Origin: Anthostomella pinea
Lineage: Eukaryota; Ascomycota; Sordariomycetes; Xylariales; Xylariaceae
NCBI GenBank assembly: GCA_963556695.1
Contig: CAUWAG010000006.1
Coordinates: 4,712,001 to 4,776,000 of the forward strand
Direction: 5' to 3'
Length of the DNA stretch: 64,000 bases
A program made the translations under genes and the position numbers. Shown piece after piece: positions 1 through 64,000 of this stretch (its first letter is position 1; every line of letters begins with the position of its first letter). The notes beneath the pieces were generated by a model that saw only the letters and a list, made by a program, of their open reading frames with translations, ran no database searches and was not told where the DNA came from.

Positions 1-1230
1 CCACAGTGAGACGGTGAAGAGGTTTAGCTATCCTGCTAAAACCATCTATGAATTGCTGATAGAAGTTACAGAATCCTAAGAAAGACTGTAATTCTTTAAC
101 AGTCTTAGGCTCTTCCCAGTCCCTCACGGCGGCAATCTTGGCTTGATCAACTGATATGCCACTGGTTGATATTATATATCCCAGGAATTTTGTTGATATG
201 ACAGCAAACTCGCTCTTCTTGATGTCAGCCTGGAGGCCAGCTTCCCGGAGCTTCTGGAGGACCTTGCGGACATGGTCCCAGTGTTCCAATGGGTCTGCAG
301 AGAAGATCAGGATATCGTTCACATAGGCTGTACAGAACTCGTCCAGATATGGGAACAAGGCCTTGTTGATATATCGCTGGAAGGTACTTGGGCCGTTACA
401 AAGTCCAAAAGGGAGCACTTTGTACTTGTACTGACCAAAGCGCGTGCGGAAGGTCGTGAGATCTTCAGAGGCTGGATCCATGCGGATTCGGTGGAAAGCC
501 GCCCTGATATCCAGCTTGGTGAACAGCTTAGCGCTAGATAGACGTTCCAAAGTTTCGCTGATTAATGGCAGTGGGTAGCGGTCCTTTTTTGACTGAGCAT
601 TGAGCTCGCGATAGTCAACACAGAAACGCAAGCCTCCATTTGGCTTTTTGGCAAAGAGAACAGGGGACCCATACTCTGCTCCACTGGGAACAATCCATTC
701 CTTGCGCAAGTGTTCCGTCAGATATTGCTTGAGGGCAATAAGGTGGTCGGCCTTCATGCTATATAAGGGGTGCAGACAAAGAGTCTTAGCCCCTGGCTTG
801 AGCTCGATCTTGTGGTCAATATCCTTGCAGAAAGGGGGTAACTTGTTGCTTTCTGTCTTGGAAAATATATCCATAAAATCTTGTGCCTCTGGGGGAAGCC
901 TGCTGCGTAGCAGGTGCTGAGTCTCTAAGTCCTCTTTATCAATAGAGTAATCAATAGCTTGATCAAGCTCATATACCGAAAAGGAGAACACATTTCCGTA
1001 GCTGTATCGTTGATGTTGCCCCTTTTGACGGTGACTAGCCTGTCTAAAGAAGGTACTTCCTGAGACTAGATGGATATCCGCGCCCAGAACGTTCATTATT
1101 GCGTCTTTGCTAACCTTAGGATGAACAGCCTGGCGTAGCGAAGTCTTTTGCAAGGATACCGGGCGGTCCCGTCCTGCTAGCTGGTCTTTCATAGCCTGCA
1201 AGGACTGATGATGGTCTCTTGCCCATGTAG
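1..1230 (-). CDS. Gypsy Pol: reverse transcriptase segment (partial)
   Basis: The minus-strand translation gives the classic Ty3/gypsy RT order. It contains FAKKPNGGLRFCVDYRELN, then LPLISETLERL, a FTKLDIRAAFHRI catalytic block, and TFRTRFGQYKYKVLPFGLCNGPSTFQ. AYVNDILIFS follows at about 300-335, then SFLGFCNFYQQFI near the left edge. The active-site box reads YVND instead of YVDD. Such variants occur in fungal Metaviridae, so I do not read it as proof of inactivation. A stop near 1245 separates this part from the protease region. The gene continues beyond the window. Confidence 0.88.
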
Positions 1231-1378
1231 CCAGTACTTGAGGGCGTTATAGTATCTTCTGTGGGCGTTTCTCTTGCTCTTCCCACTGTGAATCTCTATG
1301 GAGCATGTCTTGCTGGGCCTGAGGATTGATAGCCCGTTGTCTTAACCACTGGCGAGCTGGGTTGGTGATGTCGGTCTT

Positions 1379-1792
1379 CTAGTTGGTAAGGAAAGGTAGT
1401 TCTGGTGGGAAATATAGGCGGTTCCGCCGGCAGTCTGGTAAGAGGTTGTGAACAGCCAAAAACCGCTTGCCAACAATAAGGTCAAAGTTCTTGCTGGGTC
1501 CAAACTCTGCTTCTAGGATAGGGGCTTCCCGGAAGGTTCTTCCCTGAATCTGGAAATTTGCTGCAACCACTGTGTTGACAACCTGTGAATGCCCCTTGCC
1601 AAAGCCATTCAGGGTGGCAGGCTCATCAAAATGTCTTTGAGGGAGTTCCCATCGTTGAGCCAAGGGTCTCATGATTGAACGGCTGCCTAAAAGATAAACC
1701 TCTGCTCTGGTATCAATCAAAATTTTTATACGCACTGCAATTCCATTCCACCGGATGGTTGCAGTCATCACAAAGGTACTGCCGCCTATCAA
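1379..1792 (-). CDS. Gypsy aspartic protease domain
   Basis: An ORF of 137 residues lies between the zinc knuckle and RT, where a retroviral-type protease is expected. The fold is visible in IKILIDTRAEVYLLGS (the DTG/DSG active site), the flap region and the later LIVGKRFLAVHN segment. The active-site triad reads DTR instead of DTG or DSG. A single G-to-A change (GGA or GGG to AGA or AGG) would explain this and would inactivate the enzyme. That matches the RIP-like damage seen elsewhere in the window. Confidence 0.75.
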   Translation of the reverse strand: MIGGSTFVMTATIRWNGIAVRIKILIDTRAEVYLLGSRSIMRPLAQRWELPQRHFDEPATLNGFGKGHSQVVNTVVAANFQIQGRTFREAPILEAEFGPSKNFDLIVGKRFLAVHNLLPDCRRNRLYFPPELPFLTN

Positions 1793-1884
1793 GCCAATGA
1801 GGTCTGATTGAAGTGATAGAATTTCAAGGGAGTGGTGAGCCAGTTGATTGATAGTACATTAGAGGCCTAGGTGGGAGACTTTCC

Positions 1885-3354
1885 CTAGGCCCTTGAGTTT
1901 TCCGACCCGCTGTCAGAAGTAACATCCTGGGTCAGACCAAAAGAGGTCTCACTGTCTTCTTCTAGAAAATGTACATGAGGAGTTCTTTTGTCTGGACACT
2001 TGGGAGCAATATGACCCTCTTTGCCACACAAGTAGCATGTGACACTTTCTGCCTTGTGGAGTGTGTGTGATTGGTGAATGTGCTTCCTTTCAGGGACTGC
2101 AGAGAGACGGGGAGTCTTCTGATCAGGTGATGCTCTTGCTGGTTGGAAGATAGTGTCAATCGCTTGGTTGGACAAAGCTTGGGTTGGTAGGCTTCTGATG
2201 AACTGTTGGTGTCCAGGTGCCGCAGTGATGGTATGGCGGGAGGAAGCTTTTAAGAAGCTTTGGTGCTGTTTCTTGACCCGTTCAATCTCTGTAAGCTGTT
2301 AAGCATTGCTAGAACAGATATTCCGAAATTGGTTGAAAGAAACGTTAGAGTCAAGGTAAGAAGCCATCACTTGTATCCTCAGGGGTGGTGTCAGCTTTCG
2401 GTTCAGTTCATACTTCCATTCTGTCCGGGACAGGCCTGCCTTGCTGACTAAGAGAACCCATGTAGAACAAAAGGAGTAGAAGTCTTGCGCTGGTTCCATC
2501 CATAGATCATGGAGCTGATCCCTGGCTTGAGCAGCTGCATCGGGATTGCTGTAAGAGGACTGGAGAAGGTCATACACCTCTTCAATGGTAGTAAGTGACT
2601 CGGTGTTCTCTTCAGAAATGAATGGTTCCAATGCTATAGTTGCATCACCTTCTATTAGTGTACAAAGCCAATCAAACTTTGATTCTTTTGTAAGGAAGAG
2701 CCATCAGTTGGTCCGTAGCTTGCGTTAAGTACTGTTCTTCCATTGTTCAAAGGTTGGATTTTGACCGTCACTTAGCTTTGCAGGGTCTGCCAGCTTGATG
2801 GAATGTCGCATGGCATTTGAGGTTGATGCTATAGAAGCTGAGGAGTCCCACCTAGGGGTCGTTGTGTGTGGAGAACCTGTTTCCAAGGAAGGAAAGGCTC
2901 GTTCTTCTCGTGGTGTGCTGAAATGCACAGACTGTCGTTCTGTTGTGGGCCTTGGTGGCTCAGACCTCGGGATCCGGATGTGTAGTTCGGTTTGCAGTCT
3001 GGCTAGCTGCTCTGCCGTAAGCGTATCCAGGTTGAAGAGCAAGGGGTCGTCTGATCGGCCCAGATCACCGCTCATGGTTGGTGCCATGGGCTGGGTCTAT
3101 GGGTCCTGGAATGTGGTCCTGGAGGAAGATGGAGCCGATGAAGAGTTTGAGGGAGATTTGTTGTGGGTCAAAGCGGCCTTTGATCGCGTGTTTGGCTTGC
3201 TCTGGCCCCCTTGTGCCTTGATTCTCTGTTTCTTTGGTTCTTTCTTTGGCGGAAGGTTATTGGTGTTGTGGGATATTTGGGTAGGTTGGGCTAGTCTTTC
3301 AGTCCCTTCAGAACTATCCTGATATTCTGGAATGATAATGGTACTCATCGTCAC
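1885..3354 (-). pseudogene. Gypsy Gag with CCHC zinc knuckle, interrupted
   Basis: Three minus-strand ORFs cover Gag. The first (3354-2725) holds a low-complexity N terminus followed by MAPTMSGDLGRSDDPLLFNL. The second (2631-2299) is a retrotransposon-gag core with QARDQLHDLWMEPAQDFYSFCSTW. The third (2175-1885) has a CCHC knuckle, CYLCGKEGHIAPKC. A stop separates the first ORF into two parts and frames change between 2725 and 2631, so no full-length Gag can be made from this copy. Confidence 0.78.
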
Positions 3355-3356
3355 GG

Positions 3357-3739
3357 TGTGCTGGACGGAATCAGTGATAATGATAGGTGTATAATAAAGT
3401 CTTGGGGTAGGTGGGTGTTCAGAGACACTGTACCTGTCACTACTAGAGGCAAAACTCCTTACAGTGGTGATCTGAAGACAAGGCTTCTGATCTGGTATAG
3501 AGGAGTCTTGATATTATGTCACGGCGAGCGTACTGAGGAGCTGGGACATGGCCGGCAGCAAGCAGCTATTACTCTATTGACGAGAATATCAAGACTAGAG
3601 AGGAAAGGAAGAGAGAGAGAGAGATAGGTACAGTGGGAGGTTGCCCCTTTAAGGGGATCCTTTGGTCAGATCCTTCCCCTATTGGGAGGTATCCACTTGT
3701 CATGTGGGAAGGTCTGTGCAGGCCGCCACAGCCGTCACA
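3357..3739 (-). repeat. Right-hand (5') LTR of the gypsy element
   Basis: This 383-bp block begins TGTGCTGG and ends GTCACA on the plus strand, so it has TG...CA ends. It lies just upstream of Gag in the element's orientation. It contains a purine-rich stretch and an AGAGAGAG run near 3610. The limits come from the terminal dinucleotides and the position relative to Gag, because the partner LTR is outside the window. Confidence 0.65.
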
Positions 3740-3768
3740 GGGCTTCCCGGAAGGTTCTTCCCTGTATT

Positions 3769-3880
3769 ACGGTATTACGTAATACCTCCACATATTCATG
3801 TACATATATACCCCTAGCTTCCCCGTTCTCTTCCGACCTTGCCTCTTCTTCCTTAGATATTGTTGAATCTAGATATTTCA
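3769..3880. repeat. Dispersed repeat, copy A (inverted copy at 44768-44875)
   Basis: The segment contains ACGGTATTACGTAATACC, then CTAGCTTCCCC, then TCTTCTTCCTTAG and GAATCTAGATATTTCA. The reverse complement of 44768-44875 shows the same landmarks in the same order with scattered substitutions. Both copies keep a partly shared reading frame (EYVEVLRNTV here, RYVEVLCNTV there). They may therefore be fragments of one coding mobile element that I do not recognise. Confidence 0.6.
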
Positions 3881-4119
3881 TACCATCAGCCTTGACTAGC
3901 GCAGCTGCAGGCCTGATTGTCACGATAACCTGAGCGTCCTCTTCCAATTCTTCCGGGGCGCGAAGGAAAACTCGGAACTTCCCAAAGGTCCGTAACGTCT
4001 CTATATACTTTTGGTGTAACAGTGACGGGTTCTTAGGGTTGATCTGAAAGGGCTTTTTTCTGAGATGATAGGCCGGTTTTTCGTCGCTTGTTTTCGCGTT
4101 GACAGCCGACCTCTTCTTG

Positions 4120-5403
4120 TGATTCAATCTTTGGACGCCTTTAAGGTCGTCTTCAAGTAGCAAAGGCAACTCCTTCTTGCCAGGATGGATATCAAGATTG
4201 TCTAAATAGCAAGAAGGGATAAGACTAGGAGCCCGGAAAGCTTAATATTAGAACAAGATGCCAAGGAGGAAGATATAAAGGCTGAAAAGCAAAGATAGAT
4301 CAAATATAATCTCAGGAATTATAAAGGTCTTATTAAAGCACCTATGATATCAATATAGAAGAGCCTTAAATTGTTAGGATAGAACACTTATATATCTTTT
4401 ATCCCAAAGTATGTCTTAATAAACTTGAAAATAAACTTGATCAAAAGCTTATATAGCCCGCTGTTAGGATATCTCGCTAATACAACCCGAATATCTCCAA
4501 ATCAGAGCCGCAAGATGGATTTCAGGCGCGAGCCGGCAGGAGCCAGGAAGAGAAGAAATAAAACGGTAGGAATCTGGAGCTCCCTGAGGTCAAACGACTT
4601 CCTCGTCGTGCTCAGTGTCGTCTTAATCTCCGCTTTGAGGTCGTCAATGGTCATACAGCGGTTGTCCCTCTTTTGGTTGCTCAGTCTGTGTTTCTTTACC
4701 AATGATCTCAAGACCTGAAAGAAAATATTAGAAATAGGTCTTTAGTAGGTCATCAAATTCTTATTTACCTTATGCATGTTGCGATTCAATTTTGGATCAA
4801 GCTTCGCACCCATGACAGTCTCATACACAAGACGAAAGACCTTCCAATTTGTGCCTAGTGAACTGTTCTTCTTCGTTCCCTTTTTTTCTGTTCATTCTTG
4901 CCAACCATTTGGTTCAAGGACCAATCGAATAAGCTGTAGAGGAGACGGATATCAATAGACTCGAAGCAAGTCTGGGGATCCCGTCCCACAACGTCGGTGC
5001 AGAACCTGCCAGAAAAATATTGTTAGCATAAGAAGACATAAAGCACTAGAATGACTTACGTCCGCCACTGCTTCTCAATTGCATCAAGTTGTATAGTGCT
5101 TCCAAGACTGTAATCTCCGCCGTCAAAAGCACTCTCTTCGAACTCTTGTAGCGCCTTCTAATAGTACTCTGGCGGATGAACATTCCCTGCAAAAAGGTGG
5201 ACTTGATCTGCAACATTGGAATCGTCATCACTGAAGTCCTCTACATCCGTCACGTCGCTCTCTGGGCTGGATACATCCTCGTCTACGTCAAGGAAGTCAT
5301 CAGCATCCACATCCCCTACTGCGGAGAAAGATGCGTCTATGTTGTACAGGTCGTCGATGACTTGTGAGTCGCATGGGTCATCATGGACGCATTGGCGGGC
5401 CAT
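4120..5403 (-). pseudogene. DUF3435 (tyrosine-recombinase-related) gene, decayed
   Basis: The N-terminal ORF (5403-5158) begins MARQCVHDDPCDSQVIDDLYN and is very acidic. It is followed by an ALQEFEESAFDGGDYSLGST-type block. Next come CFESIDIRLLYSFFDW, a LRFGDIRVVL block, KLLIKFIFKFIKTYFGIKDI, IPEIIFDLSLLFSLYIFLLG, and YLDNLDIHPGKKELPLLLED near 4140-4200. This order matches fungal DUF3435 proteins, the family that includes Crypton-like elements and Starship captains. Several stops (for example F*Y*AF near 4240) and AT-rich drift show it is dead. I cannot tell whether it was a captain or another DUF3435 type. The family call rests on motif memory. Confidence 0.65.
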
Positions 5404-5749
5404 GCTAATAACGCTGTAAGGTATACTTGATCATAATAAGTGCAGTTCATTAAAAAACATTGCACTTACTTAACTGGAGGTAAAGAGGAAGAGAAAACAC
5501 AAAAACATTATTAACCAACTGGAGCGAGAGGGCTGGTATTTAAAAGGAATATAAAAGCCATCTCTGGTTATGTTGCTGACAGGCCGAGCAAGCAAGAGAA
5601 GGGAAAGAACACAGCATCGGTGCCAGATACCGAACTGAAAAGAGTCCAGGATTTGGGTCATGATGTACTTTGAACGATACATCGAAGTACAAGGCCCATG
5701 GGCATGGTGGGGCATGGTGGGGTATATAGCTTAAAGCGGCGTCGGATTG

Positions 5750-6260
5750 CTGGTAAATGCACTGCTGGACTTAGAGGCAGAACATGCCGAAATAGCCAGC
5801 ACGCTCGCCGTCTCTTTATTTAAGGTAGTAGAAAATCGTTCGTATTCGTTTTAATTTAAAAACATTATTCAATTATTATTAATTATTGAATAGATAACTA
5901 AATAAGTGCTGTTATATTAAGTATTGAAAGTCGGTTAAATATAGTGAAAGTTAAAGTTCAAAAAAACGTAATATATTTAAAAAGGGTTAAAACGGCTGAC
6001 TATAATATAAATCACACTTAAATACCCTTATATAAACCTTAAAAGGTATATATTTCGAGCTAGTTCAATAACGGTTAGCAATGTAACACTAATAAAAACA
6101 CTACACTTATAATAAAATAACAATAAAATATTCTAAATAATAACAATTTTACAGTATATAATATAAGTATTATGCTGATTCAAATAACAAAATTCGTAGC
6201 TAATAAAAGCTTAATATAAGTAGAAAAGTCATTTTAACAGAATCAAAGTACGGGTCATAA
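5750..6260. other. AT-rich intergenic stretch, no gene seen
   Basis: This is a low-complexity block of A and T runs with many TAA/TTA words in all frames. It lies between the DUF3435 remnant and the lipase promoter. The composition is what heavy RIP or old decay produces. No ORF or conserved motif was recognised. Confidence 0.6.
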
Positions 6261-6757
6261 TCAATGTCCCTGACCTACATGGAGGCACGACCGTTATTAT
6301 AGGTCAAGTCGCTTAGAGACCTGACGAGTACTTTGTCGGGTGGTATTATATAGCGTAGGGGTCTACTAGCGGTCTTGCGATCCGTGTCGCACTCGCACAT
6401 TAAGGGGATAATAAGCTGCGCCTTAAACACCCTGCCGACCCCGGCACGAGTCCACAAGTCGATCCTTCCAATTACAAACCGCATCGTCCCGTCTCGAAGC
6501 GAGCACCTTTAAGGCAAGGTGTACGACATGGCCAATGGCACCCCCAGCCTCAAGAATATACGAATACGATCGACGGGATCCCTCGAGGGGAGGATGAATC
6601 ATTGTGGGTAGTACGTGGACATATTAGTAAAGCCGTCAATGTACTTAAGATAGGTAGTCCTTCTCTTCTACCAGAAACCGATCTCACTTCATTCCTTGTA
6701 CCACACTCAGCCTCACCACCTCAGTCCCTCCACCACATCTTACTTTCTACACTCATA

Positions 6758-8065
6758 ATGGCACTTCGCTATACGGCTCTGAGTACAATTGCCTGGTTGA
6801 CTTTAACATCCGCCCTACACCAGCCTGTTGCAAGAGATCATGGCTTCGTGGCGTCACCTGCCGTTCAGACGATAAGACCTTACACAGCTCTTCCGCCATC
6901 AGACGATGCATTCTACCAACCGACACCAGGCTATGAGACCGAAGCACCAGGTACTATCCTCAGAGCTCGCAGCCTACCACCACCCTCCGGCATCAACGCC
7001 ACCATCTCCGCCTACTACCAATTACTTTACCGCTCGACCGACAGCAACAACCAGCCAAATGCGGTCGTCACATCTCTCCTGATCCCCGCCAACGCTAGCT
7101 TCGACAAATTCATCTCCTACCAAATCCCCTACGACTCCCCAGCAACGGATTGTGCGCCATCCTACTCCTTCTCCGACCCCTCAACCATCATCGGCGGCAC
7201 CGAGATCTTCTCAGTAGCTCTCAGTGCAGGCCTCCCAGTCTCCATCCCAGACTACGAAGGCTTCACCGCAGCCTTCGCAAACGGCATCCAATCCGGCCAA
7301 GCCTTACTAGACTCCATCCGCGCAGTCCTCAACTCCGGCTACACCACAGGCATCTCCCGCAACTCCAGCGTCGCACTCATAGGTGGATCCGGCGGAGCCC
7401 TAGCAAGCGAATGGGCCCTCGAACTCCAACACTCCTACGCCCCTGACACCAAACCCTCAATCGTAGCCGCACTGCTCACAGCGTTAACGCCGAATATAAC
7501 CTCCGTCTTCCAAACCATCGACGGCACGCTCTTAGCAGGATTAACCCCTCTCTTCCTCGTCGGCCTCTCGAAACAATCTCTCCCATTAGCCACCTGGCTT
7601 TCTGAAAATCTCTCACCAAACCCAACCCGTACCGCAGAATTCCTACAAGCAGGAGAACTCTGCTCCGCGGACTTCGCTTTGACCTTCGTCAACCAAACTA
7701 TTGCTCCTTACTTCCGCGACCACAACTCCTCCATCATCTCGGAACCTATCCCGCACGCTTTGATCGAGGAAGTAGGTGTCATGGGCCTCCACGGCGTCCC
7801 CAGCGTCCCCATCTTCTTGTACAAAGGGACAGCGGATGAGCTCAGTCCAGTCGCTGACACGGATGCGTTGGTCGAAAAGTACTGCAAAAACGGTACTCAT
7901 GCTACAATTGTTTATCAGAGGGCTGTAGGAGCGAGTCATGGTGACTCTGGAACTTATGGAGCGGTGGCTGGGTATCCTTGGTTGCTCGAGAGACTTGCGG
8001 GTGTGCCTGCTGCGAAGGGGTGCACGGTGAGTAATGTGAAGATCCCGACGACCACTGCGAGTTGA
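6758..8065 (+). CDS. Secreted lipase, LIP / CAL-A-like family
   Basis: The single-exon product of 435 residues starts at the ATG at 6758. An upstream in-frame extension exists, but this ATG opens a clean signal peptide (MALRYTALSTIAWLTLTSAL), so I chose it. The family is the secretory lipases (PF03583), alpha/beta hydrolases that release fatty acids outside the cell. The nucleophile is Ser211 in GGSGG. Asp360 in GTADELSP and His394 in GASHGDS complete a plausible triad, with spacing close to Candida antarctica lipase A. Many N-x-S/T sites fit secretion. The GC-rich third codon positions and the lack of stops contrast with the neighbouring dead genes, so this gene looks functional. Confidence 0.9.
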   Translation: MALRYTALSTIAWLTLTSALHQPVARDHGFVASPAVQTIRPYTALPPSDDAFYQPTPGYETEAPGTILRARSLPPPSGINATISAYYQLLYRSTDSNNQPNAVVTSLLIPANASFDKFISYQIPYDSPATDCAPSYSFSDPSTIIGGTEIFSVALSAGLPVSIPDYEGFTAAFANGIQSGQALLDSIRAVLNSGYTTGISRNSSVALIGGSGGALASEWALELQHSYAPDTKPSIVAALLTALTPNITSVFQTIDGTLLAGLTPLFLVGLSKQSLPLATWLSENLSPNPTRTAEFLQAGELCSADFALTFVNQTIAPYFRDHNSSIISEPIPHALIEEVGVMGLHGVPSVPIFLYKGTADELSPVADTDALVEKYCKNGTHATIVYQRAVGASHGDSGTYGAVAGYPWLLERLAGVPAAKGCTVSNVKIPTTTAS

Positions 8066-8483
8066 AGAGCATCAAGTCTGGTCACGACGTGTACGAGGGC
8101 TGCTTCGTAGGGGAGGTACATAGGTAGTAACGGATGTATATAATGCTTTGCTTTGTGTATCCTCATCAAGAAGTCGTAAATTCGTATCTACAGCGGCTCC
8201 AAAGCATAAGCGGCCATTGTGTCTATGGGTGTCAAGCTTGACACCAACCCCATGGTCACACTCTCAAATGTGACGATATCGGCGAGCGTTGCAGCTTGAG
8301 ACGGGTGAGTGCACAGCAGGAACCTAGGTCAAGAGCTGATCATGTCTACAAATAACCTACTGTACGGAAGATCAGCAAGTTAGTATACTCATATCTTGCA
8401 GCTTCCCTGAGAAACCGGCTAGAAGTTGCGTGATCATTCTGCTGTCGACGTCAAGCCTCGCTTCCGACATCACGACTTATTCG

Positions 8484-9440
8484 CCTTTGAGTCCATAGCC
8501 ACGCTCTGCGTTTCAACACCTTCCCCAGCGGCCGACTGGCCTATTATGATTTCCGCCTTCGCCATGTTGACATCTTTCAGGTCCGGAACATCCGAATGAT
8601 TCTCGCCGTCGAAGATGGCGTCGATCTCCTCCAGCGTCCTGCCTTTCGTCTCTACCCACTACAACAGCACATGACCAAACATCTGGACGTTCCACCTCGC
8701 ATTGATCAAATAAGTCTTCCACCCACTCCACGCCAGCGCATACGGAAACGCAAAGTAACAAGCAGCCCGCAGAACTTGCTGATCAGACCCTGAATAGCCA
8801 CACCCGTACCGCGGATATTGTACGGCAGGACTTCCGGTGCATACATAGCCGTCAACGGGGTGATACCAAAGGAGTAGGCGCCAAGGAAGAGAAAGATGCA
8901 GGCTACAGTTCCGTAACTGCCGGATTTGGAGTCGGAAGCGCCGTACACTTTCGTCATGCCACCCAGTATGTAGAAGAAAGCCGTGCAGGCTCCGAGGGAG
9001 CAGAGACAGAGTTTTCGGCGGCCGATGCGTTCGGCGAGGGCGGAGCCGGTGAAGGAGACGAGGAGTTGCCAGGCCGAAAGGATGACGTTGATTTGGAGTT
9101 GGGTGGTGGAGTTTCTTACGCTGGTTTGGGTTAGCATTGTGCCGAAGTAGTATCTACAACTTTGACAGCGACCGGACTGCTGATTATTAGCGATGCGGGA
9201 CTTTGTGTACATAGGTGATGATGTTCGAGCCTGTCAACATAGCAATCGGACTAATCGAGCATGCCAGCAACAACCTTTTCCTGTTCGGCTTTGTCCGCAC
9301 AACCTCACGGTAGCCGAGACCGCGACCTTCGGCTTTCTCGTAAGCTAGAGTATCGGTGATCTAGCGATACTGGAGTTGGACTTGTATGTCTTCTCGTTCG
9401 GCGTTATTGATCTAAGCAAGTACATCTATCAGGAAAGTTC
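8484..9440 (-). pseudogene. MFS sugar transporter (C-terminal two thirds), broken
   Basis: The minus-strand reading shows KAEGRGLGYREVVRTKPNRKR, then an intron (GTACAC to TTGTAG). YYFGTMLTQTSV, SALAERIGRRKLCL, ITPLTAMYAPEVLPYNIRGT and WVETKGRTLEEIDAIF follow in order. These are sugar-porter landmarks (the RxGRR loop, the PESPR-like PE.LP.R motif and the ETKGRTLEEID tail). At least two in-frame TAG codons are present, one before ITDTLAYEKAEG and one just before WVETKGRTLEE. Both are one C-to-T step from CAG. The N-terminal half is absent and the Tc1-like element begins about 60 bp upstream. I could not find the lost 5' part on its far side. Confidence 0.8.
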
Positions 9441-9504
9441 TCCAGTTGCAGGGTTGAAGGGTTGAGAAGCCACATGATGAGTCGCAATATCAAGTGAAGA
9501 TCGG

Positions 9505-10845
9505 TACACTAACCCCACACAAGTCTCCGTACGGCCCCATCCACACACCGTCACCACCACATACACTGCTCAATTGCGAAGGCATCACGAGGCCGAAAAT
9601 TATAACAAAATATGCATCTGATAGCGATTTAGTAGTGGTTGTACCAGCCGCGCGCCCGGGCCACTGCGGCAATCCGATCGGGGAGAGATTTGATGAGCTT
9701 CTTCGGGAGGTCGGGATCCAACTCCGACCACGCGGCTTGGATTATCTCTCTAGCCCACGCTTGGTGAGCGATATTGTCCTTCAGGTCTTGAAAACGAGGC
9801 TCTATTTCCCTTATCTTCTTCTTCAGAGCTGCCTAAACGTGCTCGATGGGGTTTAAATCGGGGCTGTGAGGAGGCCAGTCGATAGTCCAGATCCCGTGCT
9901 CCTCCAACCACTCTGGCGAGCCTCCTTTGACATGCACAGGAGCATTATCTTGCTAAAAAGGGTCCCCTGCCTCATAGAACGGAAGAAGACCTTCCTCCAG
10001 GACCTGTTGATAGCGCCTAGTAGAGACTCCTCCGCGTGGTGAATCTGGATCTCTTTCGCAGAAGACCAGCTTGCCTAGGCCACCTTCATCGTCGCGTAAC
10101 CACATCAAACCCCAAACCATTATTGAAATACGAGCTCTCCCGTGGCTCTGTGGGTTCACGAGATCCTTGCGGTACCGTTCGTTGGAGAGGCGGATGACCC
10201 ATTCGCCAGGTCTATCGGGATCATTCTGGATGGTGCATTCGTCGGAGAAGAGGGCCATCATTAACTCCTTTTGAGCGCGCTGCGTGCGGTATTTTCGCGC
10301 CCAAGCAAGCCGTTTCGCGGCGTCATCCTCCGTGAGAGAGATTCGCCTTGCCACGCGCTATTTATTGAGGCCGTGTCGGCGAAGAGCCCTCACGATGGTC
10401 TCCGAGTGGCAGGTAACGCGTGTTTTGGCTTTGAGCGCCTCCCACGAGAGACGAGGGAACCTCCGTGCCAAATCAACTAGTTGGCATTCTTGCCCATGCG
10501 AAAGAAGCCTAAGAGCTCCCTTCCTTCGCGCAGTGCGTGTGGTTTTGGTAGTGTTGACACGCGAGCAAATCTCAGAGATGGTTTCGACACGTTCCGTGCC
10601 GCAGGTGCGTGCAACAACCCTACGGCTGCGGCCCTCTGCGCGCGCCGCGATAATGCCTGCACGAGCCTCCGAAGTAAATTCGCCGTTCGGCTGGCGAGTG
10701 CTGCTTAGAACGGTACCCATTTCGTTAATATCCATGTCGATCTGATTTTATTATGTATTATCGCAAGATGAGGGTGTTGCGTTGTTGTTTTGGTCAGAAG
10801 ATTGAATTGGGGCTAGCGTACGGAGACTTATGTGGGACAAGTGTA
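9505..10845 (-). mobile_element. Tc1-like DD34E DNA transposon with TIRs
   Basis: The element is about 1.34 kb. Imperfect terminal inverted repeats of about 36 bp share TACACT...CCCACA.AAGTCTCCGTACG...GCCCCA. They lie at 9505-9540 and, inverted, at about 10808-10845. Both ends carry a TA dinucleotide, as expected for Tc1/mariner target duplication. The transposase inside is broken. Confidence 0.85.
9626..10735 (-). pseudogene. Tc1/impala-like transposase, inactivated
   Basis: The transposase starts at MDINEMGTVL and has a helix-turn-helix region (SRRVVARTCGTERVETISEI). The catalytic residues are readable: LFSDECTIQND (first Asp), QDNAPVHVKGG (second Asp) and SPDLNPIEHV (Glu). Exactly 34 residues separate the second Asp from the Glu, so this is DD34E and Tc1 rather than pogo/Fot1. 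In-frame stops lie after GLNK, before QDNAPVH and after PIEHV, where Trp is usual. All fit G-to-A or C-to-T changes. The C terminus ends ARGWYNHY. This copy cannot move itself but could be mobilised in trans if its TIRs are still recognised. Confidence 0.85.
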
Positions 10846-11289
10846 CAGTGAGATAAGGGGCTCAGTGTTTGGGTCGAAACAATACTTGGAGATATCGAGC
10901 AACGGTGGGAGGAAAGTGTTTGAGTGCTATGATCGAGTTGGTGGAGTGATTTGTCTGCTTAATTGCGATAACGAACAAGACCTTAACCTGCTAAATAGCC
11001 CGTATTGCTTTGGCAGTACGCTGGCTTCTTAGAGGGACTATCTGCTCAAGCGGATGAAAGTTTGAGGCAATAACAGGTTAACTGCGTGTTATATATCTAT
11101 ATCACAGGCCTGTAAAAGTTTGATGCTAGTTGGTATCTTTGTCTCCTTTAGGGAAGCCCCTTACTATCGGGAGGAGAAGCAGTAACCTGCTTGAGACCAG
11201 CGACACTACCTGGTACAAGGAACGCCTACCCTATACTTACCCTGACTAACCTGCATGAGGTCGCATTTAGTTGCGCCTGAGCCACCAAC

Positions 11290-12010
11290 CTACAATGGCT
11301 ACAATGGCTATATTTTTTGCACTGCTCTCGGAGACGGTTTCTCTACGCGGATAGTTGCGAGAGTATAGAGTAGAGTTTTTTGGGAAATACGAGTCGCCGC
11401 TCCTGAAGAACTAATTGCTACATTTACACCTTCATTGATAGGAAATACCTCAGATGTTTCATATATACCTCTCTCTGGTCGACATGGGAAAAGTGCGCGG
11501 CATTCTCCAGCGTAATTCACTTCACCTTCTCGATGTGGTCAAAGAAGGGCTGCATTGCCACATCCTGAGCTTCATCATCCATCCCGTTGATCAGAAGCGT
11601 TGGGACCTGGATGTGTTTCAATATTGGGATGCAAGTCCAGTTGTGTAGAGACCCGGATACGTAGAGCTCGCTTAGGCCATACCTAACTCCTTGATCAGTG
11701 TCTTCCTTCGACAGACGTAGATGTAGTCAAGACTCACATGGTACCATATATGGTTGGATCCCCTCTTAGACGGTCCATTGCAACCCGGACTTCCTTTGCC
11801 GGCCACGGCCTAGCGAGACTGAAGTGCCTCTTGTAGAAGACTTCCATGGCAGCTTCGTACTCCGGCGTCTCGAATTTGTGGTTTTCCTCTCCGCGATTGA
11901 GTACTTCTTGCACATCCTCTGGCAGCTCCTTTCTCAGAGCCGTTCACCTTTCCTGGTAAAAATCATCCGTGCGCTTGCACTTGTTAGTACATCTGCGCAC
12001 ATCACAGCAA
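11290..12010 (-). pseudogene. Proline iminopeptidase / amidase (peptidase S33), broken
   Basis: The minus-strand reading gives LRKELPEDVQEVLNRGEE, then TPEYEAAMEVFYKRH, RPWPAKEV and GDPTIYGTM. After a probable intron come HIQVPTLLINGMDDEAQDVA and NAAHFSHVDQREVYMKHL. This is the C-terminal half of a fungal proline-specific peptidase-like alpha/beta hydrolase, including the catalytic Asp (GMDDEAQD) and His (AAHFSHVD) regions. Stops lie after FYQER and in KVK*ITLENAAHF, where Trp is usual. The N-terminal half with the nucleophile Ser is missing. The LINE at about 12085 begins just upstream, so its insertion may have removed or separated that half. Confidence 0.72.
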
Positions 12011-12389
12011 AATTCTTAACACTTGGCATTGCACCATTGTTTTAAATCTAAACACCAAGGGCAAAATCTCGAGACGCACCTTCTTTTTAAAATTATTTTT
12101 CTTGGCGCCCACTGTTAGTGTGTAGCCTACCCCAGCCAGCCATTACGCTAACAGATGCCTCCATCTGGCCAAAACACCAAGCCCTGGATCTCACGATCCA
12201 CGCTATGGCTTACCAGCCATTAGCTGCCGCCGTCCCTGCGACACCTCCCTTAGGGGACAGCGCAGCGCAGCGGCACCCCCCGCCTCTCAGCTCAGCCGGG
12301 TGTCTGAGATCGCTCCACACACGGAGAAATTCAACACGATGGGCACCAATCCCGACGGTGCTTTTTAAGAAGGGATAACAATGACAAGA

Positions 12390-13962
12390 ATAACGCTGTC
12401 TCTGGAGCAGCCTCTGCCCCCATCAGCCTCTTCGCAAAGCCTGATGGTCTCAGTGCCTCCACACATGCTATCCAGGCCCAAAACTCGGCCCTATAAGCCC
12501 TACACCAAGCAGTAAATGAACGACGCAGCAAGGAGAAAATTCAAACGGATATCCTGGAACTCGTTGCCGGATCCCTCGACACAGTCGTCGCGACCGTGGC
12601 AAAAGACCCAGAACAGCTGGCCTACGCCCAACAGATAGCCACCAGCTTTTCCCAGTTCCTCCGCACAAACGTATTCGCCAATAGCAAAGGACAGGAGCCG
12701 GCAGGAACAGGACCCCTGCGCAGCAAAAGAGGTGACCAAGCGCACCCTACCACAGACCCAACAAAGACTACAAACAACCCCCGGTACGACCCACGTATGC
12801 AGGGGTCACCGCGAATGGCATTCAGCCCCAGGCAGCTGGAAACGGCCCTAAAAAACACGCCGGGACCAGACCGCCGACGCAGAAAGAAGACCTCCGTATC
12901 TTTATAAGGCTTCCAAAAGACCAGCTCGGCTGGTCGAGAACTATCAGCACATACGCCCTTCAGAAAACTATCACCAAGGAGCTAAACCTCGTAGCTTCCG
13001 ATGTGGCAGATGCACACAGAATCCTTACCAGCTTGTCTCTTTGACCAAGGGATAAAACTGCACAAGGAAGGATCCTAACACAAAAAGAAAAACTAGCTCA
13101 GCTCACAAAAGCCTCTGCAGTAGAACTACCCGTCAAGTGGCATACTTATGCCCTCCCAAACTGTCCAACTAGACTTACCAACATGGAACTTGAAGACGTA
13201 GAGATCACATCAGAAATGACCCTAGATGAATACAAATTCCAGACCAGCCGCTGCCCGGTTAATGCACGCATATCAAAAAACGGTTTCAACGAGTCCAGCC
13301 AAGTCACATGGCTCGTTTCGTTTACTGAGAAAGTAGGAGCCTTTAGAATCTTCGGCCTCTATTCAAGGTCTAGGCTTATCAAAAAAAAAAGCCCTCCCTT
13401 ATAACATAACCCAGGATGCCAAGGTTGGCACTCTGCACGGCGGTGTGCCCGCCCTAGCCGCTGTAAGAGGTGCAGGGAACCGGAAGATGAAAGGCACGTA
13501 TCTCCATGTACGCTCCCCCCTCAATGTGCCAACTGTATGGGGCCCGAAATCTCAACACATGCAAACTGCCCAGCCAGACCTAAGAGAATAGGAGGCCAGT
13601 TGGTCCACCCCTCGAACCAGGAAAGGAAGAAGCTCAGAAAATCATGTCTAAAGCTCTACAACAAGATAAACGCTATAAGGAATCCACCAGCTCCTCAAAG
13701 CCTAGCACCGGTACTGGCGGCACCCTCTTAAGAAGAAACCACACCCAGCCCTAACATCCGAGCCATGGACAGCATCATAGTAGCAAGTGTGAACACACCC
13801 AAAATCAACCTCACAGACGGTGAATCCACGTCAGAGGAGGGGCTAGACGAAATCGACAACCTAGACAAGGAGGATACGGAGATAACCGGTCTACCCCCTC
13901 TCCCCAAAGAATCACAGCAGGGCACAGGATCCGCGAGGAGACCTCGCCGCCAGCAAAATTAA
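12390..13962 (+). pseudogene. LINE 1 ORF1 (nucleic-acid-binding), interrupted
   Basis: Short ORF pieces in changing frames contain QEKLAQLTKASAVELPVKWHTYA- and CPARPKRIGGQLVHP-like blocks. A CCHC-type cysteine cluster lies around 13440-13570 (CRRCARPSRCKRCREPEDERHVSPCTLPPQCANC region), equivalent to the zinc knuckles of LINE 2 ORF1. Frame breaks and stops are frequent, so no full protein can be made. Confidence 0.65.
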
Positions 13963-14099
13963 GTTGACTATACTGGTAATAATATCAGCTCAGCCTTCGA
14001 GTGCCACTCAGACCTCCGGGACTAGGCTCCCCCGGGTCCCTAACTAGAGATAAGGCGGTTAGGGGCACCGCAGACAGAGGATCAGTCCTTTCAGGATTG

Positions 14100-17000
14100 C
14101 TCAAAGAAACGTCCAAAGGATGCACAAATCACACGCGGCTCTCTTACAGAACTGTTGCGAGGCGGACATAGACGTGGTCCTGATTCAAGAACCGTGGGTG
14201 AGTGTAGATGGGAAATGCCGCTACAGCTCACACCACCAATATGACGCATATGTTCCGATAGACCATTGGGAGGGTACATCGTACAGGCCAAGAGTTCTGT
14301 CATACGTACAAAAAGACGCCGGACTCAAGACACAACAAAGCAGGCCAGCCCCGTCCAGAGACATTATCTGGCTCACAATAAACGGAGTCACACTTATGAA
14401 CTTCTTCCGCCAAGGAGAGGAAGCACTAGACCTGCTGCTTGCCTGGCCACCTTCTGCCCACTGCGTAGTAACAGGAGATTTTAATGTAAACAACCCTTCT
14501 TAGGAACCAAGAATACCAAGAAGAGCCCGAGGCAGGGAAATTACACAATAGGTAGCAGGAAACCAGCTCTTGTATATTGGTGAACCGGGCGTCCCTACAC
14601 ACGACGATGGGCACGTCCTCGACCTGACCTTCTCAAACATCCCTTTTGCAACCGCAGTAGTCAACTACACTATACACGCAGCCGCAGACCACTGGCCACT
14701 GCAAATCACGATCCCATCCAAAGGGAGACAAAGAGTGGCGCAACAGAGATACACAGTACCAGATGACAAACTACCAGAGTTCTGTGAGATAATACGTATG
14801 GGAACCCCGCTACCAAGCCTTAGCTCCAACCCCACAACAGAAGAACTCGACAAAGCTACCTCTGCTATTATAAACCTCATCACGCTGGCCCTCGAAACCA
14901 TTGGCAACAAGCCAAGCAACAAGAGACAAAACGCTCCTTGGTGAGACGATGAGTACGGGAAAGCAAAAAGAACGTACAAGCTGGCAACGAAGCATTTCGG
15001 AATAAACATCCCTACGGAAGAGAAACGCGCGTATCGGGCGGTAGTACGAAAGGCAAAAAAAGAATACTGAAAAGCCCGCATCAAAGGCATACAAAAAGAC
15101 TCAAACCTTTTCAAGATAATTAACTAGCATAAGCTAGGTCCGGATATAAAATCAACACCACTAAAAGTCGGCAACTTGACAGTAGAGGACACTACCGAAA
15201 AGGCATATGCCCTCAAGACGGCCTTACTAGATAGGCACTCGGCCAAAGACGACCTCGTACATGACCCGTTAGAGATTCCTATCGCACCCCGCGCTGCATT
15301 GGAATGGGACTCTGCAATATCACCAACAGAACTTGCTAAAATGGTTCTCACAAAAAACACAGCCCCCGGAATAGACTCTCTCTCAACACGGCTCCTCAAA
15401 GCGGCATGGGTCCACCTAGCAGAGCCGATTCGGCTTCTATTTCAAGCCTGCCTTAAAACAGGGCACCATCCCACCCCTTTCAAGTCAGCAAAGTTAGTCA
15501 TGCTCAAGAAGCCGGGGAAAAAGAACTATACCACTGCGAAATCATACAGGCTGATTGCTCTGTTATTATGCCTTGGAAAGGGCCTTAAAAGGCTAGTTAC
15601 GAAACGGATGGCAACAATAGCCCTACTAAGAGGGGTGACCAGCACAAACCAAATTGGGGCCCTCTTTAAGCGCTCTGCGGTCGACCTTACTGCAGCAGTC
15701 ACACACGACATCGAGTTAGCCCTGAAATCCAGGCAAAAAGCGCTTCTTGTTACCCTGGATGTACAAGGGGCGTTTGATGCAGTACTTCACCGGAGATTGA
15801 TCCTCAGGCTCCGCCAGCTGGGCTGGGCACCAGCCCTTGTAAAATGGGTAGATTCCTTCTTATCGGGCAGAACTGCTTAGATTAGACTGGAAGGCGTTAC
15901 TACTAAGGTATTCAGACTGAGCTGTGGGCTCCCACAAGGATCACCAGCTTCCCCGATCCTCTTTCTGCTGTATATTGCAGATATCTTCTTAAAGGATAAG
16001 CATAACAGATTCAGATATGTAGACGACGTCGGCGTCCAAATAACGGGCAAAATCACTACTGAGCTAGCAGCCAAGGCAGCCAGCATGGTAGATGATATTC
16101 TATGCTGGGGCCTAGACAACAAGGTCACCTTTGAAGATTCCAAGGCTGAAGCCATCTACTTTGATACTGGGAGGAGACCTCTCACACCAGAAATAGTCAC
16201 CCCCGGAGGCTTCACCATCAAACCAGCGCAGCCGGTGAAAGGGGCGGTGGTCCGCTGGCTGGGGATTTTCTTTGACAGGTCCCTGAAGTTCCGGGAGCAT
16301 GTCAAAAGACAGGCAGCCAAGGGCCTCGTCGTGGCCAGACATATTCGAAGTCTTGTAAACACTGCCAGAAGGCCCCTAGCAGCAGCCCTCCGTAAGGCGG
16401 TAATTACATGTATGATTCCTACCATGACCTATGGGGCAGAGGTCTGGGGAGCCGGGGATTACAAGAGAGCAGGAAACGGTCAGGCCCGGGACGTGAACAC
16501 CCACCAGAACGGCCACTCGGACGACCTCGAAAGAGTCCTTACAGAGGCCATCAGAGGGATTCTCCCGGTCTGGAGAACTACACCAAAGAAGGTACTCTTT
16601 AAAGAATCAGGCCTACCAACAGTACAAACCATACTCAGCAAGATCCGGATGCGATTCAGCCTGAGGACCAGAGCTATGGATAACATGTATCCGTTAGTCT
16701 GATGTGTTACAGCCCGGAACCCTACCGTGAGCAGAGGCCTGAGGGGTCTAGTTAAGATAACCGAAAGGACACGGCTCCAAAGGACGTATGAACTCACACC
16801 GGATTTTCCAAGACCAATCCTAACAGAACCAAGATATGCAACGAACGCTAGCAAAGCTGTTATAATAAGAAGTAAAGCCAAAAAAGCCAAAGTCTTCACA
16901 GACTGGCTAAAATCGCCTCTACCTTCACACATAGTCGCCTACTCTGATGGCTCAAAATCCCTGGAGGGGGCGGTGGGCTATGGATACGTGATCTATAGAG

Positions 17001-17827
17001 GCCGGACAAACGTAGCCTCGGGCTGTGACAGACTGGGCTACCCAGATGAGGTCTTTGACAGTGAGGTCGAAGGGGCCCGCCACATACTCAGACAGGCCCT
17101 GAGGCTCAGCAGCGGCGCCATCATCCACGTGTGCCTGGATAATATAGCAGTGATCTCCGGACTGTGGAGGGAACCAGCACAGAGCTCCCAAGAAGCTTTC
17201 CTAGAATTCCACGAAATCTCGGAAACGTACGCCAACATACAGATCCGGTAGGTGCCAGGGCACATGGATATCCAAGGTAACAAAGAGGCTGACAAAAAGA
17301 CAAAGAAAGGCACCACCTTGCTAATCCTTTCCGGGACCAAACCCACGCTTATGGGCGTCTTAGGCCTTCTCAATAAAACGACTCGAAAAGAACACCAGCA
17401 ATGGTGGAATGAGAACATCACCAACAAATACAAAAGTCTCGGCCTTCAGAAAACTACACTCAAGTGCCTAGAAGAGCTCAAGCTTGACAGGCCAACGCTC
17501 CACAGGCTTATCGCATCTAGAACTGGCCACGGCGACTTTAGCTGGTACCATAGGAGGTTCAAGCACAAGGAACACTATAACTGCTCTTGCGGGAGAATCA
17601 AAACGCAAGCCCACTTTGCTTTCTGCAATAGAGCCCTTACAAAATGGTCTAGGTGGCCACAAAGAAACCGCAGACACAACAGAGAACCCGAACCAGAAGG
17701 GAGAGCCTATTGGAAATGGCTGATAACGCACCCAAAGGAATTCAGAGACTTCTGCAAGTGGACAGAATTCTACACGAAAGTCTGTCCCAGGGTTATAGAA
17801 CATCAATTCCTCGACCACCAGGTGTAA
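14100..17827 (+). pseudogene. LINE 1 ORF2: endonuclease, reverse transcriptase, RNase H
   Basis: The apurinic-like endonuclease is visible in DVVLIQEPWVSVDG, CVVTGDFNVNNPS and THDDGHVLDLTFSN. The RT has NTAPGIDSLSTRLLKAAW, YRLIALLLCLGKGL, DVQGAFDAVLHRRL, GLPQGSPASPILF and a catalytic box read as RYVDDVGVQ. RNase H has YSDGSKSLEGAVGYGYVIY, DSEVEGARHIL, LDNIAVISGL and a GHMDIQGNKEADKKTK end. The C terminus carries NCSCGRIKTQAHFAFCNRA, a CCHC motif. Stops occur at about 14503, 14944, 15879, 16701 and 17251. Most fit a single transition from a sense codon, so the ORF is dead but still easy to align. Confidence 0.85.
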
Positions 17828-18227
17828 CTGCGCCTATTACCACATCTCTTTACTACTTTTATTATCTTTCCTTATGTTTTTATTTTCTTCTAGCTTATAG
17901 CCTTTTAAACGCAAGGCACTAACTGTCAAAGCGAGAGGAGCTCCTTTACGCTATTCGGACTACCGACTACGAACCAGATATCACAAAGCACGAGCCCAAA
18001 TGGCGGGGCCAACGGAAACTGGCGGAATAACATGTGTGCCCTCGAGGTTCGATTTCCAGGTTATCGTGGGAAATAGGGAGTCATGCCCTGCTTCTCGTAC
18101 AGTAAGGCTTGTATATTAACCCCTGAGATAGTCACCTGCACGTCAAACATCCACAAGGATCTGGAGCCTGGCGCCCCTATGGCGTTAAATAAACTAAACT
18201 AAACTAAACTAAACTACCACTGCCGCT

Positions 18228-19030
18228 ATGCCTACAGCGATTGATTACGGTACTTACGCCGCGCCAGTGTCTATGCCGTTCGATTACAGCGCGGCTATGT
18301 ACCACAATTATGCCTCTAACGGCAGATATTACGATCAGTCAGCCTATGACCACTCAGCCGTGGCAATCCCTGTGAGCCAGTATCCTCACGACACTAGCTA
18401 CCAGCATCAATACCAAGCGGAAGACTACCGGAACAACGGCTATAGTACGTACACCAACGGTACGTCTGCTCCGGGTCCAGGGTTTCCTGATCCAGCGGAA
18501 CCTCTACTGCCACAGTCCCCACCAGAAGGCGGAAGATCATCATGAAGCAACTCCCTCCCTGGGCCACATACAATCAGATACAGCACCTCGTCCGCCAGAA
18601 GGCCGGCTCCGATGCTGATAAGCTTCAGAAAATTGACCTACCCCTGTCCAACGGCCAAGAATCGAACCAGGGCTACGCGCTCATCACCTTTGAGAACGAG
18701 GACGCGACCAACAAGGTGATCCAGAAGCTCAACGGCTACAAGGACGGCGACCGTACCTTGCGGGTCGAATATACCAAGGAAGGCGTCTCGGCCAACGAGT
18801 CGTCCCGCTCCAAGGGTTCCGGCCACCATGCCTTCTCTTCCCATCACCGGGAACGGCGCGAGGACAGGGACCGGCGGGACAATAAGAAAAGCACCAAGGT
18901 GTCCAGCTCCAGCAACAAAAAGAGTCAGTCCCACAAGTCCCACAAGTCCCACAAGTCCGACGTGATCATTGCCGACGGCTCGTCCTTTTCTTTGAAGAAG
19001 TATGAAGAAAAGAAGTCTACCAGGAAATAA
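18228..19030 (+). CDS. RRM-domain protein with basic Ser/Lys-rich tail
   Basis: The first exon (18228-18459) encodes a Tyr-rich, low-complexity region. I place an intron at 18460-18515 (GTACGT to CCACAG). It joins the frames as VPTRRRKIIMKQLPPWATYNQIQ and explains an apparent frameshift. The product is then about 248 residues. The RRM runs from RRKIIMKQLP (RNP2) to NQGYALITFE (RNP1) and LRVEYTKEG. The tail holds basic residues and three SHK repeats coded by a 9-bp repeat (CCCACAAGT) near 18930. The family binds RNA; no target can be named. The LINE 1 tail ends 12 bp before the ATG, so the promoter and any upstream coding part were displaced. Expression and true start are uncertain. Confidence 0.65.
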
Positions 19031-21600
19031 TAAGAGGTAAATTTATGGCGGTCTGAAAGAAGTTCTTTATAAGGTTTCTATAATCAGATGGACAGAAGTG
19101 TGCGATACCTATCAGTGTTGTTCCTTTAAATATGCTTCGTATAGTCATCAGGATTTTACTTTTTGTTTAAAAGCACATATAGTGTTACTGAATCTGTCCT
19201 ATTGATAATCTTTTGTTATTTTGACAATCATGCAAATATTGGCCAAGTAATAACAAATAAATAACAATTAGCCTGTCTATCATGGTGAGGTACCTGCCTG
19301 AGTAGTTAGCTGTTCAATTCATGATGAGGTGCCCTCAGGTCGAGAGTGCGTGTGATCCCCAGTTCGTATTCGCAATTGGCGCTATATCTGAGATAGCACA
19401 CGTCCCAGATACTGGAAGGGGTATCTATTCTGGGGCGCACAAAATTGGCAGATCTCCTTTGGGGTTTTATTCTAGTACTCTTTGCCTGCAATAATTGTGA
19501 TGGATTCTGAGTGACTTTACATTTGTGCTGCTTACTGAACCAGTTTAGCACCGGCACCTCCCCAGTCGCGAGCCGGGTGTCTTATTCATTCTATCACATT
19601 CTGTAGCCAGGGTCCAACGTGGACTTCCTGTTCCACTCTTCTATGTCGAGCTGTTCCTCACAGCGCGCAACCGAATTTGTCTAGCAGCCTATTGCAACAC
19701 CCACGAAGGCTGGGGCGGAGATGTATCGGCCCTCTGGACTTTCAAGGCAAGCACCAGGTCAAAAGATTCACCAAGGCTGGTTGTTAGTATTGCGGCGGGC
19801 ATTGATGGGTTGCATTATGCACTCCACTCACAGCAAGGGGGCCGCCACTATTGAACGATAAATTGCAACCCTAAGTCGGTTCGAGCTTGAGATCGCTGGC
19901 CCAACAGACGACGACAGCGTGGCAAAGATACCTACTTGAGACAGAAGTGGAGGGACATCTTCATTTGCAGCTAGACTGGCCTCATTCGGCAAGAAAAGCG
20001 CCTCTCAACGCCTCATTCACAAGCAAGCCATGCTGCTAGTACTTACGAGATTGGTTAGATCCCATGCAAGTGTGTTCGCGTCTGACATGCCGTGCCGGGA
20101 AAGCGGCAAGAACCCGCGACTAGACCACAAGGTTTTGCCCAGTATTGTTTTTCTTACTCAACAGGTGATGTTCAAGCCAGTCGGAAGAGAGCGGCAGCTC
20201 CGATATGCGCCACTGCTAGTGACGAGGCAGCGGTCCAAGGGACATTGGGGAAGTTTCAACCTTGCTAGGGATGACAGAAAGTGCTCATTTCCCCCGTAAT
20301 ATGGTTGCATGATCTCCGCTCAGAATTGCTTCTACAAGGTTTGTCATTCCTTGCCCACTTTGCTAGAAGTGTACGCTGAGAGGTGGGAAGAGACCAATAG
20401 CTACCTCCGCTCCCTGCACACAACTCGTCCAGCTGAAACGAGTGGCTGTAAGTACAAGGCCGCTTCTGGTTGACCTGGCTGACCTCAATAGCTGTGATGG
20501 ATATAGCACGGGTACTCTAATAGGCCTCGCAGGCTGGGGTACCCTCCTTGAAGAGATACTACCTTTTACGACTGTACCAAGGTTACCACCGCGGAAGATG
20601 GGCAGCTTGTTCTTGTCTCGCGTTGAGCCAAGGTGACAGCGTACAGCCACGAGCTGACTCAAAGGCTTCACAAGATCTCAAATGAAAAAAGGGGCGATCC
20701 GAGCCACACAAGCCGGGTGACTGGATCAGCAAGACGGACACAATTTGGCCACCAGACCATGCAGGTGATTTATCAAATACATCACAGGGTAGATAGACAA
20801 GGTAGAGTATTACCAAACCATGTATATATGATGCTCCCCGACCCCTGGAAACAAGTACCTTTGTATGCCTGCCCCTACGCATTATCGATGCTCTAAAGGC
20901 CTAAAAATGCCCTATTGGCCTTGTTGGTGCACTGCCACCTCCTTGAACGCCACGGTGGCTTGCGCGCCATTCAACACATGTCGGGATGACCTAACTCTCT
21001 CTTCCAGGGCTTGCTTGTGTTGTTTTTTGAGAGGGTCGTATGCCCTAAAGATGTCTTTGCAATTTGGGGCTGCGATTCTGGTGGTTGGGGGTCTTGGAGG
21101 AGAACAAACACTATTCAAAGGGACCGTGTGTAGGTTAGTAAGGCTCTGACTATCCCCGTAGCCGGTATAAGTGGACAACTTAGAAGTACAAGCCGCTAGC
21201 ACATCGCGTAAATAATTACTTCATATAGAAAAGACTCGATATTGAGATAAATGTAGTTTCTTACTTAATAATTTAGTCTTATTAGGCAACTCTATACAAG
21301 GCAATTCCTCATGTGCCGTCCTTTAAGCCCGCATATGCTGATCCCTAACGGGGTAATTCTTACAGGCCGCACATAATAATTCCGTACGGGGTAATATCCC
21401 AAAGGGACCACTCAATGAGACAATGAATAAGGCAATCAACGGCACTACGGCCTCGTTATTATGTCATGCCTGAAGCCCGATTAGGAGATTTCTCGCATAA
21501 GCAAGCCCCGAGCAAAGACATTGAATCCAGACTAGACACCGGACAGCACTACCAGAGTGGCCCAAAACTTATGGTTTGAATGAACCCCCATTGTCATTTG
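19031..21600. other. Long stretch without a recognisable gene
   Basis: Only short overlapping ORFs occur on both strands, with no domain, splice pattern or codon bias I can support. The part near 21230-21420 contains two similar phrases, CTAACGGGGTAATTCTTACAGGCCGCA and CGTACGGGGTAATATCCC. They look like decayed repeat sequence. Confidence 0.5.
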
Positions 21601-21623
21601 CTCCGAATGCAAATCGAGGCAGT

Positions 21624-22799
21624 CTATTGGGTGTGGCTAAAGCTCACGGTAGGGTTGTCCCGTAGTCCGTTTGAATTAGCAGGTCGAAAGACCTTTGTCG
21701 CAGGATTAGCGGCGTGGCTGTCGTCTGGATAGATGCTATGGGCTTGTCCGAAGCCCACAATAGGGTTGTCCCGTAATCTATCTAGATCAGTAGGTCGAGG
21801 GACTTTCGTCGCAGGATCAGCGGCGTGGCTGTCGTCTGGACGGGGGTCATGGGCTTTGAGGACGACGTATAAGATTGTCCAATAAAGGCACAAAATAAAC
21901 ATAAGCGCGGAGGCCGCCCATGATACGGCAATGAATTTCGTACCGGAAGAAGCGGATATGCCGATGCCCTCACCGAAGTGGTTGATCCTGCTGACACTCT
22001 TGTTCGAAATGAACACGGTGATTCCACTTCCAATCACGAGAATGAGGAAAGCCAATATGGCTACCAACACCTGGACCATGATAGGTTTGCTGTATTGGGC
22101 TCTCTGTAGGCAAACCGGGAGGATGACACAAAGTAGGACCGAGACACCTGTAAGGCCGTAACCAACTGCATATGCTAATAAAGCAGCGAGAAAGAAGTCG
22201 CTAAGATAGTTGACTACCTGTTGAGTGCCAGATGGCAGAAGAGAGTCGATATCCAGGCCGTTCGGGATAGTCTTGATGTCGCAAAAGAATATATCTGTAA
22301 GGTTGAATGTGTTACTTCTGACGCGTCGAATGCAGCTAGTAACATTGAGAGCGCTCGATGGAGAAAAATTGCCTTTGCAATAGCTATTCAAGTGCAATGA
22401 ATACCACCGTGAGATATTGAAAAGCCTGGTAACCGTATCCACAGGTTCATTGAATATGCCACTCAAGGAACCTGATAAGTCGTCGCTTAAGTTGTCAAGA
22501 ACGTTGTCTAAGTAGCTGTCGTCCTGGTCGGTTTCATCTTTAGGTGTGTTAAGAGAGAAGGCATGTCCAAAGGAGGACGCGTTCAGCTGCACGACATTAG
22601 TACCAGAGTATTTGATGTCATGCTCAAAGCCCGATTGAGAGATGAGAGGATAACTGACAGCGAGGATATGGTACTCTTCAAGCTGCTGCTGCAAGGAACC
22701 GGCGCCCGCAGTGAGCGCGGTAATCACAAGCCCAAAAGCAACCAGGGAGCAAAGGAAAGGGAACATCAGCCCGGCCAGGCGAAGCAATGAGACGCTCAT
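21624..22799 (-). CDS. SUR7/PalI-like four-helix membrane protein
   Basis: The product has 391 residues with a helix at about 10-32, a long extracellular loop rich in N-x-S/T sites, and three more helices at about 205-230, 240-262 and 290-312. The loop contains RWYSLHLNSYCKG and a second Cys (TSCIRR), the claudin-like W...C...C pattern of the SUR7/PalI family. These proteins act at plasma-membrane eisosomes or in pH sensing. The start MSVSLLRL leads directly into the first helix. The C-terminal tail carries two copies of a 36-residue unit beginning PDDSHAA.PATKV.RP, coded by a tandem duplication of about 110 bp (21650-21845). No intron is needed. Confidence 0.75.
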   Translation of the reverse strand: MSVSLLRLAGLMFPFLCSLVAFGLVITALTAGAGSLQQQLEEYHILAVSYPLISQSGFEHDIKYSGTNVVQLNASSFGHAFSLNTPKDETDQDDSYLDNVLDNLSDDLSGSLSGIFNEPVDTVTRLFNISRWYSLHLNSYCKGNFSPSSALNVTSCIRRVRSNTFNLTDIFFCDIKTIPNGLDIDSLLPSGTQQVVNYLSDFFLAALLAYAVGYGLTGVSVLLCVILPVCLQRAQYSKPIMVQVLVAILAFLILVIGSGITVFISNKSVSRINHFGEGIGISASSGTKFIAVSWAASALMFILCLYWTILYVVLKAHDPRPDDSHAADPATKVPRPTDLDRLRDNPIVGFGQAHSIYPDDSHAANPATKVFRPANSNGLRDNPTVSFSHTQ

Positions 22800-23283
22800 T
22801 TTGACTTACCCAGGTAGCGGAAGGGACTGCCGGTAGTACTTGTGAACAACGAACAGTAGCTTTAAATATCAAACGGTTACATTTAACAGTTTGACAGAAG
22901 CGGTATTCAGGTAAACAAGATACTGGTTGTTGGAATCATGATCCCAATTACGCGATTCTACAGAGGGGTGTTCGAGCAAGACAACGATGCTACCAATGAA
23001 CCAAGCACAGCCTAATTGGTTGGGGTCATAATGCTGTTGGTTGCACAGATAAGCGAAATAGGGCTGTGAAAGGAGGGTATGGATAGTACTAGGTTTAAAA
23101 GCGGCAAGACGCTTATTAATCAATGACCTAGACAGGTAAAAGTAGAGAATTATTATTTCCCTATTATTTAATCCGACTATTATCCTATTTTGTAGCTGAT
23201 AATTTATTTGACAGGCGCAGCTACTACTATGTACCACCACCCGCCAGCTGCTACGTTACCTACCGTGTCATCGCACTATTTCT

Positions 23284-23566
23284 TGCAACGGCATAGAAAT
23301 ATCTTTAGCAGCGGTGCGGCAATGTCTCTCGCAACGGCAGCGTCTCTCTCGCGGCGGCAGTATCTCTTACGGTAGCAGCATTTCTCTCGCGACGGTAACA
23401 TTTCTTGCGGCGGCACGGCATCTCGTGGAAGCACGGTAGCAGCATCTCCTTTCGCTGAAGCATAACTCTCGCAGCAGTATCTAGCATCTCTCGCGGCATC
23501 AACATTTCTTTCGCGGCAGCATCTCTCGTGGTAACAGCATCTCTCGCGGCAGCATTTCGTATACGG
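23284..23566. repeat. Degenerate minisatellite, GCAGCATCTCTCGCG-type
   Basis: About 280 bp are built from imperfect copies of a short unit resembling GCATCTCTCGCGGCA. Variants such as GCAGCATTTCTCGCGACGG and CAACATTTCTTTCGCGGCA alternate through the block. No ORF looks real. The flanks are ordinary AT-rich sequence. Confidence 0.7.
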
Positions 23567-23966
23567 CGCGCTCCTAATACGTGATATATGTAGTATATCT
23601 TATTTACTTAATTGATTTGCAATCCCCTAACAAACCTAACGTTGACTGCATACCCCTACTGTGAGAGGTTAGAAAATCGGATAATAGCCGGATTGGATAA
23701 TAGCGAACTAACAATTCTTTAAAAGTAAAGCAACACCTTAGCAAAGATAAGGCCACTATGTACCACACTGACCAAGACCACGCTCAGAGAAGTCGAATGC
23801 ATTGCATGTAAAGACATTGGATTGTTGCTATCGCATATGGGCAAGTCAATGCCGTATGTGAAAGCTTTTAACGCGAATCGGCAGCACCGTGGCGTAGTAG
23901 TGGTCAATTGCCCTAGGTGGTAGTGGAGGATTAATGTGACAATTGTGGGGCACTACGCTCACAGGA

Positions 23967-24014
23967 GGCTGTCGAATCCATTGCACGCGAATCCGTTGCA
24001 CACGAATTCATTGC
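23967..24014. repeat. 15-bp tandem repeat, three copies
   Basis: The unit CGAATCCATTGCACG is repeated as CGAATCCGTTGCACA and CGAATTCATTGCATG. A single related unit, CGAATGCATTGCATG, occurs alone near 23797. Confidence 0.7.
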
Positions 24015-24289
24015 ATGCGACGACGAGGGGAGGACGTTGGATTGAAGCTATCCCATATGTGTGGTCAGTCGAATTGAATGCTGTACCAATGGTAAGAAGC
24101 CTTCACCGTATTAGCACGACGGGCAGTGGTGGTTGTGAGGGCGAAGTCGGTGGGGTCAGGTACATTGAAACTTTGAAAGGGTACATTGGCCGTTGGTGGC
24201 TGTGGCTGGTTGACGGAAATCTATTAGCCGGAACGCAAAGTGGATCAGCGGGGGGTGGTTACTGCATGTTGAAGTGCTGGAAGTCGAAT

Positions 24290-25184
24290 TATATTTATTT
24301 TTTTAAATTATTATTATTATGAAGCCTTTATATTGATTATATATTGATTATTCTTATTCTTATATAGTCTTTCTAGTCTCTTTTATTCGATATTTAAATC
24401 TTTTAGTCTTCATGATGTATTTATTTATTTTTCTATCTTTGTTTTATTTTGTTTTTTTATTTTATAATATCTCACTTTTTATGGCCACTCTTTTTATTTT
24501 ATTTTATATATTTTATATGTTGGATCCATGCGATTCCAGCCTGCAAACCATCTATACCAGGACCCACATGTATGATTAGATAAGTGATTAGATACCGGAT
24601 TGCGAGGTCACTTAGCCAGACCTTCAGGTCCAGCTAGACCTCCCAATCCAACCATCAGCAACATCATGACCTTGACCCCATACTCGAGTATTATGATTGA
24701 TCGTTCAAGCCTGGTCCAACATTATAATCTATTTATCTTTTATGACCTGGTTAACTTTTATTTTATTTTATTTTGTACAGTATTGTTTTTATTTTATTAT
24801 ATTTCTTTTAAATATGAAATATATAGCTTTTTCTTTTGCTTTTTAATATAACAAGTTTATATAACACGATTTCTTTGATTTCTTTAATACTGGGCTAGTC
24901 TTGTGATAAAATATAATTGTGTCTTTTATTATAACATGCGACTTTTTAAAAAAATACAATGAGTTAGATTAGCTTTATCTTCTTTTATTACATATTTATC
25001 TTGAAATTCATGATTATGTTTTAATTAAAAATATAATAACGTTTACCAATAGTATGATTATTAGTAATGTCAAGAAATTATTATGTTTTTATTATTTTCC
25101 TTTTTTTGTTTTTTTTTCTTTAAAATATAAATCTTGCTTATCTTTATAAAATATAAACAATACAATAAACCAATAAATAGATTA
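24290..25184. other. Strongly AT-rich block
   Basis: Long T and A runs with ATTATT and TTTTATTT words fill the region on both sides of the solo LTR. No gene is visible. The sharp change to GC-rich sequence at about 25200 marks the 3' end of the helicase pseudogene. Confidence 0.7.
24518..24721 (+). repeat. Solo LTR, Copia-type, copy 1
   Basis: The 204-bp block begins TGTTGGATCC and ends TCCAACA, giving the inverted TGTTGGA/TCCAACA ends common in Copia LTRs. It is flanked on both sides by the 5-bp direct repeat TTATA (24513-24517 and 24722-24726), an integrase target-site duplication. A second, inverted copy lies at 43697-43879. No internal retroelement sequence lies next to it, so it is a solo LTR. 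Confidence 0.85.
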
Positions 25185-27260
25185 CTATGAATAGCATATT
25201 TCTTCTACTATGTAAGCCCATGCTGCTGCCCCGTTTGTTACGTCTTCCTCGTATACCTTCCGCGATCGCCCTACCCACTGTATATAGTCTCCTTCTTTCT
25301 CTGTATCTATTTCAAATCTTTTTTGAAGCAATTGCTTAATTGTTTTGCTTTTTGTCCCCAGTATCACCACCCGTAATATCTGATCTATCCACTTGTATGC
25401 TGCTTCTCTTTTTTGTTTTTCTCCCGTCCTTTCTTCTGTCTCTCCTTGCCTTGCCATTGTCCTTTCGCACCACCCTTGTGGCAGCCCACACTTCCAGCAG
25501 CAGCTGTATTCTCTGAATCGGACCTTTTGCCGCCACGCTACGTACTCCTGTATCCGCATTGTGCTGTATTCTCTTGCCGTGTGCTTGTACCGCTTTCGCT
25601 GCTTGTCTTGCCGTCCGTGATAATGCCATATAACGTAACATACTGCATACTTTCCTTCAATTTCTTGTAGCCAGTCGTGTAGCCATTGAACTCGTCGATA
25701 TTGTTCTTTTCGGTGCTCCTTAAGCCGGTTCGCCGGCTCCCTTTCCGGCTCCCTTTCCGGCTCCCCTTCCGGCTCTCTTTCCGGCTCCTCTTCTGTCTCC
25801 ACCCTTCCTTGAGAGATATCCCGGCTGCTGCTGCTGCCGCCGCCGCCGGTGCGCTGTCGGCAGCGGTCACACCACTCGCCACCCACCTCCTCACAGTCTT
25901 GTCCCACCCCGTCCATAAACACCCCCAGCACCACCCGCCGGCAGTCCGCCCCTTGCACGAACCACGCCATTGCCTGCCGGTTGAGCTGCTCCGCGTCATT
26001 GCTCTGCTCGTTGTGCCACCCTGCCCGTCCATCCGTCACGATGACTGACTCGACCACCTCGCCCGCCCGCCGCCCGCCTCGCCCCGTCTGCTGCACAAAG
26101 TCCACCAACCCGTACGGCTGCTCCGTATATATCACTGCCACGAGCCCCTGAATGTCTACCCCAGTCCCGAGCCCCGTCGTCGCCACTATTTAATGCGTCT
26201 CTCCTCTTCCTTCTGCCCACTCTTTTAGCACTGCTTTCCGTACTTCGTTGGCCATGCTGCTGTGATAGAATGCACACCTTAACTTCTCTGCCAGCGCCTT
26301 ATATTTGTTTTTTGATCAGCAATATACCACTCCTTTCTGTCCCGAACGCATCCCCTTCTCTATCCGCATGACCGTCCGGACCACCTCTTCTTCCACCATG
26401 CCCTTGCCCGCCTTGACCTCCGCCACCATCGCTTGCCGGAACCACCGTTCCAGCCGCACCGGCAGCGTTGCCGTTAGCAGTACTACCGGGCAGTCGAACC
26501 GGTACAGCCCTTGAAGCCCCGCTAGCTTAGCCCGGTACTCGGCGTCCATGATGATCTTGTGGCATTCGTCTATAAAGATCTGTCGCAGCAGACCCCGCGT
26601 CCGCAACCCGTCCGCGTATGTTATGAACTCGTTACTGCTAGCAACGTCCGCGCTGACCACCACCAGCCGTGCCTCTCGCTGGGGCTCGTCCCGCCCCGTC
26701 TGTGCGGCCGTCTGCCATCGCAGACTGTCTACCCCAAAGTCCCGTGCCCGCGCCACCAGATCGTCCATCAGCGCCACGAACGGCACCACCACCACTGTCG
26801 TCCCCGTCTTCTCCGTCACCGCCGGCAGCATGAAGAGAATGCTCTTTCCGCCACCCGTCGGCAGCACCACGATGAGTGCCTGTCCGTCCTTTATTGCCAT
26901 CACCTTTGCCATCGCCGCCCGCTGCTCCTCCGTCTTCCAGCGGGCGTTGATCCCTAGCAGTGTGCGCAGCCCGTCGTCTATCCCTGTCTCGCAGCTCCCG
27001 TTGCTGCTGCTATTGTTGATCTTGTCCCTGCCGTCTTTCCTCTCCGTAGCCCTCGGGCTGGGTCTGACGCTGCCCACCTTCTTTTTCTTGCTGCCTTTAC
27101 TATCTTTGTCATCGTCCCTGCCCCTGCTTGCTGCTTTGGCTTGTCTCTTCTTGTCCTTGCCAGCGCTCTTGTGATCATTGTCTCGGTCCTGATCGCCGCC
27201 GCCACTCGGTTGTAAGTACCCGTGCCATAGCCGGCTAATCTTCCGGTAGTTTGCTATCAT
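25185..27260 (-). pseudogene. RecQ-like DEAH/DECH helicase, GC-rich, with premature stops
   Basis: Motif I is VVLPTGGGKS, motif II IDECHK, motif III VVLLTATLP, then [12 protein letters not shown] and [11 protein letters not shown] (motifs V and VI). A Cys pair, WCDRC, and an E-P-E-R repeat region (12-bp repeats near 25728-25790) follow. The layout resembles fungal RecQ-type and telomere-linked helicases. Two stops interrupt the frame: TGA after GVVYC and TAA before [10 protein letters not shown]. Both would be sense codons after one T-to-C change. The frame is otherwise open, so inactivation looks recent. A function in telomere-proximal DNA is inferred from the family only. Confidence 0.75.
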
Positions 27261-27329
27261 CTGCGGCTGCAGCTGCCCCGGGAATCGTACATCAAGCGCG
27301 TAATGCTGCCGTGCTATTGCGCTGCTGTG

Positions 27330-27835
27330 CGTTGCCTACAGATCCCAGATAGACTCTGTCTTTTGTTGCTCCCGTGTCTCGCCTGTCGCTGGATCTTCAT
27401 GTCTCGGCCCCCCACCGCCTCCAATGTCATCCTGTTCGGCTGTCCCGATATCTACCTCGAGCTGTCGTACCACCAGACCCCGGATCTTCCGCCCCAGCTC
27501 GATTGTCACGTGTCGATAGTCTGCCACCGTCAGCTCCACCCCGATATGTTGCCCTGTCAACGCCGCCAGCTGCTTGCTTAGCTCTGCCGTCTCCCACCGG
27601 CCCTTCTGTCCGTCCTTCCATAGCCACTCGTCCAGAGTGACTAACAGCGCTTGTCCACCTACCGCCCCGCCCGCCTGCGTGTACAGCATCTTCTCGAACG
27701 GCAGCACCTACGCCACTTACGCCACCATGCGCCCAATGCCCCGGATCGCCTTGTTCTTGTCCCGATCTGTCATGAGCAGCACGTCCCCGTCGAACATAAA
27801 TACGTTCTGCAGCAGCTGCTGCGTGTCGCAGTGCC
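27330..27835 (-). pseudogene. N-terminal region of the RecQ-like helicase gene
   Basis: The reading contains [24 protein letters not shown], then LPFEKMLYTQAGG, and ELTVADYRHVTIELGRKIRG. An RHV/RHI-type block of this kind precedes the helicase core in large fungal RecQ-like proteins. A TAA lies just after GRMVA. It is on the same strand and equally GC-rich, so I treat it as the upstream part of the same gene. A frame change lies between it and the core. Confidence 0.55.
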
Positions 27836-28091
27836 GCATTGTCATGATGTCCGGCCAGCGCCCCGGTTGCCCTCCCCAGATGTGCGTGCACACCAGAAGC
27901 GCCTACCGGAAATCTTGTGTAGCCTGGCATCCCGGCTGCTTCCCTCCCTAACCCCAAGCTTCCTCCTAACCCTAACTGACAAAGAAAGCCCCCTTCTAAT
28001 GATCGCAGCGACATGCAGACAGCACGGCCAGATTCGCCGTCTCGTCTTCTCTAAATACCCGTTCACGCCGACCGAATTTTTGCCCGGGAAC

Positions 28092-28183
28092 CAAATCAAC
28101 TCTACCCCCTTTGTCACTGTGCACGCGCCAGCCTGCGCCGCGTGCGGGTCCGTGCGCAAATCAACTCTAGTAGAGTTGATTTG
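28092..28183. repeat. Inverted repeat around CAAATCAACTCTA
   Basis: The 13-mer CAAATCAACTCTA occurs at 28092-28104. At 28157-28183 it forms a perfect palindrome with its complement around one central G (13-bp arms). The block sits between the helicase and Copia remnants. Confidence 0.7.
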
Positions 28184-28199
28184 GGAATAATGCCTAGGG

Positions 28200-29470
28200 A
28201 TATCAACAATGTCTTCTGGCTTCAGGTTGATCTCTGTGATCATCCTGATTGTCATCCGCAGTCTTTCAGTGCTTGGATGACACAGTCGTTGGTGCCAGAG
28301 GATGAGCTTTTGAAGTAGTTCATCTGTCATTTGATAAGTTGTGCCAGAGAGCGAGGTCAGGAGCACCTTGCGTAGCTCCTCATTCTCACATTCGCCCTCT
28401 GGCGCGTACCCTCATTGTGATCTGCCTAGATCAGGCTCTCTCTGACCCCATTTCCAGATAAGAAAACCTCTCTTTGGCACATTGAGCTCAGTAGACCAGT
28501 TGCCGTCCCGATCTTTGAGCAGGTTGCCTTCAAGATAGCCCCCGTGCTGGTAGAAGAGATCTCCTGACCAGGTCTTGATTGGGAAGTCTCTTATATACAA
28601 AGCCCACCGCAATCTTGCGTTGAGTGCTTCGCCCTCTAGTGATTGTACTTATTGGACAGCAGTGCACATATGGGTGGCATACACAATGCCTCCTCCTGTC
28701 TGTACAGGAAACGGCTTGTTCCTAAGATTCATAAGGGTTTTGGGCTCAAAGTCAGTAAGCTCGTTCATGATGTGAACGTCTGATCCGCTGTCCCATAGCA
28801 AGAGCTGGCGAGGGGACATTGCCTTGCTGCTAAATGCATAATTGGCACATGCAACAGCCACTCCTGGCATTGCTGAAGAGATCTGGCCCCATTGCGGCAC
28901 TCTCTCTCTGGTTTGTGGGAACGCCTTCTCCCTAGGGTATGGGAAGCAGTTGACAAGGCTGCTACTAAGGTCTGCCAGCGTGGCCTTAACCTTAGTTAAA
29001 ATCCAGGCAAATCTGCTATTGTACTTCTGGTCAGGTGTGCTGTAACACTCCTGATCAGCGAGAGCCCTGGCACATATCTCTTCATTATACCACTTCTGGA
29101 GGTCGATCATGGCGCTGCCTCCCGTGACAGAGTTATTCCAGCCGTTCCTTGGAGCGCCAGCAAACTCTTCAAGCCCTGCTGGCGGTTGCGGCTGTAATTA
29201 TGAAACATGGTGGGAGGCTCTTTGTGAGTCTCCTGCTCCCTTGTCATCATGATTGCTGCCCCTGTGTGCAGCGTTATTGTTGGCCTTCTGTTTGTTAAGG
29301 CAGTTCCTGGCAATATGGCCCGTTTCATTGTAGTTGTAGCAACGTATACCACTCTGGTTGCTGTGATCAGACTGCTGAGGGCGTCTGCCGCGGCCTCTGC
29401 CCCTGTCTCTGCCGTTCCCGCGGCCCCTATTTGAAGGGTTGTAGCCGTTCTGGCGCCAAGAAAAATAATT
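28200..29470 (-). mobile_element. Ty1/Copia fragment: zinc knuckle, protease, pre-integrase
   Basis: Reading minus, RQNGYNPSNRGRGN leads into a knuckle, RCYNYNETGHIARNC, in which the second Cys has become Tyr. Next come the protease block LLLWDSGSDVHIMNELTDF and a pre-integrase domain with LILWHQRLCHPSTERLRMTIR. Integrase catalysis, RT and LTRs are missing. Stops interrupt the spacer after the knuckle. The 5' edge of the fragment abuts a 33-bp sequence shared with the start of LINE 1. Confidence 0.82.
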
Positions 29471-29609
29471 TTAAAAAGAAGGTCCAATACTGACATAGGC
29501 GAGTAAGTTTAGATACTTAGCTTAACACGAGAAGATCAGTGGTCTTATGAACCAGCGAGTCTTCTTGAGAAAGAATAATGATTACCTTAAGAACCACTAT
29601 CGAACTTTG

Positions 29610-31489
29610 ACAGTGTCACGACGTTCCCGCGCCCGTCTGCAACGACCTGCGACAGTGGCGTCTGGCCGCCCTTGTCTCTGGTCTTGCACTCGCCGCCCTT
29701 CTCCAGCTGCTTGACAACATCCACGTGCCCCTATTCGGCGGCCCACGACAGCGGCGTCTGGCCGTGATTACTGTCTTTGGCCTCGTAGTCGGCGCCCTTC
29801 TCGAGCAGTTGCTTGACAACATTCACGTGCCCAATGAACTGGTGTTTGAGCCGTGATAGCCTTAAGCTCTGTTCCGTACTCGAGTTGTACAGAAACATCG
29901 TTCTGATCTGGCCAATAGTGATGTTGCCGTAATAACGATTTTACAGCATCTCGATGGCCATTAACCATGGCAGCAAAGAATAGAAATTTATATCGACCGC
30001 CTTGTATATGGGTCTTTGGATTATGGTCGAGGCTTGTCGCTATCAGGCTTGAAAAATTGTTTTCTGCCAGGATGTACAGTATGTGGATAGCTGGATCATA
30101 TCGGTGGGTGTTATACCTTGCGAGTGCATTGCTGAGCGTCACCCAGTTTGGAAGATCAAACGCTTTTAGGAAATCTCTTTGTGGCAGTCGAGTGCCGGCG
30201 GTATTGGCGTGGTAAAGCACGTGATGGATGGCGTATGTCAAGAATGGAAACGAGGTTGATAGTTGTTCACGTAGAGTTTTTGCTTCATCAAAAGATGCTT
30301 TCGGGAGTTCTTGGTCGGAAGGTATAAGACCAGATATGTCCAGCTGGTTGTAGGCCTCGCAGCATTGCTTGAGTCGATTTTAGGACAGACTCTCGAAATT
30401 ATCCCCAAGATCGGGCCATAGATCACGGAGACCGTTGTCCTTGAGTAGAAAATCTCAGACGGATTCGTGGATGAATTGAACAGTTCTGGCTTTTGACTTG
30501 GTGACTTCGGCAAGGCCCTTGGAAGAACTTAATACAATTCAATTCATATCATCTGCAGCGGTTTCTTCAGGATCCCATTTTGACAGCCTGCTTGCATCCA
30601 ATCCAGACACGACCACAAAATAAAACTCCTCAAGCCGAAGCGGTCGTTTCGCAAAGAGTATCCATTGGACGCATAGTAATAGATCGGCCAGGTTATGGCT
30701 ATCTTGGGTCAGAATATCCTTGAATAAGTCGCTCAGTTTAGGGGGTATTTCTCTTAGCCTCTTCTTAACCACGAATAGACGGCCTCGTTTGAACTCATCA
30801 TTTAGGATGTTCACAACCAAGACCACCCACATGAACACGCCAGAGGCTTTCTGTAATACCTCGCCACTAATCTCTTCGATGCGCTTCTTTGGCCCGACTC
30901 GTAGCTTGCTCCTCATGTACTTCTCCAGATCGTGTCCATGGCCAGGCTGGTCCTCAAGGGTCAATTTGATGCCGTTCTCGATATAAATATAGGGGTAGTG
31001 GCGGCTAGAAAAACAAACGAGAAATTTGATTCCCTGACCAATAGCGTACTCTCCGATACCTTCAAAGTAGGTGATCATGTCCTGGACCTGGTGCTGATCA
31101 CATTCATCGAGGGCATCTATAAAGCAAGTTAAACGACGCTGACCAAGTCTGGATATTGCCACAGAGAAGGCGTCCCGGAGCACGTCAATGTTACCGATAC
31201 GGCTGACCTTCAGATTGTCAAGTACGACTTGAAGATCCGAAAACCTCTCCACGAGTTGAACCAGAAGGGATCGTTGCATTCCTGCTGTTGATGTTTTAAG
31301 CTCGTCTCCTCTCGCATTGAAGAAGAAAGAGATGGTAGCATCGTTATTTGTGTTCTTCTTTGTATGCAAGTATAAGAACTTTATTAAGATTGATTTCCCG
31401 GCCCCAGGCTTTTCGCTGATCCATAAGAAGCCATGATGTTGAGCGAATTGGTCCGGGTCGGTCCAATCCATTGGAACGTCATCTTCCAT
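29610..31489 (-). pseudogene. NACHT-ankyrin NLR-like protein, with premature stops
   Basis: The NACHT domain is clear: GFLWISEKPGAGKSILIKFLY (Walker A), RLTCFIDALDECD (Walker B), FLVCFSSRHYPYI, then a winged-helix-like region with FIHESV.DFLLKD. The C terminus has ankyrin units such as [20 protein letters not shown] and QTPLSWAAE. Fungal NLRs of this type act in self/non-self recognition. Stops lie after MN (about 30539), in ESV*DFLLK, after FESLS, and in an ankyrin unit. Each is one C-to-T step from CGA, CAA or CAG. The usual N-terminal effector domain is absent upstream of 31489. The tandem ankyrin units are strongly alike at the DNA level. Confidence 0.85.
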
Positions 31490-31499
31490 GATGTGTTAA

Positions 31500-32480
31500 A
31501 TAGCGCGCAAGCCACCGTGGCGTTCAGGGAGGTGGCAGTGCACCAACAAGGCTAATAGGAGCATTTTTGGGCCACTTAGCCCACAGCAGGATTTTAAAAG
31601 CGTAAGAAATAGGAGGGGATGGAACCTCGGCCAGAATGAATCCCGCCATTAGGCAGCAATGTGAGGTATGGGTCGAAACTTGCAGTTTTCACTGTAACAT
31701 CGGCATTAGCGGTGCATGTTGCTATGCCGCATCACTTCTATGCGCCTGTAAAGTTGCAGTTCCACAGCAGAAAACGTGCCAATGACTTGGCAAGACGATT
31801 GGACATCTCGTGGTTCTCGAAGCTACAGAGTGTTGCAGCCTCGTTTTCCAATCTCCATCACGACGACCACAATCGCAACCACAAGCATCAAAATTGACGT
31901 ATTGCAAGCAAACACAAGCACACACACATACGAGCGACCAATGAGTCGCTGTCACGCTTTGCTCTCATCTTCCCGAGAAGAAGCTAACTCCCAACTGATC
32001 GAAGACTGGCTCTAAATGTCAAATATGATCATAGCAGAAATGCTAGAAGATCCAATTTTGCCCTCGTTCAACACTAAACAGTCCTCGACGTGGATCGCGA
32101 CAACCAGGCACCTGGCCGCGAGCGCAAAACCCTGACGCATCGGCACGTCAATCGAAAGCGCGCTGCCGTCCAGATGTCCTCTCTTCCGTCTAAAGGTCGC
32201 ACTCCGAGCCCAACCAAGCGGCGTCGCATGCAAGAAGCTGAGTCCAAAGAGGGTGAGGGATCAGGTGGAGGTGATAGTAGTGGTGGACAAAGACGCGATT
32301 CTGACAACCACGACGACGGCGCGACTCTCTGAGCGAACCGACTCCTCCCCGAACGAACCAGGTCCGACCTGCTACACACACCGACAGCGTCCGGCAAGGC
32401 CTCGGCTAGTGTCAGCAATAGCAGAGATAAGGACACGCTCTCGGGCATTTATAGATTTGGACTTTTCGTATTTGGCTTAG
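31500..32480 (+). other. Possible N-terminal remnant of an unknown fungal protein
   Basis: Plus-strand ORF pieces include SQLIEDWL (about 31990), then a Ser/Pro/Lys-rich segment PSPTKRRRMQEAESKEGEG (about 32200) and a Ser-rich stretch. The pattern recalls the N-terminal part of fungal PD-(D/E)XK-nuclease-like proteins, but no catalytic region follows. I would not name a function. Confidence 0.25.
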
Positions 32481-32639
32481 AGTTTCTTAAGAAGAGCCTC
32501 ATCACGCCCCCTTTAGGGAATATCAAATCAACCTTGACCTCAAATTGACTTAGCCTGTTTAGGAGCTAGCATTGGTTCTATCATGCTCCATAAAAGTTAT
32601 AATCGCCTGTTTTGCGAGGCTGCACGCATCTTTCACAGC

Positions 32640-32988
32640 CATGTCGCAGCTTACCTACTGATGTTTAGCTTCTCGTCATGGGGGTGCCAGATCACCTTCT
32701 TACCTCGGTGAAATAAGCATCACTTGAGCGGGAGGCAAAATGATCGCTATTGATGGGAAGTGACAACGTGTAGTTTGGTTCTTGTACCTAACTGAAGTAA
32801 GCAAAGGTTCATTAAACAAGGGGTAGGTACTTACATTTCTCTGGAAAGCAATCAGCTCCTCAGTAGTCTTGGGGAATCCATACACAACAGTCCATCGAGT
32901 GGCATCGAGCTCTTCTACCAGTAGGTCTACTAAGAGGCTCAGTGGCACATCAATACCAGCCGCAAGGCAGTCCCTGAGGATCCCAGCA
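32640..32988 (-). pseudogene. 3' half of an HD/adenylate-kinase-like gene split by LINE 2
   Basis: Reading minus from the LINE junction: AGILRDCLAAGIDVPLSLLVDLL, then WTVVYGFPKTTEELIAFQRN, and a GTAAGT donor. After a short intron comes VQEPNYTLSLPINSDHF. The D/YGFP...F block is the adenylate/UMP-CMP kinase lid-proximal signature. The reading frame continues exactly from the 5' half at 38652 once the LINE and one copy of its duplication are removed. Confidence 0.7.
32975..32988. repeat. LINE 2 target-site duplication, left copy
   Basis: TGAGGATCCCAGCA; the identical sequence follows the LINE tail at 38639-38652. Confidence 0.92.
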
Positions 32989-33178
32989 CGCCGTGCGACC
33001 GTGGTACCTGCCAGCGCACCTGACCTACAGCCATTTCAAACACACTCTTACCAAAAACAACTATTTTTCTTGGCGCCCCGCTGTTAGGGCGCAACCTCTA
33101 TATCTGCACTAAAACAGGCATTTATTTCAGTACCTGACTATCCTTGCCAAGGCGCAGAATTTTTTTCTCACAAGCTGG

Positions 33179-34756
33179 ATGGCACCCCTTCACGATAGGC
33201 CCCCAAATACGCCAGTGGCCGTCCCAAAGACGACTACTGGCAGCGTGCTCAAATCACCGGTCCCTAAAAGAACATATGGCCCGGCAACCCCAAGCAAGCT
33301 CCGCCAGGCACTGCTCGACGACATCAACAGCAGCCCGTCACAGGTCTCTGAGGCTGACTTCACCATTGTTTCCCCTCTGAAAGGAAAATCCCGAAATATT
33401 AATACTAGCAGCATCATTGATATGGAAGTACCTCAATCAAACGAAATCTCTACAGACCAAGCTATTGGAGGCGATACAGGGAACAAGGTCTCTTCCTCAA
33501 AGTGCCAGGACCAAGTTGCCAAAATACTGGCTAAAGACAAGCATCTCTATGAAGCCAGGATGACAATGTTTCAGGAGTGTGCTGCAGCAGTCGATAAGAC
33601 ACTGGAAAAAGCTGGAACCGAACTATACTCTCATGCCAAGGAGTTCAGCACTTTCTTTTCCAAATGCCTGAATGAGTGGCTGGAAACCCGAGATCTGCCC
33701 AAAAGAAAGACCACTCCTGGCGGGATAGGGACAGGGAAGCCCATCATGACCTTTGCCCAAGCTGTCTCCTCTGGCCAACGACAGCATCCATGGACAGTCA
33801 ACATTACCATGAAGAAAACGCAGCCTGGCACCCTTATCACTGCCAATCAACTGAAGAAGAAGCAGGATGATCTCCGGGTCTTTGTCCGCATGGATAATAG
33901 CCATCTAGAGCCTTATGGAATCAAGTCTACACTGAACAGAAGACTCAAGCTCCACCCCCAGGAGCTTAGAGAAGTGACACGGTGTCTTTCTGGATTTACC
34001 TTACACCCAAGGGACAAGCCAACTCAGGCTAAGCTTCTGGCTTTCCAAGAAGAAATTGCCGACATTCTCAAGGCACAAAAGATTGAGACCCACACAGTCT
34101 GGCATCATTACAAGGTCAATAAATGCCCAAAAAAGGTCATCAGTACAGAAGGGTTCACAATCGATATTACCGACACTGTTGTTGCTGATGAAGTTGAAGC
34201 ACAAACAGGCGACAGACCTCTGAGGTGCATACTCTCAAAGAACACAATTGATTCTGATCCAGAAACCACGTGGATAATCTCTCTGCCCAGTGCAGCAAGG
34301 AAACCATTCACGCTTTTTGCCCACTCAATGACCTCAAGGCATATTCAACACACCCCCAAGGTTCACCAGTGTGCAAGCTGCTTCAGATACCATGGTAGGA
34401 ATTACCGATGCGAAAAGCAAGTATGTGCACACTGCGCCAACACAGTACACCAGGGAGAGTGCGAAAAACCAATCCTAAAGTGTGTCAACTGCAAAGGACC
34501 TCATGCTGCCAATTTCAACAAATGCCCTGCCCGCCCCAAGATTGTGAAAGGTACCATCCATAAGCACACATGGGAGCAAATCCAGGAAATAAGGCTAGCC
34601 GGAGAAAGAGCCAGATCCAAGGCCTTCAACGAAGCAGGCAGAAACCAAGCTGGGTCCACACCCAGCAACAATAACAAAGACACCACAATGCAAATCGACA
34701 CAACAGATACAACTCATCCCAGAGATGCCGATACCATTATTGTCAGTCAATGTTAG
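33179..34756 (+). CDS. LINE 2 ORF1 protein with zinc knuckles
   Basis: The ORF encodes 525 residues, uninterrupted. The N-terminal third is low-complexity. A coiled/basic region follows (KAGTELYSHAKEFSTFFSK). The C-terminal part has CCHC-type knuckles: CASCFRYHGRNYRC, CAHCANTVHQGEC and CVNCKGPHAANFNKCPARP. The role is binding of the element's own RNA. The start ATG at 33179 follows the 5' UTR with its CTTGGCGCC box; a downstream Met is possible. It overlaps ORF2 by a few bases. Confidence 0.85.
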   Translation: MAPLHDRPPNTPVAVPKTTTGSVLKSPVPKRTYGPATPSKLRQALLDDINSSPSQVSEADFTIVSPLKGKSRNINTSSIIDMEVPQSNEISTDQAIGGDTGNKVSSSKCQDQVAKILAKDKHLYEARMTMFQECAAAVDKTLEKAGTELYSHAKEFSTFFSKCLNEWLETRDLPKRKTTPGGIGTGKPIMTFAQAVSSGQRQHPWTVNITMKKTQPGTLITANQLKKKQDDLRVFVRMDNSHLEPYGIKSTLNRRLKLHPQELREVTRCLSGFTLHPRDKPTQAKLLAFQEEIADILKAQKIETHTVWHHYKVNKCPKKVISTEGFTIDITDTVVADEVEAQTGDRPLRCILSKNTIDSDPETTWIISLPSAARKPFTLFAHSMTSRHIQHTPKVHQCASCFRYHGRNYRCEKQVCAHCANTVHQGECEKPILKCVNCKGPHAANFNKCPARPKIVKGTIHKHTWEQIQEIRLAGERARSKAFNEAGRNQAGSTPSNNNKDTTMQIDTTDTTHPRDADTIIVSQC

Positions 34757-37700
34757 GTACATCAAACAAAACACATCGACACAGGCACCTAGTCATCCAT
34801 TCTGTGAATACAGCAGGAGGACAAAAGAGTGCAGGCCCTACAGAGTTAGCCATCAACCTGGCTGACTACAAAGGAGAACAAGCAGACATCATTCTGATGC
34901 AAGAGCCCTGGGTCGGCATACCACCAAGCAAGAGAATGGGAGTAAAGACACACCCCAATTACAATATATACTCCCCAATGGATTCCTGGGACAGCGACAG
35001 TACACGGCCCAGATCTCTCATCTATGTGAGAAAACACCTTTAAGCGGATCAACTTCGGCCCTATGCTACACGAGACATCACCTGGGTCAAGGTACAAGGC
35101 ATCACTTTTGCCAGTGTCTACCGACCATGTTACAACCCACAGGAAGTGGATGACATTCTAGAAGTATGGACTCCACCTTTTGGCTGTGTTATAGCTGGAG
35201 ATTTTAATGCTGGCGACACATCCTGGGACTCGAACAATCCAGGATATCACGGTGGTATCATACTTGCACAGACTATGGCAGACCACGGACTGGATCTGAT
35301 TTCTGAACCAGATGTCCCAACACATGACGATGGAAATGTACTGGATCTGGTGTTCTCAGATGTCCCCATGGCTGAAGCCTCAGTCAATGATGCACTTCAG
35401 TGCACCTCAGATCATAAGACATTACGAATAGTCATTCCAATTCAGAGAGATCGGGACCGAGTTCCCAAGGCCAATCATTGGATAGTACCGGACGACAAAC
35501 TACAAGAGCTGGCAGACAATGTCCAAACCAGGATTCATGAACTCCCCCAGCTAGGTGTATCCCCTGGCCAGGTGGATAGATTTACACAAAGCTTGATCAA
35601 CATGATTCAAGGCTGTATCAGGACAGTGGGCAAGAAGCCCGGTCAATCTAGGCCCACTGCTTGGTGGAATGATGACTGCAAAGCAGCTGCTCAGACATAC
35701 AGGGCCCTTTCTAAACAGACCACAAGCCAAGAAGGGCGAAATTCAGCCCGACGGGAATTTCGCTGTGTGGTCCGAAAAGCTAAGAGAGAGTACTGGCAGA
35801 CTCTAATTGATTCAGCGACTGAACCAAAAGACCTGTACAGAATTGTTTCCTGGCACAAGCTGTCAGCAGGATTACGTTCCCCACCAATCATTATTGGGGA
35901 CCAAATCTATGAGTCACAAGAGAGCAAAGCAAATGCACTACGCTTAGCCACGCTTGAACGAAGCACCCCAGACAACGATATCACCGACCCCTGGTCTGTT
36001 CAGATCACACAAGCCAAGCCACACATCCCCCTCGAATACCATGTCGGACTAGAAGAGGCTGAAGGGTGCACTATAAGGACTAAGAGCAACTCCCCGGGAG
36101 TAGACACCCTCACAGTACGGATTCTGAAAGCTTGCTGGCCAGTCATTGGGGAGCATATCAGAGCCCTTTTCCAGACCTGCCTACAGATTGGACACCACCC
36201 TAAACCATTCAAAGTAGCTGAGGTGGTGATGATCCCAAAGCCAGACAAGAAAGACTACTCCAACCCCAGGGCCTACAGACCAATATCGCTATTATCATGT
36301 CTTGGCAAAGGCCTAGAACGACTCATTGCAAAAAGAATTGCCTGGTTTGTTATCAAACTTGGAATTCTAGCTCCACAACATTTTGGAGCTCTACCAAAGC
36401 GCTCTGCCACTGACCTGGTAGCTGCACTCATACACGATATTGAGCAGGCCCTTGACCAAGGCCTCGTTGCAACGGTAGTCACAGCAGATGTGACAGGGGC
36501 CTTCGATGCTGCCCTAATGGGACGGCTGGTGGTTCGCATGAGAGAACAGGGCTGGCCAGGCTTTCTTATAAGGTGGGTCCAGTCATTCATGTCTGAACGA
36601 TCCGCAAGAGTTCGGTTTGAAGGTATTGTGACCGATATAAAAGCCCTCACTTGTGGGCTACCACAAGGCTCACCAGCTTCTCCAATTCTTTATATGCTAT
36701 ATACAGAGCCAATCTGTGCCCGACTCGGGATGAAAAGAAGACGCTTTGGATATGCAGACGACCTAGCAACTCTCTGCATTGGAAAGGACCTCAAAGAAAT
36801 AGCCAAAGAGGCTTCTGAAAATCTTTACCTGCTCAACCAATGGGGACACGACAACGCTATTGAATTTGATCCCGACAAAACCGAGATCATGCATTTCTCA
36901 CGGAAAAAGAACTCAGACAATCCTCCGGTCCGCCACGGGACAATGAACAGAACAGCAAAGAACTCCATGCGATGGCTGGGTGTCTTCCTGGATAGAAAAC
37001 TGAACTTCAAAGATCACGTTTCCTACTGGGCCAAGAAAGTTAGTAGGGTAGCAAACCACATTCGAGGACTATGCAACACAGTCAAAGGACTTCCAGTAAA
37101 GTCAACCAAGAGGGCTGTGAAAACTTGTGTTATTCCTATTCTTACACACGGCCTGGAGGCCTGGTACCCAGGAATGGAAAAAATTGGGAGCTTAGGTGGG
37201 ACATCAGCATGTCGCATTAAAAGGCTTCTTGGAACGATAGATGCTGTACTACGAACGGCAATCAGAGCTATCCTGCCGGTCTGGAAAACACACCCTGGAC
37301 ATATCCTACACTTTGAATCACAGATTCCTCCAGCAGGAATTCTTGCAGAGTCAATAAGAAGACGTCACGGCTTCCGACTCAGAAGAGTAGACCAGAGACA
37401 CCCTCTTGTTGGCAGGCTCCAAATACAAGCTCGCAAAGAACCAACAAGGCTACAAAGAAGCTTCCAACTAGTCCCTGACTTCCAGAGACCAATACTCACC
37501 AAGCCATCATGGAAGAAGGCCCCAGTCCGTAAAGACAAGGACAAAGAAATAGAGCTCTTCAAGCAATGGTTACAGGAGAGAAATACGAACACTGACCTTG
37601 TCATCTACTCAGATGGATCACAATTGGATGACCAAGGCACAACCCGCACTGGATGGGGTTATACCATCAGGAAAGGCGGCACTGCACAAGAAGTATACCG

Positions 37701-38439
37701 GGGAAGGGGCAGACTTCTACAAGCAGAAGTAGTGGATGCTGAAGTCCATGGTGCTCTCCAAGGTCTTGCAGCAGCCAGGGCAATTAGATACAGAAAACAG
37801 CTATATGTCTGCCTGGACAACACATCAGTGGTAGATGGGCTTAATGGGACTCCACCCGAGACATCACAGAACATTTTTCTACGGTTTCAAGAACTTGCCA
37901 CAGCACACACTCCTGGAGTGACCGTCAAGTGGATTCCTGGACACAGAGATATTGATGGTAATGAGGCTGCTGACACACTAGCAAAAGAGGGCGCCATGCT
38001 AGAAACAGACACAACAAACCTTCCCACAATCTCTTGGGTTAAGAGAGATCTCAAGAAAAAGGGCAAGAAAGAGTTCAATCAATGGTGGAAAGACCAATCA
38101 GAACCTAAGTATCAAGAAGTATACTCACATACAGTAACTGAAAGAGGCCTTATATCTTTTAAGAGGAGCACTCTACACAGACTTCTAGCGGCCAGATCTG
38201 GACATGGCGACTTTGCCAGATACCACGAACGCTTTGGGCATACAGACTCGAACAACCACTGCAGCTGTGGTGAAAAGAAAACACCACAACACATTTTCTT
38301 TTGTAGGAGGCTGGGGAAAAATCGGTTGTTGCCTAGGTACTCGCCTAGGACAGCCTGTTTACAATACTTGGGAGAGAGGAGCACAGAATGGGCAAAATTC
38401 GTGGAGAAGAGCAAGTTCTTTTTAACAATCTGCCCCTGA
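34750..38439 (+). pseudogene. LINE 2 ORF2: endonuclease-RT-RNase H, one premature stop
   Basis: The start codon overlaps the ORF1 stop (ATGTTAG). The endonuclease shows ADIILMQEPWVGIP, VIAGDFNAGD and THDDGNVLDLVFSD. The RT shows NSPGVDTLTVRILKACW, YRPISLLSCLGKGLER, DVTGAFDAALMGRL, GLPQGSPASPILY and the catalytic FGYADDLATLC. RNase H shows IYSDGSQLDD, EVHGALQGL, LDNTSVVDGL and PGHRDIDGNEAADTLAKEG. It ends with a CCHC-type HCSCGEKKTPQHIFFC. The only break is a TAA at 35041-35043 after RKHL, within the endonuclease. Everything after it (1097 residues from 35146) is open. Confidence 0.9.
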
Positions 38440-38638
38440 TAGATAACCTTCCTTGAAGGACCAGATGGATGACCCCAAGGTCATACCGCCGCAACAACGG
38501 GGATGGGCCCGTAAGCGGGACTGACTGTACTTATTATCTTGAGACCTCCACAACCCTGCGATGCAGAGGCTCTGGGAGGCGTGGTTTGCACTACTGAGGA
38601 GCTACCCCCCACGTTAAAAACAAAACAAACAACAAACA

Positions 38639-39529
38639 TGAGGATCCCAGCATGGTGACGACTCTGATCGTCGGAATGTTTGCGCAGCACATTCTCTAGA
38701 GAGAAGCACCGGCATCCCAGGTCTTCCGACAAGCGAGTGCATTGTTCCAGACTGAGTTTAGGACTGCCTGGGACGGGTCAGAAACTTGCACAACAGGAAG
38801 AAGGAGCCGACTTACCGGCCAAGAATACGACAGGGATGCGTCGGGCTCGTTGCAAAGTATGCTTGTTTCGTTCCGCCTGAAGCAACTCGAGCCACGCAGT
38901 CCCTGGAGCGGAGCTGACTCTTGCTGTCAGATCCTGGAACTCATCCAGGTTCTTCTTTCCATACGTCATCTGCTCGTACTCGAATGCTTGTACCAAACAC
39001 TCAAATTTGTCCATTTCCTTCATCCAAAGACCCTCCGGCGTTCGGCCTTCTTCATAATCCAGCCAAGCACCTGTGATTGCCTCTGCTACCTTTATGTCGC
39101 ATGGCTTGATCAAGTCGAAGATATATCGGAAGCCAAGTGATTCAAGCTTGTGCTTCTCATCTTTGGGGACGTTAGATGTGGATGACAAGGGGCTTGCGCG
39201 GACTCACGCTTGGGCATTTTGGCGTAGGTCGGAATATCACTGACTACTGACTCGGCTAGATCATGACAAAGTCCTATCATCATGCATTTCTCGCGGTCCA
39301 GTGGAGGCTAAGAATTAGTTATGACAAGTCGACGTATGATGGACGACCAACCGGCGCAAACAAACCCAGCAGGGCCAGGCGGAAGCTGTGACTAGCCACA
39401 GTCTCGGGGTTCTCAATCGTCCTCAGCCACCCAGTGCGAGGTAGGTGCTTGAGGACTCCCATCAGGTGTAGAAAAGAGAGGGGTGTTTTGTCCAAGGCTG
39501 AAATTTTGGATTCCATTTCATGGAGTCCA
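38639..39529 (-). pseudogene. 5' half of an HD-hydrolase/adenylate-kinase-like fusion gene
   Basis: The gene starts at 39529 (MESKISALDKTPLSFLHLMG). The HD domain is of the YfbR/HDDC2 5'-nucleotidase type: GWLRTIENPETVASHSFRLALL, then after introns an HD-containing exon (MIGLCHDLAESVVSD, about 39240-39290). LESLGFRYIFDLIKPCDIKVAEAITGAWLDYEEG follows. A second domain begins RIPVVFLAGKS, leading to LSLEQCTRLSEDLGCRCFSLENVLR, which fits the P-loop and first helix of an adenylate-kinase-like fold. The frame is cut by LINE 2 at the LRKHSDDQSRHHAGI block and resumes at 32988. A GGAGGC microsatellite (39603-39627) lies just upstream of the start. Confidence 0.7.
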
Positions 39530-39602
39530 AGGAGACAGAATGGATGGGCGCATCGTGTCTAGAAGACTAGAACGGCGGGTATTTAAAAGGCACCTCAAAG
39601 TG

Positions 39603-39627
39603 GGGGCGGAGGCGGAGGCGGAGGCGG
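39603..39627. repeat. (GGAGGC)n microsatellite
   Basis: Four tandem GGAGGC units lie about 80 bp upstream of the start codon of the disrupted HD/kinase gene. Confidence 0.9.
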
Positions 39628-39938
39628 GGTAACTGCAACGAAAGCCCTTGCCAGCCACCTGCAGGCGTTTTCTCAGTCTCACCAGGCTGTATAGGTTGGT
39701 ATTAAACGGGGTGGATCCAATCCAGATAAGCCTGTCTACAATAAGGTACACGCATAACAGGCCACCCCGACCCTCACTCGATCACACAGTCCGACACTTC
39801 AACGCTTGGGAGGAACATCATAGAACTCAGCGTGAAAGCAATGGTAAAAGGTCTGCCATCTTGATATTCTGTCGCTGCAGATCGGCCAAGCAAGCCACGG
39901 TCATCTAGGTAAACCGTTGAGCACGTCCAGGTCTTGAC

Positions 39939-41281
39939 CTATGCAAGGGAAGATGGCTTACCCCATGATTTGACATGCACCTGAAGAAATGCCATGTACT
40001 GTGCCACCAGGGTATCGTTGAACTGTGTCTCCTTCGTGTAGTCCCATCCGACTCGATGCCGGAAATCAAGTAGGCGTTGTTTGCAAGACGCGGAGGCCTC
40101 TTCAAGGAGATACCGTGGATGAGAGGGGTGCTGCCAGAATTCGTCCTAAGAGGTGTCAGGACAGCCACTTGCCCAGGTCAATTGAGTTGCTCCTTACGGG
40201 GTCTGCATATCTGCTCCAATAAATGTTGCGACCAGCATCTAACTCTCTCGCATGGATAAGGAAAAAGTACAGCAAGATTTGAACCGGGAGACTCATTGCG
40301 CTATTCCTAACAGCCTGGAGCTGAGCATCAAGAGAGACGATATGCTTTTCCAACATACGATTCAACTGGCTGTGTACCATGCGAGGAACGGGAGTCTTCC
40401 CGTACCAGGCTGATGTTATGTCTGCGACCCGCTGCATATCGAGCGTGTCCTCACCAAGGAATTGGAGTGGGCGCATCAGAAGTCGCAGACATGTATACAG
40501 CTCGAGCGATCGCGAAACGATCGGGTTCTGTCCTCGTCAGCATTGGATGGCACGGGTAATGATGAGGTACCTTGATGAATGACTCCGCCAACGACAAGAG
40601 GGCCGAGAGAGGGCCTTGGCCAATTCTACCCTCTACCAACACGCTGAAGACACATGCCTGTATATAGTGGGAGATATCCGCGTTCGGTGCTTCCAAGCAG
40701 TACGCCGTAGTCGACAGGCAAGCCCAGCCTTGTTCATCCTTCGTGATCAATCGCGTTTGGTTCTTGTCTCTGGGGACGAACGGTCGGCAGGGCAGAGTCA
40801 GTCGGGGCCCATGGACGAAATGTCCAACCACGGCCACCCTGCTCGGCAGTGGTATTGCGGTGGTTTCAAAAACCGCGCCATACTTGAGGTCATTCCCTAG
40901 ATCGCCTTCAGTACTAGGTAAGTGCATCGTATGCGGATAGCCATACATTTGTCAAACGACCTAATGACCGCAGTAGGAAAGACGCAGCGGATCGGAGTGC
41001 CACTTGAAGCACAGCGCTGGCACCACTCCACTAAAACATTCGGGAATCGCACACACCACAGCAAGTTAGCTTTCTGGGGTCAGGTCCAGGGGAAACGGCC
41101 CTACCTTCTTCTTGTCCCGCGAGCATCTATAACAAGCAGCGGAACGCGTCAACTGGTACTTGTTTGGAGCTGATACGTCGCTGGTCCTAGGAAGTTTTGT
41201 GAATGTCAGGTAATTCGGCCTTTGATGCTCGGTGCGAAGCCTGGGGCCAGGTCGCCAGGTGTTCTCCACCGAGGGATCCAT
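39939..41281 (-). CDS. Probable Zn2Cys6-type fungal transcription factor
   Basis: The N terminus (from 41281) contains AACYRCSRDKKK, followed by an intron with a GTAGGG donor. VEWCQRCASSGTPIRC comes next. The Cys pattern (CxxC...CxxC...C) resembles a Zn2Cys6 binuclear cluster, although the third Cys is not in its usual place. That could be a splice-choice error on my part. The middle exons carry IQACVFSVLVEGRIGQGPLSALLSLAESFIK and MLEKHIVSLDAQLQAVRNSAMSLPVQILLYFF. The end is DFRHRVGWDYTKETQFNDTLVAQYMAFLQVHVKSWG. At least four introns are needed. It lies about 8 kb from the right-hand gene cluster, so a regulatory link is possible but unsupported. Confidence 0.45.
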
Positions 41282-41393
41282 GTTGTCTATTAGAAACGAA
41301 GCAGGCGAGCGGCGAGGTAGCGAGGATTACTAGGTTATGTTCTAGTAGTCGTGCAAGTAAGCACAGCGAGCTATGTGGCGAGCTCATCCTGTT

Positions 41394-41540
41394 TTAGCGT
41401 CCCCGATGATTGCAAGGATAAGGTCAGCCAAATGCGCACCGCAATATTGATCTCTTAGCGTCCCCGACATGAGCAGGGATACGGCCAGCCAGATCTGTGT
41501 TGATCTCTTAGCGTTCCCGATGAGAGCGGGGGTGGGTCAG
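41394..41540. repeat. Three degenerate copies of a ~57-bp unit with TTAGCGTCCCCGA
   Basis: TTAGCGTCCCCGATGA..GCAAGGATAAGGTCAGCCA starts at 41394. It recurs at 41455 (TTAGCGTCCCCGACATGAGCAGGGATACGGCCAGCC) and at 41508 (TTAGCGTTCCCGATGAGAGCGGGGGTGGGTCAGC). The function is unknown. Confidence 0.7.
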
Positions 41541-42198
41541 CGCGGCACGGGCCGTGTCCTATTCCCAGAAGAGCGCCGGGCCGTGCCCCAGCGGCTGGAA
41601 CAAGCGGGACCCCCATGAGCCTACCACGCCCAACCCAACGCCACCTTACCTTGCCTTTGGCATCGTAAGACTCGCCGGAGGATCGTCAATCCGATAACAT
41701 ACAGGCAACAAACCAATATGTGGAACTGAGACTTGTCAGTAGCGCGGTTCCAGGATGGAATCACTGTTGATATGAGTATAATAACAATTCGAGATGATCA
41801 TTCAAAGCGCATCAGATGGGTTGTGTACATGCAGCTATTAAGCAAGATCCCTCGAGAAACGGTTTTTCGCATTTTCAGAGAATTGGCACCCTCCCGACAA
41901 ACTATAGTACCTGACAACGTCTTGGGGCCACCAAGAAAGGTGCTGATGCAAGGTTAGGCTGTCTATCGGATTCCCTTCTAGGTCCTGCGTGGTGTATATT
42001 GCATGCACATCTGGCTGGAAGAGTCTATCCGATACTCCAACCGGGCTGTACGTTCCGGGATCAAGCATACATGTGCAACACGCAATTGATTGCAAGCAAC
42101 AGCAGCTCAGAGTATTACAGTATCTTGAGGACGTATAAGATAGCTGCGAGAACGTCGACGGGATCGGCTCTAGGCGTCCGGAAATATCAACTGCGACC

Positions 42199-43332
42199 AT
42201 GACACTAATCGAACGCTCGCCCTTTTTAGGAGTCTACCAGACCCTACGTCATTGCTACCCCTATCTTCTATATAGCTTGGTTATTATTTCCTGTTTCCTG
42301 AGCAACCTTATCCCGCTACTTGTGGATCTGTTTAAGCCTCCCAATAAGACCATGGCATTCTACCTTCAGTCTGGCATATTCAATGACTGGTTATATGTAG
42401 TCCTTGGGCCGCTGGTGCCCCCAATTCTAGAAAGCTGCGTGTCAGTCATGCTTGAAGTCGATCTTGATCCCAAGGAAAAGAAGACGAGCAAAAAGTCCAA
42501 ATCTTTACATGGGATAGTGAAATCCGTGATGAAGATCCCTACAGCACTCGTTACAATCTACAGGGCGTTTGGGAACCCTTGGAAGTTCTTCCTGATGTCG
42601 GCGTTTCAGATAATAGCTACTATTATCTCCTCACAAGTGGCCAACGAAGCGCAAAGTCGAAGACTCAGACGCGAGACAGAGCTGGACGATGTGCTGACCA
42701 AGGCGCTGGCCGCACTGGAAGCAGTGGGGAAATTGGATGTACTCAGAACGCCGGCAGCATCGGAGGCACTGGGTACATTGAAGTGGGACGTGGAGGCAGC
42801 ACTGGCTGCAAGAAGAGGAGTGACCGGGAGCGGAGCACTGGCTGCGGTCAGAGAACTGGCTGGACGCGCTGGGATTTCGCCCTCCTCGGAAGACGCACTC
42901 ACCAAGGCAAAGTCCAGGTATACCGCCAGCCTTAAACTGCAGGGTGTGATCCTTTTCTCTCAGAAACTCGTACTCTCGTTCGCCTTTATGGCGTGTGGCT
43001 TGGGAGGGGTGGACCAAGTCACCCTCACTTCGCTGTCCCACAGAATGTTGGCGTTAGACGACATATGCGACAAGATAGCGGAGAATATGCCAAACACTGG
43101 ACGGATTTTCCGCTTGATGGCGGAGGGAGCGTCGCCATGGAGCTCGAACGGTTTCAGGACGATTCATGCAAACTTTATCAAGGCATGTCAGGCCACCTGG
43201 AAAGCGCGTGTTATGCCTCTGGGCGAAGTACCTGGTTTTAAGGAACACATAGGGCGGTTTGAGGATAGACTATGTTTACCCCTGTGGCCTACAGAGGCTG
43301 AGGATAGATCACAAAACGGGAGCCAACACTGA
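42199..43332 (+). CDS. Unknown membrane protein, 377 residues
   Basis: I do not recognise the family. The ORF is single-exon and open. Hydrophobic segments lie at about 22-43 (YLLYSLVIISCFLSNLIPLLV), 62-82 (NDWLYVVLGPLVPPILESCVSV) and 252-275 (QGVILFSQKLVLSFAFMACGL). A weaker one lies near 128-145. A Lys-rich stretch (PKEKKTSKKSKS) follows the second. An Ala/Leu-rich region (LTKALAALEAVGKLDVL to AAVRELAGRAG) with charged heptad-like spacing may be a coiled coil. No signal peptide is evident. The codon pattern and uninterrupted length support a real gene. Confidence 0.55.
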   Translation: MTLIERSPFLGVYQTLRHCYPYLLYSLVIISCFLSNLIPLLVDLFKPPNKTMAFYLQSGIFNDWLYVVLGPLVPPILESCVSVMLEVDLDPKEKKTSKKSKSLHGIVKSVMKIPTALVTIYRAFGNPWKFFLMSAFQIIATIISSQVANEAQSRRLRRETELDDVLTKALAALEAVGKLDVLRTPAASEALGTLKWDVEAALAARRGVTGSGALAAVRELAGRAGISPSSEDALTKAKSRYTASLKLQGVILFSQKLVLSFAFMACGLGGVDQVTLTSLSHRMLALDDICDKIAENMPNTGRIFRLMAEGASPWSSNGFRTIHANFIKACQATWKARVMPLGEVPGFKEHIGRFEDRLCLPLWPTEAEDRSQNGSQH

Positions 43333-43696
43333 AACTTTGATGGATTGGACCCCAGGGTACTAGATCGGCAGAGAGACGGTTTGCTTCAGGAGACAGGCAG
43401 CACCATCCCGCTCGCGTTGCATCCAGTCAGTCGTCTCGTCATCCTGCTCGGCGTATGTGGTCGGATCAAGTGTGTCGAACAGCGGCAGAAACATCGACGA
43501 CGGTGTGCGTTGGTGTACAATACGCAGGTTTGACACGTCGCTGCTGCAGGCAACATGCGAAGCGCAGAGGATGGTTATATCGTTTAAGAAGGTGTCACGG
43601 AGTTGGCGAATATGGTGCACCGACTGGTCGGAATGTGTGTGGCAACAGTAGCTGCATACGGAAAGGCACCAACAATGGACCTATTTTATGTCATTC

Positions 43697-43879
43697 TGTT
43701 GGAGCAGACTTGTGATCGATCAATCATGGTACTCGAGTATGGGGTCAAGGTCATGATGTTACTGATGGATTGATTGAACGAATCTAGCTGGACTCGAAGG
43801 TCTGCCTAAGTGACCTCTCAATCCACTATCTTATCTTATCTAATCATACATGTAGGTCTGTTCATAGGTGGATCCAACA
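43697..43879 (-). repeat. Solo LTR, Copia-type, copy 2 (inverted relative to copy 1)
   Basis: The block begins TGTTGGAGCA and ends GATCCAACA on the plus strand. Its reverse complement aligns along its length with 24518-24721, sharing ACATGTATGATTAGATAAG, GAGGTCACTTAG.CAGACCTTC and CATGACCTTGACCCCATAC. It is about 20 bp shorter. No clear target-site duplication is seen. Confidence 0.8.
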
Positions 43880-44767
43880 GATTTAGTACTATTTAAGGTA
43901 CCGCATAGGTCGCTCTCTTAAGAAGACAGTTGAGAGAAGTAGTTAAAAAAAGCAACAAGCAGCTGCCAAGGCGCATAAAGATTGTGACCGCACCAACTGG
44001 CCTCCCAAAATGGTTGGCTTCGTGCGCTCTAATGTCACATCGCCATATGCCTCGACTTAAACTCCGAGAGCTACTACTTCACCCCTACCAATGTCTCCCT
44101 GTCCTTGGCCACACAGAGTAGTATGTCGGCAGGTTTAGTAAGGTATCAAGTGAGCAGGATGCCATTGTGACAGTCAGTGCTAGCTATATCCAGCTGTACA
44201 GAATAGACTGCCGGACCTATGTGCACGGACGTTAAGCGTGATGGCTACAACTGAAGTCCGTGCTTCTGTTCCGGGTGGATCGCCTCGACAACATTCTGCG
44301 GGTACTACTGCTAGCAAGTGGCAGCTTTGTGCCAGACGGGGGCTGGATCGGGACGGAACAACTAGGTTCCGTTGTCTACCTATAAAGGTGCCTTGTGGGC
44401 TTACCTTTAATCCGACACGGGTTGTCTGCCCCGCCCCTGCCCCCGCTTCCCCCTTTTCCCCGTAACGTTCCCAATCAAGCAGGTCGCCTAAGCCCCTTAC
44501 CCACACGGCCATTAGCTGCTGCTCCTCTGTTGATGCGACATGCACTGTTTGTCTGCCGACTGATGCTTCTCTCCCAGCGGCAGGTTATTATCACTCGGCT
44601 TCTTTCTGTTGCGACTGTAAGCCAAATCTGAAAGCCCGGCCTTCCCGCTCGCTCGAACTGCACATGCCCACGTTGCTAACTAGCTTCCTCAGCAGCAGCA
44701 ACTCCACAACCCGTCTAGCATGCCACTTTGTTGCGGCTGGCACTATCACCACGTCCCTCGCACTCTT

Positions 44768-44875
44768 TGAAATACCTAGATTCGATTATACCTAAGGAAG
44801 AAGAGACAATATCGAAGGAAAAAAGGGGAAGCTAGGATATATACATAGATATGTAGAGGTATTATGTAATACCGT
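44768..44875. repeat. Dispersed repeat, copy B (inverted copy at 3769-3880)
   Basis: See copy A at 3769-3880. The end GGTATTATGTAATACCGTCACAC, read in reverse, gives TGTGACGGTATTAC. This resembles the TGTGACGG start of the gypsy LTR, so the repeat may be an LTR-linked sequence. Confidence 0.6.
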
Positions 44876-45431
44876 CACACCTTTAGCAATAGTCGAGATC
44901 TAGCCGGACGGAGTCCAGCCCAGCCAAAATAATACTGGCGCTTCGTAGCTGCACGTAGATCCCTTGTAGTCGAGTACTAACCTGTATGTTGTCTTCCTAA
45001 GCCGCAACATAAAATGACAAGTCAGGGTATAATGCGCTCTGGCCACGAAATCGTCGACGCCAACGTCGGAGCTGCTGTCGTTTGTAGCAATATGCATAAG
45101 CCCCTTGGCCACACTTGGATACTATGGGGATAATTAGTTTGTGGGGTGATTGGTCTCCCTTATAGGTAGCTTGCGGGGGGTTGGGCGGGCGCAGCCTGGA
45201 TTTTGAATGATTTACCCACAAAACTATTCCCCACTACCCAAATCGTTCGCCTATCCATCCCATGCATGCTGCAGTTGTCGGCAAATGCATCAGCACTGGA
45301 CGGCTAGCCCCACATACTCTGCTAGATTAATGGTATCAAACACCTTCTGACATTTGTTGATGCCCATCGTCCTTCCTGTTACTTCCCACCGTTGACTCGT
45401 TACCTCGTCCACAAAAGACCAGTTCTTTACT

Positions 45432-46444
45432 ATGGACGCCCAATTTGGTGAGTTTACTACTAGCAGGCATTCTAACTCTCCATACCTTCCTGCTGAAACT
45501 GATTCCAGGGAACACGGTCCTTAGAACCTACGAATCAAATGATGTAACCTACGAATTCACCAGTACAACGTTTACAAAAACCTCGCGACTTGCCTTTAAT
45601 GATAAGCGGCTTGATGGCACCGACTTCGTTTGGTTCAGATCATGGTATAGAAGATGCCGTTCTCTTATCCCAAGATCATGGAATATTACTAACCTCTGAA
45701 TGAGTCTTTGTCAGGAACCATGAGCGTATTACCAACGAAGCCAGAGCCTTGGAGTTAGTCAGGCGAAGAACGACGATTCCCGTGCCAAAACTACTTGATC
45801 ATGGGATTCATCCGGACGGCCGGCGGTATTTGGTAACGGAGCTTATCGAAGGCATTACTCTGGATCGCTTTCAGAAACGGGGTTGCTCTCAGCCAGAGGG
45901 ACAGAAGCATACAGACAATACACCATGCGAGCCATGTTCAGACCACGCGTATACGAATGCTCTCGAATTTATCCAAGGCACTGTGTTACCCCAGCTTAGG
46001 GACTTGAAATCTGGAAACCGGGGTATCGAAGGTTTTGTTATGCCACCCTCTTGGCTAAGCCCGGATGTTCAGCCTCCTTGGAAAGGCAACGTTGGATCTT
46101 GGAAGACTCTCCCGCTTGATGTGCCCATATACGAGTTCCAACACGGCGACCTCGCAGCTCACAACATCATGATGAATCCACAGACCCTTCAAGTCAAGGC
46201 TTTGATTGACTGGGAATATGCTGGCTTCTTCCCACCAGGCATGGAGAGATGGGCTGGGACGCTAGATTCTGACGTATACTATAAGCGAGGCAATTATCTT
46301 GCCGGCGCAATAGCGGAGTTCCTTCCTGAGGAATACCTGAAATGCTACGGGAAGTGGAGTGACAAGGCAGAATTAGAGAGCTTGATTGAGCTTGGGCATC
46401 TTCCATCCCCTGATCAACTCCGGTCGGCAGGTAGAGAAGAGTGA
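45432..46444 (+). CDS. APH-type phosphotransferase (kinase-like) protein
   Basis: The start ATG at 45432 opens a 5-codon exon (MDAQF), then an intron (GTGAGT to TTCCAG). The next exon is NTVLRTYESNDVTYEFTSTT. A second intron ends GTCTTTGTCAG before NHERITNEARALELVRRRTTIPVPKLLDHG. The catalytic loop is FQHGDLAAHNIMMNP and the metal-binding DxD-like part is ALIDWEYAGFFPPGMERW. These are the hallmarks of fungal aminoglycoside-phosphotransferase-like (PF01636) proteins, whose substrates are mostly unknown. Length and motifs look complete, and no stop interrupts the domain. Linkage to the cluster further right is not shown. Confidence 0.8.
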
Positions 46445-46499
46445 TGCTTGAAGGATTAGATCACGTTGCTGAGTTGGTTATAAGACACTTGGGGAAATT

Positions 46500-46916
46500 T
46501 CTTGGACGATAGACGACCTTATTGGGTGGAATTTCGACGCCAACGATGCGACTCGAATCCAGATTACCGTCAAATGGGGCGAAGGCTACATGCCGAGTCC
46601 AATGGATGAGTCTGTTTTGCAACTTCAATGTCCGGATATTCTCTTTTCATTTTGGCATCACAGAGGAGGGCGCTGCATGGCAATACAGGAGAGAACGGGC
46701 ATAGCACCCTCGCGCTTCCATTACTTCAAGATCGTAGCCCACGCCCCTGTCCGGGTCTCAAGGAGTGCTACAGTTAAAACGTTTCTGGTGCAATGGGTTG
46801 GCTACCCCGCACTGGGACCACATGCGACTTGGGAATTGGCGCGGAAGGTTTCAGAGGGTGCACCTGGACTTGTGAAGGAGTACTGGGACAGTTCGGGCGT
46901 TTCTCTGGCTTCATGA
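46500..46916 (+). CDS. Chromodomain-containing fragment
   Basis: An open frame reads SWTIDDLIGWNFDANDATRIQITVKWGEGYMP and ends in HYFKIVAHAPVRV, KTFLVQWVGYPALGPHATWEL and LVKEYWDS. The last part has the chromodomain pattern (F/YLVxWxGY, TWE, then a C-terminal helix). No start codon with a convincing upstream exon was found before 46590. It follows the APH gene by about 60 bp and could be a downstream piece of a longer gene or a retroelement-derived chromodomain. Confidence 0.45.
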   Translation, partial: SWTIDDLIGWNFDANDATRIQITVKWGEGYMPSPMDESVLQLQCPDILFSFWHHRGGRCMAIQERTGIAPSRFHYFKIVAHAPVRVSRSATVKTFLVQWVGYPALGPHATWELARKVSEGAPGLVKEYWDSSGVSLAS

Positions 46917-47689
46917 TTTATGAGCCAAAGCCCCAAGAAGCTATTAGCGATAGCTATAGAGGTTCAGTGCCGGGCCCATATTACCCGCTGCCTTACAACT
47001 GTAATGCCAACCTTCTCAGGCTGCCATGGCGTCTCGCTAGTATTTATAAACAATGCTGCTGGAAAACAGTCACCAACAGCTTGTCGAGCAGCTCTCAGCT
47101 CCTTCACGCCGATACCATTAGCCATCATCACCAACGGATTCAGAGGTGCTGACATCTCTAACGTTCAATGATGGCACTCCCGTGGCAACACAGCGAGAAT
47201 TACCACTTTTCCAGACAATCGGTGCGGCTGCACAACAGGCTTCCACTTTTTAAGAGTCAGTATTCCACTTCTCAGACTTGCACAACTCAGCCTTCTCAAC
47301 AAGACCACCAGTCACTGAGTAAGAGACACCTGCGACTCCATCTCACGATAACATTGCCACGGAACAACGGATATCAGTCCCTTGTGCGTACCGCCCACGG
47401 CAAGCACCGAGCCACCTCTGGCAACCAGTTGGAAATCAGGATTCGTGCCCATCCTTGTCACTGTTTGTGATCTCCATATCCTCCATCCCTGTCGCTGTCT
47501 TTGGTTACGTAGTAGGCTTGCCCCCATCCCTGTCACTATTGATGACTACGTAGTCTCTTCTCAAAAATAGGTTGCGGGCAAGTAGAGTCCGGCGGCTTTA
47601 ATTAGCGTGTACGCTTCTCAACTTTGTTGAACTTGCCAACATGGCACTCCCCAGATTGGCCACATGACGCTGGCTGCAGCATGGATATC

Positions 47690-47705
47690 CCACAGTATAA
47701 GGAGA
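47690..47705 (+). promoter_or_regulatory. TATA-like box before the gene at 47813
   Basis: TATAAGGAGAGG lies about 115 bp upstream of the ATG and is followed by a CT/CA-rich leader typical of fungal 5' UTRs. Confidence 0.4.
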
Positions 47706-47812
47706 GGAATACCAGCCCTGCAACCCATGACAGCACCACCACACATCTCATCCTTCGTCATTGATCTTCCTTCGTCGACCTCATTCGGATTTCCATAGAC
47801 TTTTCACACAAC

Positions 47813-48290
47813 ATGCATAGCGGAACGTCCAACCTCTCCGACATGCTGTTACTCACAGCTTCGGCTCGTGCTTGTCAGGAAGCACGAAACGTCCCTCGCC
47901 CAGCAAGCTACGACAGCGGTGTTGCGGACTGTTCTTGTTCGCAGCGGAGGAGATACGACAACACGCATAGGATCCGGGACGTCCCCCGGCCGAAAACTTA
48001 CGAAAACGGCGCTTCGGATCATCTGCAGCGGAGAGGGGAGTACAATACGCGTGGTGTACGGGACAGCTCCAGCACGGAAAGTTACGAGGGCGACGCTGGG
48101 AGTATTCCACAGGAGAGGACATCTCTCAAGGCCCCGAGTATCGCGTGAGTATAGCCCGGGGCTCGGTCCATCCAGGTACTGCACAAGTGCTAACTCATAT
48201 CCTCAATTTAGTTCGCGGAGTACACGCAGTACATATGTGGCGGCCCCGTTCTTCCCGACAGCCTTGGAGAAGCTTCGCGACAGAATATGA
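47813..48290 (+). CDS. Small protein with three ~30-residue internal repeats
   Basis: The family is not recognised. Exon 1 (47813-48146) is joined by an intron with perfect signals (GTGAGTATAG donor, GCTAACT branch site, CAATTTAG acceptor) to a short exon ending PTALEKLRDRI. The product has about 139 residues. Repeats begin RNVPRPASYDSGVAD, RDVPRPKTYENGASD and RDSSSTESYEGDAGS, each followed by a basic QRRR/Y segment. It has no signal peptide or membrane segment and is charged and probably disordered. A TATA-like box and leader lie upstream. A further exon after GTGAGT at 48326 is possible. Confidence 0.5.
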
Positions 48291-48610
48291 GTTTCCCAAT
48301 CGACTGTCAGGCGTTTAGTGGAAGGTGAGTTTCGTCTCTCTACTCGGGGACGTACGTCTTGCTGACCCTCGAGGACAGCTGTACTTTAATAGCATATCGA
48401 TCAACTATATATCCTATGCAATGCGGCACAATGAGCCTCGAGACGCTCGTCGCCCGCTGTTTGAGGGAGCCAGTATGCCTGCAACATCACCCACGTTCCG
48501 CGGTCAGGCTCACAAGAAGCCTATGTGAGGGGAAGCAACATCACGTCCTTGGACGATTACTACTAGCACACGGCGCGCTCACATTCCGCAGCGCCGAGCC
48601 CGGACTCCAG

Positions 48611-48673
48611 AGCCAGCAGCGTCGATCCCAAGGCCAGCAACGTCGATCCCACAGCCAGCAGCATCGATCCCAG
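48611..48673. repeat. 21-bp tandem repeat, three copies
   Basis: GCCAGCAGCGTCGATCCCA recurs three times with a 2-nt spacer and few changes. In one frame it codes for SQQRRSQ-like units, but a gene here is not certain. Confidence 0.75.
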
Positions 48674-49312
48674 CTTAAAAGGACACCTCATCTTTGCTGT
48701 ACTATGCCTGATGGAAGAGGAGGTTTACGAATCGGGGCAATGACACCAATCAGCCGATCTGGGCGGGGGTCCGGTAACATGGGCGTGGTCATATCAATGC
48801 TACCTCATTCCATTATTTTCCTGCAGTATTCTTTCGCAAATGGCTATTGAGAGGGGGTTGCAGTCGGTCCTGAGCTGGCTGTAGTCTCCCAATAATGTTC
48901 AACTGTGCGAGATGTCATGCGCCGTGCCCATAGGGGCTGCGTGACGTAGGTTGCACCAGTATGGCACACTTCATGTCGGATGTCTGCTGCATAGGTAATG
49001 CAGTGGAACGAGCACAGCCAGCGAAAAAGGCAGAAGTATGCTTTTATGTGTCATCCTATTCCATGAGACCCAATTGAATACCTGCTTGGTATGTAGTATA
49101 TAAACCTGCTCAGTCAAGATGCCAATAGAGTTCAGCTTATTCACAAGGCATCGAGCCTCTTCACCTCATATCATTCACAAGAATTGAAGACAATAATATT
49201 ACGGTGACGTCTAAGTCAAAGCCAACATCACTCTCCTACTTCACCGCCAACCGATTTCGTCCAGTGGCATCAATTTCCTGGGAGCCCAGTACCCACAACA
49301 TCGTCTTCAATC

Positions 49313-51278
49313 ATGCCTCCAGGTTCCATCAGCAACTTAGACTGGTAAGTGAGACACCCGAAACCTCGGATTCTACTAACAAAACGACATGAAAGGGAAC
49401 CTGGCTACGATACCGTGGCAGTGCACGGTGGCCAGGAGCCCGATCCTGGTAACGGATCAAGAGCAGTGCCGATATTCCAAACGGCGAGCTATGTATTCGA
49501 TGACGCTGAAGATGGTGCCGCGAAATGTTCATGGAGTAAAGATGGTTATCTTTACACCCGTCTAGGTAATCCAACGAACAGCGTCTTCGAAAAACGAATG
49601 GCCATGCTAGAGGGAGGCGTTGGCGCAGTAGCTACTGCGTCCGGACATTCAGCACAGGTAAGCCACACCATGCCGACGGCATTAATGCAACGTCAATTGC
49701 AACACAGCTGATTTATGCATTCACAGTTCATGGCCCTGACGCAATGCTGCAAGCCGGGTGATAACATTGTGAGCACAAGCTGGCGTAGGTCCCTCCCCCT
49801 GCCCCCCCTCCCGCCCCCACTGCTGCTCAGACTCCCCGCAACCAGCCATCCCCTCCTACCCAAGCCAAGTATACTGCTCTGCCTGATTGACTCATAGTAT
49901 ACGGGGGTACATTCAACCAATTTCGGGTCTATTTCCCGAGCTTCAACATCCAGGTCAAGTGGGTTCAGGGCAACGACCCTGTCGACTTCGACAAGACCAT
50001 TGACGAGAATACGCGTGCTGTCTATATCGAGACCGTCAGCAACCCCAAACAATGCGTGCCTAATATCCCAGCCATCGCAGCTGTCGCCCACAAGCATGGC
50101 ATTCCTCTCGTCATCGATAACACGTTTGGCATGGCAGGGTATCTATGCCAGCCCATCAAGCTTGGAGGTTAGTGAACTTTTTCATCATCGAGACACCATC
50201 CAGGGTATTATCGAAAGTTTGTTTGACGAGTTCGTATGGGCGACTATACGAAGCTACACTTCAATTCCCATGAGAGCAGCTGCTGATGACCTGATATTGT
50301 CATATAGCCGACATAGTGACGCATTCGTGCACGAAATGGATCGGTGGGCACAACACCAGCATGGGTGGTGTGGTGATCGATGGGGGGCGCTTCGAGTGGG
50401 GTTCCGCTCTCTCAGCGGCCAAATTCCCTGGACTGACGGAGCCGGCTCCTGGGTACCATGGCCTGCGATTCTGGGAGACATACGGACCGCGAGCGCTATC
50501 AGCCAAGCTTCGAATGGACTGCATGCGTGACCTGGGCCCCTGTATGAGCCCGTTCAATGCGTGGCTGTTCCTACAGGGCCTCGAGACGCTACCATTACGC
50601 GCCCAGCGTACCGTCGAGAATACCCAGCGGTTGGCAGAGTGGCTAGAAGCGAATCCGTATATCAACTGGGTGCTTTACCCTGGGTTGCGGTCTCACCCGG
50701 ATTACGAAAGGGCACAGAAGTTGTTACCTAGAGGAGCAGGCGGGGTCCTTACATTCGGCGTGGTACGTACACGATGACCTCAACTTGAATGATATACGAG
50801 AATGTCCGTATAAGGCGAGTGCTGACGCAGACCATCATTCCTCACAGGCTGGCAAGGTGGACGAGGTCCGCGCTGTCGTCGATAACCTCAAGATGTGCAG
50901 CCACGTCGCGAACGTGGGCGATTGTAAGACCCTCATTATTCACCCATGGGTCACAACGCACCAGCAGCTGCCCGACGATGACAAGATCAAAGGCGGTGTT
51001 ACGCGTAAGTGGCTCAACATTACACCATGTCGCTCGATTGAGATTCTGTGTTTCTCACATGTTGCATCCACGCAGCCGATCTCTTGCGTGTCAGTGTGGG
51101 AATTGAAGACTTCGTGGACATCAAGCGTGACTTTGAACAGGCCTTCGCAGCAGCGGGACTCAAGCCGGCGGAGAAGAAGGGCGGGGACCCTTTCACAATG
51201 GCCATGGACTTGGTGAACGCGGGGTTTATGGGCAAGGAAGCTACCGGTGCTCCCCGAACGCAACAGCCCGGGGATTAA
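49313..51278 (+). CDS. O-acetylhomoserine sulfhydrylase-like PLP enzyme
   Basis: This is a Cys/Met-metabolism PLP-dependent enzyme with about seven exons. Exon 1 is MPPGSISNLDW, then EPGYDTVAVHGGQEPDPGNGS, FQTASYVFDDAEDGA, YTRLGNPTNSVFEKRMAMLEGG and ATASGHSAQ. Next come FMALTQCCKPGDNIV, YGGTFNQFRVYFPSF, and IPLVIDNTFGMAGYLCQPI. THSCTKWIGGHNTSMGGVV follows and contains the PLP lysine. The C-terminal part runs to SVGIEDFVDIKRDFEQAF and ends ATGAPRTQQPGD. The family makes homocysteine or cysteine from O-acetylhomoserine and sulfide. Introns have normal GT-AG borders (for example GTAAGTGAG, GTACGTACA and GTAAGTGGC). It may be a primary-metabolism paralogue recruited beside the cluster. Confidence 0.88.
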
Positions 51279-51890
51279 TGGCATATAGTGGCCATGATCG
51301 GTATGATTTCATGGTTCTCGAGGGGATGATGTCGCACGGATAATTCGGCTTTCTCACTTGCTCTCAAGATGCCAGATGACCATGTTATGGAGGATCGCCT
51401 AGCTCGCAGATTGAAGCATAAGGCAGCTTCCCTTCACTTATTCAAAATGTACTCTGACTCTGGCCACAAGATACTTCCTGTCCTAAACGTTCACGGTGCA
51501 TCCCCTCTATACTTGATCGTTAGCTGCATCTGGCGATTACCGGCGGTCCCCGGAGAAGAAGCTGTGGCCGTTTGATTTCACCTCCTCGAGTTGCTGCTTA
51601 TTATCAAATACTGTAGCTCTAACTTGCGATTCTCACCGTAGCAGGTAGTTCCGGTCTTGTACATCTATAATGAATTCTTCTACAAGGTTCATTGGGATGA
51701 GAGGTGGCGCCAACATTGGTTCCAAGCGGCGTTGCAGGCATTCCGGACCACCGTTTGACTCAAGAAGTGATATCTCCTGATTGAGATGACGCCAGATGTT
51801 TACAGAGGCGAAGCTTGTAAGACTGAGACACAGATGCTATCTGATTTAGGTACAATCCTCCATTATCCATACTGACAGCAAGGTGCCAAG

Positions 51891-53261
51891 TCAGATCACC
51901 TTGGTAAGCCCTGGCCCAACCTTCAGAAGGCGACTCGTAGCGAGACTCGCACTGGAAGCCGCAAGCAGCGCACCGCACCACACAATCAAGCCAACCCAGT
52001 TTCCGTCACCTCCTAGAATAGCACCGGCGATGGGGTTGCTGATCAGCACGCCAAAGCCTAGGAATGCGAGCGTCATGCCGAGGCGCGTGCCGATCTTGCT
52101 TTTATCAGACGATAGGCTGACGATTCCGGCAGCAGGGAGCCCCAAGAAGGCGCCGTTCATGAAGCCAAACAGCACGCAGAAGACGACTAGTCCAGCGGTA
52201 CCCTTGATGGCAAGGAGGGCGAAGGTCAAAACGGTGCTGGCAAGCACGACAGTAATCTGCACATTGATGCTTCCTACATGGTCCGCGTAATAACCCGGGA
52301 TCAAGCGACCAGGCAGCGAGGAAGCGTTGATGATGACGAGAAGGTAGCCACCCAGGTTAGCTGAGACGTCAGTCCGTGCTAGGGCGAGCAGTTCGACATA
52401 GTACAAGATGATGTAAAAGCCCATAATGCCGAAGAAGAGCCCCAAGCTGAAAAACAGGTATGGCGTGTCTCGGAAGGCGGAGCGGTCAACCAGGCCTCGG
52501 GTCAGTCGTGGAGGGGCCTTGGACTTCATCAGTAATACGGGGACCAAGGATGTCGCCAGTACGATGAAAGCTAGCACACGGGTCGCCCAGCCGAACCCGA
52601 CTCGCGGTTGCAGTCGGGTAAAGATCACAGGGTAGATAATCCCGCCTGTATCATTATTACTTGTCAGAATCGAGTGCATACTAAGCGTCAAGAAGTGATG
52701 GCACGTACCGATTGCGCTGCCTGTGGATGAGGCGCCCATGGCTAAGGCCATGCGTTTGTGGAAGTATTGAGAGACCACAGCGGGAGCCGGCAGGTACAAA
52801 CAGCCAAACCCAAGGCCGGTCACCAACGCCTGCGTCAAGAAGACCTGCCAATAGGCCGATGTGATGCTGAGGAGAAAGGTGCCAACCACCAATAGGCCAG
52901 AGCCCACCCAAAGGAGCCAGCGGAGGTGGCCGGCATCGAAGAGTGGTCCCGCGGCGAGAGAGACGAGGAAGAGGAAGAATGCTTGCGTTGATCCGATCCA
53001 GGCTATGCTCGACGACGAGTTCCCGCTCAGCATGTCCAACTGGTAGAAGGTCTGGAAGACACCGTACGAATTCATGAGCCCCCATGTGTTGAGGTTCAGG
53101 ACGAAGGCTCCCAGCACTTGCACCCACGAGAGCAAATTCTCTCTAGGGGGAGATGGGGACTCCTGTGTTTGCTCGTCGATTCCCACAGGCTGAACGGCGC
53201 TGGGTTGCTCATCGCGTTTCTCGCTCGCCATGGTGGCCTCTGTCTCTGTCGCCATCACCAT
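51891..53261 (-). CDS. MFS transporter, monocarboxylate (MCT/MCH) type
   Basis: After a disordered N terminus there are about twelve hydrophobic helices. The first is LLSWVQVLGAFVLNLNTWGLMNSYGVFQ, the opening seen in fungal monocarboxylate-transporter-like proteins (NSYGVFQ.YY). Later helices include ALVTGLGFGCLYLPAPAVVSQYF and RSAFRDTPYLFFSLGLFFGIMG. An in-frame 63-nt intron (52646-52708, GTACGT to ATACAG) falls after MGASSTGSAI, so the mature product is about 435 residues. In fungal clusters such carriers often export the product, but substrate cannot be read from sequence. It is transcribed away from the PLP enzyme gene and towards the same intergenic space. Confidence 0.85.
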   Translation of the reverse strand: MVMATETEATMASEKRDEQPSAVQPVGIDEQTQESPSPPRENLLSWVQVLGAFVLNLNTWGLMNSYGVFQTFYQLDMLSGNSSSSIAWIGSTQAFFLFLVSLAAGPLFDAGHLRWLLWVGSGLLVVGTFLLSITSAYWQVFLTQALVTGLGFGCLYLPAPAVVSQYFHKRMALAMGASSTGSAIGTCHHFLTLSMHSILTSNNDTGGIIYPVIFTRLQPRVGFGWATRVLAFIVLATSLVPVLLMKSKAPPRLTRGLVDRSAFRDTPYLFFSLGLFFGIMGFYIILYYVELLALARTDVSANLGGYLLVIINASSLPGRLIPGYYADHVGSINVQITVVLASTVLTFALLAIKGTAGLVVFCVLFGFMNGAFLGLPAAGIVSLSSDKSKIGTRLGMTLAFLGFGVLISNPIAGAILGGDGNWVGLIVWCGALLAASSASLATSRLLKVGPGLTKVI

Positions 53262-54890
53262 TTGTTAGACTAGAATTGCTGCGCTATGCATGTGACAGCT
53301 TGTGAACCAAGAAGGAAGCGGTCGCGAGGCTGTCTGGAAGGCCTGACCGTGATTCGACGTGTGTAATCAGTCTGCGAATGTTGGTAGCCGGATCGTGGGT
53401 GTGAAGGATTGCAAGTGCATGGCTATCAATGTTGTGTGAATCACCGGTACTGGTCTAGCCACCGTGTCGCTAAGCTCAGTCTGATTCGGTCTCAATATAA
53501 AGTCTCCAACGGCCCATAGGCTCATGTCGCAACGAACACGACATGGTAGCACTCAACGATGGTACACCATGCATCTGACCTCTGTATCAGGCGCCTAACG
53601 TACCCGCTGGACATTCGGTGTTTAATTTCACTTGTGTAACGCAGAGCGTGAACCCCAACGTCGTAATCAGTCTATCCCAAATGCCCCCAGCCAGTAGGTG
53701 CTACAAGCCTCGCCGAACAACCTCGGGAGGCGTAAGGCTCTCTCATGTCGTGATCAGTGTCTTCCCGGAGTACTACCTTCTGGGTCGTAGTAGGTCGAAA
53801 GGATACTACGCCGCCTCCAACAGAATTGGGTACCACCCCCTAGATTAAAAGCGACCATCCACGGCTGGCGTTGCCGCGTTGAGGTTTGGTCATTGAGGCT
53901 TGGGCTTCGCACGCCAGAAGCACGTCTCTTGAATGGCGTCAGGGACGGTAAGTCAGGCTGCATCCCGGCGACATAGGTGCACAGCGATAAGCCCTGCAGC
54001 TGCCGGCCGGTAGTCGCCGTCACACCCATTGCCGTTCGGGAATGGACCTATTGCCAGGGCTGTGGCAATCCTGGGGTCATCCGGCAGCTCGCCCAGGGTT
54101 ACCCGCGCGATGAGTCGAAGCCAGAAGCTGCGCTCCAACCGCGGATAGCCAGCGCCCCGTGCCGTCTGTTATACGCAGTTGGAACGCTGCTGGCGTGTAG
54201 CGTTTCAGTCGTTGGTGGTACCCCGGACATGCCTACATGTACTCCAACAGGCTCAGCCTGAGACGGTGTGCGGGAGGTCCTCTATCAGGCCTACCATGCG
54301 GGCTCCGGGGTAGTATTCCAAGACCCAGAGAGTCGCATTGATGTCGCGTCGGGCTTCCAAGTCGCGCATCGATAAAGTATTTACAGCACATCACAACGCC
54401 TACAGCAATCACAGCGCTGCTTGGCTTCACGAGTCTGCATGGCCATGCACCGGTCTGTCATCACCAACACAGTTCAAGCAGGTCGTCACATTAGCGGTTA
54501 GGTACTGGTGGTGGTATATGTACCAGGACAAAGACAGAACTAGATAACATCAATACACACGGTGCCCGTCCAAACTTTATCAGTACCCCCATTCCACTTG
54601 GCATACTCCATAAAAGCGTAGTTCACGATCACCCTACCCAACTCCCCTCCATCTCGATCCCTGGATTTTCAACCCTTGAAGTAGGTTTAAGGTTCGCACT
54701 ACGGTTCACATCCAATACGGTTGGGTTGGGTACTTTCATCACTGCATGATCATCGTCCAATCCTCTTAAAGGGACCCCCTTTTCGGAGCCATGTGTGATG
54801 CAATCTAATTATTAATAAGGCCCCATGGCGTATTACATAGTTATCCCGTTCCCGCTGTGTATGCAGCAGAGTCCAATATTACGACTAATA
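53262..54890. other. Intergenic stretch, no confident gene
   Basis: Minus-strand ORF pieces include RDLEARRDINATLWVLEYYPG (about 54260-54370) and LRLIARVTLGELPDDPRIATALAIGPFPNG (about 54020-54120). Both look protein-like but match no family I know and lack convincing splice links. A small or broken gene may be present. Confidence 0.35.
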
Positions 54891-54895
54891 ATAGC

Positions 54896-55837
54896 TTATG
54901 CACCTGCTGTCTCGACCGGCCAAAGCACACGTCCGTCGGGGCACGACTTGAATCGTTCAATCATCGGCCCGGGAACTTCATCTTCGTGCTTGAAGCAGGC
55001 CGTCCGCTCTAGAGCCCACTTCTCCAGACTTCCCCAATCCCTACACAACCTGACCTGTCCGGCCCCCGTGCCAGGTGCCTGGAAGCCAGCGTAGCGCGGG
55101 GTATCGTCAGCATTGCATATCACGTCTTGCCGCAACTGATCAAGACAGTGCAAGGCGTGGACGAGGGCAATGTGCTGAGGCAGCTTCTGCTCCGCATACA
55201 TCACGTAGCGAAACAACGTGCGCTGGACGTCAACAAGTATCGTCAGCGACTGTCCACTGATTCATTCATTGATCAGCATGGACTTACGAGACAGTGGAGA
55301 TTGTGGAAGCCCTGCAACAAATAAACGCCTTTGTCTTCGTCCCAAGGAAATCGAAGAGCATGGGGCAACATCTTGCCTGTGACATAGTCTTGCGAGAGCG
55401 CCACTACACCTGCATCACCACTGAACTTCTCCCATAGCTCAGTGACCATGGTGAGGTTATCACCAGTGTAGGCAGTGTTTGGGTTGATCTCAATAGGTAC
55501 TTTGCGCTTGAGGCCAGCTACCTAATTGTCAGCCATGACATGGGTGGCGTGGTGGGAAGGGGGGCGAGCCGTAATACGATGGACAGTCTCCTTCTTGTCG
55601 AGACGGATGCTGGCCGTGACCAACAGTAAGAGCGACGTTGGTTGCAATAGAAATCAATAAAATGACTAGGAGGAGCATGAGCGCCCATGGTGAACATGAC
55701 GGGCCCTTCGAGGTGTCTTGGTGGATGTTGTCGACCAAGTCATCTACAGAAGCCCGTCGAAGCGGTCGATATTCCTTAAGGTCTGGTGCCATCTGTAGGT
55801 GTGTGGAAGCCAGCTTGGCCTGAATGAATAGAGACAC
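54896..55837 (-). CDS. UstYa/DUF3328 family oxidase-like protein, copy 1
   Basis: The family (PF11807) performs oxidative steps such as macrocyclisation in fungal RiPP and some NRPS pathways. The start is probably MAPDLKEYRPLRRAS at 55792; an upstream in-frame Met exists at 55837. A membrane helix follows (SPWALMLLLVILLISIATNVALTV). After an intron comes a middle exon with PIEINPNTAYTGDNLTMVTELWEKF and the first motif FHNLHCL. An intron at 55223-55287 (GTAAGT to TCCAG) leads to RTLFRYVMYAEQKLPQ and the second motif ALHCLDQLRQDVIC, then CRDWGSLEKWA. The 5' splice site of intron 1 could not be settled. The His/Cys motifs are complete. Confidence 0.9.
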
Positions 55838-56100
55838 ATGTAATTAAGATAAAGTTAGAAGAGTTTCATGTCGGCGACGGATGATGTACGAACAGGACAT
55901 CTTCCTAAGGCAGGTGACACAAGCCGTGCCCTTGGGCGGGGAACGCCGGGCCGACGTGCATATTGGAGGGATGCGTCCCAGCTCAAGGGGCGCTGTCATG
56001 CTACTACACATTGATGAAGGTTCATGTAGGCTGCGAGACTTGTATTGCTCCTGCGACCAGGACTATTCTGTGAAACGACCGGCTAACTATGTTCTTCGCA

Positions 56101-56140
56101 TCCACGTTAAATACAAAACAAACAAACAAACAAACAAACA
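56101..56140 (+). mobile_element. 5'-truncated LINE tail (about 40 bp) with 13-bp TSD
   Basis: TCCACGTTAAATACAAAACAAACAAAC... resembles the end of LINE 2 (CCCACGTTAAAAACAAAACAAACAAC). It is flanked by TATGTTCTTCGCA at 56088-56100 and 56141-56153. This is a minimal target-primed insertion, about 90 bp downstream of the precursor-peptide stop codon. Confidence 0.85.
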
Positions 56141-56228
56141 TATGTTCTTCGCACTTCCACCATAGATAACGAACACCGTTGGCAGCACCCTTGCTACCAC
56201 GGGTATGCATGGACTGTGCATACCCTGT

Positions 56229-56572
56229 CTATTCGGCACTTGCATCTACCCATGACTGATCAACGCTTGCTGGGTAGACTACAGCTTCGTCGGAGTCCGT
56301 GTCTGCACAAAGATTATTAGTGCCTTGCGACCAAGCTAAGACGGAGTCATGCAGAGCCTCATCGAACGTACCAGAGCGAGCATCGACCCACGACTGGTCT
56401 ACACTGGCGGGATAGACGACAGCTTCGTCAGAGTCGGCAGCTTTGGTAATACTTAGTAGCTTTTCATAGCAGAGTAGCCATCGTGATACTTACCGCCTCG
56501 TGCATTGGGGCGGATGGCGGCAGCTGCGGCCATGCCAGCCATTGCATGAACCATGAATAAGATGGCCTTCAT
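56229..56572 (-). CDS. Candidate RiPP precursor peptide with two identical repeats
   Basis: Exon 1 (56494-56572) encodes a signal peptide, MKAILFMVHAMAGMAAAAA, followed by IRPNARG. Intron 1 (56441-56493, 53 nt) runs GTAAGTATC to CCAAAG and has GCTACTAAG inside. Exon 2 (56372-56440) and exon 3 (56229-56302) each contain the same 19 residues, DSDEAVV to SWVDA, with core-like VVYPASVDQSW. Intron 2 (56303-56371, 69 nt) has GTACGT, ACTAAT and GTGCAG. It is also open in frame, so the product is 73 residues if it is spliced and 96 if not. The two repeats differ at 11 synonymous sites. Neighbours on both sides are UstYa genes, as for ustiloxin, phomopsin and asperipin precursors. Unlike those, no KR (Kex2) site separates the repeats. 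Product and function are inferred. Confidence 0.8.
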
Positions 56573-57141
56573 GTTGGCGTGGTTGATAACGGGCTTTGAG
56601 TGAAGAAGTACTGGCTGTAGTTTTCGGTTGCTGGAGAAGAGTGAGCCAGGGTGTGGATCTACTTTACACCCACGGATGGGACGAATCTTATATGCCCATG
56701 TCCAGGGGCCAGTCCTTACACTTCATGTGGTAGAACCATCCTCAACACGTCCACTGGCCGTGATGCAGAGCATAGCCAATCCCGCGATGCACTCGAGTCA
56801 GTAAGGTGGTACTATTCCGTCAAGTCATTCCACACGTTGGTAGCCTCCTCTCGTGGTGTGAAGATCATTCCACTTTACGGCGCATCCAGAAACCTGACAT
56901 TGAATCGGTGCACAGTCCTTTATCTGCATGGTCCAAACCACCAACTGCATATGCACATCGCCCATTCCGTCGCATCAATCTGTCACTTCTCCTCCTTGGT
57001 GTAACCCTCCCCAACGTTCTGAATCCCACACCCCAGTGGAGTATCATTCAAAAGGCAGATTCCTCTCTGATTGGGACGGAAGCGATCCGCTGGTCCTTCG
57101 GTTCCTTCGGTTCCAAGCCCCTGACCAATATTGCTTGGAGG

Positions 57142-58000
57142 TCAATGTGACCCAAGGAAGCCTCGTAGGTTGTTGACTCGATGCTCCTCTGCCCAACCAG
57201 CCAATTGGCTGTAATTCCGGCAGACGCGGCCGTTCCCCCACCCAGTCACGCCACCCAGCGTTGGATCGACGGGCTCCATCGTCGCATCAGCTGCGCAAGT
57301 GAGGCTCTGCCGTAGGTAGTCGAAACAGTGGCGCATGTGAGGAGAGGTCATGTTGTCCCTATGGGCGGAATCAAAGCGCAGTGCAGCGTAGTAGTTGCGG
57401 TGGATTGACCACTAGAGATGGACTTAATCAGTGATTTCCGCTGCCACGTCCCCAAGAAGATGTGTTGGACTGTGGCACGTACCAAACAGTGCAGTTGGTG
57501 AACCACGGACAATGTGTAGACTTGTTGGCTATTCGGAGGAAATCGTACTGATCCTTGGCCGACTGCCGTCGCCGTCGGTCTCGTTAGCCATAGTAGACCT
57601 CCCGGGAGTACTGGTCCACGCAAAAACTGCATGTACATTGAGATAGTGACATACGAGGTACGATAGATTGCCATGCCTCCTCGGTGGCAACGTTATCGTG
57701 TGGATCCGCGCCAAACGTACGATTGTACGTGAAGGTCAAGTTGATCGTCTGGATGCTGATATCGGGCGAAGGGCCTGACTCCGATCCAGGCATCACATGC
57801 GGATAGACTCCGGGTACCGAGGCATCCTTGACGGAGTTGGCACCTATCGCGATCCCTAGGATGAACGAAAGCGTTATAACAGCCACTGGTACAAGCATGC
57901 CACTGATTCGAGTCATCATGCTCCTCTGGGGGCTTGGGCCTATGTCGCCCGTGTCGCTTGGGATAGGGGAGTAACCGAGCATTCTTCTGTATGCCCGCAT
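57142..58000 (-). CDS. UstYa/DUF3328 family oxidase-like protein, copy 2
   Basis: The start at 58000 (MRAYRRMLGYSPIPSD) precedes a membrane helix (SGMLVPVAVITLSFILGIAIGANS). The luminal part has FTYNRTFGADPHDNVATEEAWQSIVP. I place an intron at GTATGTCAC to GACCAG, joining to LLPGGLLWLTRPTATAVG. The first motif is VVHQLHCL. The next intron (GTACGTGCC to CTCTAG, with ACTGATTAAG inside) leads to WSIHRNYYAALRFDSAHRD and the second motif, HMRHCFDYLRQSLTCAADAT. It ends at GFLGSH. All catalytic His and Cys positions of the family are kept. It lies about 570 bp upstream of the precursor gene on the same strand. Confidence 0.9.
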
Positions 58001-58606
58001 TGCTGTTTAGAGTGACTAAGTAGGTGCAACTGCCTGCTGATGGTGATGATGAAGGATGAGCTTCACTCTCGACGATTCTCAGGTTGTATCCGGGTGGATA
58101 TACCTGTACCAAGGTTGCAGTAAGTTCACCTACATCGGCTTCATCACGGCGCTCTCTGCAGGCTGGCTCGAGTACTATCTTCGCGGGTCGGTGGGCCCCC
58201 AGGTGCGATGCAAGACGTTGGTGACCCCACGAGCCTTACCCCAACGACACGTACATGGTTACCTATGTCACCATGCTTCTCGTCGTCACCTTGCAGCTTC
58301 CCTTGTAATATTGATCAGATGTTTACCGAGTCTCGCACCATAACTTAGAATGGCTACCAAGGTACCTAGTAGATATTAACTCACGGCAGTCGAATTTGCT
58401 ACCCAACCAAGGTGGGTTGAGATTCCACTACAAGCACTCCGTGGTGCTCCTAGTGTCTATGGCCCAGCCGTACAGCAGTCCTGAACCAACTACTTTCAGT
58501 GGTATCAGAGCAATCATTCTCACCACAAGATACACTAATCGAGAGTCGTATGACTAGGTGACTTTGCGGTCCACTCCACCAGCTCACTTTATCACATCAC
58601 ATAATC

Positions 58607-59682
58607 ATGCTCGACTTTCACGACGCCGATGGAAAGGACGATGACGACATGAGAAATGATACTGGGGAACCGTTGCTCGCAACTGAACGTATTCGTTGCG
58701 GTAAAGGTCGACAGATGGCGAAATGCTGGAAATCACCACTGCAGCTGCCATGGTATCTCCATGGATTGTTGCTCTTGGTCTACTCCAGTGTCTATCTGCT
58801 GTTGGTTCTCTCAAAACTTCAGCCATCATGCCTCGAACAATCACGTCCTGCAAACCTCACCCGCCCTCGTAAGCTCCATATTGCTCTCTCATAACTAGAA
58901 CAGTGCCTCTAACATCACAAAGTCCCCTCCCGAGAAGGTCTCCAATGGGGGGAACGCAAGTTCCCGACCAACATAGTTGACAATCCTTTTACTGGAGCTC
59001 CTCGACCAGAGCTAGATGAAGCATGGCATCGTCTTCTGCTTAGTGCGTGACCTCTTCGCTGGTGTATAACCTATTGTTTCTTCCCCCGGGTATAGTCTAA
59101 TGTTCATCACCAGATGACAATATCCGGGTCCCGAAGTCCTATCTCGACGAGCAGAACTTGACATCGGTCTATACCAAAGATGGACTTGAGGGCATTGCGT
59201 CACTCAGCGCGTATCACTCATTACACTGTCTCGTACGTTTGGTCGCCGCGACATGGTGGGCCAGTCCATGACACTGACCAACACAGAAAAAAGTGAAGAA
59301 GATGCTATTCAAGGAGTATTATTACCATGAGAAAAGTGATGAGGCCATGGCAAGAGAGGCCAAACACGTCGGTGAGTTCAACAAAACTCACCTTCCTTGA
59401 CATTGTCATCGAGGGAACTAACGGTACATAGACCATTGCGTTGAATACATCCGCGAGAGTCTCATGTGCCAACCTGATCTCTCCATGGTAACCTTCCGGT
59501 GGATCAACAATACGGCACAACATGAAGACAAATCTGCCTTTTATCCCACGAACTTCGACGTTTCACTCCATACTTGTGCCGACTGGCAGGCGCTTGATAC
59601 ATGGGCCGGGGAGCGGGTGTTTGATCTCTTTCAGGTTGATCTGCTGAAAAGGCCAGAGCCTGACCAAAGCAAGCGATTGTAG
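58607..59682 (+). CDS. UstYa/DUF3328 family oxidase-like protein, copy 3
   Basis: The start at 58607 (MLDFHDADGKDDDD) is followed by a helix (WYLHGLLLLVYSSVYLLLVLSK). The next exon has KFPTNIVDNPFTGAPRPELDEAWHRLLL, the typical family block. Then come VPKSYLDEQNLTSVYTKDGLEGIASLSAYHSLHCL (motif 1), a GTACGT intron, KKVKKMLFKEYYYHEKSDEAM, and a last intron (GTGAGT to ACATAG). The final exon starts inside HVDHCVEYIRESLMC (motif 2) and continues with CADWQALDTWAG. The protein is complete. It is transcribed divergently from copy 2, with about 600 bp between them for shared promoters. Confidence 0.9.
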
Positions 59683-59932
59683 TGACAGATCAGCAACAAT
59701 CAAGAACTTGAAGCTATCGGAGGGTGGAATCAGGCGTTATGAGAAGACTTGGAGTCTCACATCTACTTATCAATGCACAAATCACGACGTCAAATCATCT
59801 TAAGCCCAAGTGAATGTGATTGAACTTCCATGCTTTCATGGAAAATAATCGCGGCTATCATATGAGTCCCAGACCTATGATCATCCACTGACTATCGGTA
59901 AGCGAGTGCAGTCCCAAGTCTCACCAGTCTCC

Positions 59933-61365
59933 TCACTCCTGGAGCATTGCTTCCACGATCCCATCTGCATCCTCTTGCAAGGGTGGCCAGACTTTGACAA
60001 CAGTAAGCCCAGCTTTCTCGAGCAGTGATCGCCACTGGTTTTCGGTTCTTTCCATGCCTGCGTTGAAGGCCATCATAGTCATGTCTAGCATGGCATGGAA
60101 AGTTGACGCGCCCTGTTCAGGTATGATCATCTCATGTAGCAGTAACTTTGAGTAGCCAGGTTTCATGGCTGCCTTGACTTGCTTCAGTATATCCAAGCAG
60201 ATCTTGTCGGACCAGTCATGCAGGATGTGATGGTAGAAGTATGATCGCGCCCCTGCTGAAGGTGAGTATGCATTCTTCTTGGACTATGAATCCCTTACCT
60301 TTCACCGGCTGCTCGGTGAAGAAGTCATAAGTCATACACTCAATGGATGTATCAATGTCTTGCAAGTTGTCGACGATAGGTGCCAGATCCTGGAGAACGA
60401 GACGACCTTCTTGCTTCGGGTATCGTGCCTGAAATGCAAGCAAGTCATGGCCTCTCCCAGCACCTACATCCACGAGTAGGGCTGACTCTTTGTCGATAGT
60501 CACTCCTTCAAGCAGCCTCTCCTTGACAGGGAACCAGTCAACCCAGTATTCTCGGGCACCCATCGTATTCCCCATGAATAGATTGAAGTCTCTCAAGACA
60601 CTCGGCTTGGTGGTGAAGAACTGGAACGTGTTCAGCTTCGTCTGGTATGCGTACTGCATGAAACCATCGTGCGGATCGACAGGGCAACAGAAGCCGGCCT
60701 CCTGAAGATATCTAGGCCCTTTGTGTGCCGCCCCCACAAGCATTTCACCGCTAGATGGGACACCGTCAACATGATTCTTCGTAATCCAGACACATACATC
60801 TGAGCTCGAGATGGATGCTATGACTTACACCATTCTATGTCCAGCAGCGATCTCTTCTGTAGCCATCGCCTTGGTGACTGGCGTGGCTTCCCAAGTTCGT
60901 TCGCCAACCTCATCGACGAAACCAATCGAGGCCAGGGGCCTCAATGTCCGAACTGCGAGATCCGTCAATAATCCCGCGGCAAATGCGCTGTGAACCATGG
61001 GGCTGCCATACTGATCAACAGTTCTTCCCCGCCCGACTGGGATTCCAATTCCTTTGAGGTGATAGCGCTGCCATGGTTCGCGATGATCTTGAAGAGGTCA
61101 AGATCCACGGCGATTCTGGCGGCTATAGCGACGAAAGGCTGATCGGTGATTTGGATCTTAGTAGGTGCCAACAGGACAAACAAGTATTTGGAGCACATAC
61201 CGAGAATGCCAGTTCCACAGCCACATTCTCCGGCTGTTCAAGCGTTCCCGCAAGCCTTTTGCTCAATTGCAGGGCTTCCTTTCTTGCGCTCTGGTCATCA
61301 CTGGAGAGCTTTGCGCTGAGATTGTTGAGCTGCGCTATGAGCGCGGCAGCCTGGTTGGATGCCAT
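59933..61365 (-). CDS. Class-II (COMT-like) SAM-dependent O-methyltransferase
   Basis: There are five or so exons. Exon 1 is MASNQAAALIAQLNNLSAKLSSDD, with introns at GTATGTGCTCC and GTATGGCAG. The winged-helix dimerisation part reads ITDQPFVAIAARIAVDLDLFKII, ITSKELESQSGGEELLI and TLRPLASIGFVDEVGERTWEAT. The SAM motif is LLVDVGAGRGHDL. A GTAAGG intron precedes the exon YFYHHILHDWSDK, which contains the catalytic His. Next are SKLLLHEMIIPEQG and ERTENQWRSLLEKAGLTVVKVW. Such enzymes methylate hydroxyl groups of secondary metabolites, consistent with tailoring of a tyrosine-derived phenol. It is transcribed towards UstYa copy 3. Confidence 0.9.
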
Positions 61366-61973
61366 CTTCTCAGGGCCTGGTAGAGCTGCGGGGGGCCGGA
61401 CCAGTCGTCAACTTTGGTTCTGGCTAATAGACGAGCAGGAAGAAGAAGACCAGAATTGGGAAAGCAAAGAGATGACGGGACGAAGCAGAGGGGGCACCGA
61501 CCCTGGGTAGGACCGTCTGGCCAGTCGCAGACCGCGCAGGACCCCCAAAACTTGGCTGTTCCTTGCTCCGCCACTGGTCTCGCTTGACTCAAGAGACACC
61601 GAGGGGTTCGCGTAGAGCACCCGCCGTACACTGCAAGGCTCGGCTCGTGTGATCTCCACGACAAGGGGTCCCGTCAAATCCCGCCTACTTTGTGTGACAA
61701 CTTTGGGCGGGTGGATGGAACACTGTGGTGGATGCAGGAGGTGGCTTGTAAGGCAATTGAGGTGCGCCACCAACAATAGACACATTGGTAGTCCGACAAG
61801 GATAGCCGCAGCACACCCCTTATGTTCTTCATGCGTGTCAGACCACTCTCTGCAGGCAGGCTGGCGATATATGTGTCGAGCGTCTCTAGGGGGCCCTCTC
61901 CCCCTTCCCCCCCAAAGAACTACACGAACGCGTCGCCCTCCTCTACTACACAGCGTCCCAGAGCTTCACTACC

Positions 61974-63367
61974 ATGGAGAATAACGGCTCTGACGACCTT
62001 GGGCTTGCCGTCCTAGGCGTCGCCTGGGCTCTTGCTGGGATCTCGATCATCATCGTTATAGCCCGATTTTACGTGCGCCTCCGAATTGTACGGAAGTTCA
62101 GCGTCGATGACTGCATCATTCTCTTCACCCTGGCGAGTTTTATCCCCATGCGTGTGTCTATGTAGCTATGCCGACCCGCAGTTCGCTGATTATTATGTGT
62201 TAGCTTCTTGGGTTATGCAACAGTATATTTCTAACCATATCTGCGTCTTGGGGACTAGGAAAACACATTGGTACCCTCGCAGCTACTCCCGAGCGCGTCA
62301 TGCATACCATCAAATGGGTGTATCTTTGCGAATTCTTCTCTATCATGTGTCCTGGATTTGGTCGAATCTCCTACGCATTCCTCCTCCTGAGCATCACACC
62401 ACCTACAAAAGCGAGGCGAAGATCTCTGTGGGCCGTTATCGGTATCCAATTCGTGGTCGACGTAGGCACAGTTTGCATCAGCTTCTCCCAATGCAGACCC
62501 ATAGAGGGCTTCTGGGACAAAAGTCTCCAAGCGGATTGCTGGGACCCTACCGTTCAGCAATACACGGGCTACTTCCAAGGATGTTAGTAGACAGACAGCG
62601 TCCCCATCATTAACCTCTTCAGACACAGCTGGCTGATGAACCATAGCTGTATGCTCCGCTGTGGACTTGTTCCTTGCACTGTTCCCCTGCAGTCTCTTTT
62701 GGAACTTGAACATGCATTGGAAGCAGAAAGCGTTTCTCAGTGCACTAATGGGGCTGGGAATCTTGTGAGTTGCCTGTGGTCCCAGTTGTTGCGAGGTTTG
62801 GCCCCACGTCTGACTTTCAACTCTTTCTAGCGCCATGGTTGCATCAATCGTCAAGACAGTTCAGCTTCGAGCAATCACTCAAACGGATGACCCGACATGT
62901 AAGAAGCCAGCCTAACACTAACTGTCCGAAGCTAACTATGATATCACTTCAGATGCTATGGCTAAGCTTGCCATTTGGTGGACGTACGTAAACACGCTTT
63001 GGAAACAAGCTTCCAAGACTGTGATATTGACGGGTTCACTAGATTCGAAGCCTACTTCGTCCTCATTGCTGTTTCGATACCGACTATTCGTCCCATCTTC
63101 AAAAACCCGAAGTCCATAATGCGAGACCGAAGAAGTTCTAACAATACCAACACATTCCTTAGGTGGCATCGAAGTCATGGCAACGTGTCAAGGGAGAACA
63201 ACGGTCGATTCGAGCCTCTACATGAGTCTACATTACACAACGAGATCACCGGATACGAGATGGGCGGCACTGATACTCCTGGGGACACCCATCCTAAAGG
63301 CATACGGAAGGATATATCAGTGTCAGTGACTTTCGGACAATCTACAGAACAGCCAGCAAGCATGTGA
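61974..63367 (+). CDS. Fung_rhodopsin (SAT4/PTH11-like) membrane protein
   Basis: The start at 61974 (MENNGSDDLGLAVLGVAWALAGISIIIVIARFYVRLRIVRKF) gives the first helix and loop, followed by SVDDCIILFTLASF. After an intron ending TGTGTTAG come LLGLCNSIFLTISASWGLGKHIGTLAATP (the family GxGKH motif) and WVYLCEFFSIMCPGFGRISYAFLLL. Then QFVVDVGTVCISFSQCRPIEGFWD and, after another intron, LFLALFPCSLFWNLNMHWKQKAFLSALMGLGIL. The last exon has RPIFKNPKS and a cytosolic tail ending QSTEQPASM. About seven introns are needed and no domain stop was seen. Members of PF20684 are common in fungal clusters, often of unknown role. Confidence 0.82.
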
Positions 63368-63689
63368 AGGGCTGACGCCGTAGGGATTTTGCTTCGGCCT
63401 GTTTAGGATGTCGAAGAGCTTGGATTTCGATAGCTGCAGTTTGGATTGAAGACGGGACTTGCAATGATAGCTGTACGATAGACTGCAATGTAGCCGCGGA
63501 CTCGATTTGAATTCTAAAACGAGAACCGTCTTTATCCATCACGTGGTTCGGTGACTGTGTGTACCACAACCTACAGCCAAAGCGGAACCCTTGGTTCGAT
63601 TCGATACCTAATCCATGTATTAAATATGTTGGAGATCTGGCGTTGCCGCTGAGGTCCAGTCTCTCGTACCCTACACTCTCGTAATTAGA

Positions 63690-64000
63690 CGAGCCTTCGT
63701 GTGACTGCTGTGCTTCCCCTCTTCACCTCTGATACGGAGCTCTGGGTTAACGGCGCAACAGTAGTGCGAAACTGCGTAGATTTTGAAAGCAACCTGTCAC
63801 CGGTGGGTGTTGGGTTTTCAAGACACCAGGCACAGCCTTCAGAAGATAGGCAAAACCGACTAGATCTAGACGACCGTGTCCAGAAGGCTCTCAATCTGGC
63901 TCGAATTCCCTATTCTTCGGTGCCCTCGGGCGGTACGGACGGGTGCGGACATTGCGGCCCGGTTCCGGCGATGGTGCTGCTGAACGCCGACCACGGTCGG
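63690..64000 (+). CDS. Possible partial exon running off the window
   Basis: One frame stays open from about 63690 to the last base, reading LRVTAVLPLFTSDTELWVNG, then FESNLSPVGVGFSRHQAQPSE, and PSGGTDGCGHCGPVPAMVLL. No domain is recognised and no start or splice site is certain. It could equally be chance. Confidence 0.25.

Follow-up and report, generated by a model that had tools for sequence, protein, structure and literature searches.

A repeat gene among three UstYa genes

We analysed a window of 64 kb of DNA from Anthostomella pinea (Xylariales). The window is the end part of a contig and stops 308 bases short of the contig end, so the cluster is visible only up to this edge on the right. 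The genes and features of the 11-kb gene group are as follows; the cut-off for PF11807 was 25 bits.

51891-53261, minus strand: MFS carrier, PF07690 match; putative role in the pathway
54896-55792, minus strand: UstYa A, supported by PF11807 at 73.7 bits and by relatives
56229-56572, minus strand: precursor gene, gene model equal to annotated Uu.00g120090
56494-56572, 56372-56440 and 56229-56302, minus strand: precursor exons in the gene model
56379-56435, minus strand: repeat 1, DSDEAVVYPASVDQSWVDA, in exon 2
56241-56297, minus strand: repeat 2, the identical 19 residues DSDEAVVYPASVDQSWVDA, in exon 3
57142-58000, minus strand: UstYa B, PF11807 at 85.5 bits; 231 aa, P0037
58607-59682, plus strand: UstYa C, PF11807 at 150.2 bits; 278 aa, P0078
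59933-61365, minus strand: PF00891 O-methyltransferase, Pfam match; putative role in the pathway
61973-63367 (span as given), plus strand: Fung_rhodopsin-type membrane protein gene, one exon, 62204-62587, confirmed by PF20684; putative role in the pathway

The original prediction had placed a methyltransferase, an MFS carrier and a Fung_rhodopsin gene here, together with a repeat gene between UstYa genes. The first three were recovered as Pfam matches to PF00891, PF07690 and PF20684, and the repeat gene as a 73-residue model with two 19-residue copies, identical to the annotation. Pfam scans of the left flank took in 13 open stretches. Reverse-transcriptase pieces are located at 15128-16699 of the same window.

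The precursor and its two repeats

The precursor is encoded by three exons with two introns, GTAAGT..AAG of 53 nt and GTACGT..CAG of 69 nt. This model matched Uu.00g120090 (P0002, 73 aa) with 100% identity over 100% of the sequence. The intron between the two repeats happens to read open in frame. A one-intron reading, open over 96 residues, was rejected because the two-intron model equals the annotation. The A. pinea annotation is described as ab initio and homology-based (PMC10763133).

The precursor starts with a hydrophobic N-terminus, followed by the two copies of the repeat, one per exon. Hydrophobicity was judged on the Kyte-Doolittle scale, and the signal peptide is a putative one. A 12-residue mean of at least 1.6 was found at the N-terminus in 22 of 23 precursor relatives (P0001-P0023). 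Both units contain a tyrosine, giving the precursor the repeated Tyr units of a dikaritin. The dibasic Kex2 site that marks a KEP is absent between the A. pinea repeats, where the linker is ARSDT.

The stretches coding for the repeats differ at 11 of 57 bases, and every difference is in third position and synonymous. When the same 11 substitutions were placed at random, all were synonymous in 0 of 200,000 trials. All open stretches of 40 residues or more in six frames of the 64 kb were also checked for repeated 8-residue words. Such words occurred in two stretches, the precursor stretch with 12 matches and one other open stretch with 2. Chance was rejected as the source of the repeats on the basis of the simulation and this control. 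When pieces of the repeat were searched in the literature, short pieces matched papers on other subjects and longer ones matched none.

UstYa A, B and C

Three UstYa/DUF3328 genes had been proposed at the locus, and this was confirmed: A, B and C all scored above the PF11807 cut-off, and their gene models carry two HxxHC motifs each, in the arrangement HxxHC(x)nHxxHC that characterizes the family. Each also has a hydrophobic N-terminal stretch. UstYa B and UstYa C are identical to annotated Uu.00g120100 and Uu.00g120110, respectively. The exon 1/2 junction of UstYa A is open to two readings, GT-AG with 254 aa and GC-AG with 259 aa, of which the latter agrees better with relatives. In the annotation, UstYa A (Uu.00g120080) is modelled shorter, at 162 aa. 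Among proteins selected from the matches listed, two HxxHC motifs were present in all 31 of type A, in 35 of 41 of type B and in 35 of 37 of type C. Five proteins were scanned against NCBIfam, and no family exceeded its cut-off.

A structure model of UstYa C from 22 sequences was of too low quality to be relied upon (mean pLDDT 56). In it, the HxxHC motifs are on two neighbouring helices, both of which lie behind a membrane helix.

Relatives of the precursor and the UstYa genes

A protein database search gave 35 further proteins with a nearly identical repeat, 36 including A. pinea, and 24 of them are organism-named. The named proteins span six orders in two classes, where lineages were looked up for examples and the other genera were placed in what we take to be their orders.

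Equal length of contigs served as a stand-in for contig identity in the co-occurrence counts. The matches are clusters at 90% identity, and no pair can be seen where another strain stands for the cluster, as is likely for Beauveria. Relatives of UstYa A and C come from the best 120 of 177 matches. The original prediction had proposed a search for conserved company of the repeat and UstYa, and such company was found: in 18 of the 24 named precursor records (A. pinea included), one or more of the UstYa types A, B and C stood on an equal-length contig. All three types were present in 8 of 24, and no equal-length contig with UstYa was found for 6 of 24 named and the remaining 12 of 12 records. From the side of the enzymes, 39 of 119 higher-ranked UstYa matches had an equal-length contig with a precursor, compared to 0 of the 42 lowest-ranked. 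Among the latter, P0159, P0161 and P0183 are short C-like fragments.

Neighbouring gene numbers were frequent, as in ISF_09178/09179/09180 for precursor, B and C, respectively. In two Monosporascus annotations, the precursor and UstYa A are merged into one gene model. In Nemania abortiva, UstYa C is listed on a different contig from the precursor. As in dikaritin clusters, UstYa genes stand beside the precursor, with three PF11807 genes around it in A. pinea and a recurrence of this company in relatives. Judged from sequence records, relatives of the precursor and the three UstYa genes appear to travel together across two fungal classes.

The pattern used to pick out the units itself fixed A5 and Y8 and passed over five degenerate or partial units; P0027, whose tail is out of register, was counted with its first unit only. 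Between the units, KR or RR was present in every linker in 11 of 26 relatives with a full linker. These were all 5 named Hypocreales, none of 10 Xylariomycetidae, none of 5 Aspergillus/Arthroderma, the single Madurella (1/1) and the remaining 5 of 5.

Comparison with known systems

No NRPS or PKS gene was found close by in the window: Condensation domains had 61 and ketoacyl-synthase domains 71 matches in the genome, of which none was inside the window. The original prediction had named UstYa genes of related species clustered with an NRPS or PKS, with no small repeat gene, as speaking against it, and nothing of this kind was seen in the window. For tyrosinase (PF00264), none of 18 genome matches was on contig C4, which was searched to its end, and S41-peptidase had no match in the window. 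Tyrosinase is needed for ustiloxin and phomopsin (PMC7329392). It is no general requirement of dikaritins. UstYa enzymes also work in non-RiPP pathways, NRPS and PKS ones included (PMC12048977).

The clusters of the dikaritins ustiloxin, phomopsin and asperipin-2a are similar to that of A. pinea in their secreted-type precursor, Tyr repeats and adjoining DUF3328/UstYa genes. DUF3328 proteins are needed to cyclise known cores at tyrosine, and the A. pinea repeat differs from the Y-x-I-x cores named there (PMC7329392). Unlike the dikaritins, the A. pinea cluster lacks a dibasic site between repeats, neither tyrosinase nor S41-peptidase is matched in the window, and three UstYa types are kept together with a nearly invariant 19-residue unit. 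KEPs share the hydrophobic N-terminus and the repeats, and Hypocreales relatives of the precursor have KR or RR between units; the A. pinea precursor, in contrast, has two units with no dibasic site between them. The KEP motif DADAATXYV[A/V]D (PMC6339444) resembles the start of the A. pinea repeat. In PMC7329392, 78% of surveyed repeat-precursor genes are without a DUF3328 gene nearby, and in KEP type G-6, 46 of 49 members are near DUF3328 genes. Genera of G-6 include Aspergillus, Chaetomium, Cordyceps, Monosporascus, Hypoxylon and Beauveria. G-6 may include the A. pinea precursor family.

CctR is the copper-dependent DUF3328 hydroxylase of cyclochlorotine; it uses dioxygen, and its HxxHC...HxxHC pair binds two copper ions (PMC12435403). 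UstYa A, B and C resemble CctR in this motif and, by their hydrophobic stretch, in its N-terminal membrane helix. However, CctR acts on a nonribosomal peptide, whereas the A. pinea UstYa genes adjoin a ribosomal precursor gene, with no NRPS match in the window.

A second locus in the genome (L038, C16:4741000-4748000) resembles the cluster: it has UstYa genes similar to A and to B, a match similar to C, and a precursor whose repeat contains V-I-Y-P. This repeat has three units, two of them followed by RR, and differs in being without the S-W part. Its similarity to the 19-residue repeat was weak by itself (BLASTP of the two sequences alone, E 0.059).

Likely product of the cluster and alternative explanations

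The cluster probably makes a dikaritin-like ribosomal peptide, cross-linked by the UstYa enzymes at the tyrosine of the repeat. In favour of this are the genes, the repeats, their silent-only drift, the recurring UstYa company, the two fused gene models, the HxxHC pairs counted in relatives, the absence of NRPS and PKS domain matches from the window, the V-I-Y-P repeat at the second UstYa locus, the copper and dioxygen use of CctR (PMC12435403) and the need for DUF3328 proteins in cyclisation at tyrosine (PMC7329392). Weighed against it were the missing dibasic site between repeats, the lack of a tyrosinase match in the window, the non-RiPP pathways with UstYa enzymes (PMC12048977), the weak V-I-Y-P similarity, the different contig of UstYa C in Nemania abortiva and the missing contig match for 6 of 24 named and the remaining 12 of 12 records.

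It is doubtful that the entire 11 kb, including the methyltransferase, the MFS carrier and the rhodopsin-type gene, is one pathway with an O-methylated, exported product. The genes are closely spaced, and a PF00891 gene at C16:4741547-4742149 also adjoins the C16 UstYa genes. However, that gene shows 31-34% identity, whereas a copy at C4:2985163-2985972, on the contig of the cluster but some 1.8 Mb distant, is 82% identical to the cluster methyltransferase and its closest relative in the genome. Among the matches listed, no UstYa match was within 300 kb of this copy. Membership of the methyltransferase by way of the C16 gene was not upheld, since the latter is not the closest relative. The methyltransferase, the carrier and the rhodopsin-type gene are tied to the cluster by proximity alone. 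Of the original prediction, the UstYa-type RiPP cluster and its dedicated precursor are well supported, but O-methylation as a step of the pathway is not.

The cluster could also be decaying or silent in A. pinea while it is intact in others, so that this strain no longer makes the product. The cluster is near a contig end in a stretch with reverse-transcriptase pieces, the best-fitting UstYa A model requires a GC donor, and annotated UstYa A is cut short. We consider decay quite improbable, as both HxxHC motifs are retained in all three UstYa models and the repeats diverge silently only. The missing dibasic site is common to 10 of 10 Xylariomycetidae precursors with a full linker and is therefore not a local decay. 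It is very unlikely that the repeat protein is a secreted linear peptide or surface protein and no UstYa substrate, with the neighbouring UstYa enzymes serving another pathway. Most surveyed repeat-precursor genes are indeed without a DUF3328 neighbour (78%; PMC7329392), and UstYa enzymes do serve NRPS and PKS pathways (PMC12048977). Yet the repeat gene is found in the company of these UstYa types again and again in fungi of two classes, two annotations join the precursor and UstYa A in one model, and NRPS/PKS domain matches are absent from the window.

For a cross-linked ribosomal peptide, the precursor would enter the secretory path through its hydrophobic N-terminus. UstYa A, B and C, predicted to be anchored in the membrane, would use dioxygen to attack unreactive C-H bonds; all three have the HxxHC...HxxHC pair, by which two copper ions are bound in the family member CctR. 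They may close a ring within A-V-V-Y-P, and perhaps also modify the region of the conserved S-W. The units would then be cut out by a protease. Its site may be the one arginine in the linker D-A-R-S in A. pinea, and K-R or R-R in relatives from Hypocreales.

In RiPPs, it is usually the core that varies and the enzymes that are kept. In this study, we found that the whole 19-residue unit varies very little across fungi as far apart as Xylariales, Aspergillus and Arthroderma, alongside three distinct UstYa types. Since the gene relatives appear to travel together and the repeat hardly changes, the product is likely a previously unknown cross-linked peptide common to many fungi. A more tentative suggestion, rather unlikely to hold as a whole, is that three dedicated copper enzymes make the same doubly modified peptide across Pezizomycotina, with a V-V-Y-P ring and an S-W change, and that Xylariomycetidae release it other than by dibasic Kex2 cleavage. 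This peptide would be a hormone-like signal and not a species-specific weapon, because the repeat is near-invariant over two classes. A cross-linked product would mean a peptide shared widely among fungi, perhaps of new structure, and an example of precursor release without a dibasic site. The UstYa genes would then provide a natural trio of copper enzymes on one short substrate, in which the part played by each could be addressed.

Gene set around the precursor

The precursor model was identical to the annotated protein Uu.00g120090 of A. pinea (Sordariomycetes, Xylariales by taxonomy look-up), and it is flanked by three UstYa (PF11807, DUF3328) genes, A, B and C.

Features of the window (open frames are from the Pfam scan)
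6404-8062: open frame, Secretory lipase (PF03583)
15128-16699: pieces of a reverse transcriptase (PF00078) from a retroelement, left of the cluster
21627-22805: open frame, SUR7 (PF06687)
25188-27335: open frame, DEAD helicase pieces (PF00270)
30542-31495: open frame, NPHP3_N (PF24883)
45704-46441: APH-type phosphotransferase (PF01636), left of the cluster
49349-50777: Cys/Met-metabolism PLP enzyme (PF01053), left of the cluster
51891-53261, minus: MFS
54896-55792, minus: UstYa A, Uu.00g120080, flanking the precursor
56229-56572, minus: precursor
57142-58000, minus: UstYa B, Uu.00g120100, flanking the precursor
58607-59682, plus: UstYa C, Uu.00g120110, flanking the precursor
59933-61365, minus: methyltransferase (PF00891)
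61973-63367, plus: Fung_rhodopsin

What the original prediction had observed here was right: UstYa A, B and C passed the PF11807 cut-off, their gene models carry the HxxHC motif twice each, and the Pfam scan confirmed the methyltransferase, MFS and Fung_rhodopsin domains beside the precursor. Its extension of the cluster to these three flanking genes was overstated; an 82% identical copy of the methyltransferase lies elsewhere on the contig (G000:C4:2985163-2985972), with no listed PF11807 match within 300 kb. The window spans bases 4,712,001-4,776,000 of contig C4 (4,776,308 bases; assembly of 53.7 Mb), and the right side of the cluster is readable only up to the contig end, 308 bases past the window.

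The matched frame of the methyltransferase copy is interrupted by one stop codon, which may lie in intron sequence. For UstYa A, the best fit to relatives requires a GC splice donor in intron 1; the annotated protein (162 residues) starts later than our model.

Precursor gene and its repeats

The precursor has 73 residues from three exons, with its 19-residue repeats lying one per exon and both introns in phase 1, and thus the repeats may have arisen via exon duplication. Between the copies 11 of 57 bases are changed, and every change is third-position and silent; when these substitutions were placed at random, none of 200,000 trials was silent throughout. The peptide was therefore kept while the DNA drifted. 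Repeated 8-residue words in the 64 kb window gave 12 matches in the precursor and 2 in one other open stretch. Searched against the genome, neither the gene nor the protein matched anything but the precursor gene itself.

Relatives and their company

A protein search with the precursor gave 36 matches at E up to 10, itself included (31 at E <1e-5), of which 24 carry organism names. These span Xylariales, Amphisphaeriales, Hypocreales, Sordariales, Eurotiales and Onygenales, with lineages looked up for examples. In 68 full units fitting a pattern that itself demanded A5 and Y8, D3, S15 and W16 were invariant, P9 and A10 were each kept in 67, and position 11 was free. This conservation is partly ascertained, because the search is biased to proteins sharing exact words with the query and divergent relatives may escape.

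UstYa matches were grouped as A, B or C by their best match among the three window proteins, with a contig of identical size as a stand-in for the same contig. Among the matches listed, 18 of 24 named precursor records had at least one UstYa type so placed (17 of 23 excluding A. pinea itself), and 8 of 24 had all three. Precursor contig sizes were matched by 39 of the 119 higher-ranked UstYa matches listed (P0037-P0155) and by none of the 42 lowest-ranked (P0156-P0197). Gene numbers were often close, as in Cordyceps fumosorosea (precursor ISF_09178, B ISF_09179, C ISF_09180), Hypoxylon cercidicola (A 433836, precursor 433838, B 433839) and Madurella fahalii (precursor 02836, C 02837). Two Monosporascus annotations (P0109, P0115) predict precursor repeats and UstYa A as a single protein, so the two are adjacent there. 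Among the matches listed, no co-located UstYa A, B or C was found for three Beauveria records, Aspergillus tanneri, Arthroderma uncinatum and Nemania abortiva, the last having UstYa C on another contig, nor for any of 12 environmental records, 8 of which lie on contigs <9 kb. Beyond what the original prediction could see, the 19-residue repeat is nearly invariant across two classes and accompanied by three particular UstYa types; the prediction's main interpretation, a RiPP cluster with its own precursor, is strengthened.

Trichophyton, Nannizzia, Talaromyces, Penicillium herquei and Hirsutella have UstYa A, B or C relatives and no precursor among the matches listed. In Hirsutella, a single unused tag, HIM_01339, separates UstYa A from B.

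One survey describes G-6, a type of repeat protein with 49 members, 46 of which lie near DUF3328 genes; its 19 genera include Aspergillus, Chaetomium, Cordyceps, Monosporascus, Hypoxylon and Beauveria (PMC7329392). The window's precursor family may be part of this type. The motif DADAATXYV[A/V]D, described as conserved in another paper (PMC6339444), is similar to the start of the window repeat. In the A. pinea genome paper, fungiSMASH predicts 23 fungal RiPP clusters, and the main text contains neither 'UstYa' nor 'precursor peptide' (PMC10763133). Since the gene models of that paper are ab initio and homology-based (PMC10763133), annotation is no proof of expression. A literature search with pieces of the window repeat found no fungal peptide paper.

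Proposed chemistry and core

The domain search of the window gave no match for tyrosinase (18 in the genome), S41-peptidase (1), Condensation domain (61) or ketoacyl-synthase (71). A copper-dependent DUF3328 macrocyclase was reportedly described by Chiang and others in 2025. The family member CctR binds two copper ions per monomer at an HxxHC...HxxHC motif, requires dioxygen and electrons, and has a membrane helix (PMC12435403). DUF3328 proteins are described as indispensable for core cyclisation, at tyrosine, in ustiloxin, asperipin-2a and phomopsin (PMC7329392). By analogy with both, the precursor repeat would be the substrate that UstYa A, B and C oxidise and cross-link.

The A. pinea precursor has no dibasic site between its two repeats. 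Across 26 precursors whose linker is complete, that of A. pinea among them, KR or RR occurred in every linker of 11: named Hypocreales (5/5), Madurella (1/1) and environmental records (5/5), with 0/10 in Xylariomycetidae and 0/5 in Aspergillus/Arthroderma. As a linker arginine persists in 25 of 26, the simplest guess is a cut at a single arginine.

In the A. pinea genome PF11807 gave 51 exon matches, spread over 27 places, and a repeat-bearing open frame was found in 2 of 3 other UstYa-dense loci examined.

Second UstYa locus
L038 (G000:C16:4741000-4748000): A-like and B-like UstYa genes alongside a PF00891 gene and a repeat precursor
near L038:6470-6775, plus: repeat frame with three units

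L038 holds the best A-like, best B-like and second-best C-like UstYa among the loci compared. Its precursor has a D-A-K-V-I-Y-P-D unit three times, with RR after two of the three. On sequence score alone its likeness to the window repeat is weak (E 0.059); two of the three units share a gapless D-x-D-x-x-V-[VI]-Y-P with it, whereas the following parts are unlike. Five further degenerate or shortened units among the precursor relatives retain A-V-V-Y-P, four of them without the full S-W part. This retention and the stretch shared with L038 point to V-[VI]-Y-P as the putative core; the S-W part would then be a follower or a second site.

At another UstYa locus, L037 (G000:C14:913000-920500), a long repeat precursor lies in the open frame from L037:3267, plus, with KR between units (…PVDVMVNTQYKR…), the textbook dibasic repeat layout.
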